Positions 1-64,000 of a stretch of DNA of 64,000 bases are shown in pieces (the first letter of the stretch is position 1; each line of letters starts with the position of its first letter). Source of the DNA: Arcobacter sp. CECT 8985 (GTDB lineage: Bacteria; Campylobacterota; Campylobacteria; Campylobacterales; Arcobacteraceae); the NCBI RefSeq assembly GCF_004116495.1, contig NZ_PDKC01000011.1:1-64000 (forward strand), in the 5' to 3' direction. A program made the position numbers and the translations under genes. The notes under the pieces were generated by a model. The model saw only the letters and a list, made by a program, of their open reading frames with translations, was not told where the DNA came from and did not search any database.

Positions 1-2
1 GT

Positions 3-371
3 AAAGATAACTATACAAACTTTACAATTGAAAATGCAAAACTATTTTATGAAAATATAAATAGCGCAAATATAGAAAAAATCAAATTCTCATCTTTACT
101 ATTTAATTCAGTTATTGATATCAATAATGTCAAATTAAACAAAGACTTACCAATTATTTCAGGTATTAATATCTCAAAAATTGAACTATCTCAAAATATT
201 TTTTCATTTAATAATATAAAAGTAGAAATTCACATAAAAAACAGTTTTATATATGGAAATATTGATTTAAATAAAAAGCTAGTTACATTAAATAGCAAAC
301 AGATTCCAAAAAGTTTAAAACCATTTTTCAAAAAGATAAATAAAGGATACAAATATGAATATAAATTTTAA
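3..371 (+). CDS. C-terminal part of a possible GspN-like secretion accessory protein (partial)
   Basis: The window opens inside this gene. The frame beginning at base 3 stays open for 122 residues and ends at TAA 369-371, overlapping the start of the next gene by 17 bases, so the two are translated from one message. No membrane segment or known motif is visible; the residues alternate polar and hydrophobic, as in a beta-rich periplasmic domain. Its place directly before gspC suggests a GspN-like or similar type II secretion accessory protein, but that is inferred from context only. The missing N-terminus could change the call. Confidence 0.4.
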   Translation, partial: KDNYTNFTIENAKLFYENINSANIEKIKFSSLLFNSVIDINNVKLNKDLPIISGINISKIELSQNIFSFNNIKVEIHIKNSFIYGNIDLNKKLVTLNSKQIPKSLKPFFKKINKGYKYEYKF

Positions 372-1131
372 TAAATTACTAAAAATTTTAAATCCTTTTA
401 TTTATACCTTAAGTATTAGCTACTTATTTTGTTTTATTCTATTTTTGCTACTTCCTGCAAAATCTATTAAACAAAATATTGCTTTGAATAACTCTTTGGA
501 ATATCTAAATTTTGATGGATTCTATACAAAACAATCAAATACAAATACAAATGTTATTGCAAATAGTAGTTTAAAAAACAACTTTGTATTAAAAGCAACA
601 TATGTAAAAGCAAATAATCAAGGATATATTCTGTTTTTTGATAAAAGTGCAAATAGAAGTATTGTTTTATCAAAAAATGAGTCTTATAAAAACTTTAAAC
701 TAATAGAAATCTCAAAAAACTATGTAATATTTAATAAAAATGGTGAAAATTTTAGTCTATTTATAAAAAATGAACTTCAAAACTTACCAATTTTAAACAA
801 TCAAACAGAAAATAATATAAAAGAAGTTTCAAAAAAAGATATTAACTTTTATAGTAAAAATATAGAAAAAATTTGGCAAAACATAGCAATTGAACAACTA
901 AAAAAAGATAATAAAATCATAGGTTTTTTAATCACAAAAATAAATAATAACTCAATATTTTCTCAATTAGGATTAAAAGAAGGTGATATTTTAAAAGCAG
1001 TAAATAATAATAATCTAAAATCATATAACGATGCTTTTAAAATCTATAATAATATAAAAAACTTACAATATTTAAAACTAAAAATATTAAGAAAAAACAA
1101 AAAAATGGAGTTAGAGTATGAAATTAATTAA
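355..1131 (+). CDS. gspC: GspC-like type II secretion inner-membrane PDZ protein
   Basis: A 258-residue protein with one N-terminal membrane segment (about residues 12-34), a periplasmic middle region and a C-terminal PDZ-like domain (about 175-255) containing SQLGLKEGDILKAVN, the usual PDZ carboxylate-loop region. This is the layout of GspC, which links the inner-membrane platform to the secretin in type II secretion. It overlaps the preceding gene by 17 bases and gspD by 14 bases, so the genes are translationally coupled. Sequence identity to classical GspC cannot be judged by eye; the call rests on architecture and on the gspD and gspE genes that follow. Confidence 0.65.
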   Translation: MNINFNKLLKILNPFIYTLSISYLFCFILFLLLPAKSIKQNIALNNSLEYLNFDGFYTKQSNTNTNVIANSSLKNNFVLKATYVKANNQGYILFFDKSANRSIVLSKNESYKNFKLIEISKNYVIFNKNGENFSLFIKNELQNLPILNNQTENNIKEVSKKDINFYSKNIEKIWQNIAIEQLKKDNKIIGFLITKINNNSIFSQLGLKEGDILKAVNNNNLKSYNDAFKIYNNIKNLQYLKLKILRKNKKMELEYEIN

Positions 1132-3052
1132 GACAATTTTACTGGTGGTTTGCTTACAATATAGTCTTTTAGCAAAAGAAAATTATATTGATTTGAATTT
1201 TAAAAATCTTACAATAAAAGAGCTTATTCAGCTTACATCAAAAGCTTTAAATAAAAATATTTTATACACAGGGAAACTTGATGGTAAAGTTGATTTTATT
1301 GCAACAAAAAAAGTAAAAGAGAGTGAGTTACTAAATTTAGTAACATATGTACTAGAAGAAAAAGGCTATTCACTTATTGAAAATAATGATATTCTAAGAG
1401 TAGTAAAATTAAACGATGCAGCTAGACAAAATGTACCTGTGATTAAAACATCACTAAAAAATAGTTCATCTTTAATGGTTACAAAAATTATAAAAGTTGA
1501 TAACTCAAATGTTGATTATATATCATCAAGAGTAAGACATATTATGTCAAAAAATGGAAAACTTGTAACTGAAAAAAACTCAAATGTATTAGTTGCAACA
1601 GATTTTAAGCAAAATGTTCAAACTGTTCAAAAAATAGTTAATTTAATGACAAAAGATGCAAAAAAAGTAGCTGAAGTAGTTAAGTTAAAAAACATCAAAG
1701 CAAGTGATGCTAAAGAAAATATTGAAAATATTGCGAAATCACTATTTAATCAAAGAATTGAGAAAAATAAAGTAACAGTTATTGAAACAAAAGAGAATAA
1801 TTCTTTAATGTTAATTGGTCAAAAAACAAATATAGATTTTCTAAAATCTCATATAAAACAGATTGATATAAAAGACTCTTTAGCTAAAAAAATTGTTGAT
1901 GTTATATATCTGAAAAATGTAGAATCTACAAATGTAATCAAAATCTTAGATTCAATTATCTCTAAAAAAAGATATATAAATATTGCAGATAAACCTGCTG
2001 TTACAGTAGATGAAGAGACAAATTCAATTATCTTAATGGGAATGAAAAGTGAGATTGATGGTCTAAAATCTCTAATATCAAAACTTGATAAAGAAAAAGC
2101 ACAAGTTTATGTACATGCAAGAATTATTGAAGTTAATGATAACCTAGTAAATGAGATTGGTTTTAAATATGGAATATTTGGGTGGTCATCTGGAGATAAA
2201 GGGCTTAGCTCTTTTTCTACTAGTTTAAATAGAGGTTCAGTTCCATCTTTAAATAGTGTAAGTGATTTAGGATTAGAAATAAAAGATTTATCTTCTGCAC
2301 TTGCTTTAGGAGCTTCTTTAAATCTTCTAAAAGAAAATGGTGCAGTTGATGTTGTTTCAGAACCATCAATTCTTGCAGTTAATAATAAAGAGAGCTCTAT
2401 TTATGTGGGAGAAACTATCTCAATTAGAACAGCATCAAGCTTATCTGATGGTGGAACTTCAAAAGATAGTTTTACAAGAGAAGATATTGGTCTAACACTA
2501 AAAGTAAAGCCTAGAATATCAAATGATACAAAAGTTACTTTAGATATAAATACAATATTAGAAGATGTAAATACAACATCAAATAAAGGTGCAGGTGGTA
2601 ACCCAGATACAAATAAAAAAGAGGTTAAAACAACAGCTATTGTAAATAATGGTGAGAGTGTAATTATTGGTGGTTTAATTCAAAATAAAGAGGCTAAAAC
2701 AAATCAAAAAGTTCCTTTATTAGGAGATATTCCTCTTGTTGGTCAACTTTTTAATAATAATGTTACTCAAACAAAAAAGAATAACTTAGTTATTATTGTT
2801 ACACCATATTTAATTCCTAAATCTAAAGATATTACATACATTAGAAGTAAGCTATCAGAACTAAAACTTTTAGAAGATAGATATTTAAAAGATGCCTTAA
2901 AAAGATTGAAAAAGAAAAAAATAGAACAAAACAAAACTAATCAAAAAGAAGAAAAAATAGAAGATGCAAATAGTTTCAATAGTAGTATTGAAACAAATAA
3001 ACAAAAAGAGAATAAAGCCCAACAAAGATTTAATGAGTATTTAGGAATATAA
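1118..3052 (+). CDS. gspD: Type II secretion secretin GspD
   Basis: A 644-residue outer-membrane secretin. A signal peptide (about residues 1-19, ending SLLA) is followed by an N0 domain and repeated N domains (about 80-320). The secretin core (about 325-560) contains VYVHARIIEVNDN and the diagnostic VPLLGDIPLVGQLF near residues 531-544. The last 70 residues are a lysine- and glutamate-rich tail, possibly a handle for a pilotin or partner. GspD forms the multimeric channel through which folded proteins leave the periplasm. It overlaps gspC and lies one base before gspE. Confidence 0.92.
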   Translation: MKLIKTILLVVCLQYSLLAKENYIDLNFKNLTIKELIQLTSKALNKNILYTGKLDGKVDFIATKKVKESELLNLVTYVLEEKGYSLIENNDILRVVKLNDAARQNVPVIKTSLKNSSSLMVTKIIKVDNSNVDYISSRVRHIMSKNGKLVTEKNSNVLVATDFKQNVQTVQKIVNLMTKDAKKVAEVVKLKNIKASDAKENIENIAKSLFNQRIEKNKVTVIETKENNSLMLIGQKTNIDFLKSHIKQIDIKDSLAKKIVDVIYLKNVESTNVIKILDSIISKKRYINIADKPAVTVDEETNSIILMGMKSEIDGLKSLISKLDKEKAQVYVHARIIEVNDNLVNEIGFKYGIFGWSSGDKGLSSFSTSLNRGSVPSLNSVSDLGLEIKDLSSALALGASLNLLKENGAVDVVSEPSILAVNNKESSIYVGETISIRTASSLSDGGTSKDSFTREDIGLTLKVKPRISNDTKVTLDINTILEDVNTTSNKGAGGNPDTNKKEVKTTAIVNNGESVIIGGLIQNKEAKTNQKVPLLGDIPLVGQLFNNNVTQTKKNNLVIIVTPYLIPKSKDITYIRSKLSELKLLEDRYLKDALKRLKKKKIEQNKTNQKEEKIEDANSFNSSIETNKQKENKAQQRFNEYLGI

Positions 3053-3053
3053 G

Positions 3054-4553
3054 ATGCAACTAGAACAAATACACAATACAGATCTTGAAGTTATTGAAAA
3101 TAAAGAGTATGAAAATGCATTTAAAAATCATGCTCTTTTTACAAAATATAAGAATAAAGAAGTTATTGCATTAAATAAACAATACTTTGATATTTCATTT
3201 GATTATTTATCTAAATTCCATTTGAATTATGAGATTATTTATCTAGATAATGTTTCATATGAAACATTGTATAACAAGTTTTTAGAGCATAGAACAGATA
3301 AAGAGATGACAAAAGTTCAACAAGAGCAAGAGAACTCTTCATTTATAGATGAAGAGTTTAATGTTAGTGAGTTTTTGAAAGTTGGAAGTGATATCTTAAC
3401 AACACAAGATTCTGCACCAATTATTAAATTTGTAAATTCACTTTTTTACCAAGCAATCAAAAAAAATGCAAGTGATATTCATATTGAAATGCATGAATAT
3501 AAAGCAGAAGTAAGATACAGAATAGATGGAGTTTTGACAAAACATTTAGAACTTGATAAAAATATTATGGCACTTGTTATTTCAAGAATAAAAGTAATTT
3601 CAAATCTAGATATTTCAGAAAAAAGAGTTCCTCAAGATGGTAGAACTCAAATAAAACTTGCAAAAGAAAATCTAGATATAAGAGTCTCAATTCTACCAAC
3701 ATTTTATGGAGAAAGAGTAGTAATGAGAATCTTAATGCAAAGTGAGAATATTGTTGCATTGAAAGATTTAGGATTTAATGCTGAACTAACTAATAACCTT
3801 GAAAATTTAGCTAGAAATGCATATGGAATGATTTTGGTTACAGGTCCTACAGGAAGTGGTAAATCAACTACTCTACACTCATTATTAAGACAAATTGTAA
3901 GTAATGAAAAGAATATTATTACAATTGAAGATCCAGTTGAATACAAATCAAATGACATATCTCAAATACAAGTAAATTCAAAAGTGGGACTTACTTTTGA
4001 AACTGGACTTCGATCTATTTTAAGACAAGATCCAGATATTATTATGTTAGGAGAGATTAGAGATAGTGCTAGTGCAAAAATGTCAATTCAAGCTGCACTT
4101 ACAGGACATTTACTATTTTCAACACTTCATACAAATAGAGCCCCAGCTGCAATAACAAGACTAATAGATATGGGTGTAGAAAAGTTTTTAATTTCATCTT
4201 CTTTACTTGCAGTACTTGCACAAAGATTAGTTAGAAAGCTTTGTACTTGTAAAGAAATTGATACTTCTTTACAATCTTATAAAGCATTTGATATAAATAA
4301 AAATACAACTATTTATAAAGCTGTAGGATGTAACAATTGTAACCACACAGGATATCAAGGAAGAGTTGCAATTGCAGAACTATTTACTTTAAATGATGAT
4401 ATAAAAGAGTACCTAAAATCAGATGTAGATGATAATATATTGATGCAAAAAGCAATAGAAAATAATATGATTCCTTTAGATAAACAATTAAAAGATATGA
4501 TAACTGAAGGAAAAACATCCGTTGCAGAAGCCATAAGAATAGGTATCAAATGA
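3054..4553 (+). CDS. gspE: Type II secretion/type IV pilus assembly ATPase GspE
   Basis: A 499-residue secretion ATPase that powers pseudopilus assembly at the cytoplasmic face. The Walker A motif GPTGSGKST lies at residues 264-272. An Asp box, a Walker B region ending in GEIRD, and a His box (LFSTLHTNRAP) follow. A zinc-knuckle-like element has Cys397 and Cys399 and then Cys426 and Cys429. The first pair is spaced CxC rather than the usual CxxC, so zinc binding is not certain. The start lies one base after the gspD stop. The stop overlaps the next start as ATGA. Confidence 0.93.
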   Translation: MQLEQIHNTDLEVIENKEYENAFKNHALFTKYKNKEVIALNKQYFDISFDYLSKFHLNYEIIYLDNVSYETLYNKFLEHRTDKEMTKVQQEQENSSFIDEEFNVSEFLKVGSDILTTQDSAPIIKFVNSLFYQAIKKNASDIHIEMHEYKAEVRYRIDGVLTKHLELDKNIMALVISRIKVISNLDISEKRVPQDGRTQIKLAKENLDIRVSILPTFYGERVVMRILMQSENIVALKDLGFNAELTNNLENLARNAYGMILVTGPTGSGKSTTLHSLLRQIVSNEKNIITIEDPVEYKSNDISQIQVNSKVGLTFETGLRSILRQDPDIIMLGEIRDSASAKMSIQAALTGHLLFSTLHTNRAPAAITRLIDMGVEKFLISSSLLAVLAQRLVRKLCTCKEIDTSLQSYKAFDINKNTTIYKAVGCNNCNHTGYQGRVAIAELFTLNDDIKEYLKSDVDDNILMQKAIENNMIPLDKQLKDMITEGKTSVAEAIRIGIK

Positions 4554-4942
4554 AAAAAGCTTTTTCATTAATAGAAGTTATTATCTCAATCACACTTTTG
4601 AGTGTTGTTTTATACTCATTTATAAGTTTAAAAAGTAATAATATATCTATTATTGAAAAACTGAAACAAATAAATAAAAGAAATAACTATATAAATCTTG
4701 CTATAAAAAGTACAAATGATATAAAAAGTGATGAAAGTTTTTATCTTACAGATATTTATAAAAACACAAATAATTCATTAAGAAAAGAGCTAAAAAACCT
4801 ACATATTACAAAAAAAAGAGTTTTAGAAGAGAAAAAAGAGTTTAATTTTGACAATAGTATAAATATAGAAATTGAAGTATTTAAAACAAGTTATAAATTA
4901 AATTCAAAAAACAAAAATATATATGAGGTAAAAATAAAATGA
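4550..4942 (+). CDS. Minor pseudopilin (GspI/GspH-like)
   Basis: A 130-residue protein beginning MKKAFSLIEVIIS, a classic class III prepilin leader: a short basic peptide, predicted cleavage before Phe5, and glutamate at mature position 5, followed by a hydrophobic helix. The rest is short and polar with no recognised motif. It overlaps gspE by four bases (ATGA) and the next pseudopilin by four. The position and size fit a minor pseudopilin of the same secretion machine; which one (GspI, GspH) cannot be decided by eye. Confidence 0.75.
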   Translation: MKKAFSLIEVIISITLLSVVLYSFISLKSNNISIIEKLKQINKRNNYINLAIKSTNDIKSDESFYLTDIYKNTNNSLRKELKNLHITKKRVLEEKKEFNFDNSINIEIEVFKTSYKLNSKNKNIYEVKIK

Positions 4943-5442
4943 AAAAAGCATTCTCATTATTTGAGCTAATTATATCTATATCAATTTTTTTTATTATAAG
5001 TATATTTTTATATGATTTTTTTAATAATACAAAAATTTCAAATAATAAATTTGAAAAAAATATAAATAAATTTTATAAAACAGAAGATTTAAAACATATA
5101 TTTTATAAAGACTTTTTTCAAGCTTCATCAATATCAATAGAAAACAATTCTAAAAATAAACAAATAATAAGATTAATAACAAAAAATAGTTACCACAATC
5201 CATTTTATAATAATATTACATATCTTTTAAGTAATGATAATAGATTAATTAGAGTAGAGAGTAAAAAAAGAGTAGAAAAAGACAATCTTTCAAAAGAGTT
5301 TTTTAACACCTCTTATATTGATATATTAAGAAATAATATAGAAGATTTTAAACTAATAAAATCTTCTTTAAATAGTAAAAAATATCTACTTTATATAAAA
5401 AGTAAAAAGTTAGATTTAAAGATACCTCTTCTTGTATTTTAG
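4939..5442 (+). CDS. Minor pseudopilin (GspJ-like)
   Basis: A 167-residue protein with the prepilin leader MKKAFSLFELIIS, again with glutamate at mature position 5 and a hydrophobic helix to about residue 27. Being longer than its neighbour and last of the pair, it fits a GspJ-type minor pseudopilin. A prepilin peptidase must cleave it; none is encoded in this window. The stop codon lies inside a hairpin shared with the convergent yejF gene. Confidence 0.72.
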   Translation: MKKAFSLFELIISISIFFIISIFLYDFFNNTKISNNKFEKNINKFYKTEDLKHIFYKDFFQASSISIENNSKNKQIIRLITKNSYHNPFYNNITYLLSNDNRLIRVESKKRVEKDNLSKEFFNTSYIDILRNNIEDFKLIKSSLNSKKYLLYIKSKKLDLKIPLLVF

Positions 5443-5450
5443 GTATCTTT
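5418..5450. terminator. Hairpin between convergent gspJ-like and yejF genes
   Basis: Two perfect 9-base arms, AAAGATACC (5418-5426) and GGTATCTTT (5442-5450), enclose a 15-base loop. The structure covers both converging stop codons. The T-run is weak on each side, so termination is probable rather than proved. Confidence 0.5.
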
Positions 5451-7035
5451 AGTTATTTGCTGATGCTTTTATAAGAATCTTTGTATATTCATCTTGTGGA
5501 TTTAAAAATAATTCATCAGTGTAGTTTGTTTCAACTATTTTTCCTTTTTTCATCACAGCAACTTTATTACATATTTTTTCAATTAATTTTAAATCATGAG
5601 AGATAAAAATATATGTTAAATTATACTTTTTTTGTAGCTTTGACAATAGACTAATTAATGAAAACTGCACTTGTCTATCAAGTGCTGAAGTTGGTTCATC
5701 TAAAATCAATAATTTTGGCTTTAAAATAAGTGCTCTTGCTACAGCAATTCTTTGTCTTTGTCCGCCACTAAACTCATGTGGATATCTGTGAATTGAATCA
5801 ACTGGTAGCTCAACTTCTTTTAATATATTCATAACCTCTTTTTCTTTTTGTTGTTTTGATAAAGTTGTATGAATATCTAAACCTTCACTAATAATAGAAA
5901 AAATTGTCATTCTTGGATTTAAACTATTAAAAGGGTCTTGAAATACAATTTGAATATCTTTTCTTATTTTTTGTAACTGTTTTTTTGTTAATTTTGATAA
6001 ATTAGTATCTAAAAAAGTAATATCGCCTGTATAATCAATTAATTTAATTATTGCTTGAGCTAAGGTAGATTTACCACTTCCACTCTCTCCTATTATTCCA
6101 AAAGTATCTTGTTTAAAGACCTTTAAACTAACAGCATTTACTGCTTTAAAATTTCTTGCAACTCTTTTGAAAATTCCTTTAAAAATAGGGAAATTAACAT
6201 CTACATTTGATATTTCTATTATCTTTTCATTATTATTTTTATTTTTATTCTCTACTTCTATATCACTTGATAAAAGAAGTTTAGTATAGCTATCTTTTGG
6301 ATTAGAAAATATTTCACTATTTATATTGTGTTCAACTATCTTACCTTGATTAATTACATATATATAATCTGCATATTTTTTTACTACAGATAAATCATGT
6401 GTAATTAAAAGTATAGACATTTTATACTCATCTTGTAACTTTTTTAATAAATTTAATATTTGATATTGAGTTGTTACATCTAGTGCAGTTGTAGGCTCAT
6501 CAGCAATTAATAGTTTTGGATTATTAGCAATTGCCATAGCTATCATTACTCTTTGTCTTTGTCCTCCACTTAATTCATGGGGATATGAATTTGCTATTTT
6601 TTCTACATCTAAATATTTATTTAACTCTACTTTTTCAAGAAGTTCTAAAACTTCTTTATTTAACTGTTTTTTTGAAACTACTTTATGTATTTCAATAATC
6701 TCAGAAATTTGTTTATTAACTTTATGTAAAGGATTTAAAGCACTCATTGGTTCTTGAAAAATCATCGAAATTTTACTACCTCTTAAAGATAATAAATCTT
6801 TTTTTGTAAATTGTAAAATATCTTTATTTTCAAACAATATTTTAGAATCACTACTAAAAGTAATTTCACTTGGTAAAAGTTTCAAAATTGAGTGTGCAGT
6901 AATTGATTTTCCACTTCCACTCTCACCTACTAATGCAACAGTTTGTCCCTGTTTTATATGCATATCTAAATTTTTTACAATATTTTTTGAAGATATATTT
7001 ATATTTAAATCTTGTATTTCTAATATTTTACTCAT
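5449..7035 (-). CDS. yejF: Peptide ABC importer, fused double ATPase YejF
   Basis: A 528-residue cytoplasmic protein made of two ABC ATPase domains in tandem, the layout of YejF. Both halves carry GESGSGKS Walker A motifs, SGGQRQR signatures (LSGGQ, then FSGGQ), and complete LLIADEPT / LLILDEPT Walker B motifs. Each half ends in an oligopeptide-transporter-type C-terminal extension. It hydrolyses ATP to drive the YejBE channel. It is the last gene of a 13-gene run and follows yejE by nine bases. Confidence 0.9.
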   Translation of the reverse strand: MSKILEIQDLNINISSKNIVKNLDMHIKQGQTVALVGESGSGKSITAHSILKLLPSEITFSSDSKILFENKDILQFTKKDLLSLRGSKISMIFQEPMSALNPLHKVNKQISEIIEIHKVVSKKQLNKEVLELLEKVELNKYLDVEKIANSYPHELSGGQRQRVMIAMAIANNPKLLIADEPTTALDVTTQYQILNLLKKLQDEYKMSILLITHDLSVVKKYADYIYVINQGKIVEHNINSEIFSNPKDSYTKLLLSSDIEVENKNKNNNEKIIEISNVDVNFPIFKGIFKRVARNFKAVNAVSLKVFKQDTFGIIGESGSGKSTLAQAIIKLIDYTGDITFLDTNLSKLTKKQLQKIRKDIQIVFQDPFNSLNPRMTIFSIISEGLDIHTTLSKQQKEKEVMNILKEVELPVDSIHRYPHEFSGGQRQRIAVARALILKPKLLILDEPTSALDRQVQFSLISLLSKLQKKYNLTYIFISHDLKLIEKICNKVAVMKKGKIVETNYTDELFLNPQDEYTKILIKASANN

Positions 7036-7044
7036 AATTACTCT

Positions 7045-8067
7045 TTATTTCTCAGCTATTCGTGGATCCATAGCATCTCTAAATGCTTCACCTATAAAAA
7101 TCAATAATGTTAAAAGTAAAGATAACACAACAAATGCAGTTATTCCTAGCCAAGGTGCTTGTAAATTATCTTTTCCTTGTGCCAATAATTCACCCAAACT
7201 TGGACTCCCTGCTGGTAAACCAAAGCCTAAAAAATCTAATGAAGTTAAAGTTGTAATACTTCCACTTAAAATAAAAGGCATAAAAGTTATTGTTGCAATA
7301 ACGGCATTTGGTAAAATATGTTTAAATATTATAAGTTTATCACTTTGACCTAGTGCTTTTGCTGCTTTTACATACTCAAAATTTCTTGCTCTTAAGAACT
7401 CAGCTCTTACTAATCCTACTAAAGCTGTCCATGAAAAAAGTAAAAGTAACCCTAGTAACCACCAAAATGTGGGCTGAATATAATTTGCTAAAATGATTAA
7501 TAAAAATAGAGTTGGTAAGCCAGACCAAATTTCAATAAATCTTTGACCTAATAAATCAACTTTACCACCATAATAACCTTGTAATGCGCCTATAATAACT
7601 CCAATAATTGAAGAAAGTATTGTCAAAGTCAATCCAAAAAGTATGGAAATCCTAAATCCGTACATAACTCTTGCTAAAACATCTCTTCCTTGATCATCAG
7701 TTCCTAATAAATTCTCACTACTTGGAGAAGAAGGGAAAGAGGTAGTTGAATTAGTTTTAATAGTATCATATGAATATCTAATTAGTGGCCAAATAATATA
7801 GCCATCTTTATTTATTAAATCTTGAACAAACTTATCTTTATAATCAGCTTCTGTTTCAAAAAAACCACCAAACTGTTTTTCAGTATAGACTTTAAAAACT
7901 GGTGTATAAAACTCATTTTTATACGAAATTAAAAGAGGTTTATCATTTGCAATAAACTCTGAAAACAGTGTTATTATAAATAAAAATGAAAAGATAATCA
8001 AAGAGTAGTAACCTCTTTTATTTGACTTAAAAACTGCTAATCTTTTTTGTTTAATTGTTTTGCTCAA
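7045..8067 (-). CDS. yejE: Peptide ABC importer permease YejE
   Basis: An inner-membrane permease of the binding-protein-dependent type: an N-terminal membrane anchor, a long periplasmic loop (to about residue 130), then five or six membrane helices with the EAA-type loop near KAAKALGQSDKLIIFKHILPN. The chosen start is TTG at 8067 because AGAGGG lies five bases upstream, giving 340 residues. A TTG at 8082 would add five residues but has no ribosome site. It lies one base after yejB ends and pairs with YejB to form the channel. Confidence 0.88.
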   Translation of the reverse strand: MSKTIKQKRLAVFKSNKRGYYSLIIFSFLFIITLFSEFIANDKPLLISYKNEFYTPVFKVYTEKQFGGFFETEADYKDKFVQDLINKDGYIIWPLIRYSYDTIKTNSTTSFPSSPSSENLLGTDDQGRDVLARVMYGFRISILFGLTLTILSSIIGVIIGALQGYYGGKVDLLGQRFIEIWSGLPTLFLLIILANYIQPTFWWLLGLLLLFSWTALVGLVRAEFLRARNFEYVKAAKALGQSDKLIIFKHILPNAVIATITFMPFILSGSITTLTSLDFLGFGLPAGSPSLGELLAQGKDNLQAPWLGITAFVVLSLLLTLLIFIGEAFRDAMDPRIAEK

Positions 8068-8068
8068 A

Positions 8069-9160
8069 TCAAACCCTCTCAAAATTAATTCTAGGATCCA
8101 CCCATGTATATAAAATATCTGAAACTAAAGATATAACTAATCCCATAAGTGTAAAAATATATAGTGTGGCAAACATTACAGGATAATCTCTATATAACGT
8201 TGCTTCAAAACCTAATAACCCTATTCCATCTAAAGAAAAGATAACTTCTATTAGTAAGGAACCTGTAAAAAACATTCCTATAAATGCAGCAGGAAAACCA
8301 GATATTATAATAAGCATGGCATTTCTAAATATATGTTTATATAATATTTTATTTTCTTCTAAACCTTTTGCTCTTGCAGTAACCACATATTGTTTTGAAA
8401 TTTCATCTAAAAAAGAGTTTTTTGTAAGCATTGTAAGAGTTGCAAACCCTCCAATTACCATTGCTGTAATTGGCAAAGTTAAGTGCCAAAAATAGTCTTT
8501 TATTTGTTGCCATAAACTTAACTCATCAAAATTATCGCTAAAAAGGCCTCTTAAAGGAAATATATCAAAATAGTTTCCTCCAGCAAATAAAATCACAAGT
8601 AAAATTGCAAATAAAAATCCAGGTATTGCACTACCTATAATTATTACAGTTGATGAGTAAACATCAAATTTTGTTCCATGATTTAAAGCCTTTTTTATTC
8701 CTAATGGTATAGATATAAAATATATTATCAATGTAGACCAGAGTCCTAAAGATATAGAAACTGGCAATTTTTCTTTAATAAGTTCAATTACAGTTGCATT
8801 TTTAAAAAAACTCTCTCCAAAATCAAAGGTAATATAATTTTTCATCATTAAAAGATATCTTTCTAAAATTGGTTTATCAAATCCATAAAGTTTTTTAATA
8901 TCTTCTACTAATTCAGGAGATAAACCATTTGAACCTTTATATATTGACTTTTCATCATTTACAGAAGTTGTATCCATTACATCTGATTGATTATCTCCTG
9001 TTATTCTTCCTAAAGTTGTATCTTTCTGACCTTCAATTTTAAGAAGCATTCTTTCAACAGGTCCTCCTGGACTTGTTTGTACTATAAAAAAATTTATTGT
9101 CATAATCCCAATTAAGGTTGGGATTATAAGCAATAGTCTTCTAAATATATAGCTAGTCAT
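8069..9160 (-). CDS. yejB: Peptide ABC importer permease YejB
   Basis: A 363-residue permease of the DppB/OppB class. The first helix is at residues 8-28, starting with [20 protein letters not shown], a typical start for this family. The insert after helix 1 (about 35-100) is characteristic of YejB. The EAA loop contains [23 protein letters not shown]. Together with YejE it forms the inner-membrane pore for peptides, such as microcin C in Escherichia coli. The start overlaps the end of yejA by eight bases, showing tight coupling. Confidence 0.9.
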
Positions 9161-10937
9161 TTAAAAACTCATCTTTTATCCACCATGTAAATAGTCCAAG
9201 TGAATATTTTGGTGTAATTTTTGGCTTGTTAAATTTATTCCAATAAGCAACTCTATAATATGGCGTATAAAAATTTGAAATAACATAATAGTTATATGTT
9301 AAAACTCTATCTAAAGCTCTAACAGCTGAAATTAAATCTGTTCTTGATTTTGCAGTAACAATATAATCAATTATCTTGTCTACTACTTTAGAATTAACTC
9401 CTATCATATTTCTGCTACCTTTTATCTTAGAAGCAGCACTTCCCCAAAAACTTCTTTGTTCATTTCCAGGAGAAGAAGAGACTCTAAATACATTAGCAAT
9501 CATGTCATAATCAAAGTTTCTTACTTTATTAATATATGTTATTTGATCAACAATTCTAATCTTTGCAATAACTCCAATCTTTTTTAAGTTATTAATAAAT
9601 GGATGAATTACTTTTTCTAAAGAAGATGATCCAAGAAGAATTTCAAACTCAAATTTTTTACCATCTTTTCTAAGTACTCCATCTTTAATTTTCCAACCTT
9701 GAGAATATAAGATTTTTAATGCTTTTCTTAACTCATTTCTTATATTTCCATCTCCTTTTGTTTTATTAGCTTCATAAGCTTTACCAAAAACCTCATCAGG
9801 AACTTGACCTTTAAATTGATTTAAAATTTTAAGTTCGCCTTCTGTTGGCAATCCTCTTGCAGCAAGTTCACTATTTTCAAAATAAGAGTTAATTCTTTTA
9901 TATTGATTATAAAAAAGATTTTTATTTGTCCATTCAAAATCAAATGCAAGATTTAAAGCCTTTCTTACCTCTTTATTTTTAAAAATATCTTTTCTTATAT
10001 TAAAAACAAAGCCTTGCATTCCTTTTACATTTTCATGTTTTATCTCATCTTTTATAATTTTATGATTATCAAAATTTTTTCCAGTGTATAATGTCGCCCA
10101 GTTTTTTGCACTATTTTCCATTATATAATCAAATTCACCTGCTTTAAAAGATTCTAATATTACATTTCTATCTTTATAGTAATCATATCTTATTTCTCCA
10201 AAGTTATATTGTCCTACATTTACATTTAAATCTTTTGCCCAATAGTTTTCATCAAGTTTATAAGTTACATATTTTCCATATTTATAATCATCAACTTTAT
10301 ATGGTCCAGATCCTATAGGAACTACGGTATTTGAATTGGAAAAATCTTTATTCTTCCAAAAATGTTTAGGCAAAACCATAAGCTGAGATAAAATTACAGG
10401 TAATTCTTTATTTTTACTATTTTTAAAATTGAACTTTATCGTATATTTATCTATTACTTCAGCATTTTTAACATCACTATAATATTTTTTATACCAAGGA
10501 GCACCTTTACTTATTAAAATATCATATGAAAATTTCACATCTTGGGCAGTTACACTTTTCCCATCTTGAAATTTTGCATTTTTATTTATATAAAACTTTA
10601 CCCAATCATTGTTTTTTGATACTTCTATTTCTTTTGCTATTAAAGGGTAATAAACAGAGCTTTCATCCAAACTTGGAGTCATTAATGAATCATATATCAT
10701 TACTATTCCAGCAACATTATTACCTTTTAAAATAAATGGGTTAAATGAATCAAATGTTCCTGAAATAGCACCTTTAAAAATACCACCTTTTTTTGCATTT
10801 ACATTTACATAATCAAAATGCTTAAAATTCTGAGTATATTTAGGTTTTTCATTTATTGATATATATTTTTGTTTTTTTGCAAAAATATTTGTTGATAAAA
10901 GTGTAAGTAAAAAAATCGCTAAACTTAACTTTTTCAT
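9153..10937 (-). CDS. yejA: Periplasmic peptide-binding protein YejA
   Basis: A 594-residue extracytoplasmic solute-binding protein of family 5. The signal peptide is [20 protein letters not shown] (residues 1-20). The mature part has the peptide-binder hallmarks: [19 protein letters not shown] near the N-terminus, [17 protein letters not shown] around residue 125, and [17 protein letters not shown] around 320. The order yejA-B-E-F matches the enterobacterial operon. The start overlaps exbD by four bases (ATGA), tying peptide import to the upstream TonB machinery. Confidence 0.9.
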
Positions 10938-11329
10938 TTATTCTCCTTTGTAATTAAAAGCAAATTATTTAGATTTAATTTATTTAAGATATCAAGAAGT
11001 TCAATTACTCTTTTATACTTTACTTCTTTATCTATTTTTACATTTATTGGTGTATCTTTTTTCATCTTTGATAAATTATCTTTTAATAAAGAAAAAGATA
11101 TTTTTTCACCATTATATGCAACTTCATTATCAGAAATTTCTATCATAATCTCTTTTTTCTTTACTACCTTTTGAGTTGATGTAGAATTAGGAAGTGTTAA
11201 ATTTAAAATCGTTTCATTTTTTTTAAACTCACTTGCAACAATAAAAAAGATTAATAATAAAAATACAACATCAATTAATGGAGTTAAGTCCATTGAAATC
11301 AATTCTCTTTTTTTAACTAATCTTTTCAC
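10934..11329 (-). CDS. exbD: ExbD/TolR-type energy transducer
   Basis: A 131-residue protein with one membrane helix (about 15-35) carrying the conserved aspartate in MDLTPLIDVVFLLLIFF, followed by a periplasmic ExbD domain. It uses the proton-motive force together with ExbB to power TonB. The start is GTG at 11329, with AGGA six bases upstream. It overlaps exbB by 17 bases and yejA by four. A TolR identity is possible by sequence, but the tonB gene next door favours ExbD. Confidence 0.9.
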   Translation of the reverse strand: MKRLVKKRELISMDLTPLIDVVFLLLIFFIVASEFKKNETILNLTLPNSTSTQKVVKKKEIMIEISDNEVAYNGEKISFSLLKDNLSKMKKDTPINVKIDKEVKYKRVIELLDILNKLNLNNLLLITKENK

Positions 11330-11855
11330 GAGTTATCCTATTAATAATAATAGATTCATATTTTGTTTCTAATTTAGTTAAAGAACCAGATAAATAGTTA
11401 AACCCAATATAATGAGGTAATGCAACAATTAATCCACCAACAGTTGTAATTAAAGCAAGAGAAATACCTGAAGCAAAAGTATTTGCACCTTGAGAAAAAC
11501 CTGCTGCAGCAATTGTTTCAAATGATTGCAATACACCAATTACAGTTCCTAGAAGGCCTAATATAGGTGCAATTGTCGCAATAATTTTTATTGTATTCAT
11601 ACCTGTTTCACAACTTAAAAGATGTTTTGATGCTCTATTAAATACTGCATCCTCAAGATCTTTTAAATTTGAAGAAGAGTGCTCTTTATGTACTGAAGTT
11701 ATTATTTGAGTTATAACTTTTTGAGCTTTTTTATTTTCAATACTAATTTGAATAAATTTCCATAATAGAATTGAAAGTCCAATGATATTTAAAAAAACTA
11801 GGATATACATTACATATCCTCCAAGATGTATATACTCAATTAATGAATGTTTCAT
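11313..11855 (-). CDS. exbB: ExbB/MotA-TolQ-type proton channel protein
   Basis: A 180-residue membrane protein with three helices (about 12-35, 90-115 and 130-155) and the family signature from IKIIATIAPILGLLGTVIGV to GGLIVALPHYIGF. ExbB is the scaffold of the ExbBD motor that energises TonB. It follows tonB by 14 bases and overlaps exbD. A copy within the receptor operon suggests a dedicated energising complex. Confidence 0.92.
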   Translation of the reverse strand: MKHSLIEYIHLGGYVMYILVFLNIIGLSILLWKFIQISIENKKAQKVITQIITSVHKEHSSSNLKDLEDAVFNRASKHLLSCETGMNTIKIIATIAPILGLLGTVIGVLQSFETIAAAGFSQGANTFASGISLALITTVGGLIVALPHYIGFNYLSGSLTKLETKYESIIINRITREKIS

Positions 11856-11869
11856 TTTTTACCTTTAAT

Positions 11870-12595
11870 TTATTTTATTTGAAATTTTATTGGAACTTTA
11901 ATGTCCAAAAATGCTTTATAAATCTCTTTAGGAAATGGTTCAAAGTGTTTTGTCTTTTCTACTGCTTTTATTGCTGCTTTATCTAACCTTTTTTTTCCAC
12001 TTGATCTAAATAATTTAATATCAACAAACTCACCTGTTTTTAATACTCTAAAATAAACAGTTGCAGTTCCTTGTTCTTTAAATCTTTTTGATAATATTGG
12101 ATATTTTTTATTACTATCAATTTCTGCTCTTAATCTAGTAAGATAAGTTTTTTTAGATTTTTTAAATTTCTCTAAAGATTGAACCTGTTTCTTTTTTGAT
12201 ACAGAAGCTTTTTTTTCTATTTTTTTTGCTTCTTTTTCTACAACTTTTTTAACTTGCTTTCTTTCAACTTTTTTTACAGGTTTTTCTTTAACTTTTTTCT
12301 CTACTTTTTTTACTTTTTTAGGTGCTTTTATCTCTTTTTTTACATATTCTCTTTTTGCTTCTTTTGTTAACGGTTTTTTAAATACTTTTTTCTTTTCTTC
12401 TTTTTTTATCTCTTTTTTCTTCACTTCTTGTTTTTTTACTTTTTGTGGAACTTGAAGCATTGCAAGTTGAACACTCACTTTATTAAAATGAGGTTTATTA
12501 ACTTGCTCTTGTTTTTTTTCATAGAAAAAAGTCAATACAAAATAGTGTAATATAATAATAAAAATAAAAGATAAAAGAAAATATATTTTGTTCAA
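11870..12595 (-). CDS. tonB: TonB energy-transducing protein
   Basis: A 241-residue TonB. An N-terminal membrane anchor (about 5-24) has a His in the helix. A long lysine-rich periplasmic spacer follows (about 50-155, dominated by KK, EK and VK repeats instead of the usual Pro-Lys/Pro-Glu repeats). The C-terminal domain (about 155-241) contains YPILSKRFKEQGTATVYFRV and SSGKKRLDKAAIKAV. The start is TTG at 12595 with AGGA eight bases upstream. The spacer is unusually poor in proline, so it may be more helical than in E. coli TonB. It lies between the protease gene and exbB. Confidence 0.9.
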   Translation of the reverse strand: MNKIYFLLSFIFIIILHYFVLTFFYEKKQEQVNKPHFNKVSVQLAMLQVPQKVKKQEVKKKEIKKEEKKKVFKKPLTKEAKREYVKKEIKAPKKVKKVEKKVKEKPVKKVERKQVKKVVEKEAKKIEKKASVSKKKQVQSLEKFKKSKKTYLTRLRAEIDSNKKYPILSKRFKEQGTATVYFRVLKTGEFVDIKLFRSSGKKRLDKAAIKAVEKTKHFEPFPKEIYKAFLDIKVPIKFQIK

Positions 12596-12605
12596 ATTAT
12601 TTTTC

Positions 12606-15380
12606 CTATTTATTTTTATGTTTTGGATTTAATTCTGTGTATAAAACATCTTTTGCATCAAAATATTTATTTGCTTCTTGTTTTATAATTGAACTATTTA
12701 TATTCGTATAAAGATCTTTATATTTATCAATATCATTTATATTATCTCCATAGTAATATACTTTTTTCAATTGTTGTAACCAAAAAGCTGGATTATTTTT
12801 AGACGATTCTAAAGATAAAAGTGCTTTTTTTCTAAATGCTTGTATATATACTTTTGAAACACCATTCTTCTTAATATCACTTATTACCTCTCTAACAGAA
12901 CTTACAAGTTCTTCTTTTCTTTTTGGATCACAACTAAAATTAATTTGAATTCCTGATTTTACATATGGTTCTCTAATAAAACTAGTTTGAACATTTATTC
13001 TATAAACACCTGATTTTTCTTCTCTTATTTTTTCTCTAAGTTTAATCTTTAAAACTTCTTTTAAAGCAGTTAAATATACAGAATTTTCTAAAGAGTAAGA
13101 AGTATCAATTTTGTATATCATTTTAATTTTAGATAAATTCCTATTATTATAATCTCTTATAAATTCTTGTTTTCCTGATAGAGGTTTTATTCCTCTATAT
13201 TTATAGCTTTCTTCTCTTTTTAGTGTTGGCAAGTTACCTAAATATAATTTTGAATATTTTTCTACTTTTTCTTTACTTATATCTCCAACAATTAAAAATG
13301 TAAAATTATTAAAATCAGAATATCTATCTTTATAAATTCTAAGCATATCCTCTTTATTTAATGAATTTATATCTTCAACAGATGTTCTTTCGAATCTTTT
13401 ATTATGGTTAAAATAAAAAGATTTTAACTCTTTATTAAATTTATTAGAAGGAATAGATTCTTGATCTTTTATTTTTCTTTTTTCTGTATTTTTAATATTT
13501 TCAAAGATATTATTATCGAATCTATATTTTTTACTCATTAAATATACTCTTTGCATTAATAAATTAAAATCATCAATAGTTGTAGCCCCTTGTAAACTTT
13601 CATTATATCTATTGATTTTTGGGTTAACACTAATTATTTTAGAGTTATATATTTTATTTACTTGCAAGATATTATATTTATCTAAACCAGATGAAGATAT
13701 TACACTTGTTGCATATTTGGCATTTACTAAATCTTTTGTTTTATATAAAGAGAATCCACCCCTTGAAATTGCATTTAAAAATACTTTATTTTTTTTATCA
13801 TCACTATATTTATAAACTACTTTTATTCCATTTTCAAGAGTAAATTCATAGAAGTCATATTTTTTATTATGCTTTTCATTTTTTATTTTTACAGGCTTTA
13901 AATAACTTGTATCAATAACTTCTGGTAGCTCTTCTTCTTTTTTAGCTTTTTTAATATGTTTTTGAGATCTAATAAAAGTATCTATAATTTTCTTTTTATC
14001 AACTTTTATATCTAAAGGTGTTTTATAGCTAAGGATTATACTTTTTGTATCCAATATCTGTTTATATTTATTATTTACCTCATTTAGTGTCACATTACTT
14101 AATATTTTATCTACTAATTTAATTGCATACTCTTGATCTATAAGAATTTCATCATTTAATACTGATGATACAATTTTATTTGCATATGATTTTGATGATT
14201 TACTTTTTATATATTTTAGACTTTCATTATTAGCAGTTTTTAATTCTTTAACAATTCTTTTAAACTCATTTTTATCAAATCCATTATGTTTTATACTATA
14301 AATTAAAGATGTTAATTCATCCAATGCTGTATATTTATCTTTTTTATTTAAATATGTTGTGCTAAAAGAAAATGTTCTTAGATTTGATACAAAATCTCGT
14401 GAATTTAAATTTGTATTTTTTATTACTGGATTAACTTTTAATATTTGTTCACTTGCTTTTATATTAAATAGATTTGCTGCTAATACCCTTAATACCAATT
14501 GTTTATAATCTTTATCTGTTTTTATCTTATCTCTATCGTGGTAATAATTAATACTAATACCTGGTTTTATTAACTCTTTATCTTTTAAAACCATAGCCGT
14601 TATTTCATCTATTTTTTTAACAGCTCTATTTGCAGGTTTTCTTTTTGATTTATTTTTTAAATAAGAAAAATTCTTTTTAATTAAATTTTCTATATTTTTA
14701 ATATCAATATCACCTGTAACAACTAAATGCATTAATTCTGGTCTATACCAATCATCATAAAAATCTTTAACTCTTTTTAAAGAAGTGTTTTTGACAATAT
14801 CTAAATCCCCTATTGGTGTTCTTGTTCTATATTTACTATTTTTGTAAATAGTACCTTTCATTTGTTGATAAAGTCTAAAATTAAGATTATTTCTTACTCT
14901 TGCTTCTTCTAAAATTACACCTCTTTCTTTGTCTAGTTCTTTTTGATCAAAACTAATTGCACCTGCCCAATCTGAAAAAATCAACATAGCTTTTTCTAGA
15001 TTATCATTTTTTAAAGGAAGATCCATTTTATAAAGAGTTCTTGTTGTAGTTGTACTTGCATTTATATCTGCACCGAAACCAACACCAATTGATTCTAAGA
15101 ATTTAATAATTTTATTACCTTCAAAGTGTTTTGTTCCATTAAAAGCCATATGCTCAACAAAATGAGCAAGACCTTTTTGATCATCATCCTCTTCTAAAGA
15201 ACCAGCTTTTACAACTAGTTGTATATATGCTTTTTTCTTAGGTTTACTATTCTTTTTTATTGTATATTTAAATCCATTCTTTAGTTCACCATGCACATAA
15301 CTTTTATCCTCTGGTAAAAGTTTTGCATTTGTAAAACTAAAACAGAAAACTAATATAAGTATGTTTGTTAATATTCTCAT
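12606..15380 (-). CDS. Periplasmic M16 zinc protease, PqqL/FusC-like
   Basis: A 924-residue, four-domain M16 metalloprotease with a signal peptide (about 1-19). The inverted zinc motif HFVEH is at residues 73-77, and the third ligand is expected in KERGVILEEAR near Glu152. The second half (about 500-924) is the inactive M16 repeat that closes the clamshell. The length matches E. coli PqqL (931 residues) and Pectobacterium FusC, which degrade imported proteins after TonB-dependent uptake. Its place between the receptor and tonB genes supports the same role: trimming an imported protein into peptides for YejABEF. The real substrate is unknown. Confidence 0.85.
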   Translation of the reverse strand: MRILTNILILVFCFSFTNAKLLPEDKSYVHGELKNGFKYTIKKNSKPKKKAYIQLVVKAGSLEEDDDQKGLAHFVEHMAFNGTKHFEGNKIIKFLESIGVGFGADINASTTTTRTLYKMDLPLKNDNLEKAMLIFSDWAGAISFDQKELDKERGVILEEARVRNNLNFRLYQQMKGTIYKNSKYRTRTPIGDLDIVKNTSLKRVKDFYDDWYRPELMHLVVTGDIDIKNIENLIKKNFSYLKNKSKRKPANRAVKKIDEITAMVLKDKELIKPGISINYYHDRDKIKTDKDYKQLVLRVLAANLFNIKASEQILKVNPVIKNTNLNSRDFVSNLRTFSFSTTYLNKKDKYTALDELTSLIYSIKHNGFDKNEFKRIVKELKTANNESLKYIKSKSSKSYANKIVSSVLNDEILIDQEYAIKLVDKILSNVTLNEVNNKYKQILDTKSIILSYKTPLDIKVDKKKIIDTFIRSQKHIKKAKKEEELPEVIDTSYLKPVKIKNEKHNKKYDFYEFTLENGIKVVYKYSDDKKNKVFLNAISRGGFSLYKTKDLVNAKYATSVISSSGLDKYNILQVNKIYNSKIISVNPKINRYNESLQGATTIDDFNLLMQRVYLMSKKYRFDNNIFENIKNTEKRKIKDQESIPSNKFNKELKSFYFNHNKRFERTSVEDINSLNKEDMLRIYKDRYSDFNNFTFLIVGDISKEKVEKYSKLYLGNLPTLKREESYKYRGIKPLSGKQEFIRDYNNRNLSKIKMIYKIDTSYSLENSVYLTALKEVLKIKLREKIREEKSGVYRINVQTSFIREPYVKSGIQINFSCDPKRKEELVSSVREVISDIKKNGVSKVYIQAFRKKALLSLESSKNNPAFWLQQLKKVYYYGDNINDIDKYKDLYTNINSSIIKQEANKYFDAKDVLYTELNPKHKNK

Positions 15381-16651
15381 TTTTTTCCTTTTTCAATATT
15401 TAATTTGTTAAATAAAAAAAGTGCTAAAATAGTATAAACACCACCTATTGAAATTAAGACTAATGGATAGATTTTATTTTTTAATGATTGTTTAGTATAG
15501 ATATAATAAACAAGAAGTAATATTGCTATTATAAAATATAAGATATATGATATTTTACTTATATCATAAAACTTCAATGTATATATTCCATTTTCTGTTT
15601 TTTTAAATCTTAATTTAAAAGGTAATAATAAAGAACTAATATTTTCATATAACTCTCCATTATCAATTTTATATTTTAACTCTTTTGATTTTATTGTATT
15701 GTAATTCAAATCCATTACTATTTTTTCAATTACTTTTTCATTTGATTCGAAATCATAAGATTTTAAAGTAATGATTTTATTATATGGAGTAGAACTTAGC
15801 ATTAATGATTTTGAATTATAATCAAAATCTTTAACTGGAAGTTTTATTAATTTATAATTATTATAAGTTAATAAATAGACATCTTTACTTTGCGAAACTA
15901 ATAATCCATAAAATTGTTTATGATAATTCTCTTTTACTAATAAAAATTTAGTTTTTACACCTTTTGTATCTACTTTTTTTAACATGATTTTATTATTTAT
16001 TTGTTTCATATGAAATAGAAAATTATTGCTATCTAATAAAAAGTACCCCTCATCAAATGGCTTAGCAGTTGAAGGTGTTCCAAATGCTTCTTTTAAAGGA
16101 AACTTTGCACCTATTTCTTTTAATCTATTAGTTATAAATGTAGTTTTTTCTTTATTTTCTTCATTTGAAATTGTATTTATAAAAGTAATTGAGTTTTTGT
16201 TTAAAGTAAATAATTCATCAGGCAATGTTAAAGAACTATATTTAGGATTTGATTCAAGAAGTGGATATAAATTAACTAATTTTGTATTAATAATTCCTGG
16301 ATTAACCTTTATGTGTGATTTTTGACTTCTTATTAAATTTACATTTCTTTGAAACTGAGAAAACCCTTCAGGAAAATTTTTTGTTTTAACTAAATCATAA
16401 TAAAATGTGAATGGTCTTTTTTTCTTATACTCATCTAAAGTATATTCAACAGATTCATCAAAGTTTGTATATTTTATTTTTTTATTTTTTTTATCTACAT
16501 TTACTTTTATAAAATCTTTTGTAACAGGAGAATAATAAATATTTTGTACAGAAGAAGGTGTAGCTAAAAAATCTTTTACAATTTTAGGTAAATAAAGACT
16601 AAAAGTAAGTGCTGAAACTATAATAATTAAATATATTCTTAAATTTCTCAT
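15377..16651 (-). CDS. Membrane-anchored protein of unknown function, ABC-module partner
   Basis: A 424-residue protein. One helix lies at the N-terminus (about 5-24). A long extracytoplasmic region (about 30-350) with a beta-strand-rich pattern follows, and two or three helices close the C-terminus (about 355-415). I do not recognise a named function. The layout recalls proteins labelled DUF4857 that sit beside small ABC exporters, but that is memory and not a search result. It overlaps both the permease and the protease genes by four bases (ATGA), so it is made together with them. It is probably the periplasmic-facing part of the ATPase/permease unit. Confidence 0.6.
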   Translation of the reverse strand: MRNLRIYLIIIVSALTFSLYLPKIVKDFLATPSSVQNIYYSPVTKDFIKVNVDKKNKKIKYTNFDESVEYTLDEYKKKRPFTFYYDLVKTKNFPEGFSQFQRNVNLIRSQKSHIKVNPGIINTKLVNLYPLLESNPKYSSLTLPDELFTLNKNSITFINTISNEENKEKTTFITNRLKEIGAKFPLKEAFGTPSTAKPFDEGYFLLDSNNFLFHMKQINNKIMLKKVDTKGVKTKFLLVKENYHKQFYGLLVSQSKDVYLLTYNNYKLIKLPVKDFDYNSKSLMLSSTPYNKIITLKSYDFESNEKVIEKIVMDLNYNTIKSKELKYKIDNGELYENISSLLLPFKLRFKKTENGIYTLKFYDISKISYILYFIIAILLLVYYIYTKQSLKNKIYPLVLISIGGVYTILALFLFNKLNIEKGKK

Positions 16652-17325
16652 TTTATATATCCTTTTGTATAAGAAGTAAAAACATCAAAAACAATAATGA
16701 TATAAACAATAAGAACAGTAATTACAAAAACATTTAAATTTGTACTAACAAAATAACCTAATTTTGATAAAGCTATATATTTATCAATTATCAAATAAGA
16801 AACTAATATATACGTAATTTTTCTAATTCCTTTTGGTTCTAAAAATACTATCATTGTAGTGAAATAACAAAGTAATGATGCAATAAAAGATGGTAATACT
16901 CTTGAAAATACTGCATAAAATACTTCTGTAGGAAAAGATGAAGTAATCATAAAAAAATAAATAACTGTTATTATAGAAAAAATTAATACTAAAAATATTC
17001 CTCCAACAGATACTAATGCAGAAATAAGTAAATTTTGACTCATTGGTAAATGCAAGAATAGTCTAATTCTTCCATTTGTAACTTCTGGATAAAATTGAGC
17101 CGTTGCTAGAAATATTGCAAAAAGCATGCATACATATTCTAAGTTACTATAATCAAAGACTCCCATTTGAGTAATCATCAAAATTGCATTTGTAGAACTA
17201 TATTGAACAAGTGAGTCTTGAATTGAAAAGTAAGTATTAAATAAACAACATGCAATTAAAATTAAAAATATAGATATAATTTTAATTGTTTTTAGGTACT
17301 CTTTATAAATAATCATATTAAACAT
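16648..17325 (-). CDS. ABC-2-type permease subunit
   Basis: A 225-residue integral membrane protein with about six helices (near 14-33, 62-80, 98-128, 140-165, 168-190 and 195-215). The topology fits the small ABC-2-type permeases that pair with a separate ATPase. The start overlaps the ATPase stop as TAATG. The substrate cannot be inferred from sequence. With the 424-residue partner downstream, it forms a three-gene ABC unit inserted between the TonB receptor and the protease. Confidence 0.7.
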   Translation of the reverse strand: MFNMIIYKEYLKTIKIISIFLILIACCLFNTYFSIQDSLVQYSSTNAILMITQMGVFDYSNLEYVCMLFAIFLATAQFYPEVTNGRIRLFLHLPMSQNLLISALVSVGGIFLVLIFSIITVIYFFMITSSFPTEVFYAVFSRVLPSFIASLLCYFTTMIVFLEPKGIRKITYILVSYLIIDKYIALSKLGYFVSTNLNVFVITVLIVYIIIVFDVFTSYTKGYIK

Positions 17326-18215
17326 TAATATCTTCCTGTATAACCCATAAAAGATTCTTCTAAATTCATAGATATCTCTTCAATATCTTCATATAATAAA
17401 TTTTGATTTTTCATATACTCTTTTATAAAAACTAAGTCATTAAAACTATAAATATATGAGTAATCATTAAAACTTTCAAAATTTACAATTATAGAATTTA
17501 AATCAATTTTGTGAGCATTTAATTTTTTTATTTTGTATTTTTTAAATGTAGATTCAAACTCTTTTAAAGAGCTTTGAAGTAAAGGCTGAGTTCTATCTAA
17601 AATAATAATATCATCTAAAACATTCTCTAAGTTTTGCATAATATGAGTAGTCATGAGAACAGTTTTATTATTTTTAATTACATACTCTTTTAAATACTCT
17701 AAGAATAAACTTCTATATCCAACATCTAATCCTAATGAGTAATCATCTAAAATTAATAAATCAGCATCTTGTGCAAAAATAAGTCCAAGAACTACTTGTG
17801 AACGTTGACCACATGACATTTTTCTTATTATCTGATTTTTTGGAACTGATAATTTTGAAACAAGTTCATAATATAACTCTTTTTTCCATCTATTTGGATA
17901 GAATTTTGAATAAAATTTTTCAATTTGTTCAATAGTCATAAAATCATATTGAACATGACCTTCATGTAAAAGCCCTATTCTCTGCTTTGTTTTTGGAGTT
18001 AATTCATGTGAGTTTTCATTGTAAACTAAACATTCTCCTGATGTTGGTTCCAAAAACCCCATTAATATATTTATTGTTGTTGATTTTCCAACTCCATTTT
18101 TACCTAAAAGTCCAACAATCTTGCCTTTTGGAATAGAAAAAGAAAAATCTTCAAAAATTTTTCTTTTTCCATAATAATGTGTTAAATTTTTACATTCAAT
18201 TATATTTTCAATCAT
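17325..18215 (-). CDS. ABC transporter ATP-binding protein with divergent motifs
   Basis: A 296-residue ATPase. Walker A is GKNGVGKST near residue 38. The signature is MSCGQ rather than LSGGQ. The Walker B region reads LLILDDYSLGLD, where the usual LLLDEPTSGLD has a catalytic Glu; here Asp follows the Walker B Asp. The last 80 residues form an extra domain typical of ABC-2 ATPases. The Glu-to-Asp change need not abolish hydrolysis but is unusual. It lies 12 bases after the receptor gene and overlaps the permease gene by one base. Confidence 0.82.
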   Translation of the reverse strand: MIENIIECKNLTHYYGKRKIFEDFSFSIPKGKIVGLLGKNGVGKSTTINILMGFLEPTSGECLVYNENSHELTPKTKQRIGLLHEGHVQYDFMTIEQIEKFYSKFYPNRWKKELYYELVSKLSVPKNQIIRKMSCGQRSQVVLGLIFAQDADLLILDDYSLGLDVGYRSLFLEYLKEYVIKNNKTVLMTTHIMQNLENVLDDIIILDRTQPLLQSSLKEFESTFKKYKIKKLNAHKIDLNSIIVNFESFNDYSYIYSFNDLVFIKEYMKNQNLLYEDIEEISMNLEESFMGYTGRY

Positions 18216-18227
18216 TGCTACTAATCC

Positions 18228-20708
18228 TTAAAACTTGTAAGCGATATTAAACCAAATTTGTCTACCAGTTACATAGTTTTTTATAGAATTATTAACATTT
18301 TGTACTTTATCAAATAAGTTTGTTACTTCTGTACTAAAAAGAATATTGTGTTTTTTGGCTAATTTGAAATTCATCATTAATTTTAAATCTACTAATAAAC
18401 TATTTTTAAAATCTACTTTTTCATATACTGGGACTTCATACTCTTTCTCTCTTCCATCTGGAGTCTTTTCTTTATAAATTTCTACATCTTCAGAACCAGT
18501 TTGTCCAATCATTGAATAAGCTAATTTATATCTAAATACATTATTTAGATTTATCTTTGTTGGTATTCCAAATATATTAACTGGTTTAAATGCAAAATCT
18601 AAATGTAAATTTATGTTTTTCGGAGTAGATTCATTTGGAATATTATCCATATCATAGAATTTACCATTATAATAAATTTTATTAATATCCCTATCACTGT
18701 CATCACTATCTAAAATATCATCATAGTCATCAATATTTGACTTTGTTTTTCTCCAAGAAGTAGAAAGGCTATATCCCAAATTAAAAGAGTCGAATTTAAT
18801 AGGTTCGGTAGGAGCAATACTTAAAGTTACAATATCTGACTCAGAGTAACCATCATTTGTAAAATATGTTGGTCTATAGTAAGCTTTTGTTACACCATTT
18901 GGCATTGTGAAAACTTTATAGTCACCTTTTTTCTTCGCAAATTTACTTTTTGCTTCTCTATTTACATATTTTAAATTTATTCTTGTTCCAAATAAATCTT
19001 TTCTAATTCCTATTGATTTTTCATCTGTATATGGTGTATCTAAGTCTTCAAAAGTATATTTATTATTATCTTTATCTGCACTTGTTCCCCAATCTTGCAC
19101 AACATTAGCTACAGTACTTCTATATTCATCAAAATATGGAGCTCTTGCTTGTCTTAATTTATAACCTAAAAATGATTTCCCATAATATCTATTAAATCCT
19201 CCATAAAGAACTAATGAATTATCATTAAAAGGCTTAACACTTCCATTTAATCTATATGCAATATCTTTGTTTTTTAAATAGTCATTATAATCTAATCTAA
19301 TTCCTGGTGTAAACTCAAATATTTTATATCTTAAATTATCTTCTAAATATATTGCCGAAGCAATCATATCTGCAGTTGCCTTTTCAGCTTGATAAACTCT
19401 TCTTTCTGTAAAATACTGTTCATTTTGAATACAATCTGAGTTACTACCATTACAATCAACAAAAACATCATTTTTTGCATCTGTATAATAAAGAGTATTA
19501 TCAAATCTATTGTATGTTCCTTTGTTATAAGATAAATTAATACCTGTTTTTAATTTATGAGATATAGCTGCTGTATCAAAACTATCAGATTGAAGTTTTA
19601 GATTATATTCAAGCCCTTTTTGGATTTTTTCAATATTACCTGTTCCACCTTCAACAGAATGAGTGTTACCATCTTTACCCCAATTTGTAGTTCCCATATT
19701 TAGCCATCTTTTATTATAGTTTAAAGATTCTTTTGTATTTTCACTATATTTAAAGGCTAAATTTGTTCTTAAATTCCAAAAATTATAATTTTTTTCATAA
19801 TTTGCTTTTAAATTAAATCCTCCTCCTTTAATCTCTGTATCTGAATCTTTTACATATTCACTAAAATGCGTTGATTTATAAGGTGAATATGTAGCAGAAA
19901 TATCTAAAATTGCATCATCTTCAAAGTAGTGACTAAATTTTCCAAAAAGACTTTGATTTAATCTTTGTTTATTTTTAAAACCGCCAAAATATGCTCCAGG
20001 GATAGTTGATTCTTTTCTGCTATATGAAATTATTGCACCATTATAATCATCTAATGGAGTAGTCGCATAAAAATTATAAAAACTTTTTTTAAATTTTGGT
20101 TGATTATTATCAGAAGATGCTCTTTCAAAAGATTCTTCATTATCTACATGAAAATTAGTTAAACTATCACTTGTATATCCATAAGATGCTTTAAAAGATG
20201 GCTCTGCTCCTGGCCTTATAGTTTTTGCATCAATCACACCTCCTGTAAAACTACCATATTCTGCAGATATATTAGAATCATATACATCAATACTCTCTAC
20301 TAAATCTAAATCTAAAAATATTTCATTTTCATTTCCAGGAACATCATAAGCATCAAAAGCATTTGATAAATTTGGATCAAGTAAAGAACTATTGGATATA
20401 CCATCTATTGAAAAATTATTTTGATAATAAGCAGCTTCATTTATTGATATTTTACCAGGAGCAATTTCTCCTGCTGTTTTAGAGTTGTTTGAAGTATCCG
20501 TTACTTCAATATTTGGGTTTGTGTCCAATACTGAACTGATAAAACCATTTCCTAAAACAGAATTTTGTATATTTGTTTTATCTATTTTACTAGATGAAAT
20601 ACTTGTACTTGTTGTATCTTGATTAGCATCAACTGTAATAACAGATAACTCTTCAGCATTCACTAAAGAAAGAGTTAATGCAGTTAATAAACTTAACTTT
20701 ATTTTCAT
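18228..20708 (-). CDS. TonB-dependent outer-membrane receptor
   Basis: An 826-residue outer-membrane receptor. The signal peptide ends LSLVNA; the mature start EELSVITVDANQD includes a plausible TonB box. A plug domain (about 40-165) contains NNFSIDGISN and a segment ending EYGSFTGGVIDAKT. The beta-barrel follows, ending in QIWFNIAYKF with a terminal phenylalanine, as needed for barrel assembly. The chosen start is ATG 20708, since GGAG lies six bases upstream; an ATG 15 bases earlier lacks such a site. It begins one base after the lipoprotein gene ends. The ligand is unknown; the protease and peptide importer downstream suggest a protein or peptide. Confidence 0.9.
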   Translation of the reverse strand: MKIKLSLLTALTLSLVNAEELSVITVDANQDTTSTSISSSKIDKTNIQNSVLGNGFISSVLDTNPNIEVTDTSNNSKTAGEIAPGKISINEAAYYQNNFSIDGISNSSLLDPNLSNAFDAYDVPGNENEIFLDLDLVESIDVYDSNISAEYGSFTGGVIDAKTIRPGAEPSFKASYGYTSDSLTNFHVDNEESFERASSDNNQPKFKKSFYNFYATTPLDDYNGAIISYSRKESTIPGAYFGGFKNKQRLNQSLFGKFSHYFEDDAILDISATYSPYKSTHFSEYVKDSDTEIKGGGFNLKANYEKNYNFWNLRTNLAFKYSENTKESLNYNKRWLNMGTTNWGKDGNTHSVEGGTGNIEKIQKGLEYNLKLQSDSFDTAAISHKLKTGINLSYNKGTYNRFDNTLYYTDAKNDVFVDCNGSNSDCIQNEQYFTERRVYQAEKATADMIASAIYLEDNLRYKIFEFTPGIRLDYNDYLKNKDIAYRLNGSVKPFNDNSLVLYGGFNRYYGKSFLGYKLRQARAPYFDEYRSTVANVVQDWGTSADKDNNKYTFEDLDTPYTDEKSIGIRKDLFGTRINLKYVNREAKSKFAKKKGDYKVFTMPNGVTKAYYRPTYFTNDGYSESDIVTLSIAPTEPIKFDSFNLGYSLSTSWRKTKSNIDDYDDILDSDDSDRDINKIYYNGKFYDMDNIPNESTPKNINLHLDFAFKPVNIFGIPTKINLNNVFRYKLAYSMIGQTGSEDVEIYKEKTPDGREKEYEVPVYEKVDFKNSLLVDLKLMMNFKLAKKHNILFSTEVTNLFDKVQNVNNSIKNYVTGRQIWFNIAYKF

Positions 20709-20709
20709 A

Positions 20710-23700
20710 TTATACTCCATCATATGGTAATGTATCTACTGTATCTAAGATACCATCACCATCTATATCATCATCTAATTCAAGAGTTGAATTATTAATT
20801 TGTTCTTCTGTAGTACCAAAATTAAAGAAATCAGGTCTACCATCTCCATCAGAATCTACACTTGCAATATCGTTATATAAAAATGCATCATAGTTTATAA
20901 GTGCTTCTGATGCTTCTACATATGCAGATACTTTCTCTTTAGTTGTTAATATTTTAGAAATATATTTTTTTGCAGAAACTACATCATTTATATGTCCATA
21001 TGCAGAAACTAAATTAATTACTAATTTATAGTAATCAACTGTTTCTTCTAGTGTATTTAAAGAAGCTAACGCTTCTTTAATAATATCCTCAGCTTTGTTT
21101 TTTTCTCCTAATTGAAAGTATCCATTTGCAATTGATACTTCAAAATTATTACTATTACTTTTATAATTACCAACTAAACTTTCAACTCTAGTTGTTATGT
21201 CATCTAGATTACCACTATTTAGAGGTTCTACTAAACTATGAGCTTTTTGTATTAATTTTAATGCATTTTCTTTTTGTTCATTTGAAGATAAAATATTTGC
21301 AGCATTTATAATTTTACTTATATCTTCAAAGCTACTTACTAAAGCCTCATTTGATATCTCAGTTAAAATGTCATTTATTGAAAAAGAGTCTTCATATCCT
21401 AAATCTTTGATGGCATTAATAATATTTATTAATCCCTCAATTTTCTGTTCAGAATCAGTAAACAATTTTACCTTTTGAATTGATTCAGTAATTAACTGTT
21501 TAGCTTTTGTATCTTTACCTAGTTCTTTATACATCTGTGCCATAGATAAATATCCATATTTACTAGTTTCTGAACTTCCCCAAGAAGCGTAAATATTTTT
21601 GTCATCAGCATCAGAATATTTTGTCCAAGTTTTAGATAAAGCATGTAATCTATCTAAAAAATCTTCTAACTCATTATCTCCACCTAATATGTGAATCATC
21701 ATAGCTGCTGTCATAATTGCATTTGATTTTTGATATGTTGCTTCTTTTATTAAATAGTCTTTTTTATTATTAGGGTATGCTGAATCATAATATTGAAATA
21801 ATTCATCTTTTTTGCCATTTAAAAATAGTCCTGCTGCTAATCCATTTTTCAATGCATCATCTTTTCTACTACTACTTAATGCATTATAACCAGCCATTGC
21901 AGCTTCTAAGTTTCCAGCTAAACCATCATATGCAACAGCGTAATATCCATAAGTACCTGATGGTTCTAGTCTTGAAGCAAAAGCACTACTTTTTGCAATA
22001 TTTACAGCTTTTGATGTATCTAATCCTAAACCTTGTCCTTCTATTGCAATTCTATATAAATAATAAACAACAGAGAATTTATCCATTGGCATTTCATCTA
22101 TATATTTTATATTTCTTTGAAATATCTTTTTTGCTAAATCTAAATTATTATTATAAAAATATGTATTAACTGCAATATTATCTATTAAAGAAGTGATTTT
22201 TTGAAAATCACTTGATTTTGAATTAAATTTAGATTTTATTTCATCTAAATAATCAAGCATTGTTGAAAATCCAGTAATATTTCCATTATCATTTTCATAT
22301 CCAAGCTCTGCCATATATCTATTAATATTTGCCATTAATGTTGTATTTGTAGAACTTAAACTATTAACTAGACTCAATTTTAATGTATTAAAAGCTTTAG
22401 ATAAGGCAATTGCTGCTTTATCGTCTTGTTTTAAATCTATTAATGTTTTAGCAAGTTCATAAAATCCTTCTTGAATCTCTTTTGCTTGATATAAATTATC
22501 TTCTAAGTATGAAATTGATTCATCAAAAAAACCATATTTTGCTAAACCTATTCCTAATTGTGTATTTATAGGGTCATTTACACTATCTAAAAGAGTATCT
22601 TCTATTAAACTTAAAGCTTTTCCTAAATTTGATATATCTGAGTGTGCATAATAATATCTTCTGGCATCATTATTATTACCAACTTTCATTTGATATGTTT
22701 TACTATTTATAAAAATAATCCCTTGGATATTTTTAATATCTATTTTATTCCAATTAATATCACTTTCAAACGATGGACTTGATAATTTTGAAGATAGTGC
22801 TGAATCTAATACTTCTCCTTTATCATCTGAAAAACTAGGAGTTAATTCAATATCTACTAAAGCTTTTCTAATTTGATTTTTATTTACAGAATTATACTTG
22901 TTCTCAAGCTTATTAGCATCTGCTATTTTTTGCGCAAGTAGTATTAAATTATTTTCTATTCTACTTGAATAAGTGTCTTGATTATAAATATCTTTTAAAT
23001 ATTTTTCAACTGCTTTTATTACTACTAATTTAGATATATCTTCTGCATTTGAAACATTATTTATATCATCAATAATATCAATAAAATCTTGTTTGTCTTG
23101 ATTTAAAGAAGGAATTAAATCAATATTAATATAATCATCTACATTATCTTGTGTAATTGAATTATCATTTTTTAAATTTAAGTAACCTCTATTTGAACCA
23201 TTATCTTTTTTAGTTAATGCTACTTTTGTTAAGATTTTACCTAGTTTTGCTGTTTTTATATCTTCCATTGGGTTTTGTAAAAGCTTAGAGGAGTCGATAT
23301 TTAAAAATTTTGATACTTCTTCCTTAGCAAAAGTAGGATTTGTATCAAAATCACTATGATTTGTAATCATTGTTGTAAAAGGTGTGATTAAAATTCCATT
23401 TTTTTTATTAAATAAACTATAAGCACTAGTTAGAGTTAGTCCTGTAAAGTCATCTCCATCATCTCCACCTGTTGTTGTAAACTTACATTTACTTAGGTTT
23501 ATATTTGATGAAACTCCTTTTATTATAAAACTACCTTCTTTATCTGTTTTTGATGAATAGTAAGTCTTTTCATTACAAATAAAAGATACTCTTGCTCCTA
23601 CAATTGCTGGATCTATAACTTTTCCTGTAATTGACGAATAAGAGGCGCTTGAATCTCCACCTCCGCCTCCGCCTCCGCCTCCACCACAAGCAGTGAAGAT

Positions 23701-23745
23701 TAAAGGTAAAATAACTAACAAATATGTGGTTGCCTTTTTATACAT
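20710..23745 (-). CDS. Large poly-Gly lipoprotein with helical repeats and Asp-rich calcium-type repeats
   Basis: A 1011-residue lipoprotein. The signal peptide ends in the lipobox FTAC with the lipidated Cys at residue 20, followed directly by ten glycines (21-30). Next come a carboxypeptidase-regulatory-like beta domain (about 38-95) and a long helical region (about 100-940) with TPR-like units such as DESISYLEDNLYQAKEIQEG. The C-terminus has two Asp-rich motifs, DSDGDGRPD and DDDIDGDGILD, resembling thrombospondin type 3 calcium sites. The lack of an inner-membrane retention Asp after the Cys fits outer-membrane placement. First in the operon and one base from the receptor gene, it probably captures or presents ligand. 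No named family was recognised. Confidence 0.75.
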   Translation of the reverse strand: MYKKATTYLLVILPLIFTACGGGGGGGGGGDSSASYSSITGKVIDPAIVGARVSFICNEKTYYSSKTDKEGSFIIKGVSSNINLSKCKFTTTGGDDGDDFTGLTLTSAYSLFNKKNGILITPFTTMITNHSDFDTNPTFAKEEVSKFLNIDSSKLLQNPMEDIKTAKLGKILTKVALTKKDNGSNRGYLNLKNDNSITQDNVDDYINIDLIPSLNQDKQDFIDIIDDINNVSNAEDISKLVVIKAVEKYLKDIYNQDTYSSRIENNLILLAQKIADANKLENKYNSVNKNQIRKALVDIELTPSFSDDKGEVLDSALSSKLSSPSFESDINWNKIDIKNIQGIIFINSKTYQMKVGNNNDARRYYYAHSDISNLGKALSLIEDTLLDSVNDPINTQLGIGLAKYGFFDESISYLEDNLYQAKEIQEGFYELAKTLIDLKQDDKAAIALSKAFNTLKLSLVNSLSSTNTTLMANINRYMAELGYENDNGNITGFSTMLDYLDEIKSKFNSKSSDFQKITSLIDNIAVNTYFYNNNLDLAKKIFQRNIKYIDEMPMDKFSVVYYLYRIAIEGQGLGLDTSKAVNIAKSSAFASRLEPSGTYGYYAVAYDGLAGNLEAAMAGYNALSSSRKDDALKNGLAAGLFLNGKKDELFQYYDSAYPNNKKDYLIKEATYQKSNAIMTAAMMIHILGGDNELEDFLDRLHALSKTWTKYSDADDKNIYASWGSSETSKYGYLSMAQMYKELGKDTKAKQLITESIQKVKLFTDSEQKIEGLINIINAIKDLGYEDSFSINDILTEISNEALVSSFEDISKIINAANILSSNEQKENALKLIQKAHSLVEPLNSGNLDDITTRVESLVGNYKSNSNNFEVSIANGYFQLGEKNKAEDIIKEALASLNTLEETVDYYKLVINLVSAYGHINDVVSAKKYISKILTTKEKVSAYVEASEALINYDAFLYNDIASVDSDGDGRPDFFNFGTTEEQINNSTLELDDDIDGDGILDTVDTLPYDGV
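23656..23685 (-). repeat. GGAGGC hexanucleotide repeat encoding ten glycines
   Basis: Ten consecutive glycine codons, mostly alternating GGA and GGC, form a G-rich tandem tract just after the lipidation cysteine. It stands out in an otherwise very AT-rich sequence. Gain or loss of a six-base unit would keep the reading frame and only change the length of the flexible linker. Confidence 0.85.
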
Positions 23746-23784
23746 AATATAGTACTCCCCGAAAAATTTGTGTAATAATATTTA

Positions 23785-23790
23785 ATTATA
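23785..23790 (-). promoter_or_regulatory. Predicted -10 box of the lipoprotein-TonB-protease-Yej operon
   Basis: TATAAT on the minus strand, 40 bases before the lipoprotein ATG. A GGGGAG ribosome site lies nine bases before the ATG. The Fur-like site (23812-23830) begins about 21 bases upstream and so covers the -35 region. The prediction rests on sequence only. Confidence 0.45.
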
Positions 23791-23811
23791 TATTAAACAA
23801 TTCTTAATCAT

Positions 23812-23830
23812 GATAATTGTTCTCATTATA
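23812..23830 (-). promoter_or_regulatory. Fur-box-like operator
   Basis: GATAATTGTTCTCATTATA matches the classical 19-base Fur consensus at 14 of 19 positions, with the outer half-sites GATAAT and TCATTAT intact. It lies where a repressor would block the -35 region of the operon promoter. Because the flanks are very AT-rich, chance similarity is a real possibility. It could also influence the divergent mazEF genes. Confidence 0.45.
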
Positions 23831-23969
23831 CTTAGAAATGCCGATTTTACGGTGTTTTGTAACTTTAATAAAAAGGTCTAAACTTAATATAATCTAAATT
23901 AACTTATAATTATAATACTAATTATCAAAATATAATAATTACAATATAATTATCTTTTAGGAAAAGTTA

Positions 23970-24182
23970 ATGGAAATAAAAATAATAAAAATTGGTTCAT
24001 CAAAAGGAATAAGAATTCCATCTAAAGTTTTAAAAGAGTTTAATAACCCTGATGGATTTAAACTTAATATGACAGAATATGGTATTTTTTTAAAACCATA
24101 TAGTAATAATATTAGAGATGGCTGGAAAGAAGCATATAAAAAAAGTAACTCTTGTGCCTTAGATAAGAAAGAAAAACTATGA
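23970..24182 (+). CDS. MazE/AbrB-type antitoxin
   Basis: A 70-residue protein with a swapped-hairpin AbrB DNA-binding domain at the N-terminus: IKIIKIGSSKGIRIPSKVLKEF follows the MazE pattern of a K-x-G-N-S-x-x-I-R-I-P core. The remaining C-terminal part would wrap around the toxin. The start has AGGA about seven bases upstream. The stop overlaps the next start (ATGA), the usual toxin-antitoxin coupling. It probably represses its own promoter in the 224-base divergent region. Confidence 0.8.
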   Translation: MEIKIIKIGSSKGIRIPSKVLKEFNNPDGFKLNMTEYGIFLKPYSNNIRDGWKEAYKKSNSCALDKKEKL

Positions 24183-24478
24183 ATATATTACAATACAATA
24201 TCTATACATTTAATTCTGAAAATAGTGAGGAGATGATATATGCAGTTGTTTTATCACCAAATGAGATGAATGAAGTTTTAAAAACAGTTATAGTTGCTCC
24301 ACTTTGCAATCAATGTGATATTACACCAACTACATTTTTAATTGATGATATTACAAGAGTTAGGCTAGATCAAATTACTACTATTGAAAAGATTAATGTT
24401 GATAACTATATCGCAAAAATTAATGATTCTCAAATCCAAAAAATCAAAAATACTCTTGATGAGATGTTAATTAAATAA
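24179..24478 (+). CDS. MazF/PemK-like toxin
   Basis: A 99-residue protein in the position of the toxin. The core (VAPLCN, PTTFLID, RVRLDQITTIEKINVDNYIAKI) follows the MazF/CcdB fold; the RVRLDQITTI strand resembles MazF's VLLDQIRTVD. The N-terminus lacks the common GDI(Y/V)LVDL start and instead looks a little like CcdB, so the target (mRNA cleavage or gyrase) is not settled. The 3' end overlaps the convergent fetB-like gene by 12 bases. Confidence 0.72.
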   Translation: MNILQYNIYTFNSENSEEMIYAVVLSPNEMNEVLKTVIVAPLCNQCDITPTTFLIDDITRVRLDQITTIEKINVDNYIAKINDSQIQKIKNTLDEMLIK

Positions 24479-25156
24479 CTCTTTAAATTTATAATAAATT
24501 ATTAGAGTTATACCTCCACTTGAAATACACATTACCATAATCATAATTTGATACCTAACAGCTATCAAAGGATCAACTCCTGATAATATTTGCCCAGTCA
24601 TCATACCAGGCAAAGAGACTAACCCAACAGCTAATAAAGTGTTTATTTGAGGAATCATTGAAGCTTTAAAACTTATATTTCTTGCTTCTTTAAAAGTTTC
24701 ACCTCTTTGCAGCTCTTTTTCAAATCTTTCTATACATAAAGACAATACATTCATAATATTACCAAAAATCATTCCAGCAAGGGGAATAATATATCTTGGT
24801 TCATAAAATGAATCTAATCTTAGAACTTCAATTATCAAAATTAAATGTAATATTGCTGATAAAAAAGTCGAAATAAATATAATAAAATAGTGTTTATAAT
24901 TTTTATATTGTGTAATTCTTAGTGTTATTGTAGTTGAAATAATAAGCATAAAAGATAAAATACTTATACCTACTAATAAATTTTTTGTTTTAAATAAAAA
25001 AATAAGTACATAACCTATTAATATAAGTTGCAATACCATTCTTATTGTTGCATAAGCTATCTCTTTTTTATCTTTTGTATATTTATAATAAAAATAAATT
25101 ACCACAATTAAGGGTAATAACATCAATGAAAGATGTGCAAAAGAGATAGTTTGCAT
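24467..25156 (-). CDS. FetB-like ABC transporter permease (UPF0014)
   Basis: A 229-residue inner-membrane protein with about seven helices and the UPF0014 hallmarks YIIPLAGMIFGNIMNVLSL, FKASMIPQINTLLAVGLVSLPGMMTGQIL, and GVDPLIAVRYQI. E. coli FetB works with the ATPase FetA in iron homeostasis. No fetA-type ATPase gene adjoins it here. It is shorter than E. coli FetB (about 259 residues) at the N-terminus. It starts one base after gpsA and ends 12 bases inside the convergent toxin gene. Confidence 0.8.
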   Translation of the reverse strand: MQTISFAHLSLMLLPLIVVIYFYYKYTKDKKEIAYATIRMVLQLILIGYVLIFLFKTKNLLVGISILSFMLIISTTITLRITQYKNYKHYFIIFISTFLSAILHLILIIEVLRLDSFYEPRYIIPLAGMIFGNIMNVLSLCIERFEKELQRGETFKEARNISFKASMIPQINTLLAVGLVSLPGMMTGQILSGVDPLIAVRYQIMIMVMCISSGGITLIIYYKFKELFN

Positions 25157-25157
25157 T

Positions 25158-26048
25158 TTATGTTCTTAATAAATCTTTTAAACTATCTTGTGGATTTTTA
25201 CCTTCAAGTATCAAATAAACTTCTGCTGCAATTGGAGTATATATATTATGTTTTGTTCTTAATGAATTAATTGCATATGATGTTTTAACTCCTTCAGCTA
25301 CTTCTCCTAACTCTTTTAAAATATCATCCAAACTTTTGTTTTGAGCAAGACCTAATCCCACTCTAAAATTACGACTCAATTCACTACTTGCTGTTAAGAA
25401 TAGATCCCCTGCACCACTAAGACCTAAAAATGTATCCATCTTTGCACCAAAATGTTCACCAAATCTTTGCATCTCCACTAAACCACGTGAAATCAATGAA
25501 GCTCTTGCATTATTTCCAAGTTTTAAACCTTCGCATATTCCACTTGCAATTGCTAAAACATTTTTATATGCACCACATATTTCTGCACCAATAACATCAC
25601 TACTATAATATGTTTTAATAAAATCTGGGAAAAAGTTTTCAAAAGAAGTAAATATTTCTTTATTTAAACTATTAATTACAAGTGCACAAGGTAAACCTTT
25701 TATAACCTCTGCTGCAAAAGATGGTCCAGCTATAAATCCTAAATTATCTCTTGGAATAAACTCTTCATAAATCTCATTTAAAAATTTACCACTGCTTGCT
25801 TCAATACCTTTTGATGCTACTAATATTTTTTGATTATTAAATTTAAAATTATCTTTTAGCCATTGTCTTATTTGTTGAGCAGGAATTGCAATAATTAAAT
25901 ATTCACATTGCATTGCTGTTTGTAAATCTACAAAATTATTAATATCTCTTTTTGTTCTTGACGTGATTAAGCACTCTTGTTTTTGACTTAATGCATAATG
26001 TAGGGCTTGACCCCATTTACCTGCACCAATAACTGCTATACTTGCCAT
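25158..26048 (-). CDS. gpsA: Glycerol-3-phosphate dehydrogenase (NAD(P)+) GpsA
   Basis: A 296-residue enzyme that reduces dihydroxyacetone phosphate to sn-glycerol 3-phosphate for phospholipids. The nucleotide-binding motif GAGKWGQALHYAL is at residues 7-19. SKGIEAS, FIAGPSFAAEV, EICGAYKNVLAIASGICEG (with the catalytic lysine), and GLSGAGDLFLT are all present. AAAGG lies six bases before the ATG. The 128-base gap upstream holds the gatB terminator. Confidence 0.95.
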   Translation of the reverse strand: MASIAVIGAGKWGQALHYALSQKQECLITSRTKRDINNFVDLQTAMQCEYLIIAIPAQQIRQWLKDNFKFNNQKILVASKGIEASSGKFLNEIYEEFIPRDNLGFIAGPSFAAEVIKGLPCALVINSLNKEIFTSFENFFPDFIKTYYSSDVIGAEICGAYKNVLAIASGICEGLKLGNNARASLISRGLVEMQRFGEHFGAKMDTFLGLSGAGDLFLTASSELSRNFRVGLGLAQNKSLDDILKELGEVAEGVKTSYAINSLRTKHNIYTPIAAEVYLILEGKNPQDSLKDLLRT

Positions 26049-26144
26049 AAAATGCCTTTTTATAAAGTGTTGTATATATTATCAAAATATTCATAACAAA
26101 TATGTAAATTGTATTAAAGTTGTATGTTTTATTTTATGAAGAAA

Positions 26145-26172
26145 ATAAAGTAAGGAGGTTGCCCTACTTTAT
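26145..26172 (-). terminator. Terminator downstream of gatB
   Basis: Read on the minus strand, the arms ATAAAGTAGG and CCTTACTTTAT pair with one mismatch around a short loop, and are followed by TTTCTT. The structure lies just beyond the gatB stop codon and fits an intrinsic terminator. Confidence 0.6.
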
Positions 26173-26176
26173 ATTT

Positions 26177-27604
26177 TTATGATAGTCTTTGTTTTAAAAG
26201 TTCATTTACTTTTTGTGGATTTGCACTTCCTTTAGAAGCTTTCATTGTTTGCCCAACAAAAAATCCAAATAGTTTTTCTTTTCCTGCTTTATATTGTTCT
26301 ACTTTATCTTGATTTGATGCTAAAATTCCATCTATTATTTCTAAAATAGCTCCATCATCAGAAACTTGTTTTAAACCTAATTCATCAATAACTGCATCAA
26401 TCTTTGTTTCTGGTTTTTCCATTAGATAATCAAGTACTTCTTTAGCAGCTTTTCCTGAAATAGTACCATCTTCAATAGCTTTTACTACACCTGCAAGTTT
26501 TTTAGCATCAACTGGTGAGTTTTCTATACTAACACCTTCTTTAAATCTTGCTGGTAATTCAACTGTTAACCATATTGCAGCATTTTTACCAGAAATTCCT
26601 TCTTTCATCATCTCATCAAAAAAGTTTGCAGTTTCTAAATGTGCAGTAATTACTGAAGCATCATACTCTTTTATACCAAAGTCATTTACAAATCTATGTT
26701 TTTTCTCATCTGGTAATTCTGGAATTTTTGAGTACTTTTCTATCATCTCATCTGAAATAATTAAAGGTAATAGATCTGGATCTGGGAAATATCTATAATC
26801 AGCGGCATCTTCTTTACCTCTCATTGATCTAGTTTCACCTTTTTCAGGATCAAATAATCTAGTTTCTTGAACAACTTCTTGTTCATATACTCCATCTTCC
26901 CATGCTTCAATTTGTCTTTGAACTTCATAGTGAATTGCTTTTTCAATGAACTTAAATGAGTTCATATTTTTTATTTCACATCTTGTATAAAGTTTTTCAT
27001 CACCTTTTGGTCTAATAGAAACATTTACATCACATCTAAAAGATCCTTCTTGCATATTTGCATCACTAATACCAATATATCTCACAATTGAGTGTAATTT
27101 TTTAAGATATAAGATTGCTTCTTCTGCACTTCTCATATCTGGCTCTGAAACAATTTCTAAAAGAGGTGTTCCTGTTCTATTTAAATCTACATTAGAAACA
27201 TCTCCTGCATGAATATTTTTACCTGCATCGTTTTCTAAATGTGCTCTTGTAACACCAATTTTTTTAGTTGTTCCATCTTCAAAATCTATAACTAACTCTC
27301 CAAGTCCTACAACTGGCACTTCAAATTGAGAGATTTGATAGCCATTTGGTAAGTCTGGATAAAAATAGTTTTTTCTATTAAAAACTGATTTTTGATTGAT
27401 TTTCGATTTAAGTGCCGTTCCTAACATAATAGCTTTATATACTGCTTCTTTATTTAAAACTGGTAATGCTCCTGGTAAACCTAAACAAGTTGGACAAACA
27501 TTTGTATTAGGTGCTTCTCCAAAACTTGTTGCACAAGAACAAAATAGTTTACTTTTTGTATTTAATTGAACGTGTACTTCTAATCCTATAATAACTTCAA
27601 ACAT
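26177..27604 (-). CDS. gatB: Aspartyl/glutamyl-tRNA amidotransferase subunit B
   Basis: A 475-residue subunit of GatCAB, which amidates misacylated Glu-tRNA(Gln) and Asp-tRNA(Asn). The N-terminus [22 protein letters not shown] and the zinc-site cysteines of CSC and [13 protein letters not shown] are intact. [18 protein letters not shown] and [13 protein letters not shown] are diagnostic. A C-terminal YqeY-like tail (about 330-475) ends in [22 protein letters not shown] lies before the ATG. gatA and gatC are not in this window. Confidence 0.96.
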
Positions 27605-27614
27605 CTATTTCCTT

Positions 27615-28439
27615 TTATCTTACAACTTTTATATTTGCAGTCAATTTTAATTTCTCAAAATACTCTTTTAAGAAATTTTGTTCTCTTTGTTGCATTACTA
27701 CAGTAAAAATTTTATTTTTTACTTCTTCAAATGGAACTATATCAACTCCAATTTTTTTAGAAATCAATAGAGTAACATATTGGTTATTAGCAGTGAAAAT
27801 TGGTGTAAATCTATTTATTTTTGTACCATTTAAAAGATATCTCATTTGAGAATTTAAATCTTTTTGTTTTAAAGTAAGTTCTGTTCGAGAAACTCCATCA
27901 CTTGTTGCTATTGGATTTTTCATTGTTTCAATTAATGCTTTTTTATCTTTTGAAACATATTGAACAACTTTTATCTCTTTTGCCATTGAAAACTGAGGTT
28001 TATTATTATTATAATAAATTTTCAAATCATCTTCTGTAGCAATTTTTAAGTTCCCTCTTACAAGTTTACCTATTAATTTTTCTCTTTCAATTCTTTTTTT
28101 AATTTGTGCCTCATATGCATCATAATTTCTATATTTTTGTTTTACAACTGATTTAAAAGTATATAAATCCATACCATTTGAAGCTGCAAGCTTTTCCATA
28201 TAATTATTTACATCAAGTGCATCAACAGTAATATTTTTCTCTTTTATTAACTGGTTGTAAAGAATTTCATCAATTAATGCACCAACTGCTTGTTTTTTAG
28301 TTAAATTTGAGTCAACCATTCTTTTGTCAATATCGTAAAGAGTGATTGGTTCATCGTTTACAACTAAAGCAACTGCATCAACTAAATCAGCAAAACTTAT
28401 AGTCGTAGATAGTAAAAGTATTCCTAATAGCTTCTTCAT
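27615..28439 (-). CDS. SurA-like periplasmic chaperone/peptidyl-prolyl isomerase
   Basis: A 274-residue exported protein with a signal peptide (MKKLLGILLLSTTISFA, then DLVDAVA). The SurA N-terminal domain (about 20-130) contains VNDEPITLYDIDKRM and ALIDEILYNQLIKEKNI. A PpiC-like segment (about 140-240) follows, but its rotamase core is weakly conserved, so the chaperone role is more certain than isomerase activity. The size and layout match single-domain SurA-like proteins of Campylobacter. It is 10 bases upstream of gatB and probably co-transcribed. Confidence 0.75.
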   Translation of the reverse strand: MKKLLGILLLSTTISFADLVDAVALVVNDEPITLYDIDKRMVDSNLTKKQAVGALIDEILYNQLIKEKNITVDALDVNNYMEKLAASNGMDLYTFKSVVKQKYRNYDAYEAQIKKRIEREKLIGKLVRGNLKIATEDDLKIYYNNNKPQFSMAKEIKVVQYVSKDKKALIETMKNPIATSDGVSRTELTLKQKDLNSQMRYLLNGTKINRFTPIFTANNQYVTLLISKKIGVDIVPFEEVKNKIFTVVMQQREQNFLKEYFEKLKLTANIKVVR

Positions 28440-28525
28440 AATCTAATCCCTTTTCATAAAAGTGATATTTTACCAAAAAAATAGTAAATATCAGTTTTTA
28501 TAAAAAAATACTCATAGATAATTTT

Positions 28526-28553
28526 ATAAGAAGTAGAAAAAACCACTTCTTAT
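28526..28553. terminator. Hairpin at the end of the lactate dehydrogenase-like gene
   Basis: The perfect arms ATAAGAAGT (28526-28534) and ACTTCTTAT (28545-28553) flank a 10-base loop and overlap the stop codon. On the minus strand the T-run lies in the loop and not after the stem, so termination is plausible but not canonical. Confidence 0.35.
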
Positions 28554-31384
28554 TTTGCGCTACTACATCTATTTAATAAGTAAAAAATAGAGTTATAATC
28601 CTTTCCTGAATATTCACTAAGACCAATTTCACATGTTTTTGAAGTAGAAAATGCATATTTAGCATCTTTTATACTATTTGGAAGATTTCTTAAAGCACTT
28701 TGATTTAACTCTGGATAGTTAAAACCTCTGTCACCAGCAAATCCACAACATGTCACATCTTCAGGAACAATTACTTTTGTAGAACAAAGATTACCTAATT
28801 CAACAAATTTTTCATGTAATCCCATTTTTCTTGTTGAACATGTAGAATGAATAGCAATTGGTTCATCGATTTTTTCAATATTTAATTTATCAACTAAATG
28901 CATTAATGCAAACTCAATTGGTTCGTAAACATTAAGTTCACTTTTAAAACTCTCAACCATTTTTTTAACACATGGACTTGTATCACATAAAACAGGATAC
29001 TGTGCATTATTACTAGCTTCTAATAATGCTTCTTCTAATTCATCTGATTTTGTTTTTGCTTGTTTTGTAAAACCTTTTGATGAAAAAGGCATACCACAAC
29101 ATAAACTCTCAATTTTTTTAGGAAAGATTATCTCAAAACCTGCTTTATTTAATAATTCAACAGTTATATCAAATAATTCTTTTTCCTCTTTACTTGCACT
29201 ACTTAAACCCATTGTTCTGTTTAAACATGAAGGGAAATAAACAACTTTTAAATTACTTGCTTTTTGTTCAATTTTAGTATTGATACTAATTCCTTTTGGT
29301 AAATGTGCACTCCATCTTGGAATTTTATTGTTTGATACTTTTCTAAGAGAAGAAGTTAATCCTTCCATCATAGATGTACCTAAAATTGAATGTGTTAAAT
29401 TTGCAGCTTTAAGTCCAAATCTCATCGAACTTAGTGTTCCTTTGAAATTGTTTGTAATTATATTTGCAACTTTATTTTGTGTTGGAGTAACTTGTTCATG
29501 TCTTAAATATTTTGTCAAACTTCCTGTATCTATTCCAACAGGACATGCTGTTGAACACAAACTACATGTTGCACATGTTTCTATTCCATCATATTGATAT
29601 AAATCTTTTAATTTATCAGATTGTTTAGTATCATTATTCTCTTGTAATCTTGAAATTTCTCTATTTATTACAATTCTTTGTCTTGGTGTTAAAGTTAATA
29701 CATTTGAAGGACAAACTGGCTCACAAAAACCACACTCAATACATTTATCAACTAAATCATTTGTAGCTGGAAGTGGTTTCAGATTTTTAATATGTGATTC
29801 TTTGTCTTCATTTATAATTACACCTGGATTTAAAATATCATTTGGATCAAATAGTTTTTTGATATTTTTCATCATATTATAAGCAGTTTCACCCCATTCA
29901 AGTTCAACAAAAGCAGCCATATTTCTTCCTGTTCCATGTTCTGCTTTTAAGCTTCCTTGATAACTAACTGCCACTAATTGAGTAACATCATACATAAAAT
30001 CATCATATCTTTTAATCTCTTCTTGTGTTGAAAAATCTTGAGTAAATACAAAATGAAGGTTACCATCTAAAGCATGCCCAAAAATTAAAGCTTCTGTATA
30101 ACCATGTTTTTTAAATAAATCTTGTAGTTTTAAAGTTGCTTCTGCCATATCTTCAATAGGAAAAGCAATATCTTCAATAATAACAGTTGTACCTATTTTT
30201 CTAACTGCACCAACAGCAGGAAATAGTCCTTTTCTAATTTTCCAATATTGAGTATATTCTTTTACGTCTTTTGTAAAATATAGATCCCTAACTAAAGAAA
30301 ACTCTTCTAAAGATTGCTCTATTTGTTTAATTTGTTTATCTAAGTCTTCTGCACTTTTAGCTCTTGTTTCAATTAATAATGCAGTAACTTCTTTATCAAA
30401 ATCTTTTAGGTACTCTGGCATACTTGGATCATCTTCAATACTTGCTAATCCAGCTCTATCCATAAGTTCAACAGCATCTACAACAATTTCATTGTGTTGT
30501 TTTTGTAACTTTAATTTTGTAACAGCATTACATGCTTCTTTTACATCTTTAAAATATACTAATGCACTTGCTTTATCTTTATAATCTTCAACTGTATAGT
30601 AAGTAACCTCTTTTATAAAAGCTAAAGTTCCTTCACTTCCTATTATTAGATGTTGTAATATTTCAAACTCATCATCAAAATCAATAAGCGCATTAAGACT
30701 ATAACCTGTTGTATTTTTTATCTTAAACTTCTCTTTGATTTTATTATAAATTTTTTCATCATCTTTTATACTTTTAGCATATGATTTTAGATTTTCTAAA
30801 AACTCTTTGTGTGTTTTTCTAAAATCTTCTTTACTTTTTTCATCTGATGTATCAAGTTCTGTTCCATCACTGAAAATCAATTTCATTGATTTTAATGTTT
30901 TATATGAGTTTTGAGAAACTCCACAACACATGCCTGATGCATTATTTGCTGCAATCCCACCAATCATAGCTGCATTGATACTAGCTGGATCTGGCCCAAT
31001 TTTTTTACCAAATGGTGCTAATATATTATTTGCTTGTGCTCCTGTTAAAGCTGGTGCTAAAGAAACATAGCTTTTATCATCTGCAACTTTAAAGTCTGTC
31101 CAATTTCTTGATGTTACTACTAATATTGAATCACTAATTGCTTGTCCTGAAAGTGATGTTCCTGCTGCTCTAAATGTAACACTTAATTGCATTGAATATG
31201 CTAATTGTAAGATATCTTTTACTTGTTGTGCATTTTCAGCTCTTATTACCATTTTTGGAATAAGTCTATAAAATGATGCATCTGTTCCATATGCTAAAGT
31301 ATGTAGATCATCTGTAAATATTATCTTTTCTGGTATCTTTTTAATTATATCATTATAAAATTCTTGATATTTGTGAGGTAACAT
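28550..31384 (-). CDS. FAD/Fe-S oxidoreductase, probable D-lactate dehydrogenase
   Basis: A 944-residue fusion. An FAD-binding type-4 domain (about 35-270) contains SGQAISDSILVV and GGIAANNASGMCCG. An FAD-oxidase C-terminal domain (about 270-530) has FGHALDGNLHF. A two-[4Fe-4S] ferredoxin segment has CIECGFCEPVCPS and CATCSLCSTACPVGID (about 545-625). CCG-type motifs CCGMPF and CCGFAGDRGF close the protein. The domain order and length match the D-lactate dehydrogenase of Campylobacter jejuni (Cj1585c type). It should pass electrons from D-lactate to the quinone pool. Co-location with lutABC and a TRAP transporter supports lactate over glycolate. AGGA precedes the ATG. Confidence 0.82.
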   Translation of the reverse strand: MLPHKYQEFYNDIIKKIPEKIIFTDDLHTLAYGTDASFYRLIPKMVIRAENAQQVKDILQLAYSMQLSVTFRAAGTSLSGQAISDSILVVTSRNWTDFKVADDKSYVSLAPALTGAQANNILAPFGKKIGPDPASINAAMIGGIAANNASGMCCGVSQNSYKTLKSMKLIFSDGTELDTSDEKSKEDFRKTHKEFLENLKSYAKSIKDDEKIYNKIKEKFKIKNTTGYSLNALIDFDDEFEILQHLIIGSEGTLAFIKEVTYYTVEDYKDKASALVYFKDVKEACNAVTKLKLQKQHNEIVVDAVELMDRAGLASIEDDPSMPEYLKDFDKEVTALLIETRAKSAEDLDKQIKQIEQSLEEFSLVRDLYFTKDVKEYTQYWKIRKGLFPAVGAVRKIGTTVIIEDIAFPIEDMAEATLKLQDLFKKHGYTEALIFGHALDGNLHFVFTQDFSTQEEIKRYDDFMYDVTQLVAVSYQGSLKAEHGTGRNMAAFVELEWGETAYNMMKNIKKLFDPNDILNPGVIINEDKESHIKNLKPLPATNDLVDKCIECGFCEPVCPSNVLTLTPRQRIVINREISRLQENNDTKQSDKLKDLYQYDGIETCATCSLCSTACPVGIDTGSLTKYLRHEQVTPTQNKVANIITNNFKGTLSSMRFGLKAANLTHSILGTSMMEGLTSSLRKVSNNKIPRWSAHLPKGISINTKIEQKASNLKVVYFPSCLNRTMGLSSASKEEKELFDITVELLNKAGFEIIFPKKIESLCCGMPFSSKGFTKQAKTKSDELEEALLEASNNAQYPVLCDTSPCVKKMVESFKSELNVYEPIEFALMHLVDKLNIEKIDEPIAIHSTCSTRKMGLHEKFVELGNLCSTKVIVPEDVTCCGFAGDRGFNYPELNQSALRNLPNSIKDAKYAFSTSKTCEIGLSEYSGKDYNSIFYLLNRCSSAK

Positions 31385-31435
31385 AGTTTATCCTTATAAA
31401 AATTGTTATTTATTTTGTTGAAAGAAGGAAAACTA

Positions 31436-31555
31436 CTATTCAAGTCTAGGTACGGTATATATTCTTTGTTGAGGGTCATCTATAAAAGAGTTCATCTTAT
31501 CACACTGTGATAAAACTAAATTTTCAATAAGTTGTAAACAGTCTCTTTTATTCAT
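31436..31555 (-). CDS. Small 39-residue protein of unknown function
   Basis: A short open frame, starting MNKRDCLQLIENLVL and ending TVPRLE, with AGGA about eight bases before its ATG. It lies between dctM and the D-lactate dehydrogenase-like gene in the same direction, and follows a strong hairpin. There is no signal peptide or membrane helix; it has two cysteines. I do not recognise it. The good ribosome site and the position argue for a real gene, but the length leaves chance open. Confidence 0.4.
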   Translation of the reverse strand: MNKRDCLQLIENLVLSQCDKMNSFIDDPQQRIYTVPRLE

Positions 31556-31569
31556 TTTTTATCCTATAA

Positions 31570-31595
31570 TAAAAGGAGATAATTATCTCCTTTTA
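31570..31595. terminator. 26-base perfect palindrome after dctM
   Basis: The arms TAAAAGGAGATAA (31570-31582) and TTATCTCCTTTTA (31583-31595) are perfect complements. On the minus strand the hairpin lies four bases after the dctM stop, and its 3' arm ends in TTTT. It probably ends or attenuates the dctPQM message before the 39-residue ORF. Confidence 0.65.
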
Positions 31596-31598
31596 ATA

Positions 31599-32972
31599 CT
31601 ACATTGTAGATTGTATTCCAAATATTTCTGGGTATAAAGCTAATAAAGCTAATACAATCATTTGTATTGCAATAAATGGCAATACACCTCTATATATCTG
31701 TATCGTTCTAACTGTTGCAGGAACAACCCCTTTTAAGTAAAATAGGGAGAATCCAAATGGCGGAGTTAAAAACGATGTTTGTAAATTCATTGCTATTAGT
31801 ATAGCAAACCAAACAGGATTAATATCTAAATTTGTTGCAATTGGTACTAATATTGGAACAATAATGTATGAAATCTCAACAAAATCAATAAAAAATCCAA
31901 GAACAAATATTGCTAACATTGTAAATAATATAAATGCTAATTTTTCATCCCCTGGTAAATTCATCATAAAATGTTCTACTAATTCATCTCCACCTGTATA
32001 TGTAAATACCATAGAAAAAGCAGTTGCACCAATTAAAATAGCAAATACCATAGATGTAATTTTTACAGACTCTAAAGCTGCTTCTTTAACTGTTGAATTT
32101 GAAAAAGTTCTATACATTATACTTAATAATAATGCACCTAAACATCCAACTGCTGCTGATTCTGTTGGTGTTGCAATACCTGCAAAAATTGAACCTAAAA
32201 CTAATATAATAAGAGTTAATGATGGAATAATATCAATCAACGCTTTAATAACTTGTTTTGATTTTGAACCTCTTGATGGATCACTTGGAATTGCTGGAGC
32301 CATATCTTTTTTTACAAAAGCAACAACTAATATAAATAAAATATATGCAACAACTAGAGTAATTCCTGGCCAAACTGCTGCTTTAAACAAATCACCAACT
32401 GGAACTTGAAATACATCCCCTAAAATTATCAATACAATTGAAGGAGGAATAATCTGTCCAAGTGTTCCTGATGCACAAATAGTACCTGTTGCAAGTTCAG
32501 TATTGTACTTATATTTAAGCATTACGGGTAAAGATATTACTCCCATTGCAACAACAGATGCTCCTACAACACCCGTTGATGCTGCAAGTAAAGTTCCAAC
32601 TAATACAGTTGATATAGCAACGCCACCTCTTACTTCTCCAAATAAAAATCCCATTGACTCTAAAAGTCTCTCTGCAAGTCCAGTTTTTTGTAAAATAATA
32701 CCCATAAATATAAACATAGGTACAGCCATTAGAATTGTATTATTCATAATTGACCAAATTCTATGGGGCATAAAATCAAACATAAACATACCCTCAGAGA
32801 AACCTTGAACTATTATAGAAGTTAAACTCATATCTGGATCTGCATAACTATAAATCTCTACAATTCCAGCAATTATTCCAAATACAACTGATACTGCTCC
32901 AAAAGTAAAAGCAACTGGGAATCCAATCAACAGCATAAACAATGCTGTAAAAAACATTATAATACCAATCAT
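31599..32972 (-). CDS. dctM: TRAP transporter large permease DctM
   Basis: A 457-residue inner-membrane protein with 11-13 helices and the DctM features: MFIFMGIILQKTGLAERLLE, GATLGQIIPPS-type motif (here GTLGQIIPPSIVLIILG), and TPTESAAVGCLGALLL. The large TRAP subunit carries the sodium-coupled substrate through the membrane. It directly abuts dctQ (shared base at 32972). The neighbouring lactate genes suggest that lactate or a related 2-hydroxy or 2-keto acid is the cargo. Confidence 0.92.
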   Translation of the reverse strand: MIGIIMFFTALFMLLIGFPVAFTFGAVSVVFGIIAGIVEIYSYADPDMSLTSIIVQGFSEGMFMFDFMPHRIWSIMNNTILMAVPMFIFMGIILQKTGLAERLLESMGFLFGEVRGGVAISTVLVGTLLAASTGVVGASVVAMGVISLPVMLKYKYNTELATGTICASGTLGQIIPPSIVLIILGDVFQVPVGDLFKAAVWPGITLVVAYILFILVVAFVKKDMAPAIPSDPSRGSKSKQVIKALIDIIPSLTLIILVLGSIFAGIATPTESAAVGCLGALLLSIMYRTFSNSTVKEAALESVKITSMVFAILIGATAFSMVFTYTGGDELVEHFMMNLPGDEKLAFILFTMLAIFVLGFFIDFVEISYIIVPILVPIATNLDINPVWFAILIAMNLQTSFLTPPFGFSLFYLKGVVPATVRTIQIYRGVLPFIAIQMIVLALLALYPEIFGIQSTM

Positions 32973-33553
32973 TATTTGCTTCCTTTTACTTTTTCTTCAA
33001 TTTTTTCTTTATACTCATGGGCTTGGTGAGATATTGAGTGATCTTCATACTCATGCAAACCTAAATATGTATTTAAATTTTTGATAAAAAATCCAATTGA
33101 AGTAATCATTAAAAGAGTAAATGATATTGGAATCATTGCTTTAATAATCCATCTATGTGTTAAACCACCTGGATCACCAGAAACTTCATTAAAAGCGTAT
33201 GCTTCATGAACAAAATCATATGAACCATAAACGATTAACATTGAAATAGGATAAATAAAAGTAACTACACCTATCATATTAATCATAGCTTTTTTTCTAC
33301 TTGATAATGTATCATAAATCAAGTCAACTCTTACGTGCCCATCTTCTTTTAGAGTGTATGACACTCCTAATAATATAACTACAGAAAAAAGGTGCCACTC
33401 CATCTCTTGCATAGCAATATTACCTGTGTTAAAAGCGTATCTCATAATAACATCATAAAATACATTTAAAATCATAAGTACTAAAACAATTCCTGTTATA
33501 CCACCTATGAAATCTGCTAGTTTATCAAAACCTCTCTCTAGTTTTAATAGCAT
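32972..33553 (-). CDS. dctQ: TRAP transporter small permease DctQ
   Basis: A 193-residue membrane protein with four helices (about 15-37, 52-68, 90-112 and 140-160) and the family pattern NVFYDVIMRYAFNTG, MQEMEWHLFSVVILLGVSYTLKEDGHVRVDLIYD. It partners DctM. The hydrophilic C-terminal tail (about 168-193) is rich in His, Glu and Lys. It follows dctP after a 110-base gap that contains a strong terminator-like hairpin. Confidence 0.9.
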   Translation of the reverse strand: MLLKLERGFDKLADFIGGITGIVLVLMILNVFYDVIMRYAFNTGNIAMQEMEWHLFSVVILLGVSYTLKEDGHVRVDLIYDTLSSRKKAMINMIGVVTFIYPISMLIVYGSYDFVHEAYAFNEVSGDPGGLTHRWIIKAMIPISFTLLMITSIGFFIKNLNTYLGLHEYEDHSISHQAHEYKEKIEEKVKGSK

Positions 33554-33627
33554 TTATTTATCCTTTTTATCTTAAGAGTTCAATAAGCACCTCAATACTC
33601 ATTAAACTATTAACTTTCCTTGTCCAA

Positions 33628-33653
33628 AAATAGACCCATTTATGGGTCTATTT
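33628..33653 (-). terminator. Terminator/attenuator between dctP and dctQ
   Basis: The perfect 12-base arms AAATAGACCCAT and ATGGGTCTATTT surround a two-base centre. On the minus strand the stem is followed by TTTTTGG, giving a proper intrinsic terminator just after dctP. Partial read-through would give more binding protein than permease. Confidence 0.75.
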
Positions 33654-33663
33654 ATAAGAGTTA

Positions 33664-34734
33664 TTATAAGTTATCTTGTAAATATTTATAATCCGCCATT
33701 TTTGTCCACTCTCTGACTTTTTTCAAATATTCAGCTTGAGATTTTAAAATCTCTTTTAACAATGGACTTTGTTTAGCTTTTTCAACTAATAATTCACTAT
33801 TAGCTTTTTTCATAGCTTTAATTACACTTTTTGGGAATGTTTTAATTTTAACATTTGGGAAATCTTTTTCAATATTTGCCCATGCTTCAGAATTCATATG
33901 GTAGTTTTCAATATACATATCATATGCAGAAACTCTCATTGCAGTTACTAAGATTTTTTGTAAATCTTTTGGTAATCTATCAAATTTTCTTTTATTTACT
34001 AAAAATTGTAACTCAGTTGCAGGTTCATGCCAACCTGTGTAGTAATAAGGTGCAATTTTATGGAATCCCATTTTTACATCCATTGATGGGCTTACCCATT
34101 CTAAAGCATCAATTGTTCCTCTTTCAAGTGATGTATAAAGTTCACCTGGTGCAATATTTGTAACTGTAACACCAAGTTTTGCTAATACCTCTCCTGCAAA
34201 TCCTGGAATTCTCATTTTTAGACCTTTTAAATCTGCAACAGAATTAATCTCTTTTCTGAACCAACCACCCATTTGGTTACCAGAGTTTCCACCAGGGAAA
34301 GATAATACTTTATGTCTTTTATATGCTTTTTGCATTAATTCCATACCACCGCCATAATAAAACCATGCATATTGTTCAGGTGTTGTCATACCAAAAGGCA
34401 TTGTTGTAAATGGTAAAAGATTAATATCTTTACCTTTCCAGTAATATGAAGCAGAGTGACCCATCTCATATTGCCCTGCTTTAACCATATCTAAAATACC
34501 TAATGGTGCTTTGTGTTTATTTGCTGCATCTACTCTTATTTGAAGTCTTCCATTTGACATCTCTTTAACAAGTTTTGCCATGTTTTTTGGTGCATCAATA
34601 AATGGTGATAAAGTAGAACCCCAAGTAGTAGCCAATTTCCACTTATATACTTTATCTTTTGCAAATGCTGCTGAGCTTAGTCCCGCAACTAAAGCCGAAG
34701 CAACTAACAATTTTGTTGTCTTTTTCAACATCAT
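33664..34734 (-). CDS. dctP: TRAP transporter substrate-binding protein DctP (TakP-like)
   Basis: A 356-residue periplasmic protein with a signal peptide (about 1-25, ending AAFA). The mature sequence has WKLATTWGS, ASYYWKGKD, PFGMTTPEQYAWFYYGGG, GGWFRKEIN and the carboxylate-binding region GLKMRIPGFAGEVL, all like the 2-keto-acid/lactate-binding TakP group. It delivers substrate to DctQM. AGGAG lies six bases before the ATG. A second, orphan homologue is at 50934-51998. Confidence 0.93.
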   Translation of the reverse strand: MMLKKTTKLLVASALVAGLSSAAFAKDKVYKWKLATTWGSTLSPFIDAPKNMAKLVKEMSNGRLQIRVDAANKHKAPLGILDMVKAGQYEMGHSASYYWKGKDINLLPFTTMPFGMTTPEQYAWFYYGGGMELMQKAYKRHKVLSFPGGNSGNQMGGWFRKEINSVADLKGLKMRIPGFAGEVLAKLGVTVTNIAPGELYTSLERGTIDALEWVSPSMDVKMGFHKIAPYYYTGWHEPATELQFLVNKRKFDRLPKDLQKILVTAMRVSAYDMYIENYHMNSEAWANIEKDFPNVKIKTFPKSVIKAMKKANSELLVEKAKQSPLLKEILKSQAEYLKKVREWTKMADYKYLQDNL

Positions 34735-34775
34735 AACATTCTCCTTTTTATGTATTGTTTCAAATTTTAACCATT

Positions 34776-34796
34776 TGATATGATAATGATATGATA
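34776..34796 (-). promoter_or_regulatory. Direct repeats upstream of dctP, possible response-regulator site
   Basis: TGATATGATA occurs twice on the plus strand, at 34776-34785 and 34787-34796, an 11-base step or about one helical turn. OmpR-family regulators usually bind such head-to-tail repeats. The pair lies 42-62 bases before the dctP start, around a likely -35 region, and next to an OmpR-family regulator gene. Confidence 0.5.
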
Positions 34797-34818
34797 TTTT
34801 TGCTTTATTATGTAAATT

Positions 34819-35463
34819 TTATGTAGTTTTAAATATATAGCCTGTATCTACTACAGTTTCAACATATTTATTAGAAAGTACCTTTCTTAGGCGTCTGATA
34901 AGACTTCTTATTGATTCTAAAGAAGCAAAGCTTCCTTCCCAAACATAGTTTTGTATAGTATCATATGTTAAAACTTGATTTCTTTTTGTTAAAAAAAGAT
35001 TCATTAGCAATCGCTCTTTTTTGGTAAGTCTTAACTCTTCATTACCCAAAAATACCACAGAAGTTTTATAATCAAAATAACAATTTTCATCAAAATATAT
35101 TAGATCATTTCTAATTTTACACAATCTTTGTACTTTTATTTCAAGTTCATCAATAAAAAATGGCTTTTTCAAATAATCATTACATCCAAATTCGTATGAT
35201 TGTTTAATAACTTCAAGCTCTATTGAAGCACTAATTATAATAATTGGAACCTCATCATAAAACTCTCTAATTTTTTTTAATATTTTTATTCCATCAATGT
35301 TTGGAACATTAATATCTATAACAAAACAACTATACCCTTCTGTTAAATTACTATAAGCTTTTGCTCCATCAATAAAAGCATCAACTTTATAACCTTTTAA
35401 AGTTAATCTTTTTTTTATTGTTTCATTTAGTTTTTTATTATCTTCTAAAAGTAATATATTCAT
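34819..35463 (-). CDS. OmpR-family response regulator
   Basis: A 214-residue regulator. The receiver domain (about 1-115) has acidic residues in LLLEDN, phospho-acceptor Asp50 in VIDINVP, and lysine in LKKPF. The C-terminal winged-helix domain (about 125-214) contains LTKKERLLMNLFL and SIRSLIRRLRKVL. It lies one base after the sensor kinase gene, so the two form a two-component system. The site just downstream, before dctP, suggests that it controls the TRAP transporter. Confidence 0.9.
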   Translation of the reverse strand: MNILLLEDNKKLNETIKKRLTLKGYKVDAFIDGAKAYSNLTEGYSCFVIDINVPNIDGIKILKKIREFYDEVPIIIISASIELEVIKQSYEFGCNDYLKKPFFIDELEIKVQRLCKIRNDLIYFDENCYFDYKTSVVFLGNEELRLTKKERLLMNLFLTKRNQVLTYDTIQNYVWEGSFASLESIRSLIRRLRKVLSNKYVETVVDTGYIFKTT

Positions 35464-35464
35464 T

Positions 35465-37654
35465 TTATTCCTTTTTGTAAGGCACTTTTATGGTAAATAC
35501 AACATTACCATTTAAATTTTTAACTTTTATTGAGCCATGCATTTTATCTTCTACAATTACTTTTGCCATATAAAGCCCTATTCCCGTTCCATCTTCTTTT
35601 GTAGTAAAATATGGTTCAAAAATAGATGAAACTATTTTTTCATCTATTTCTCCACCATCATCTATTATCTCTATTATATTGAAATCTTCTGCTTGTGAAA
35701 TATTAATTATAATATTTCCCCTTTTATCACTATTTTTTTGCATTATTTTATTTTTTGCATTATTAATCAAATTTAGTAATACTTGTTTAAACTCGTTTTC
35801 ATATCCATATACAACTAAATCTTCTTCATTTAAATAATTAAAATGCATATCTATATTTAAGTAAAATACTTGTTTGCCAATTATTTCATTAATCTCATCT
35901 AATGCTTTTTTTATTGGAAATATAACTTTTTGATTTGATGGTTTTAAAAAGTTTCTAAAATCATTTAGGGTTCTTGACATATATTGAATTTGAACCATTG
36001 AGTCTTTAACAAACTCTTCAACTTGACAATCTTTTAATTCATTTAATAAATATGAAGTTTGTATATCTTGGACTTGTGCTGATAATTCTACTAAAGGCTC
36101 ATTCCATTGATGTGCAATAGCTGCAACCATATCACCCATTTCTGCTAGTTTACTTTGTTGTATTAAAAACTGTTTTTGCTGTACTCTTTCTGTTATATCA
36201 TCCATAATACAAACTATTCCACCAATTCTTCCATTTATATTTTTATACACAGCTTTATTTAAAATAAAATATTTGATTTTTTTATCACTAAAATGTAAAG
36301 CCATTTCAGAAGTATCTGTTTTTAATGTTTCTAATAATTTTTCATCTATTTTTATATTTTTTTTAGCAATATCTATAGGAAAAAAATCATATGCAGTTTT
36401 CCCTACAACACTTTGTTTGCTCAAACCCATTAAATTTGCAAAAGCCAAATTACAACCAATAAATTTTCCATCTACATTTTTATAATAAATTGCGTTTGGT
36501 ATTGTATCAAGCAATACTTTATCAAACTCTAATCTATTTGAAAGTGCTGTTTGTAGTTTCTTTCTTCTATTTATATTAGCTTTCATTAATATTATCAATA
36601 TAATAAATACAAGCATTGTCATTACTGTAATATTTACTAAAATTTTATACTTTTTATAAAAAGAAAAAGGTTTATTTACTACTGTATAATTATCAAGATA
36701 CTTTTCAATATGTATATCAAATTTTTTTAATTCATTATAATCAAAAATATATCTGTTTGGTGATTTTCTTAATATTGGTATTTGTGAGATATCTTTGCCA
36801 TTTAAAACTTCCATTGCCATTTTTGCAACAGCTTCACCTTGGGCTTGAGCTGAAGTTAATAAACCACCTATCATTCCATAATTTAAATAAAAATCCCAAA
36901 GCCCATAAATTGGTACATGCGAAAGTTTTTTTATTTTTTCTAAACTCTGTTTATATGTAAAAAATTTACCTGCTTTATCTTTAAATAAAAGAACAAAAAG
37001 CAAAGCTGTATCTTTTGGTGCTTTTGATACAACTTTTTGAATCTCTTTCATTCTCATATCATCAATATATTCAATTTCAAATTTTTTTCTATATTTTGGA
37101 AAAATTTTTTCTAAATCTTGTTTCATAATAAGTCCAGTAGTTGACTTATCATTTATTATAATTAATTTCTTAAGATGTGGATGTATTTTTAAAATTAGTT
37201 CAAAATTTTTCTTTAAGTCTACTTGTTCTAATACTCCACTAACATACTTTTTCATTCCATTCTTTTTTAAAATGGATTCGTCAAAATAGTTTATTCCACA
37301 AAATAAAATAGGAGTATTTGGAAATAAACTCTTTTGATACTCTACTAAAAATTCCAATGCAGAGTTATCACTTGCAATAATTACATCAAATTTTCTATGT
37401 TTGAACTCTTCTTTGTATAAATTATATAACTTCTCATAATAGCTTTTACTAGATACTCTTTTTGTATCCATATAAACTGTTGTTAAATTAATGTTTTTTT
37501 TTGTTGAAAACTTATGTTCAATTGCTTTTGAAATATCATCTGTCCACTTATAGCCTTTGTGATAAGAGTGAAGTAAAAGTACCTCTTTAATCTTATCATT
37601 TGCATTACAAAAACAAAAAAACAATAGACTTATTAATATAAAACTTCTTTTCAA
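35465..37654 (-). CDS. Hybrid-sensing histidine kinase with periplasmic binding-protein-like sensor
   Basis: A 729-residue sensor kinase. It has a signal peptide (1-19), a periplasmic domain resembling an ABC substrate-binding fold (about 25-325, with VLLLHSYHKGYKWTDDI), a membrane helix (about 338-360), a PAS domain (about 375-490), and a kinase core with phospho-acceptor His515 in AHQWNEPL. The ATPase domain includes NLINNAKNKI and DGTGIGLYMAK. The AHQWN box is common in Campylobacterota. Sitting between lutC and dctP, it probably senses lactate or a related acid. Confidence 0.88.
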   Translation of the reverse strand: MKRSFILISLLFFCFCNANDKIKEVLLLHSYHKGYKWTDDISKAIEHKFSTKKNINLTTVYMDTKRVSSKSYYEKLYNLYKEEFKHRKFDVIIASDNSALEFLVEYQKSLFPNTPILFCGINYFDESILKKNGMKKYVSGVLEQVDLKKNFELILKIHPHLKKLIIINDKSTTGLIMKQDLEKIFPKYRKKFEIEYIDDMRMKEIQKVVSKAPKDTALLFVLLFKDKAGKFFTYKQSLEKIKKLSHVPIYGLWDFYLNYGMIGGLLTSAQAQGEAVAKMAMEVLNGKDISQIPILRKSPNRYIFDYNELKKFDIHIEKYLDNYTVVNKPFSFYKKYKILVNITVMTMLVFIILIILMKANINRRKKLQTALSNRLEFDKVLLDTIPNAIYYKNVDGKFIGCNLAFANLMGLSKQSVVGKTAYDFFPIDIAKKNIKIDEKLLETLKTDTSEMALHFSDKKIKYFILNKAVYKNINGRIGGIVCIMDDITERVQQKQFLIQQSKLAEMGDMVAAIAHQWNEPLVELSAQVQDIQTSYLLNELKDCQVEEFVKDSMVQIQYMSRTLNDFRNFLKPSNQKVIFPIKKALDEINEIIGKQVFYLNIDMHFNYLNEEDLVVYGYENEFKQVLLNLINNAKNKIMQKNSDKRGNIIINISQAEDFNIIEIIDDGGEIDEKIVSSIFEPYFTTKEDGTGIGLYMAKVIVEDKMHGSIKVKNLNGNVVFTIKVPYKKE

Positions 37655-37683
37655 ACCAATCCTTTAATAAGCCTATTATATCA

Positions 37684-38271
37684 CTAATCTACAAAAATTA
37701 CATAACCAGATTTTGGTCCATGTGCTCCAATAACTAATGATTGTTCAATATCAGCAGTTTTAGAAGGACCACTAATAAATACTCCATATTTATCATCTTC
37801 TTCAAAGCTTATTCTTTCATAAGCTTCGTGCATATTATTTACTATTTCATCTTTTTTTACAACAATCACAATATTTTCAGAAATAAAATACAAACCTCTG
37901 TGTTTATTATCTTTATTTTTAACCCACACAGCACCATTTTCAGCCACTGCAAAATTTCCTTTTACCACACAAAGTTCAATATCTTTTAATTTATGTATAT
38001 CATCTTGTGCATTTGCATCAAATGTAGCTTTTGTAAAATCTTCCACATTTGAAGTTATAATTTTTGCATCTGGATAAAGATTTGTTATTGTCTCATCTAG
38101 TTGTTCTTTTTTACAAATTATTGTATTACCACCAACACTTTCTAACATCTTTTTATAATGTTCAAATTTATTTTCAAACTTCATTCCAAAGTTATCATAT
38201 GAAGGAAGTTTTGTATCTACAACTACCCTATTTTCTCTAATTGAAGCTAATATTTGTTCTTTACTTGTCAT
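37684..38271 (-). CDS. lutC: L-lactate utilisation protein LutC
   Basis: A 195-residue LUD-domain protein, the third subunit of the LutABC L-lactate dehydrogenase. It contains VKGNFAVAENGAVWV, and GPSKTADIEQSLVIGAHGPK, the latter typical of LutC C-termini. The start chosen is ATG 38271 (MTSKEQILASIREN) with AGGA upstream, overlapping lutB by 11 bases. An open frame reaches 26 codons further, inside lutB, without support. The sensor kinase gene follows after 29 bases. Confidence 0.88.
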   Translation of the reverse strand: MTSKEQILASIRENRVVVDTKLPSYDNFGMKFENKFEHYKKMLESVGGNTIICKKEQLDETITNLYPDAKIITSNVEDFTKATFDANAQDDIHKLKDIELCVVKGNFAVAENGAVWVKNKDNKHRGLYFISENIVIVVKKDEIVNNMHEAYERISFEEDDKYGVFISGPSKTADIEQSLVIGAHGPKSGYVIFVD

Positions 38272-39637
38272 CTTCAATTCCTTTTTTATAAAGTTCTTTA
38301 AAACTATTTTTTGGCATTTCTGGCATGTCTCTATTTTTACCCCAAACATTTGATTTTGAATATATTAAAGATTTTGGTAGTAAAGGTACAACTTTTCTAG
38401 CAACTTTTCCTGCTATATCAAAAAGTATAGGATGAGACATTAACCATGAAGTTGATTTAAGCATAAATTTTTTCTTTGAATCAATTATGCCTTGTTGCGT
38501 TAAATCTTGTCTATGATTATAAAGTTGAGAGTCCAAATCAATTTTTACAGGACATACATTAGTGCATGAACCACATAATGTACAAGCAAATGATAAACTT
38601 TTGTGTTTTTTAGGATCTCTAAATGTTGCTAATGAAGAACCAATTGGTCCTGGAATAACATATTCATAAGAGTGCCCTCCACTTCTTCTAAATATAGGAC
38701 AAGTATTCATACATGCTCCACATCTAATACAATTTAGTGCTTTTTGATATTTTTTAGATTTTAAAAATGGTGATCTTTTATTATCTACAATTACTATATG
38801 CATTTGTCCATCAACAACTGGACCATGAAAATGCGAAGTATATGCAGTAACTGCTTGTCCTGTTGCACTTCTTGCAAGTAATCTTGTAAATACACTTAGA
38901 TCTTCTAATCTAGGAATAATTTTTTCTATTCCCATACAAGCAATGTGTAATTTTGGAGTATTAGCACCCATATCTGCATTACCTTCATTTGTACAAACAA
39001 CAAATCCACCAGTATTTGCAATAGCAAAATTAACACCTGTTATTCCTGCATCAGCATTTAAGAATTTTTCTCTTAAACTTGCTCTTGCAGCTCTTGTTAA
39101 ATATGTAGGATCATAATTTCCTTCTTGTGTTCCTAAATGCTCATGAAATGTATCAGAAACATCTTGTTTTTTTAGGTGAATTGCAGGTAAAACAACATGA
39201 GATGGTGGCTCTTGTCTTAATTGAACAATTCTCTCACCTAAATCTGTGTCAATTACTTCTATTCCTTTTTCAATTAAATAAGGATTTAAGTGGCACTCTT
39301 CTGTTAGCATTGATTTTGATTTTACAATTTTTTTTGCATCATTATCTTTTAAAATCTTATAAACAATTTCATTATGTTCTTGTGCATCTTTTGCCCAGTG
39401 GATTTTAATCCCTCTTGCTTGTGCATTTTTTTCGAACTCTTCTAGATACTTGTCTAAATTTGCCATTGTATGAGTTTTTATACTATTTGCAAATTCTCTT
39501 AATTCTTCCCATTCTGGAATTGTTTTTGAAGTAATATCTCTTTTTTCTCTTACAAACCATAAAGCCTTATCATGCCAGTGCATTCTCTCATCGTTTGCAA
39601 CGAATGCTTTTGCGTTCAATGGGTGTGGATTACTCAT
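38261..39637 (-). CDS. lutB: L-lactate utilisation iron-sulfur protein LutB
   Basis: A 458-residue protein. A LUD domain (about 60-290) is followed by two [4Fe-4S] motifs, CIRCGACMNTCPIF and CTLCGSCTNVCPVKID (about 305-375), and a C-terminal DUF3390-type tail. LutB relays electrons within LutABC. The ATG at 39637 has GGAG six bases upstream and overlaps the lutA end by eight bases. A TTG 15 bases earlier is in frame but has no ribosome site. Confidence 0.93.
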   Translation of the reverse strand: MSNPHPLNAKAFVANDERMHWHDKALWFVREKRDITSKTIPEWEELREFANSIKTHTMANLDKYLEEFEKNAQARGIKIHWAKDAQEHNEIVYKILKDNDAKKIVKSKSMLTEECHLNPYLIEKGIEVIDTDLGERIVQLRQEPPSHVVLPAIHLKKQDVSDTFHEHLGTQEGNYDPTYLTRAARASLREKFLNADAGITGVNFAIANTGGFVVCTNEGNADMGANTPKLHIACMGIEKIIPRLEDLSVFTRLLARSATGQAVTAYTSHFHGPVVDGQMHIVIVDNKRSPFLKSKKYQKALNCIRCGACMNTCPIFRRSGGHSYEYVIPGPIGSSLATFRDPKKHKSLSFACTLCGSCTNVCPVKIDLDSQLYNHRQDLTQQGIIDSKKKFMLKSTSWLMSHPILFDIAGKVARKVVPLLPKSLIYSKSNVWGKNRDMPEMPKNSFKELYKKGIEDDK

Positions 39638-40379
39638 TATTAGCTCCTGCAAGAATTTCTACAATATGTTTTACTTTTATATTTTCATTATTTCTATTGA
39701 TGATTCCATCTAAATGCATCAAACATGACATATCTGCACCTGTTATATATTGTGCATGAGAATCAATATGATCTTTTATTCTATCTTTTCCCATTGCAAT
39801 AGAGATATCTTCTTCTGTAACACTAAATGTTCCACCAAAACCACAGCATTCATCTTCTCTTTTAAGTGTTACAAGTTCAATATCTTTTACTAATGACAAT
39901 AAATTCTTTAGTTTTGAATCATATGGAATATTTAATTCACTAGGAGTTGCTAATTTTAACATCCTATGTCCATGACATGAATTATGAAGTCCTACTTTAT
40001 GAGGGAAACTTACATCAAGTTTATCAATTTTAACAACATCATGTAAAAATTCACAAACTTCATATATTGAAGTTTTAACTTTAACATAATCAGCATCATC
40101 ATCTTCAAAAAATACCCCATAGTGATCTTTTACCATTGCAACACAAGATCCGCTTGGTGCAACAATATAATCATAATCTTTAAATGTCTCTACAAATTGC
40201 TTTGCTAAAGTCTCTATATCTTTTGAACACCCTGAATTTGCCATTGGTTGACCACAACATGTTTGACTCATAGGATAATCTATATCTAATTTAAGATTTT
40301 TTAAAAGTTTGTATGTAGCAACACATACATCTGGATATAGTTCATTCATAAAGCAAGGTATAAATAACCCAATTTTCAT
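39630..40379 (-). CDS. lutA: L-lactate utilisation protein LutA
   Basis: A 249-residue protein with two cysteine-rich CCG domains: FIPCFMNELYPDV to QTCCGQPMANSG in the first half, and HNSCHGHRM to DECCGFGGTFSV in the second. These bind Fe-S clusters as in GlcF and HdrB. LutA, LutB and LutC oxidise L-lactate to pyruvate. It is the first gene of the lut operon. AAGGAG precedes the ATG, and an inverted repeat lies immediately upstream. Confidence 0.93.
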   Translation of the reverse strand: MKIGLFIPCFMNELYPDVCVATYKLLKNLKLDIDYPMSQTCCGQPMANSGCSKDIETLAKQFVETFKDYDYIVAPSGSCVAMVKDHYGVFFEDDDADYVKVKTSIYEVCEFLHDVVKIDKLDVSFPHKVGLHNSCHGHRMLKLATPSELNIPYDSKLKNLLSLVKDIELVTLKREDECCGFGGTFSVTEEDISIAMGKDRIKDHIDSHAQYITGADMSCLMHLDGIINRNNENIKVKHIVEILAGANNE

Positions 40380-40392
40380 GTAAACTCCTTTA

Positions 40393-40415
40393 ATTATGTA
40401 ACTATTTTACATAAT
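40393..40415. promoter_or_regulatory. Inverted repeat upstream of lutA, candidate operator
   Basis: ATTATGTAA (40393-40401) and TTACATAAT (40407-40415) are perfect complements around five bases. The repeat lies directly before the lutA ribosome site, where a repressor would block transcription or a hairpin could form. The regulator is not identified. Confidence 0.5.
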
Positions 40416-40438
40416 CAATATGAAAATCTTATGATATT

Positions 40439-41005
40439 TTATCTATTTAGACAAATTGTAAAGTCATTGTTTAAATAATTCTCATCTATTTCAATATTAT
40501 TTGTTAATTTTCTACAAAATCGTAATATCTGTGTTTTTGAAATATTAATAAATGTTTGATTTTTTAAAAAATTAAAGATAAAAGCTTTATTACTACTATA
40601 GTAGCATTTAGTAATAAATTTGAAAACATCATCTTTTTCTAAAAGATTCATAGCTCCACTACAAATATAAAAATCTTTATGTGGCAACTCATTTTCTATT
40701 ATATTTAATTTCATAAAAGTGTAGTTAGGAAATCTATCTTTACAGATTGAGACCATATAATCTTCCCTATCTATACCTAAATAATCTTTTGGTAATAAAT
40801 CTTTATTATCTAAAAATTTAAGGTACTCTGCAAAACCACAGCCAGCATCTGCAATTGTAGAGTTTTTAATATTGTATACAAATTTTGTGATTACTTCAAA
40901 TCTTAGATATTGTGAGAATTGAGAATTCCAGTGAACTCCCCTTGCTGTAACTCCATACTCTTTTAAGGCTTGTTTATAAAATATGTGATTATCTATATTT
41001 GTCAT
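40439..41005 (-). CDS. Class I SAM-dependent methyltransferase
   Basis: A 188-residue protein with the SAM-binding motif IADAGCGFAEYL near residue 50, an acidic loop after strand 2 (YLGIDREDYM), and the pattern FYICSGAMNLLEKDDVFKFI at about 112-132. These fit a small class I methyltransferase. The substrate is unknown. It overlaps the dCMP deaminase gene by four bases (ATGA), so the two are coupled, although no shared pathway is obvious. Confidence 0.75.
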   Translation of the reverse strand: MTNIDNHIFYKQALKEYGVTARGVHWNSQFSQYLRFEVITKFVYNIKNSTIADAGCGFAEYLKFLDNKDLLPKDYLGIDREDYMVSICKDRFPNYTFMKLNIIENELPHKDFYICSGAMNLLEKDDVFKFITKCYYSSNKAFIFNFLKNQTFINISKTQILRFCRKLTNNIEIDENYLNNDFTICLNR

Positions 41006-41436
41006 TTTATCTGTTCTATTATTACCCCATTATCTTTTATAAATTTTGCAACTACATTTGAATTTGTATGTTCATAAGCTCTATCATAAACTATTCTTTT
41101 TATTCCACTTGCAATTAAATTTTTTGAACAATCAGCACATGGCTCTAAAGTTACATAAATAGTGGCATTTTCTATACTGATTCCTTTTCTTGCAGCCCAG
41201 ATAATTGCATTCATTTCTGCATGTATTTCATAAGTTTTTGACCATTCGTGATGATCATTTGTATATTCATCATTCCAATGTTCACTACAATTTACATATC
41301 CCGAAGGTGTTCCATTATATCCCGTTGATAAAATTCTTCCATCCTTTACAATCACTGCTCCCACACGCTTTGATACGCATTTTGATGCACTTGCTATCTC
41401 ATGCGCAATATTTATAAAATTTCTATCATTTAACAC
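41002..41436 (-). CDS. dCMP deaminase-family protein
   Basis: A 144-residue zinc deaminase. The zinc site is formed by the histidine of HAEMNAIIWAA (with the catalytic Glu) and the cysteines of PCADCSKNLIASGIKRIVY. The N-terminal VSKRVGAVIVKDGRILSTGYNGTPSG is typical of dCMP deaminases, also called ComEB. It would make dUMP for thymidylate synthesis. It is transcribed away from accB across a 77-base shared promoter region. Confidence 0.9.
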   Translation of the reverse strand: MLNDRNFINIAHEIASASKCVSKRVGAVIVKDGRILSTGYNGTPSGYVNCSEHWNDEYTNDHHEWSKTYEIHAEMNAIIWAARKGISIENATIYVTLEPCADCSKNLIASGIKRIVYDRAYEHTNSNVVAKFIKDNGVIIEQIK

Positions 41437-41513
41437 TTATTCTCCATTTTAAATTAGCTTATAATCATTTTTTAGCTATATTATAGCGAAATTTTACAAA
41501 AAAGGTACGTTAA

Positions 41514-41981
41514 ATGGATTTTAAAGAAATAAAAGAACTTATTAAAGTATTTGACAAGAGCGAGCTTAATAAATTAAAGATTAAAGAGGGTGAATTTGAG
41601 ATATCAATGGGGAAAGGTTTTGACGGAACTGTAGAAATGGCTCCAGTTGCACAAGCAGTTCAACAAGCTGCACCAGCAACTCCAGTTATAAGTGCTCAAA
41701 CTGAAACTTCATGCACAACTGAAAAAGGAAATCAAACTTGTGCAGATACAATTAATTCACCAATGGTAGGAACATATTATGCTGCACCATCACCAAACAC
41801 TGCTGCATTCGTAAAAGCTGGAGATACAGTTAAAAAAGGTCAAACTTTATGTATTATAGAAGCTATGAAAATCATGAATGAAGTAGAAGCAGAGTGTGAC
41901 TGCAAAATTTTAGAAGTTTTAGTAGAAGATGGACATCCTGTAGAATATGATATGCCACTGTTTGCTATAGAAAAATTATAA
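41514..41981 (+). CDS. accB: Biotin carboxyl carrier protein of acetyl-CoA carboxylase
   Basis: A 155-residue protein. The N-terminal part (about 1-40) matches the AccB docking region. An Ala/Pro/Gln linker follows (about 42-60). The biotinyl domain (about 82-155) carries EAMKIMNEVEAE with the biotinylated lysine. It carries CO2 between biotin carboxylase and carboxyltransferase in fatty-acid synthesis. AAAGG lies eight bases before the ATG. accC follows after 12 bases. Confidence 0.93.
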   Translation: MDFKEIKELIKVFDKSELNKLKIKEGEFEISMGKGFDGTVEMAPVAQAVQQAAPATPVISAQTETSCTTEKGNQTCADTINSPMVGTYYAAPSPNTAAFVKAGDTVKKGQTLCIIEAMKIMNEVEAECDCKILEVLVEDGHPVEYDMPLFAIEKL

Positions 41982-41993
41982 GAAAGAGCTAAA

Positions 41994-43334
41994 ATGGCTG
42001 AAATTAAAAAAATTTTAATAGCTAATAGAGGTGAGATTGTTCAAAGAGCTGTTAGAACAATTAGAGAAATGGGGAAAAAATCAGTTGCAATTTATAGTGT
42101 AGGTGATAAAGAAGCATCTTATTTAAAACATGCTGATGAAGCTGTATGTATTGGTGGAGCAAAATCAGTAGATTCATACTTAAATATTCCAGCAATTATA
42201 ACTGCAGCTGAAATGACTGGTTGCGATGCAATTTTTCCAGGATATGGATTTTTATCTGAAAATCAAGATTTTGTAGAAATTTGTAGATTACATGGAATTA
42301 AATTTATTGGACCATCTGTTGATGTTATGGACAAAATGGCTGATAAATCAAAAGCAAAAGACGAAATGGTAAAAGCAGGTGTTCCTGTTGTTCCAGGAAG
42401 TGAAGGTTCTATTCACTCTGTAGAAGAGGGTAGAAAAATTGCTAGAGAGATTGGTTATCCAATCATGGCTAAAGCTTCTGCTGGTGGTGGTGGTAGAGGA
42501 ATGAGATTAATCAACGACGAATCTGAATTTGACCACTTATTTATGGCAGCTTCATCTGAAGCTCTTGCGGCATTTGGTGATGGAACAATGTACCTTGAGA
42601 GATTTATCAATAACCCAAGACATATTGAAGTTCAAGTAGTTGGTGATTCGTATGGAAATGCAATTCACATAGGTGAAAGAGATTGTTCTTTACAAAGAAG
42701 ACATCAAAAAGTAATAGAAGAATCTCCTGCAATTTTGTTAAATGAAGAGACAAGAAATAAACTTCATGAAGTTGCTGTAAAAGCTACAAAATATTTAAAT
42801 TATGAAGGTGCTGGAACATTTGAATTCTTAGCAGATGACCAACAAAACTTCTATTTTATGGAAATGAATACAAGACTTCAAGTTGAACATCCAGTTTCTG
42901 AAATGGTATCTGGAATTGATTTAATTGAATTAATGATTAGAGTAGCAGAGGGAGAAAAAGTTCCTCCTCAAGAAAGTATTAATTTTAAAGGACATGCAAT
43001 AGAGTGTAGAATTACTGCTGAAGATCCAGTATCATTCTTACCTTGTCCAGGAAAAGTAAAACAATGGATGGTACCAGGTGGGAGAAATGTAAGAGTTGAT
43101 TCTCACGTTTATACTAATTATGTTGTTCCTCCTTATTATGACTCAATGATTGGTAAATTAATTGTTTGGGGAAGAGATAGAGAAAAAGCTATTAATATTA
43201 TGAAAAGAGCTTTAAATGAATTTGAAGTTGAAGGAATAAAAACAACTATTCCATTTCATATGAAAATGATGAATAATGAAGACTTTAAAAACAACAACTA
43301 CGACACAAAATACTTAGAAAACTATAAAGGTTAA
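41994..43334 (+). CDS. accC: Biotin carboxylase subunit of acetyl-CoA carboxylase
   Basis: A 446-residue ATP-grasp enzyme that carboxylates biotin on AccB. Present are ILIANRGEIVQRAVRTIREMG (start), the glycine-rich loop KASAGGGGRGMR, ERDCSLQRRHQKVIEE, and EMNTRLQVEHPVSEMVSGIDL, which holds the active-site residues. The length is that of bacterial AccC. It is the second gene of the accBC operon and ends in a pair of hairpins. Confidence 0.96.
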   Translation: MAEIKKILIANRGEIVQRAVRTIREMGKKSVAIYSVGDKEASYLKHADEAVCIGGAKSVDSYLNIPAIITAAEMTGCDAIFPGYGFLSENQDFVEICRLHGIKFIGPSVDVMDKMADKSKAKDEMVKAGVPVVPGSEGSIHSVEEGRKIAREIGYPIMAKASAGGGGRGMRLINDESEFDHLFMAASSEALAAFGDGTMYLERFINNPRHIEVQVVGDSYGNAIHIGERDCSLQRRHQKVIEESPAILLNEETRNKLHEVAVKATKYLNYEGAGTFEFLADDQQNFYFMEMNTRLQVEHPVSEMVSGIDLIELMIRVAEGEKVPPQESINFKGHAIECRITAEDPVSFLPCPGKVKQWMVPGGRNVRVDSHVYTNYVVPPYYDSMIGKLIVWGRDREKAINIMKRALNEFEVEGIKTTIPFHMKMMNNEDFKNNNYDTKYLENYKG

Positions 43335-43375
43335 ACTTAACCTTTCTTATAGACTAGAATAAGTTCTAGTCTATA
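43326..43375 (+). terminator. Tandem hairpins after accC
   Basis: The first hairpin (43326-43345) has arms AAAGGTTA and TAACCTTT and covers the stop codon. The second has perfect 12-base arms, TATAGACTAGAA (43348-43359) and TTCTAGTCTATA (43364-43375), with a four-base loop. No long T-run follows. The remaining bases to 43564 are an AT-rich leader of the helicase gene with no other clear feature. Confidence 0.55.
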
Positions 43376-43564
43376 AAGCTTAAATTTATATAAATTTAGC
43401 TATACTCGCGTCAATTATTATACACATTTATATACCTATTTACTGTGACAGCTACGTATCATGGATTTTAAATTATTGACTTCCAATTTTTTAACATTAA
43501 ATTTTAAATAGAACAAAAAGTTATATAACAGTGTATTTTAAATTCAAATATACGAAGGTAAAAA

Positions 43565-45040
43565 GTGACTTTTCAAGAGTTCAATTTTAAAAAAAATTTA
43601 CAAAAATCAATCGATGATGCTGGTTTTACAGAGCCAAGTCCAATTCAACAAGACGCAATTCCTGTAATTTTAAGTGGAAAAGATATTGTGGGACAAGCTC
43701 ACACAGGTACAGGGAAAACAGCAGCATTTGGTTTACCAATTTTAAATATGATGACATGCAACAATGAAGTAGAAGCAGTAGTTGTTGTTCCTACAAGAGA
43801 ACTTGCTATGCAAGTTTCTGATGAAATCTTTAAATTTGGTAAAAACTTAGGTATAAATACAGCAACAGTTTATGGTGGACAATCATATAGTAGACAATTA
43901 AAACACATTGCAAATGCTTCAGTTTTAATTGCAACTCCTGGAAGATTTTTAGATCTTTTAAGAGATAAAAAAATCAATATCAAACCAAAATATGTAATTC
44001 TTGATGAAGCAGATGAAATGCTTGATATGGGATTTTTAGATGATATTAAAGAGATATTTACATTCATGCCAGAAGAAAGACAAACACTTCTATTTTCTGC
44101 AACAATGCCAAATGCTATTAAACAATTAGCAAGAACAATTTTAAAAGAACCAGAATTTGTAACAATTACAAAAAGTGAAGTTACAAACTCTAAAATTACA
44201 CAATCATATTATGTAGTTGATGAGTATGAAAGAGATGCTGCATTAATAAGATTATATGATTTTAAAAATCCAGAAAAATCAATCATCTTCTGTCGCACAA
44301 AAAAGGAAGTAGATAGATTATCAACTTTCCTAGTATCTCAAGGATACAGCGCAAAAGGACTTCATGGAGATATGGAGCAAAGACAAAGAGAAGAAGTAAT
44401 TAATGCATTTAAAAAAGACAAACTAGAAATTCTAATTGCGACTGATGTTGCTGCACGTGGGCTTGATGTAAATGATGTAACACATGTATTTAATTACCAT
44501 ATGCCATTTGATTCTGAAAGTTATGTACACAGAATTGGAAGAACTGGTAGAGCAGGGAAAGAGGGTGCTGCAATTTCAATTGTTTCTCCTCATGAATTTA
44601 AAATGATTCAAAAAATTCAAAAAGCTACTGGTGGAAAATTAGAAGCAAAAATTATTCCTGATATCAAATCAGTAAAAGATATTAAAACAAATAAATTAGT
44701 ATCAAAAATTAAAGAGCAAAAAGTATATGATTCTGCACTTGAAGTTGTTGAATCATTAAAAGAAGAGTATGATATCTCAACAATTGCATTTAAACTTGCA
44801 TCAATGCTTACAAACTCTACATTTGTAAAAGGTAATAATAATATTGGTAAATCTCAAAAAGATATAGAGAGATTAATTGCTAATATTGCAAGAACTGGAG
44901 GAAATGATAGAGGTGGAAGAAGACCAAGAGGTGGAAACAGAAATAGTTCAAACAGAAATGGTGGAAGAAATAGAAATTCTGGAGGAGGTTCTAGAAATAG
45001 ATCTAACTCATCATCTTCATCAAACAGAAGAAAACACTAG
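43565..45040 (+). CDS. DEAD-box RNA helicase (DeaD/RhlE-like)
   Basis: A 491-residue ATP-dependent RNA helicase. Q motif FTEPSPIQQDAIP; motif I AHTGTGKT; PTREL; motif II DEAD in ILDEADEMLDMGF; SAT; ATDVAARGLDV; and HRIGRTGRAG are all intact. The C-terminal tail (about 445-491) is rich in Gly, Arg, Asn and Ser, an RGG-like RNA-binding tail. The start is GTG with GAAGG upstream. The long AT-rich leader suggests cold or autogenous control, as for deaD and csdA, but no element is proven. Confidence 0.93.
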   Translation: MTFQEFNFKKNLQKSIDDAGFTEPSPIQQDAIPVILSGKDIVGQAHTGTGKTAAFGLPILNMMTCNNEVEAVVVVPTRELAMQVSDEIFKFGKNLGINTATVYGGQSYSRQLKHIANASVLIATPGRFLDLLRDKKINIKPKYVILDEADEMLDMGFLDDIKEIFTFMPEERQTLLFSATMPNAIKQLARTILKEPEFVTITKSEVTNSKITQSYYVVDEYERDAALIRLYDFKNPEKSIIFCRTKKEVDRLSTFLVSQGYSAKGLHGDMEQRQREEVINAFKKDKLEILIATDVAARGLDVNDVTHVFNYHMPFDSESYVHRIGRTGRAGKEGAAISIVSPHEFKMIQKIQKATGGKLEAKIIPDIKSVKDIKTNKLVSKIKEQKVYDSALEVVESLKEEYDISTIAFKLASMLTNSTFVKGNNNIGKSQKDIERLIANIARTGGNDRGGRRPRGGNRNSSNRNGGRNRNSGGGSRNRSNSSSSSNRRKH

Positions 45041-45045
45041 TAACT

Positions 45046-45077
45046 AAATAAATAAGTGAATTTTCACTTATTTATTT
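45046..45077. terminator. Bidirectional terminator after the DEAD-box helicase gene
   Basis: AAATAAATAAGTGAA (45046-45060) and TTCACTTATTTATTT (45063-45077) are perfect 15-base complements around TT. The structure lies between two convergent genes and has T-rich 3' sides in both directions. Confidence 0.7.
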
Positions 45078-45286
45078 CTATAAAATTTAACTAAAGCACT
45101 TTTTGCTTTTTTAAAAGCTGCTTTAGTATCCCTACCAAACCCTCTAAAAACACCATCATTATTAAAAAGTTCAACCATTTCAAGCTTACCTTGTTCAGTC
45201 TCAATTACTCTAAAAACATCAAACTTTCTTCTAATTTTTTCTATTTTTGGAATATCATTTGATGTTAATATTTTAAAAGTTAACAT
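45068..45286 (-). CDS. Small conserved-looking protein of unknown function
   Basis: A 72-residue, strongly basic protein with no signal peptide or membrane helix. The GGAG ribosome site lies five bases before the ATG. The pattern is strand-turn-strand (FRVIETEQGKLEMVELFNN), then GVFRGFGRDTKAAFKKAKSAL ending in a lysine-rich helix. I do not recognise a family. It faces the helicase gene across a shared terminator, and 237 AT-rich bases without a visible gene separate it from the phosphate transporter. Confidence 0.6.
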   Translation of the reverse strand: MLTFKILTSNDIPKIEKIRRKFDVFRVIETEQGKLEMVELFNNDGVFRGFGRDTKAAFKKAKSALVKFYRNK

Positions 45287-45523
45287 TTTTACTCCTTTTA
45301 TCTATATTATATAGTTATTATATATATAAATTCTTAAAAATAAATAAAAGAAAATTTTATAATGTTACATTTAATAAATTACAATAATAAATTTACAAAA
45401 AAATTAGGAATATAATATAGAGAATTAAAATATAATAAATATTTTGGTTATATAAAGATTAAGCTTAATTAAAGGTTTTGTAATGAGTTATCCAATATAA
45501 TCTTATAAAAATTAGATTTCAAA

Positions 45524-47125
45524 ATGGTTACACAAAGGGTTACATTGGATTTTCAAACAATCAAGAAAATGGACAAAGCTGCTGAAAAAACACTTCCAGG
45601 CTTTGCAAAATTATCATTGGGACTTTTATTTATTGTAGTTGTTTTCTTATGGAGTTACACTTCACATGGTAATGTTCCTAACAACTCATTTTTAATTATA
45701 GGTGCAGTTTTTGGTGCCTATATGGCTATGAATATTGGGGCAAATGATGTTGCAAATAATGTAGGTCCAGCAGTTGGGTCTAAAGCAATGACAATGTTTT
45801 GGGCAATTGTAGTTGCCGCAACTTTTGAAGCACTTGGAGCATTAATTGCAGGTGGAGAAGTTGTAAAAACAATAAAAAAAGGAATTATTGATCCAGCACT
45901 AATTTCTAATCCTGATATATTTATTTGGGCGATGACAGCAGCATTATTATCTGCTGCATTATGGTTAAACTTTGCAACATCTGTTGGAGCACCTGTTTCA
46001 ACAACTCACTCAATTGTAGGGGGAGTAATGGGAGCAGGAATTGCTGCAGCTGGATTTAGTATTGTTTCATGGGGAACAATGGCTAAAATTGCTTCTTCTT
46101 GGATAATCTCTCCAATTTTGGGTGGAATTATTGCAGCAGCTTTTCTATATTTTATTAAAAAGAAAATTATGTATCAAAAGGATATGATTGCAGCAGCAAA
46201 TAAATTTGTACCTTACTTAGTAGCTTTTATGTCTTGGGCTTTTGGGACATATATTATTTTAAAAGGCATGAAAAAAATAATAAAACTTGATTTTATGACT
46301 GCTTTAAGCCTTGGACTTATTATTGCTATTATTGTATTTTTCTTAATTAAACCTCTTGTTAATAAAGCCTCTAAAAAAATAGAAAACACAAGAGTTGGAA
46401 TAAACTCTTTATTTACTATTCCTTTAATTTTTGCAGCTGCACTTCTTTCTTTTGCTCATGGTGCCAATGATGTTGCAAATGCAATTGGACCACTTGCGGC
46501 TATTAATGATGCAGTAATGAATGCTGAAATTGCATCAAAAGTTGGAATTCCATTTTGGGTTATGTTTGTTGGTGCAGTTGGTATTGCAATTGGACTTGCA
46601 CTTTATGGACCAAAATTAATTAAAACAGTGGGTTCAGAGATAACTGAACTTGATCAAGTAAGAGCATATGCTATTGCAATGGCAGCAGCAGTTACAGTTA
46701 TTCTTGCTAGTCAATTAGGACTTCCTGTATCTTCAACTCATATTGCAGTTGGGGGAGTATTTGGAGTAGGGTTTCTAAGAGAATTTCTTGATTCAAGTGA
46801 ATCTAAAATGTTAAGTGATATTAGAAGAAAATTTAAAAAAGACAAAAAAATATTAGAAAAATATGAAGAAGAATTAACTGAACTTGAAAATAAAGAGAAA
46901 AAAAGCAAATCTGATTATATCAGAGTTGTTGAATTATACAAAGTAATTGAAGAAAAAGTAGAACAAGTAAGAATTGAGAAACGAGACTTTAAAGCTAAAA
47001 AAAGTGTAAAATATGTAAAAAGAGATGCCGTTAAAAAAATCATTGCTGCATGGGTTATTACAGTGCCTGCTGCTGCATTATTATCTGCTTCTATTTTCTT
47101 TATGATTAAAGGTATTATGTCGTAA
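45524..47125 (+). CDS. pit: PiT-family inorganic phosphate transporter
   Basis: A 533-residue inner-membrane transporter with the two inverted PiT signatures: GANDVANNVGPAVGSKAMT near residue 75 and HGANDVANAIGPLAAINDA near 310, together with two PVSTTHSIVGG / PVSSTHIAVGG motifs. A charged cytoplasmic coil (about 425-495) precedes the last helix. It takes up phosphate with protons or Na+. The ATG at 45524 has no ribosome site; TTG at 45545, with AAAGGG five bases upstream, is a good alternative and would remove seven residues. Confidence 0.88.
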   Translation: MVTQRVTLDFQTIKKMDKAAEKTLPGFAKLSLGLLFIVVVFLWSYTSHGNVPNNSFLIIGAVFGAYMAMNIGANDVANNVGPAVGSKAMTMFWAIVVAATFEALGALIAGGEVVKTIKKGIIDPALISNPDIFIWAMTAALLSAALWLNFATSVGAPVSTTHSIVGGVMGAGIAAAGFSIVSWGTMAKIASSWIISPILGGIIAAAFLYFIKKKIMYQKDMIAAANKFVPYLVAFMSWAFGTYIILKGMKKIIKLDFMTALSLGLIIAIIVFFLIKPLVNKASKKIENTRVGINSLFTIPLIFAAALLSFAHGANDVANAIGPLAAINDAVMNAEIASKVGIPFWVMFVGAVGIAIGLALYGPKLIKTVGSEITELDQVRAYAIAMAAAVTVILASQLGLPVSSTHIAVGGVFGVGFLREFLDSSESKMLSDIRRKFKKDKKILEKYEEELTELENKEKKSKSDYIRVVELYKVIEEKVEQVRIEKRDFKAKKSVKYVKRDAVKKIIAAWVITVPAAALLSASIFFMIKGIMS

Positions 47126-47141
47126 TATTACGACAAATACC
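47111..47141 (+). terminator. Hairpin at the end of the phosphate transporter gene
   Basis: GTCGTAAT (47119-47126) and ATTACGAC (47127-47134) form a perfect palindrome over the stop codon. Outer arms GGTATT and AATACC extend it with a small bulge. It is a likely transcription terminator, although no T-run follows. Confidence 0.45.
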
Positions 47142-47229
47142 TGCTTTATAATCATTACTAATAAAAACATAAAATATATATTTGCTACTTTATGATAAAA
47201 TAAATCTATTATTTCATAAAGGCATATAA

Positions 47230-48147
47230 ATCGAAACACTTATTTCTGTACTTCCTGTATATTTTTTTATTGTATTAGGCTTTATATTAAAAAAAAGTTT
47301 TCAAGAAAAAATTCACGATAAAAGTTATGTAATTTTATCCTTTTACTTTCTTCAGCCAATGCTTATATTTTGGGGACTAACTAGATCTCCTATTGATTAT
47401 GCGTTTATTATGTCACCATTGATTTATCTAGTTATACTTCTTACTGTATTTATACTAGTTTTAATTGTTTCAAAAAAAATATTTACAGACTCAAAAGATA
47501 AAACTATTTTTATTGCAGTTTCTTTAGTTGGAAATACAGGAAATATTGGAGTTCCCTTAGGAATTGCACTTTTTGGAGAACAATCAGTTCCATATACAAG
47601 TATAATAAATCTTGCATGCACTTTATATATTTATATTTTCAGTGTATATTTCTTTGCAAAAGATAGTTTTACTATAAAAAAATCGATTCAATCTATTTTA
47701 AAACTTCCTGGTATTTGGGTTGCACTATTTGCTATTTTAATTAATCACTTCTCAATTCCTATTCATAAAGATATTTCAAAAGTTTTAGAAATGGGTGCAT
47801 ACTCATCAATGGTAATTCAATTAATGATTTTTGGTATTTATCTTTCAGAAGTAAAAATTAAAACAATGAATTGGAAATTATCATTATCTCTTAGTATAGT
47901 AAAACATATAATTCTTCCTGCAGTTGGAATTTTATTTATATTATATAGTAATATAGATGCTTATGTTGGAGCAATAATACTTATGCAACTTATGGTACCA
48001 CTTGCAGTAAATAATGTTAATTTGGCAGCTTTATATAACTGTAAACCACATGCTGTAACTGCTAGTGTATTAATCTCTACAATATGTTTTTCATTGTTAC
48101 TATATTTTTACATTCATTTAATTAGATATTTTTTAGGAGTTTTATAA
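47230..48147 (+). CDS. Auxin efflux carrier (AEC)-family permease, no canonical start codon
   Basis: A membrane transporter of the AEC family. The frame is intact from 47230 (ATC) to TAA 48145-48147, 305 residues, the usual family size. ETLISVLPVYFFIVLGFILKK is the typical first helix, yet no ATG, GTG or TTG occurs in frame before ATG 47359. AAAGG at 47218-47222 is seven bases before the ATC codon. Either ATC initiates, or the gene has lost its start and begins at 47359 with 262 residues, lacking the first helix. GNTGNIGVPLGIALFG marks the family. The substrate is unknown. asnB follows without a gap. Confidence 0.72.
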   Translation: METLISVLPVYFFIVLGFILKKSFQEKIHDKSYVILSFYFLQPMLIFWGLTRSPIDYAFIMSPLIYLVILLTVFILVLIVSKKIFTDSKDKTIFIAVSLVGNTGNIGVPLGIALFGEQSVPYTSIINLACTLYIYIFSVYFFAKDSFTIKKSIQSILKLPGIWVALFAILINHFSIPIHKDISKVLEMGAYSSMVIQLMIFGIYLSEVKIKTMNWKLSLSLSIVKHIILPAVGILFILYSNIDAYVGAIILMQLMVPLAVNNVNLAALYNCKPHAVTASVLISTICFSLLLYFYIHLIRYFLGVL

Positions 48148-49926
48148 ATGTGTGGAATTTTAGGAACCAATTTTAATAGTTTAAACTTCAAACAGGCTAT
48201 TAAATATATTGAAAATAGAGGCCCTGATTTTCAAGCTATAAAAACTATAAACAATAATAACTTTGCACATACAAGATTATCTATAATTGACCTTGATAAT
48301 GAAGCAAATCAGCCAATGATTTTTGATGAAATATTAATTGTGTTTAATGGTGAGATTTATAATTATAAAGAATTAATAAAACAACATAATCTAAAATGTA
48401 AAACAAAATCAGATACAGAAGTTATAATAAGACTTTATGAAAAATATCAAAAAGATTTTTTAAACTATTTAAATGGAATGTTTAGTTTTTGTATTTATGA
48501 TATAAAAAAAGATAGTTTCTTTTGTGCTAGAGATAGATATGGTAAAAAGCCATTTTTTTACTATTATAAAAATAATAAGTTTATTTTCTCATCTTCAATA
48601 AAATCAATTCTTACGCTACTAGATGAAACGCCTAAACTAAATAAAGTAGCACTGTCTCAATATATGCAATATTTTGTTAGTTTAGCAGATAATACTTTCT
48701 ATCAAGATATAAAAAAACTTGAAGCCTCAAGCTATTTGGAACTTCAAAACTCAAATCTTACAATAAAAAAATATTATAAAATAAATACCTACAAAAAAAT
48801 AAAAGATGAGCAAACAGCTTTAAAAGATATTGAAGAATTAATTATAAGTAGTATAGAACAAAGATTAACTTCAGATGTAGAAGTTGGTTCACTTCTTAGT
48901 GGGGGAATTGATAGTTCTTTAATATCTGCACTTTATACAAAAATTAGTGGCAAAAAAATAAATACTTTTAGTGTTGGATATGAAGATTATAAAAGCTATA
49001 GCGAACTTGATTATGCAAAAATTACAGCAGATCACATAGGTTCAAATCATCACCCCTTAGTTATAGGTCAAAAAGAGTTTATTGATTCTTTTGAAGATGT
49101 ATTAGATGCTCTTGAAGAACCACATGCAGATAGTGCAGCCTTTCCTTTATATTTATTGACAAATAAGATAAAAAACCAAGGAATAAAGACTGTATTGAGT
49201 GGAGAAGGTAGTGATGAAATATTTTTAGGATATGATAATTATGCTAAGTTCTTAAAATATTATGAGTTTGAAAAAACATTACAACCTAACCAAACAGAGT
49301 TTTTAGATACAATCATTTCAGCACTTCAAAATAATACAAAAGAGAGTGAATATTTAAGAAGAATTATAAAAAAACAGACCTTATACAATGGCTTTGGAGA
49401 AGTCTTTACTTCAATTCAAAAGAAAAGATTATTTAAAAAAGTACCTACTTTCAAGCAAGAGAGAGTAAAAAAAGATCCAGTTGATTGGATGAGTTATACA
49501 GATTTAAAAGTATGGTTAGGACAAAGTTTATTGAGTAAAGTTGATAAAATTTCAATGGCTAACTCCCTTGAAGTTAGAACTCCATTTTTAGATTATAGAT
49601 TAGTTGATTATCTTTTTAGTGTTGAATCTAAAATCAAAGTAGGAGATACAAACAAATATTTACTAAAAAAAATAGCATCAAAATATATCCCAAAAAAGAT
49701 TATTAATAGAACAAAAAAGGGATTCAATTCACCTTTTAATGAGTGGATACATAATGAATATAAAGATTCTATTTTAAATACTATTTTATATGTAAATAAA
49801 AAAACGGATCTATTTAATGAGCAATATATAAAAAATATTTATGAACTTGCAAAAAATAGAAAATTTAAACAGCACCTTTGGTCTTTATACATTTTTTCAT
49901 TATGGTATAAAAAACAATATTTATAA
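48148..49926 (+). CDS. asnB: Glutamine-dependent asparagine synthase
   Basis: A 592-residue two-domain enzyme. The N-terminal glutaminase (about 1-190) starts MCGILG with catalytic Cys2, followed by NRGPDFQ, FNGEIYNYKE and ARDRYGKKPFFY. The synthetase domain (about 215-592) has the ATP loop SGGIDSSLI, and GEGSDEIFLGYDNY. It makes asparagine or, in some operons, amidates surface sugars or peptides. It begins immediately after the carrier gene. No other capsule or surface-sugar gene is adjacent, so asparagine is the simplest product. Confidence 0.92.
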   Translation: MCGILGTNFNSLNFKQAIKYIENRGPDFQAIKTINNNNFAHTRLSIIDLDNEANQPMIFDEILIVFNGEIYNYKELIKQHNLKCKTKSDTEVIIRLYEKYQKDFLNYLNGMFSFCIYDIKKDSFFCARDRYGKKPFFYYYKNNKFIFSSSIKSILTLLDETPKLNKVALSQYMQYFVSLADNTFYQDIKKLEASSYLELQNSNLTIKKYYKINTYKKIKDEQTALKDIEELIISSIEQRLTSDVEVGSLLSGGIDSSLISALYTKISGKKINTFSVGYEDYKSYSELDYAKITADHIGSNHHPLVIGQKEFIDSFEDVLDALEEPHADSAAFPLYLLTNKIKNQGIKTVLSGEGSDEIFLGYDNYAKFLKYYEFEKTLQPNQTEFLDTIISALQNNTKESEYLRRIIKKQTLYNGFGEVFTSIQKKRLFKKVPTFKQERVKKDPVDWMSYTDLKVWLGQSLLSKVDKISMANSLEVRTPFLDYRLVDYLFSVESKIKVGDTNKYLLKKIASKYIPKKIINRTKKGFNSPFNEWIHNEYKDSILNTILYVNKKTDLFNEQYIKNIYELAKNRKFKQHLWSLYIFSLWYKKQYL

Positions 49927-49995
49927 AATTTTTATATACCATTTTAAAACAAGATTAGATATGATTCCAAAAGCTAACAAAGAAGCGAGGGGAAC

Positions 49996-50298
49996 ATGAA
50001 TATACTTATTCCAGTAGATATAAATAGCAGATTTGAAGCAGTTATATCATCAATTGAAGAATCAAATTATTGGGCCTATATCGATTTAGATGATGGGCAA
50101 ATAGTTAATTGTGAGTTTTTAAAATACAAAGAAGATACAAATTGTTGGATTGACCATATTATAATTATTAATAAAGATGATTATAAAGAGGAATTTAAAC
50201 AAAAAGAGTTTTCAGTTTTAAAAACGACTACTCAAAAAAGTATTGATGAAATTATTGAGGCTTTATTACTAAATAAACTTATAAAATTAAAACCTTAA
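49996..50298 (+). CDS. Small NifX/NifB-C-terminal-like protein
   Basis: A 100-residue protein. The start MNILIPVDINSRFEAVIS and the ending TTTQKSIDEIIEALLLNKL resemble the dinitrogenase iron-molybdenum cofactor family, where a strand-rich core ends in a helix with the pattern TVDEAIEA. It lacks the usual glycine-rich centre, and no nif genes are visible. The function is unknown; a metal-cofactor carrier role is a guess. AGGGGA precedes the ATG. bluB starts one base after it. Confidence 0.5.
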   Translation: MNILIPVDINSRFEAVISSIEESNYWAYIDLDDGQIVNCEFLKYKEDTNCWIDHIIIINKDDYKEEFKQKEFSVLKTTTQKSIDEIIEALLLNKLIKLKP

Positions 50299-50299
50299 T

Positions 50300-50923
50300 A
50301 TGATAAGTTTTACAAAAGAAGATTTGAATATATTAGATAAAATTATTAGTTCTAGAAGAGATGTAAGAGGTAATAATTTTATTGATAAAAAAGTATCAAA
50401 TAAAAAATTAAATATTATATTAGAATCTGCACTTAAGGCACCTTCAGTGGGGTATTCACAACCTTGGGCTTTTAAAATAGTAAGAAGTAAAGATGAAAAA
50501 AATAAAATCTACAAAAACTTCAAAAGAAACTACTTAAAAAGTTTTCCAAAATTTGAAAATAGACCTCTTTATAAAAAACTGAAACTTGAGGGAATAAAAG
50601 AATCTTCTATTAATATTGCTGTATTTTATAAGAAAAGTAATAAAGAGGTTTTAGGACAAACATATATGAAAAGAAGTGGCGAATACTCTGTTGTTTGTGC
50701 TATTCATAATATGTGGCTAACTGCTAGAGTAATGGGCATTGGAATAGGTTGGGTATCTATCATAAAACCAAAAAAAGTTCGAAAAATTCTAAAGGTATCA
50801 AAAGAGTACAAACTTATTGGATATTTGTGTGTTGGTTATACTAAAAATTTTTTAGATCAACCTGAGTTAAAAAAAGTTGGCTGGGATAAAAAGAAAAATT
50901 TACATGATTGTATTTTGAATTAA
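50300..50923 (+). CDS. bluB: BluB-like 5,6-dimethylbenzimidazole synthase
   Basis: A 207-residue nitroreductase-fold flavoprotein. SSRRDVRGNNF, ALKAPSVGYSQPWAFKIVR, and GIGIGWVSIIKPKKVRKIL are characteristic of BluB, which uses oxygen to break down reduced FMN into the lower ligand of vitamin B12. No cobalamin genes adjoin. A general nitroreductase remains possible because flavin-binding residues are shared. It is linked to the 100-residue gene (one base) and the TRAP binding protein (10 bases). Confidence 0.75.
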   Translation: MISFTKEDLNILDKIISSRRDVRGNNFIDKKVSNKKLNIILESALKAPSVGYSQPWAFKIVRSKDEKNKIYKNFKRNYLKSFPKFENRPLYKKLKLEGIKESSINIAVFYKKSNKEVLGQTYMKRSGEYSVVCAIHNMWLTARVMGIGIGWVSIIKPKKVRKILKVSKEYKLIGYLCVGYTKNFLDQPELKKVGWDKKKNLHDCILN

Positions 50924-50933
50924 AGGGAGAAAA

Positions 50934-51998
50934 ATGAAAAAATCAATCATAAAAGTATTTATACTTTTAACAATGTTTATATTAATAGCCACAACTGCAA
51001 ATGCAAGAGAATATAGACTTAAAATGGCAACTACATGGGGAAAAACAGCTTCACCTTTAATAGACATTGCAAAAGAGGCTGCTAGCCTTGCTCAAACAAT
51101 GTCAAATGGAGAGTTAAAAATTAGAGTTGATAGTGCAAATAAACATAAAGCACCATTTGACGTATTAGATATGGTAAAAGCAGGGCAGTATGATATAGGT
51201 CATAGTGCTTCATATTATTGGAAAGGTAAGGATATAAATACTTTACCTTTTACTTCTATGCCATTTGGAATGACTGCACCTGAGCAGTACGCATGGTTTT
51301 ACTATGGAGGAGGGCTAGAACTTATGCAAAAAGCATATAAAAGACATAAAGTTCTATCTTTTCCAGGAGGGAATACAGGTGTTCAAATGGGAGGATGGTT
51401 TAAAAAACAGATAAATTCACTCTCTGATTTAAAAGGTCTAAAAATGAGAATTCCAGGTTTTGCTGGTGAGATTATGGCAAAAGTAGGTGTACTTGTTACA
51501 AATGTAGCACCTGGTGAGCTTTATACATCATTAGAAAGAGGTAATATTGATGCTTTAGAATGGGTAGGGCCATCAATGGATATAAAAATGGGATTTCATA
51601 GAGTTGCAAAATATTATTACACTGGTTGGCATGAGCCAGCTTCAGAGATGCAGTTTATAGTAAATAAAAGAACTTATAATAAATTGCCAAAAAGATTACA
51701 AAAAGTTTTAGTATTAGCATTTAAATTAGCAGCATATGATATGTATATTAAAAACTATGATTTAAATGCAAAAGCATGGGAAAAGATGAAAAAACAGTAT
51801 CCACAAATAAAAGTAAAATCTTTCCCAAAAGATGTAATGCAAGCACTTAAAAAAGCCAACAATGAGTTAAGAGCTAAAATGGCTGCAAAATCACCAATTT
51901 TAAAAGAGGTTTTCAAATCTCAAGAAGAGTATATGAAAATAGCAAGGGATTGGACAAAAATATCTAATTACCAATATATAAAAAGTAGTTTAGAGTAG
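50934..51998 (+). CDS. Orphan TRAP substrate-binding protein (DctP/TakP-like)
   Basis: A 354-residue periplasmic binding protein with a signal peptide (about 1-24, ending TANA). It closely resembles the DctP at 33664-34734: ASYYWKGKDINTLPFTSMPFG, YAWFYYGGG and GGWFKKQIN recur. No dctQ or dctM adjoins, so it may share the DctQM pair of the lactate island or serve as a sensor partner. GGGAG lies before the ATG. It is 10 bases after bluB. Confidence 0.9.
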   Translation: MKKSIIKVFILLTMFILIATTANAREYRLKMATTWGKTASPLIDIAKEAASLAQTMSNGELKIRVDSANKHKAPFDVLDMVKAGQYDIGHSASYYWKGKDINTLPFTSMPFGMTAPEQYAWFYYGGGLELMQKAYKRHKVLSFPGGNTGVQMGGWFKKQINSLSDLKGLKMRIPGFAGEIMAKVGVLVTNVAPGELYTSLERGNIDALEWVGPSMDIKMGFHRVAKYYYTGWHEPASEMQFIVNKRTYNKLPKRLQKVLVLAFKLAAYDMYIKNYDLNAKAWEKMKKQYPQIKVKSFPKDVMQALKKANNELRAKMAAKSPILKEVFKSQEEYMKIARDWTKISNYQYIKSSLE

Positions 51999-52000
51999 GT

Positions 52001-52028
52001 CTTTTAAGAGTTTTTACACTCTTAAAAG
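52001..52028. terminator. Bidirectional terminator between TRAP binding protein and SdhB-like genes
   Basis: CTTTTAAGAGT (52001-52011) and ACTCTTAAAAG (52018-52028) are perfect 11-base complements around a six-base T-rich loop. The structure lies between two convergent genes and overlaps the stop codon of the minus-strand gene. Confidence 0.65.
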
Positions 52029-52750
52029 CCATTTGGATTAAAGCCAAAATTATCATCAAAACCAAAATTAAAACTATTTTTATTACTTAAATCACTATAT
52101 CCATTTTGCAAAGATTTCATTCTTAATTTTAAAATGTCATCTTTAGAATCAATCCCTTGAGGACAAACAATAGTACAGTTACCACATAAGGTACAATCCC
52201 ATATACCATTTAATTGTATTAATTCAAGCTTATTTTTAATTAAATTCTCTTTTTTGTCTTCTAAATATCTATAAACTTTTGTTAACACAGTAGGGCCTTT
52301 AAACTCCTTATTTACAGTAGCTACAGGACAAGAACTATAACAACTTTGACAAGAAATACAATTGCTTTGCAAATCAATTTGTTTTATATCTTCATTTGTT
52401 ACCATTTTCTTGCTATATTTTTCTAAAAAAGCATTTGATTTTTTAATTAAAGTTTCATTTTTTTCAAGATTTATAATAAGATCTTTAATAATCTTGAAAT
52501 TATTTAAAGGTTCAATTAAATCATTTTCATTTAATTGTGTTTTGCATGCAAGTTTTTCAACAGAATTAACTCTTATAGCACAAGATCCACAAATAGCACT
52601 TTTGCAAGAAGATCTAAAAGCAAAAGTAGAATCAATTTTTTGCTTTATTTCAAATAATACTTTTAAAGCATTACTATTTTCTACTTCAAACTCTTGTATA
52701 TATTGATCACTACTTTTATGTTTATTAAATCGTTTAACTTTAACAATCAT
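52022..52750 (-). CDS. SdhB/FrdB-like iron-sulfur subunit with four-Cys second cluster
   Basis: A 242-residue Fe-S protein. The N-terminal [2Fe-2S] region contains SCKSAICGSCAIRVN and LAC. Next come CISCQSCYSSCPV, a [4Fe-4S] motif, and CTLCGNCTIVCPQGID. In ordinary SdhB/FrdB the last motif has three cysteines and a [3Fe-4S] cluster; here a fourth Cys sits in the position that is Val or Ile in E. coli, predicting [4Fe-4S]. It overlaps the flavoprotein gene by four bases. No membrane-anchor gene adjoins, so the electron partner is unclear. Confidence 0.82.
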   Translation of the reverse strand: MIVKVKRFNKHKSSDQYIQEFEVENSNALKVLFEIKQKIDSTFAFRSSCKSAICGSCAIRVNSVEKLACKTQLNENDLIEPLNNFKIIKDLIINLEKNETLIKKSNAFLEKYSKKMVTNEDIKQIDLQSNCISCQSCYSSCPVATVNKEFKGPTVLTKVYRYLEDKKENLIKNKLELIQLNGIWDCTLCGNCTIVCPQGIDSKDDILKLRMKSLQNGYSDLSNKNSFNFGFDDNFGFNPNGF

Positions 52751-54330
52751 AAAAAAGCCTTAAAACAGATAAAAGGCCCATTATACCCCTTTTGAATTAT
52801 TGATTCTTTTTTAAAATTTTCATCTTCAAAAGCATAATCTTCTTTATAATGACTACCTCTACTTTCATCTCTACTTATGGCACTTCTTACAAATAATTCA
52901 CTAATCAATAGTATATTTTTAAACTCTAAAAAATCTACTAAATTTCTATTATAATATGTACTTTTATCTTTTATACCCATATATTGAAGATTATTCTTTT
53001 GCACTAATATATAATCTAATGCCTGTTTTAAAGAGTTGTTTGTTTTTATTACACCTGCTTTTTCAAATAGTATTTTGCTAAGTTCTTCTTTTACTTCATA
53101 AAAGTCAATTTTTACCTCTTTATGTAATAATAAATCTAAACTTTTTTTATATTTTTGAATGTCTACATTACTTTTAATAAACTCTTTTTTAAATACGTTT
53201 ACCACTTCTCTTGAAAAAGCAATTACTTCTAATAAAGAGTTACCACCTAATCTATTTGCTCCATGCAGACTTGCTTGTGCACACTCTCCTATTGCATAAA
53301 GATTTTCAATACTTGTTTTCATATTTTCATCAACTAATATTCCACCCATTGTATAATGAGCTGCAACAGTAATACTAAGTGGTTCTTTTATAATATCAGT
53401 ATTAGCAAAACTTAGGGCAAGAGTTCTTTCTTGCGGCAATTGCTTAGATATTTTTTCTTTGCCTAAGTGCCTCAAATCTAAATATACATTTTCTTTTTTT
53501 AGAACTTTTTTATATACTTGTCTTGCTATTTCATCTCTTGTTTTTAATTCATCAATAAATCTATTATAGTTTTTATCTAAAAGATAACCACCTTCTGCTC
53601 TTGCACTCTCACTTATTAAAATATTTGTATCTTTTAATGCAGTAGGATGAAATTGTACAAACTCCATATTTGATAACTTTGCATTATTTTTATATGCAAT
53701 TGCTAATCCATCTGCTGTTGTTAAAAATGAGTTTGTTGTATTTTCACAAAATATATTACTATATCCCCCTGTTGCAAGGACAATATTTGAAGATTCATAT
53801 TTAGAGATTTTCATTTTATTTATATTTAGAGTTATTACTGCATTTGCTACACCATTTTCAACAGCAATATCCAGTAAAAACTCTTCATTTAAAAACTTTA
53901 TATCTTCTTTTATACAATTATCATATAAAGTATTGATTATTTTCAATCCTGTATAATCACTGCTATAACAGGTTCTTCTTTTAGTTGTTCCACCAAATCT
54001 TCTTTGTGCAATATTATTATTTAAATCTTTGGTAAAAGGTACACCCAAACTACTTAACCAATTTATTGAATCTTTTGAAAGTTTTGCAATTTTTCTAATT
54101 TGCTTTTTATTAGCAATTTGCCTTGAAGCTTTAAAAGTATCCTCAACAAATTCATCTATACTATCATTAAACTCATCTAAAAGTGCATTTATTCCACCTT
54201 GAGCTTGGCAACTTTGTGAAAAAGTAGGGTAATCTTTTGAGATTACTAATACTTCATATCCTTGTTTTTTTGATTCTAGTGCAGTTGTAAGTCCAGCTGC
54301 TCCAGAGCCAATTACAATTACATCATACAT
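52747..54330 (-). CDS. SdhA/FrdA-like flavoprotein lacking the FAD-linking His
   Basis: A 527-residue flavoprotein. FAD motif IGSGAAGLTTALESKKQGY is at the N-terminus, and KRRTCYSSDYTG, FVQFHPTAL, SESARAEGGYLLD, and AAHYTMGGILVDENM follow. The usual covalent-FAD histidine of SHT(x)xAQGG is replaced: the sequence reads SQSCQAQGG, so FAD is probably bound non-covalently. The length is nearer L-aspartate oxidase, but the adjoining SdhB-like gene favours a soluble succinate/fumarate-type enzyme. The substrate is open. Confidence 0.8.
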   Translation of the reverse strand: MYDVIVIGSGAAGLTTALESKKQGYEVLVISKDYPTFSQSCQAQGGINALLDEFNDSIDEFVEDTFKASRQIANKKQIRKIAKLSKDSINWLSSLGVPFTKDLNNNIAQRRFGGTTKRRTCYSSDYTGLKIINTLYDNCIKEDIKFLNEEFLLDIAVENGVANAVITLNINKMKISKYESSNIVLATGGYSNIFCENTTNSFLTTADGLAIAYKNNAKLSNMEFVQFHPTALKDTNILISESARAEGGYLLDKNYNRFIDELKTRDEIARQVYKKVLKKENVYLDLRHLGKEKISKQLPQERTLALSFANTDIIKEPLSITVAAHYTMGGILVDENMKTSIENLYAIGECAQASLHGANRLGGNSLLEVIAFSREVVNVFKKEFIKSNVDIQKYKKSLDLLLHKEVKIDFYEVKEELSKILFEKAGVIKTNNSLKQALDYILVQKNNLQYMGIKDKSTYYNRNLVDFLEFKNILLISELFVRSAISRDESRGSHYKEDYAFEDENFKKESIIQKGYNGPFICFKAFL

Positions 54331-54331
54331 A

Positions 54332-54808
54332 TTATTCCCAGAACTCTTTTAGCGCTTTATCATTTTTGTCAATTGGTCTTTCTTCAATAAAAATTTCATC
54401 ACTATTTTCATCATCAATTTTTATATTTTCTTCATCATCTATTGTACTAATATCATCAAAAGATATTTTTTCAATTTCTGCTAATGCTTTTTGAACATCT
54501 GCTTCGCTTAAATCATCTTTTTTTACTTCTTCATTTTTTTCTTTTTTTACTAATTTATTTACTTTAGAAATACTTTCTGAAGCTTCATCTTTTTTAATTT
54601 TAGTATATGAGTTTTTTAAACTCATATACTCTTCCATTATTTTTTCATATGTATCAAAATCAAGTAGCATAAAACTTGGTTTTCCATCTCTTAATATAAC
54701 TGCTTTTTCTATTTCTTTTTTATTTAATTTCTCAAATATACTTTTACTTTTTCTTATTAACTCAGTAGAAGAGTACATCTCTTTAGATGTATATTGTAAA
54801 TAGTTCAT
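54332..54808 (-). CDS. Phd/YefM-like protein with acidic tail
   Basis: A 158-residue protein. The first 65 residues resemble the Phd/YefM antitoxin fold (STELIRKSKSIFEKLNKKEIEKAVILRDGKPSFMLLDFDTYEKI). The remaining 90 residues are a highly acidic, low-complexity tail ending DKALKEFWE. No toxin gene is adjacent. It is one base upstream of the flavoprotein gene and probably co-transcribed. It may be a DNA-binding regulator of this operon. The split roles of the two halves are inferred. Confidence 0.6.
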   Translation of the reverse strand: MNYLQYTSKEMYSSTELIRKSKSIFEKLNKKEIEKAVILRDGKPSFMLLDFDTYEKIMEEYMSLKNSYTKIKKDEASESISKVNKLVKKEKNEEVKKDDLSEADVQKALAEIEKISFDDISTIDDEENIKIDDENSDEIFIEERPIDKNDKALKEFWE

Positions 54809-54837
54809 TTTAACTCCATTACAAATTAGAATATGTA

Positions 54838-55764
54838 TTAATTTACGTATTCTTTTATGTTTTCAACTATTAATTTAACTAACTTATTTCTTGCTTCAAT
54901 AGAACCCCATCCAATATGTGGTGTTAATGCTAGTCGCTCTTTATTTTGTACTTTAAGTAGAGGAGAAGTACTTTCTATTGGTTCTTTTACTACTACATCA
55001 ATACCACAATATAGTTCTTTGTTATCAATTATATTTGCTAAATCATATTCATTTATTATTCCACCACGACCAAGATTCATCAAGATTGCTCCATCTTTTA
55101 GCATATTTAAATTCGTTTTATTAAGCAAATTAACAGTTGAATCATTAAGTGGACAATGTACTGATATAATATCTGATTCTTTTAATAATGTTTCTAAATC
55201 TTTTTGTTCATAAGTTGTATTACTATTCTTACCACTTGTTGAATAATAACTAACATTACATCCAAATGATTTTGCAATTTTTGCAACATTACTTCCTATA
55301 TTTCCTAAACCAATTATACCCCAATTTTTGTTTTTTAATTCGAAGAATGGTTTGTCAATATGTGTAAATATTTCTGATTTTTCCCAGTGCCCATTATTTA
55401 CATATGAAGTATAATAATTAAGTTTTTGAATAAAATGAAATACATATGAGAATGTTAATTGTGTTACACTATCAGTAGAATACCCAGCAACATTTTTTAC
55501 TTCAATTTCTTTTTCTTTTGCGTATTCTAGGTCTACATTATTCATTCCAGTTGCTGCAATACAAATTAACTTAAGATTTGAATTATCCATAATTTCTTTA
55601 TCAATTACTACTTTATTTGTAATAACAATATCTGCATCTTTTACTCTGTTTAGAGTTTCAGTTGGTTTTGTAGTATCGTATACTATAACTTCACCAAATT
55701 GATTAAATTCATCTAAATTTACATCAAACCCAAGAGTAGCTCTATCTAAAAATACTAATTTCAT
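54838..55764 (-). CDS. D-2-hydroxyacid dehydrogenase
   Basis: A 308-residue NAD-dependent enzyme of the D-2-hydroxyacid group. The nucleotide-binding motif is WGIIGLGNIGSNVAKIAKSFG near residues 145-165; the catalytic-domain motifs LNLGRGGIINEYDLANI and LTPHIGWGS (active-site His) are present. It may interconvert hydroxypyruvate, glyoxylate or similar acids. The start chosen is ATG 55764, with AAAGG seven bases upstream; longer frames lack a site. The ribosome site is inside a 13-base-stem hairpin. The C-terminal residues after 290 are hydrophobic and end VN. Confidence 0.85.
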   Translation of the reverse strand: MKLVFLDRATLGFDVNLDEFNQFGEVIVYDTTKPTETLNRVKDADIVITNKVVIDKEIMDNSNLKLICIAATGMNNVDLEYAKEKEIEVKNVAGYSTDSVTQLTFSYVFHFIQKLNYYTSYVNNGHWEKSEIFTHIDKPFFELKNKNWGIIGLGNIGSNVAKIAKSFGCNVSYYSTSGKNSNTTYEQKDLETLLKESDIISVHCPLNDSTVNLLNKTNLNMLKDGAILMNLGRGGIINEYDLANIIDNKELYCGIDVVVKEPIESTSPLLKVQNKERLALTPHIGWGSIEARNKLVKLIVENIKEYVN

Positions 55765-55768
55765 TTGC

Positions 55769-55800
55769 ATACCTTTACATAATATTATATGTAAAGGTAT
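55769..55800. promoter_or_regulatory. Perfect inverted repeat masking the ribosome site of the hydroxyacid dehydrogenase gene
   Basis: ATACCTTTACATA (55769-55781) and TATGTAAAGGTAT (55788-55800) are 13-base complements around ATATTA. On the minus-strand message the AAAGG ribosome site is in the 3' arm and pairs with CCTTT. The hairpin may also end the upstream PhoH transcript. Confidence 0.6.
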
Positions 55801-55831
55801 CAAAATATTGCTAAAATTAATTTAAAATGAT

Positions 55832-57241
55832 TTATTTATTATCAGAACTGAAAATTTGTTCTGCCCATTCAGTAATTGGACCTCTTAATACTTTTTCAAG
55901 TTTAATAGCAAAAGGTTTCACTAAATCACTTCTGCTTTGTGTAGATTTTAATAATGTAGTTAATGCATTTGTATGTTTATTTACATAAAAATTATCTATT
56001 TGTTTATTACTTCCTAGTATTACAACTTTACAACTATTATCAATTCTTGAAAGAACCATTTGCATTGTTTTATTTGACATATTTTGGGCTTCATCAATTA
56101 TTACAAATGCACTTGAAAGAGTTCTTCCTCTCATCTCTCCTACCCACATAGTCTCTATTGAATAATTTTGTATTAATTGTTCTATTCTTGAGCTAACTTC
56201 TGAATCATCTAACTCTTCTGCTTGATAATTTTTCTTAGATGTTTTTCTTTTGTGCTCACTTCTTATAATATAGTCTAAACTATCCATTAATGGATGATTG
56301 TAAATTCTAAATTTTTCTTCAAGACCAGGTAAATATCCTATATCTTCACCTTTATCTAATGATTCAATTGAGTTTCTAATATATATTATTCTTTGAAAAT
56401 GTTTTTGTCTTACTAACTTTAAAGCTCCACTTAAAGCTAAAAGAGTTTTACCACTTCCTGCTTTTGCTTCAATAATTAAAACATTAAAGTAGTGGTTTAG
56501 TATAGCATTTGAAAAGAATAGTTGCTCTTTGTTTAGTGGTGTAATTGTTTGATTTCTTATTTCTGTTTCATCTAAAACTGATATTTTGCCATTTTGCACG
56601 CATGCTAATAAAACTTGATCTGAACCTTTTACTTTAAAACAATAAGCAAAATTATATGGTTTATACTCACTATCGTATTCTAAAATCGAAGAATTATTAA
56701 TATTTTCTAACTGCTCAAACTCTATTTGTATAGTTTTAATAAACTCATAATTAAAATCATCTTCATTTGAACCAAGTAGGGCACTTGTATTAATATCAAG
56801 TGAGATTGCTCTTGTTCTTGCCATTATATCCAATGATAAAAAACTACATTCTATATCATAATGGCCTTGACAAAATTTTGCAATTTCTAATATTTTTCTA
56901 TCATTTATTATATTTATTGCACTATTTTTTGAGTTAATTTTGTATTCATCTTTAGAAACAATATCAATTGTAACACTCATAATATCTTCTATTTTTAGTC
57001 TTACAATTTTATAATCATTAACTTTTTTAGCTTCAAGAATATCAGAATTTTCTAATATTCTAGCAAATTCTCTTGCTTGAAAATTTATCTCATCAAAGCC
57101 ACTTTTTTTTGTATCAATTTCATCTAGAACTGTTTCTGGTAAAACGACCAAGTTTTTATTGTTATCACTTAATTTAAAAATATTCTGTGCATCACCAAGA
57201 AGAATATTTGTATCTAATATATATACTTTTTCAAAATTCAT
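55832..57241 (-). CDS. PIN-domain PhoH-family ATPase
   Basis: A 469-residue protein joining an N-terminal PIN nuclease-like domain (about 1-140, YILDTNILLGD with acidic residues) to a C-terminal PhoH ATPase (about 230-469). The latter has Walker A EAKAGSGKTLLALSGAL, Walker B FVIIDEAQNMS, and LSRIDNSCKVVILGSNKQID. This PhoH2 layout has been linked to RNA unwinding and cleavage. It overlaps hemJ by four bases. Confidence 0.88.
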   Translation of the reverse strand: MNFEKVYILDTNILLGDAQNIFKLSDNNKNLVVLPETVLDEIDTKKSGFDEINFQAREFARILENSDILEAKKVNDYKIVRLKIEDIMSVTIDIVSKDEYKINSKNSAINIINDRKILEIAKFCQGHYDIECSFLSLDIMARTRAISLDINTSALLGSNEDDFNYEFIKTIQIEFEQLENINNSSILEYDSEYKPYNFAYCFKVKGSDQVLLACVQNGKISVLDETEIRNQTITPLNKEQLFFSNAILNHYFNVLIIEAKAGSGKTLLALSGALKLVRQKHFQRIIYIRNSIESLDKGEDIGYLPGLEEKFRIYNHPLMDSLDYIIRSEHKRKTSKKNYQAEELDDSEVSSRIEQLIQNYSIETMWVGEMRGRTLSSAFVIIDEAQNMSNKTMQMVLSRIDNSCKVVILGSNKQIDNFYVNKHTNALTTLLKSTQSRSDLVKPFAIKLEKVLRGPITEWAEQIFSSDNK

Positions 57242-57771
57242 GCAGCATCTTTTGGTTTTTGTTTTAATACTTTATAAATAATAAAAGCTCCTACTGCTAA
57301 AGTTATTAAAGTAAATGCCATTGAAAATGTCTTTGTAATTACATACCCAACAATTAGTAAAGACAATACTGTTGGTACTTCATTATATGCTCTAAAAAAA
57401 TTCCCGCTTTTTGGATATAAATCCATTTCTAATTTTTTTCTATAATACTCTAAAGAAAAAGAGTAAACAACTAATATTGCAGCAAAAAATAGTTTTGCAT
57501 AAAGCCAAGGATCGTTTAAATCAAGCATACTTGGTGAAATAATTATCATTAATATACCGCTTATAATTGTTGCCCACATTGCAGGTAATCCAATATACTT
57601 ATACATTTTATATTCTTGAATTTTTACTACTTCAACAAAATCTGGCTTGTTTTTATGTTCTGTATGATATACATACAATCTTGGTTGGTAAAAAAGCATC
57701 GCCATCCATGACAATACTGCCATGACATGAAAAATCACAATCCATAAATAATAACTAAGTAGTAAGTCCAT
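57238..57771 (-). CDS. hemJ: Protoporphyrinogen IX oxidase HemJ-like membrane protein
   Basis: A 177-residue membrane protein with four or five helices. IVIFHVMAVLSWMAMLFYQPRLYVYH contains the conserved His and Arg of HemJ, and DPWLYAKLFFAAILVVYSF and FRAYNEVPTVL are family blocks. It oxidises protoporphyrinogen IX in heme synthesis. The start is ATG 57771, which overlaps the rarA stop as TAATG and has GAGG eight bases upstream. A 10-codon longer start inside rarA has no site. Confidence 0.85.
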   Translation of the reverse strand: MDLLLSYYLWIVIFHVMAVLSWMAMLFYQPRLYVYHTEHKNKPDFVEVVKIQEYKMYKYIGLPAMWATIISGILMIIISPSMLDLNDPWLYAKLFFAAILVVYSFSLEYYRKKLEMDLYPKSGNFFRAYNEVPTVLSLLIVGYVITKTFSMAFTLITLAVGAFIIYKVLKQKPKDAA

Positions 57772-58955
57772 TACACTTTCCTCTTTATTTTTTTTAGCCA
57801 TTCATTCAATGTCTTTTCATATCCTATATTATCACTCTCATAATATTTAATTGAAAGTGGTAAATACTCTTGTTCTACCCATCCACCATAATCATGTGGA
57901 TATTTGTAGCCTTTATGAAAAGAATCTAGATGTTTTGGTATTTGTAAGATTCTACCATTTTTTATATCAGCTAATGCTTTATTGATACCACAATAAGCAC
58001 TATTTGATTTTGGACAGGAAGCTAAGTAAATTGCACATTGACCTAATATTATTCTTGCTTCAGGATAACCTATTTTATTACAAGCATGCATCGTACTTAC
58101 TGCAAGATTCAGTGCATTTGGATTTGCGTTACCAATATCTTCACTTGCAAAAATAACCATTCTTCTTGTAATAAAATCAACACTCTCTCCACCATTTATT
58201 AATCTTCCTAGATAATATAAGGCTGCATCAACATCTGAACCTCTAAGTGATTTTATCATTGCACTTGCTAAATCATAATGAGTATCACTTGAACTAACAC
58301 CATCACCAATGATATTACTTCTTAACTCTTTTAACATTTCAATAGTAATTACATTATCAACTTTTGAAGCAAAATTAAGCAAATTTAACATTGCCCTAGC
58401 ATCACCACTACTTGATGCAATTAAATACTCTCTTGCTTCTTTATTTAGTTCTATTTGGGTATCTTTGATTGCGTCATCGACTATTCCATTTAACTCAATA
58501 TTTGTAAGTGGTAAAAACTCATATAAAAAGGATCTAGAACGAATAGCAGAAGTTAAAGTAAAAAATGGATTTTCAGTGCTTGCTCCTATAATTATAGCAT
58601 CATAATTTTCCATTACTGGTAATAATACTTCTTGTTGGTTTTTTGATAATCTATGTACTTCATCAATAAATACAATTGGTTTAATTAAAGAATTTTTATA
58701 TTTATCAAATACTTTTCTAAGATCTTCTATTTTTATAGAAGTTGCATTAAAATAATAATAATCACTATTTATATGTCTTGCTATTATTTTTGCTAAGGTA
58801 GTTTTTCCAGTTCCTGGTTTTCCATAGAAAAAAAGATGAGGAATCTCTTTTTTCATTAGTAGTTTATATAAGGCTTTATCTCTTCCAATTATATGGCTTT
58901 GACCAACAAAATTATCTAAAGTTGTTGGTCTTAGCTGGTTTGCTAAATCAATCAT
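57771..58955 (-). CDS. rarA: Replication-associated recombination protein A (RarA/MgsA)
   Basis: A 394-residue AAA+ ATPase. Walker A GKPGTGKTTLAK is near residue 45, Walker B FIDEVHRLSKNQQEVLLP near 95, and the sensor GASTENPFFTLTSAIRSRS near 125. The C-terminal tetramerisation domain includes SLRGSDVDAALYYLGRLI and ASEDIGNANP. It acts at stalled replication forks. The start overlaps the pseudouridine synthase gene by eight bases. Confidence 0.95.
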   Translation of the reverse strand: MIDLANQLRPTTLDNFVGQSHIIGRDKALYKLLMKKEIPHLFFYGKPGTGKTTLAKIIARHINSDYYYFNATSIKIEDLRKVFDKYKNSLIKPIVFIDEVHRLSKNQQEVLLPVMENYDAIIIGASTENPFFTLTSAIRSRSFLYEFLPLTNIELNGIVDDAIKDTQIELNKEAREYLIASSSGDARAMLNLLNFASKVDNVITIEMLKELRSNIIGDGVSSSDTHYDLASAMIKSLRGSDVDAALYYLGRLINGGESVDFITRRMVIFASEDIGNANPNALNLAVSTMHACNKIGYPEARIILGQCAIYLASCPKSNSAYCGINKALADIKNGRILQIPKHLDSFHKGYKYPHDYGGWVEQEYLPLSIKYYESDNIGYEKTLNEWLKKIKRKV

Positions 58956-59763
58956 TTTCTAGTGTTCTTAAATACTCTCTTAAATGTCTATACTCCTCTT
59001 TTGAAAGGAATCTGCTTTTTCCTGTTGGTAAGTTATTTAAAGATACTCCACCAAAATCTAATCTTTTTAAATCCATTACATTTAAGCCAAAGTGAGAAAA
59101 GAATCTTCTTAACTCTCTATTTTTACCTTCACTAATAACTACTTTGATTTTAGAAAAGTTTGTATTATTTGTCAATATTTGATAAGCAACAAAAGGAGAA
59201 AAGCTCATTGATTTTATTTGTGATTTTTCATGTGCACCACTTGTAGCATCATCAAGATTTAGACCATCTCTCATTGCTTGTTCAACTTTATGAGTTATCT
59301 CACCATCAACTTTTAATTTATAAACTCTTTCCAAAGTAGAGTGCATTAAAGAGTTTACCACATCAACACTATCAGATAATAAAAGTACACCTTCACTTGC
59401 AAAATCTAATCTTCCTATTGGTAAGTAATGTTTATATTTACTTCCTAAAGTATGATAAATAGTTCTTCTTCCTTGAGGATCATGTTTTGTTACTAATTCA
59501 CCTTTTGGTTTATTATAAACAATTACAGTATACATTCTTTCTCTATCTATTTTTACAACTTGTTTTTCTATTTTTACAAGGTCATTTTCAGTTACTTTTG
59601 TAGCTAAATTAGTAACTACTTTTGAATTAACGCTAACTTTCCCATCTTCAATAAGTTTATCAGCTTCTCTTCTTGAGTATTTACTATTATGAGAAATAAA
59701 TTTATTAAGTCTAATTAACTCAATTTTTTCCTCTTTTTTTATTTTTTTATTTTCAGTTGGCAT
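58948..59763 (-). CDS. RsuA/RluB-family pseudouridine synthase
   Basis: A 271-residue RNA-modifying enzyme. An S4 domain (about 15-65, RLNKFISHNSKYSRREADKLI) is followed by the synthase domain with LPIGRLDFASEGVLLLSD, whose Asp is catalytic. Further blocks include EGKNRELRRFFSHFG. The start chosen is ATG 59763, with AAGGA upstream; a 10-codon longer frame lies inside the kdsD end and lacks a site. Whether it acts on 16S or 23S rRNA is not decided. Confidence 0.92.
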   Translation of the reverse strand: MPTENKKIKKEEKIELIRLNKFISHNSKYSRREADKLIEDGKVSVNSKVVTNLATKVTENDLVKIEKQVVKIDRERMYTVIVYNKPKGELVTKHDPQGRRTIYHTLGSKYKHYLPIGRLDFASEGVLLLSDSVDVVNSLMHSTLERVYKLKVDGEITHKVEQAMRDGLNLDDATSGAHEKSQIKSMSFSPFVAYQILTNNTNFSKIKVVISEGKNRELRRFFSHFGLNVMDLKRLDFGGVSLNNLPTGKSRFLSKEEYRHLREYLRTLEND

Positions 59764-59773
59764 GTTTCTTTCC

Positions 59774-60745
59774 TTATTTAATACCAGCTTCAATTAAGTC
59801 ATGTATATGTAAAACTCCTATTAAGTTTTCATTACTATCAACTACAATAAGAAGTTGTATTTTAAAATTTTCTATTATATGCAATGCATCACTTGCCAAT
59901 AAATTCTTATCATTTATTACTCTTGGATTTTTAGTTGCAACTTCCTCAACAGAGCAATCTAAAGAAAATTCATCACTCATTAATGCTCTTCTTAAATCTC
60001 CATCACTTAATAGTGCTATAACTTTTTGATTTTTATCAACTATAACAACACTTCCTAATCGACCTTCGCTCATTGTTACAATGGCATCTTTTAACTTTGT
60101 TTCACGTGAAACTACAGGAAGATTATCTTTTCTTAATAAGTCATCAACCTTTACAAAAAGTTGTTTACCAAGACTTCCTCCTGGATGAAAAGAAGCAAAA
60201 TCTTCTTTTTTAAACTCTCTTTTTCTCATAAGACAAACTGCTAAAACATCACCCATTGCCATAGTTAATGTAGTAGAAGAAGTAGGAGCTGTGTCTAAAG
60301 GACAAGCTTCTTTAGTTACATTAATATTAAAAAAGAAATCAGCATACTTTCCTAAAGTTGAACTTTTACTTCTTGCCATAGCTATCAAAGGAATATCAAA
60401 TCTTTTTAAATGTGGTAATATTTGAATAAGTTCTTCACTCTCACCACTATAAGATATTCCTAAAACAATATCATCTTTTCCAATCATTCCTAAATCACCA
60501 TGCATAGCTTCAGTAGGGTGAAGGAAAAAAGAGCTCGTCCCTGTACTTGCTAAAGTTGCTGCAATTTTTGTTCCAACTAATCCTGATTTTCCAACACCAG
60601 TTACGATTAATTTACCTTTACAGTTAACAATTAATTCAACAACCTTTTCAAAATCAATTTCATCATTATCTAACTTTTTAGCAGCAATTTCTAATTCATT
60701 TGCTTCAGTTAATAAAACCTCTTTTGCAAGCTCTTTATAATTCAT
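59774..60745 (-). CDS. kdsD: Arabinose-5-phosphate isomerase (KdsD/KpsF)
   Basis: A 323-residue sugar isomerase. The SIS domain (about 35-170) has VTGVGKSGLVGTKIAATLASTGT, HPTEAMHGDLGM and SYSGESEELI. Two CBS domains follow (about 200-320). It makes arabinose 5-phosphate for Kdo in lipopolysaccharide. It lies nine bases after the RNase J gene and 10 before the pseudouridine synthase. KpsF from a capsule locus is possible by homology, but no capsule gene is nearby. Confidence 0.92.
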   Translation of the reverse strand: MNYKELAKEVLLTEANELEIAAKKLDNDEIDFEKVVELIVNCKGKLIVTGVGKSGLVGTKIAATLASTGTSSFFLHPTEAMHGDLGMIGKDDIVLGISYSGESEELIQILPHLKRFDIPLIAMARSKSSTLGKYADFFFNINVTKEACPLDTAPTSSTTLTMAMGDVLAVCLMRKREFKKEDFASFHPGGSLGKQLFVKVDDLLRKDNLPVVSRETKLKDAIVTMSEGRLGSVVIVDKNQKVIALLSDGDLRRALMSDEFSLDCSVEEVATKNPRVINDKNLLASDALHIIENFKIQLLIVVDSNENLIGVLHIHDLIEAGIK

Positions 60746-60754
60746 CTATTTTCC

Positions 60755-62797
60755 TTATTGAACAAAAACAGTTGGTACAATCATTGGATATTTTTTATAT
60801 TTTCTAACACAATGTTTTCTTACAACTTTTCTAATTTCATCTTCTAATATTTTACTATTTTTAAATATACCAGGTCTAGCATTTTTAAGTGCAGTATTTA
60901 ATATTTCTTCAATCTCTTTACTAAATGCTCTATCTAACTTGTTAGGAACAAGTCCAAATGATGATACTTTTGGTTTTTGAGACAATGTTCTATCATCTGC
61001 ATTAACTTGTGCAACAATCATCACAACACCTTCATTTGCCATAGTTTGTCTATCAATAATAATATCATCAGCAATTTTATTGTTTAGTTGATTATCAATA
61101 TAAACTTTACCTGTCTTAACAGTTCTTACTTTTTTCAAATATTTTGGTGATACTTCAACTTGTTCACCATCACTCATAATATATAAATTTCTTTCTAAAA
61201 CACCACAGTCAATACCAGTTTGCCCATGTCTTAATGCATGATTATATTCACCATGTACTGGCATAAAAAACTTAGGTTTAATAAGTCTTAACATCAATTT
61301 TTGCTCTTCTTGTGCAGCATGTCCTGAAACGTGAATATCACTAAAGTCTTGATATGCAACTTTAGCACCAGCTTTTAATAGATGATTAATAATTCCCGAA
61401 ACACTCGCTTCATTTCCAGGAATTGCTTTTGCTGAAAGAATTATTTGATCTTCTGGCTTGATTTTAATATGTCTATGTTCATGTATAGCCATTCTATAAA
61501 GAGCACTCATTGACTCACCTTGACTTCCAGTTGTTATAATAAGTACTTCATTATCATTATATTTGTTTACTTCATGAGCATCAATAAATTGATCTCTTGG
61601 AAATTTAACATATCCTAAACTCATAGCAAGTTCAAGGTTTTTTTCCATTGATCTACCAATAACACAGATTTTTCTATTAAATGCAAGTCCTCTTTCAATT
61701 GCTTGAGAAACTCTATGAATATTTGAAGAAAAAGTAGACATGATAACTCTACCTTTTGCACTTTGAAAAATCTTATCAAAAGTAGGGCCAACAGTTTTTT
61801 CTGATTTTGTAAAACCTGGAGAGTGAGAATTAGTTGAATCACTTGTTAAAAGTAATACTCCTTGTTCACCGTAATAAGCTAATCTATGTAAATCAGTTGG
61901 ATATCCATCAATTGGAGTATGGTCAATTTTAAAATCACCTGTATGAATAATTGTTCCTGCTTCTGTTTTTACTGCAATTGCAGATGAATCAATAATAGAG
62001 TGAGTTATGTGCATCCATTCTACTTCAAAATCACCAATTTTAATTGGTACTCTTTTTTGAATAGCTCTGAAATATTTTCTATGTTCTCTCATTTTATGTT
62101 CATCAAATTTTGAACCAATCATTTCTAATGGCAAAGATGTTCCATAAACTGGAAATTGCATCTCTTTAAATAAATATGGCATTGCACCAATATGATCTTC
62201 ATGTCCATGAGTTATGATAATTCCTGCAATTTTATTTTTAATTTCTCTAATATAAGTAAAATCTGGAATTAAAATATCAACACCATGCATATCATCATCT
62301 GGGAAACTCATACCAACATCTACAATTATTGCACTGTTTTCAGTCTCCATAACCATCATATTCCCACCAATTTCACCTAAACCACCTAATGGCGTAATTC
62401 TTACTTTAGCATTAGTATTTAAATTCAACTTGTAGTGTGGATTTAATCTATCTCTATGAATTTTTTCATTTATTTGATGTGCTTTTTTTAGATCACTAAT
62501 CCAACCATCACCTTTTTGTAAAGGTACTTTATGTGGTTTATTATTTGTAGGTCTTCTTTTTCTTTGTTGTGTATTTGAAGAGTTACTTTTTTTATCTTCT
62601 GTAGTATTTGAAGTTGTATTAGTATTCGTATTTTTACTTGTATTATTATTTGTAGTAGTGTTACTATTATTAGTTCTATTACTATTTTTTGTTCGAGTAG
62701 TTCTTGGTTTACTCTGCCTAGTTGTAGTTTTTTGAGTATTTTGAGTAGAAGCTTTTTTTTCTGCTACTTTATCCTCTTGTACTTTCGTTTCTTCCAT
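60755..62797 (-). CDS. rnj: Ribonuclease J with low-complexity N-terminal extension
   Basis: A 680-residue metallo-beta-lactamase-fold RNase. The metal motif HGHEDHIGAMPY, HTGDFKIDHTPIDG, GSQGESMSALYRMA, HVSGHAAQEEQKLML and MPVHGEYNH are all present. The first 90 or so residues are a basic extension rich in Asn, Thr, Lys and Arg (with NTNTTSNTTE-type stretches), like the extension of Helicobacter pylori RNase J. The start is ATG 62797 with AAAGG upstream, overlapping ksgA by 29 bases. Confidence 0.93.
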   Translation of the reverse strand: MEETKVQEDKVAEKKASTQNTQKTTTRQSKPRTTRTKNSNRTNNSNTTTNNNTSKNTNTNTTSNTTEDKKSNSSNTQQRKRRPTNNKPHKVPLQKGDGWISDLKKAHQINEKIHRDRLNPHYKLNLNTNAKVRITPLGGLGEIGGNMMVMETENSAIIVDVGMSFPDDDMHGVDILIPDFTYIREIKNKIAGIIITHGHEDHIGAMPYLFKEMQFPVYGTSLPLEMIGSKFDEHKMREHRKYFRAIQKRVPIKIGDFEVEWMHITHSIIDSSAIAVKTEAGTIIHTGDFKIDHTPIDGYPTDLHRLAYYGEQGVLLLTSDSTNSHSPGFTKSEKTVGPTFDKIFQSAKGRVIMSTFSSNIHRVSQAIERGLAFNRKICVIGRSMEKNLELAMSLGYVKFPRDQFIDAHEVNKYNDNEVLIITTGSQGESMSALYRMAIHEHRHIKIKPEDQIILSAKAIPGNEASVSGIINHLLKAGAKVAYQDFSDIHVSGHAAQEEQKLMLRLIKPKFFMPVHGEYNHALRHGQTGIDCGVLERNLYIMSDGEQVEVSPKYLKKVRTVKTGKVYIDNQLNNKIADDIIIDRQTMANEGVVMIVAQVNADDRTLSQKPKVSSFGLVPNKLDRAFSKEIEEILNTALKNARPGIFKNSKILEDEIRKVVRKHCVRKYKKYPMIVPTVFVQ

Positions 62798-63578
62798 TTT
62801 TAACCTTTGTATACATTTGGCTATACAAAGATGCGCTAACTTCATGAGGTCTTCTATTTTCTTCTATATCAAGTTGTTTAAATATCTCACTTAAGTTTTG
62901 TTTATCTACTATTGAAGAAAGGTTTTTTGATAGTTTTTTTCTTGGTTGAGAAAAACAAGCTTTCAAAAACTTTTTAAAATCTTCACTAATAGACTTAGTC
63001 AAATCTTTTTTAAGATATAAAACAGAGGAAACAACCTTTGGAGCAGGGTTGAATGATTCAGGAGGAACATCAAATAGTATCCTTGAATCGGTTGTCAATA
63101 ATTGTGTAATAATTCCAAGTGAAGAGAACTCTTTTTCATTTACTCTTGCAGTAAACTTCTGTGCAACTTCTTTTTGAATCATAACAATTATATGCTCACA
63201 ATTAGCATCCTCTAATGCTCTTAATATAATATTTGTTGCGATATAGTAAGGTAAATTTGCTATTAAATCATATTTACCTTCATGTAACGTCTTTTGCTCT
63301 TCCCAAGCTTTTAGTACATCATTATGCACTATCTTTAATCGGCTACTTTCTATTTCGTCTTCGAATTTAGACCCTAAAATACCAATTAAATCAGTATCTA
63401 CTTCATAAGCAGTCATATCTTTGTACTTGACTAAATTTTTTGTCAAATCACCTAAGCCAGGCCCAATCTCAACTACGTAATTATCGCCTTTGGGCATCGC
63501 TTGGATGATTCTAGTTAGTACTGTTGAATCAATTAAAAAATTTTGTCCGTATTTCTTTTTAGCTTTAATATTTTCCAT
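62769..63578 (-). CDS. ksgA: 16S rRNA dimethyladenosine transferase KsgA
   Basis: A 269-residue methyltransferase that dimethylates two adjacent adenosines near the 3' end of 16S rRNA. GQNFLIDSTVL, VVEIGPGLGDLTKNL, NLPYYIATNIILRAL, and FNPAPKVVSSVLYL are typical, and the conserved NLPY tetrad is intact. ATG 63578 was chosen; a TTG two codons earlier is possible, and neither has a clear ribosome site. The 3' end overlaps the RNase J gene by 29 bases. A 71-base divergent promoter region separates it from hisF. Confidence 0.94.
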   Translation of the reverse strand: MENIKAKKKYGQNFLIDSTVLTRIIQAMPKGDNYVVEIGPGLGDLTKNLVKYKDMTAYEVDTDLIGILGSKFEDEIESSRLKIVHNDVLKAWEEQKTLHEGKYDLIANLPYYIATNIILRALEDANCEHIIVMIQKEVAQKFTARVNEKEFSSLGIITQLLTTDSRILFDVPPESFNPAPKVVSSVLYLKKDLTKSISEDFKKFLKACFSQPRKKLSKNLSSIVDKQNLSEIFKQLDIEENRRPHEVSASLYSQMYTKVKNGRNESTRG

Positions 63579-63649
63579 AAGCAATTAGTATATCTAATTT
63601 TAACTTACATTTAGATAAGATTTTTTCATATTAAATTTAAGGATTTGTT

Positions 63650-64000
63650 TTGAGTAATTTTGCAAAAAGAATCATCCCTTGCTTAGATGTAAAAGATGGT
63701 AGAGTTGTTAAGGGTGTTAATTTTGTTGGGTTAAGAGACGCAGGAAATCCAGTAGAAGTTGCGAAAAGATACAATGATGAAGGTGCAGATGAGTTAACAT
63801 TTTTAGATATTACTGCAAGTCATGAAAATAGAGATACTATTGTAGATATCGTAAAAGATGTAGCAAAAGAGGTTTTTATTCCTTTAACTGTGGGAGGAGG
63901 GATTAGAAAATTAGATGACATATATAAACTTTTAAATGTAGGTTGTGATAAAGTATCAGTTAATTCTTCAGCAGTTGTAAATCCAAATTTTATTGATGAA
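63650..64000 (+). CDS. hisF: Imidazole glycerol phosphate synthase subunit HisF (partial)
   Basis: The first 117 residues of HisF; the window ends inside the gene. The sequence [22 protein letters not shown] has the catalytic Asp, and [26 protein letters not shown], and [12 protein letters not shown] are standard (beta-alpha)8 phosphate-site blocks. It cyclises PRFAR to imidazole glycerol phosphate, with ammonia from HisH. The start is TTG 63650 with AAGGA seven bases upstream. Confidence 0.95.

Follow-up and report, generated by a model that had tools for sequence, protein, structure and literature searches.

A giant lipoprotein family encoded beside FusA-like TonB-dependent receptors in three bacterial phyla and its possible role in Fus-type import

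Protease-associated import systems consist of a gate, an energiser, a periplasmic protease and a route of inner-membrane uptake, and are encoded in sporadically distributed clusters (Grinter et al. 2019, PMC6793856). Detailed knowledge of how folded proteins cross the outer membrane comes mainly from ferredoxin, which enters via FusA with no described lipoprotein partner. The characterized Fus systems work with FusA alone, the ferredoxin pocket being made by loops of FusA itself (PMC5095587), a fact that counts against the capture role proposed below for a lipoprotein. The TonB proteins of the FusB type are marked by an RRxxYP motif (PMC13253070). Among iron receptors, TbpA-TbpB and HpuA-HpuB of Neisseria are bipartite, each comprising a surface lipoprotein and a TonB-dependent transporter (PMC7857515). 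Iron depletion in Bacteroides thetaiotaomicron causes a 37- to 128-fold induction of a locus that combines DUF4857 with an ABC ATPase and a TonB receptor (PMC10434189). The literature that we searched describes no lipoprotein partner for Fus-type importers, though absence there is not proof of novelty.

The sequence analysed here, hereafter the window, is a stretch of 64,000 nucleotides from Arcobacter sp. CECT 8985 (contig NZ_PDKC01000011.1), whose genome of 2.79 Mb is labelled G000. It contains a lipoprotein gene, henceforth LP, which is open throughout and belongs to an operon with the following components:

23812-23830, minus strand: Fur-box-like site TATAATGAGAACAATTATC, 15/19, 67 bp upstream of LP (consensus match only)
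20710-23745, minus strand: LP, a lipoprotein of 1011 amino acids, partner of the FusA-like receptor (ORF and relatives)
18228-20708, minus strand: FusA-like TonB-dependent receptor (FusA 4zgv, YddB 6ofr), its ORF open from 20723 and its true start probably at 20708
17325-18215, minus strand: ABC ATPase, nearest models PmtA/GldA (family models)
16648-17325, minus strand: ABC membrane subunit, without family match, conserved alongside the ATPase
15377-16651, minus strand: DUF4857 membrane protein (PF16149, E 2.9e-58)
12606-15380, minus strand: PqqL/FusC-type M16 protease with HFVEH zinc motif (PqqL 6ofs, E 2.7e-79) and a signal peptide recognized by eye
11870-12595, minus strand: TonB (PF03544)
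11313-11855, minus strand: ExbB (PF01618)
10934-11329, minus strand: ExbD (PF02472)
9153-10937, minus strand: YejA-type substrate-binding protein (YejA 8fsr, E 7.7e-145)
8069-9160, minus strand: YejB-type permease (PF00528)
7045-8082, minus strand: YejE-type permease (PF00528, OppC_N)
5449-7035, minus strand: YejF-type fused double ATPase (two ABC_tran stretches)

By this gene content, the operon is a predicted Fus-type protease-associated import system for a protein or peptide. The receptor matches the ferredoxin receptor FusA (4zgv, E 1.4e-84) over residues 34-829 and YddB (6ofr) with E 4.6e-54, and PqqL is the closest named solved relative of the M16 protease. An earlier sequence-only reading of the window overlooked both the FusA-like identity of the receptor and the Fus-type import character of the whole operon. 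Its observation that a single base separates LP from the receptor gene holds if the receptor starts at ATG 20708, behind a GGAG, which is probably its true start; in the longest reading, which begins with the earliest in-frame ATG (20723), the two genes would share 14 bp. LP is translationally coupled to its TonB receptor. The TonB of the window has DSNKKYP where the FusB type has RRxxYP, and so lacks the FusB-type motif.

The ABC ATPase, its membrane subunit and the DUF4857 protein (15377-18215, minus strand) accompany FusA-like receptors in both Campylobacterota and Deferribacterota. With exporters (PmtA, GldA) as its nearest models, the ATPase is an odd component for an importer. Divergent from the operon is an ORF for a MazF/PemK-like toxin (24179-24478, plus strand; PF02452, E 6e-12), and convergent with it is a type II secretion-like cluster (355-5442, plus strand) encoding a secretin, a T2SSE ATPase and two pseudopilin-like proteins. 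Type II secretion was considered as a dedicated export route for LP and rejected, since the secretin is near-universal in the family (101/104 genomes) and hence not linked to LP.

LP itself can be divided into the following parts:

23686-23745, minus strand: signal peptide and lipobox, MYKKATTYLLVILPLIFTAC, with predicted lipidated Cys20 (sequence; Cys conserved)
23656-23685, minus strand: ten-glycine tether, residues 21-30 (sequence)
23386-23643, minus strand: N-terminal beta domain, carboxypeptidase-regulatory-like, residues 35-120 (model; weak PF13620; module on other lipoproteins)
22726-23385, minus strand: helical domain of residues 121-340, into which the shared module extends as far as about residue 260 (model)
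22630-22680, minus strand: motif G-x-x-N-x-x-R-x-x-Y-x-x-x-S, residues 356-369, and neighbours (conservation in seven relatives)
20896-22671, minus strand: alpha-alpha (TPR-like) superhelix, residues 359-950, fast-evolving (model; low identity; fold searches giving generic solenoids only)
20713-20895, minus strand: C-terminal signature tail, residues 951-1011 (conservation; LP-only; charge)
20830-20856, minus strand: loop 1, DSDGDGRPD, residues 964-972, of calcium-loop type (alignment)
20743-20769, minus strand: loop 2, DIDGDGILD, residues 993-1001, of calcium-loop type (alignment)

Cys20 is conserved in all six aligned relatives whose N terminus is present, and the ten glycines directly behind it are the poly-Gly linker that had been noted next to the lipid anchor. 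An AF2 model built on a 7-row alignment (mean pLDDT 75.2, pTM 0.69) bears out the small beta domain claimed near the N terminus, with seven strands at residues 36-120; residues 122-320 are helical, and an alpha-alpha superhelix (359-950) and a mostly loop-like tail come after them. A second AF2 model, of an Ectothiorhodospira LP2, has the same order of beta domain and helical repeat, with a pTM of 0.48 and a poorly predicted tail. The roughly 800 residues of TPR-like helices proposed earlier are predicted as a helical repeat; matches to TPR_2, TPR_8 and TPR_14 fall below the Pfam cut-offs (best TPR_2 20.8 bits against 27), which justifies calling the helices TPR-like without establishing them as TPRs. 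The first reading also held that SusD-like or TbpB-like partners lack this layout; by sequence comparison LP is a member of neither family, with no SusD/RagB or TbpB family model among its Pfam matches up to E 0.1. Fold searches with the LP model (Foldseek/VIA) retrieved generic helical solenoids only, with a best Z of 11.4 that lies in the chance range for helical repeats; SusD is absent from these solenoid-filled lists, an absence that excludes nothing. Sequence comparison of LP to the PDB gave chance matches only, mostly antibody fragments aligned on the Gly linker.

In the alignment, G356, N359, R362, Y365 and S369 of the central motif are invariant in seven relatives. The tail (951-1011) contains 17 acidic residues and one basic residue, and the two DxDxDG repeats recognized in the first reading correspond to its loops D964-SDGDGRP-D972 and D993-IDGDGIL-D1001. 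The aspartates of both loops are fully conserved across seven relatives, which represent three phyla. The DxDxDGxxD motif of the loops suggests that they may bind calcium.

In all, 16 LP genes were identified, distributed over Arcobacteraceae, Ectothiorhodospiraceae and Deferribacteraceae; a scan of genome contigs gave no match with the LP sequence alone, but did with an alignment as the query. A FusA-like receptor adjoins all 16 genes across these three phyla, strongly supporting the original proposal that LP is the partner of the TonB receptor. LP is a previously unnamed protein family, and the existence of homologues with a conserved gene neighbourhood in three phyla shows that the original observation is more than chance. 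No match to LP was found on plasmids. The five Arcobacteraceae LPs are single copies in the window, in G069 and in G089, where a contig end interrupts it, plus a pair in G088; no other genome of the family carries one. In G088 the two LP-receptor pairs (L027, L028) have opposite gene orders, and the G069 operon (L025, 2901-9973) is here without ExbB, ExbD and the YejF ATPase and has three other ORFs between YejA and YejB. The nine LPs of Ectothiorhodospiraceae are mostly arranged as LP-receptor-LP triads (G474, G483, G479 and G484), whose ORFs overlap or nearly touch and which in G479 and G484 adjoin an S9 peptidase gene; the G477 locus lies at a contig end. The PqqL-type M16 protease was not found in Ectothiorhodospira despite its LPs, which counts against the Fus-type reading. 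A Deferribacteraceae MAG contributes two LPs in two LP-receptor pairs, and its contigs jointly hold ABC, DUF4857, ExbB, ExbD and M16 genes as in the window, with an ORF between ExbD and M16 assigned as TonB-like by position only.

In a sample of relatives, all further FusA-like receptors belong to other families of the order; there are six (in G104, G105, G110 and G216), and none adjoins an LP. One of these genomes, G105, lacks LP although TonB, M16 and the ABC/DUF4857 set are present besides the receptor. In G104 (L045, 10414-14052) a di-haem cytochrome c peroxidase (PF03150) is encoded after the FusA-like receptor, a combination also described in FusA clusters without FusC (PMC6793856). In an unrooted receptor tree, one branch (support 95/92) parts LP-linked from LP-less FusA-like receptors, suggesting that the pairing arose once and then spread as a unit; being unrooted, the tree allows a single origin rather than proving it. 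The Ectothiorhodospira LPs group together in the LP tree, which places the origin of the second LP copy within that lineage. Three sister species share the GatB-GpsA-UPF0014 block, but what comes after it there is a cluster of efflux-like appearance instead of the LP operon, indicating that LP operons are gained and lost as units; this fits the sporadic distribution described for Fus clusters.

The acidic tail is the best-conserved part of LP: between Arcobacteraceae and Ectothiorhodospira its identity is 47%, as against 11-22% for the helical repeat and 26-29% for both the beta domain and the central motif. This pattern would be explained if the partner constrains the tail while the repeat can diversify with the substrate. 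A search of 12 genomes with the tail recovered LPs only, besides four chance-level matches at E 0.3-0.4. We also considered the tail as a general sorting tag and rejected this, given its confinement to LPs in these genomes. The N-terminal module (to about residue 260) behaves differently: profile searches find it on other Campylobacterota lipoproteins, with matches in 51 of 397 genomes, and it is the only part of LP that a phylum-wide search with the family profile recovers elsewhere. There it is fused to Big_9, cadherin, aBig_2 or CBM2 domains; Ig-, cadherin- or cellulose-binding-type domains occur on six of ten module lipoproteins in one scan and on one or two more in another.

The best reading of LP, given its poly-Gly tether, its Asp-rich loops and an N-terminal module that it shares with adhesin-type lipoproteins, is probably that of a capture arm or lid at the cell surface; its exposure, its contact with the receptor and its substrate are all predictions of this reading. 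We lean modestly towards the proposal that LP is the dedicated surface lipoprotein of a Fus-type importer, working like SusD or TbpB without being either. LP would be lipid-anchored in the outer membrane, with the poly-Gly tether and beta domain raising the curved helical repeat of about 600 residues over the FusA-like barrel. The variable repeat would catch or cover an iron-bearing protein or large peptide, and the invariant acidic tail with its two calcium-type loops might dock LP onto the receptor or lock the closed state. The receptor, powered by TonB-ExbB-ExbD of the same operon, would then import the cargo, the periplasmic M16 protease would cut it, and the YejABEF-type transporter would carry the pieces in.

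An unlikely alternative is that LP faces the periplasm, as an inner-leaflet helical-repeat lipoprotein that picks up the imported protein beneath the barrel and hands it on to the M16 protease or TonB. Outer-membrane lipoproteins that consist of helical repeats and point into the periplasm are common, and the operon encodes both a periplasmic protease and TonB. A search for Slam (PF04575) found no match in the host genome, in line with this alternative, but the controls gave no match anywhere either. Yet LP is kept in Ectothiorhodospira, where the PqqL-type protease is absent, and in Ectothiorhodospiraceae one receptor is flanked by two LPs. Furthermore, the recurrence of the N-terminal module on lipoproteins with Ig-, cadherin- and cellulose-binding-type domains favours, by association, the cell surface. 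LP might also itself be the cargo, an adhesin helped to the surface by the receptor and ABC set. Its C-terminal tail, conserved while the rest of LP diverges, does resemble a sorting tag and the ABC/DUF4857 module an exporter, but the tail is on no other protein in 12 genomes, the receptor, protease and ABC/DUF4857 set exist without LP in G105, and the operon encodes a peptide importer; we consider this explanation highly improbable.

What a surface-exposed LP would capture is a separate matter. The FusA-like receptor and the Fus-type operon context suggest a protein or large peptide, probably iron-bearing. Iron regulation of the LP operon is predicted from the Fur-box-like site at 23812-23830, for which the shuffle fraction is 0.023; consensus matches of 14-16/19 also lie upstream in G069, G088 and Ectothiorhodospira, and the G089 receptor has no such site upstream. 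The cargo could instead be a peptide siderophore, a metal-peptide chelate or nutrient peptides, making the system a RagAB-like peptide importer. This would suit the YejABEF-type transporter, and the PDB relatives of the operon's binding protein include MbnE of Methylocystis, a component of copper-peptide (methanobactin) uptake. The substrates of the FusA family are, moreover, mostly unknown (PMC6793856). Nevertheless, FusA is the nearest match of the receptor and PqqL that of the protease, a small chelate would need no protease, and the Fur-box-like sites point to iron; a cargo other than an iron protein is, in our judgment, rather improbable.

With a receptor of the FusA family, an M16 protease of PqqL/FusC type, a TonB of its own, a putative link to iron and the character of a sporadic accessory cluster, the LP operon resembles FusABCD of Pectobacterium and YddB-PqqL of Escherichia coli, to which it adds LP, ExbBD, the ABC/DUF4857 module and YejABEF. 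It also recalls BT3625-BT3633 of B. thetaiotaomicron, which brings together DUF4857, an ABC ATPase and a TonB receptor, but has other partner proteins (DUF4876, fimbrillin family) and no listed M16 protease (PMC10434189). As in the SusC-SusD and RagA-RagB pairs of Bacteroidetes, a helical lipoprotein is encoded beside a TonB-dependent receptor. SusD/RagB is a helical lipoprotein that caps its barrel; LP differs in its larger size, beta domain, acidic tail and FusA-type receptor, and in having no SusD/RagB family match. The linkage of lipoprotein and TonB-dependent receptor genes is likewise shared with TbpAB and HpuAB, but the Slam-dependent TbpB is beta-rich, whereas LP is mainly helical and has no TbpB match. 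We put forward, as a tentative idea with slightly less than even prospects, that the FusA-type barrel and a giant helical-repeat surface lipoprotein with an acidic tail form a new two-part receptor class importing whole proteins in Campylobacterota, Gammaproteobacteria and Deferribacterota, with two LPs per barrel in Ectothiorhodospiraceae. New family members are easy to find by the tail signature, and LP used as bait could offer a handle on the protein substrates of FusA-like receptors, an open question (PMC6793856). If LP is indeed a conserved partner of these receptors, it would join Fus-type protein import to the two-part receptors SusCD and TbpAB.
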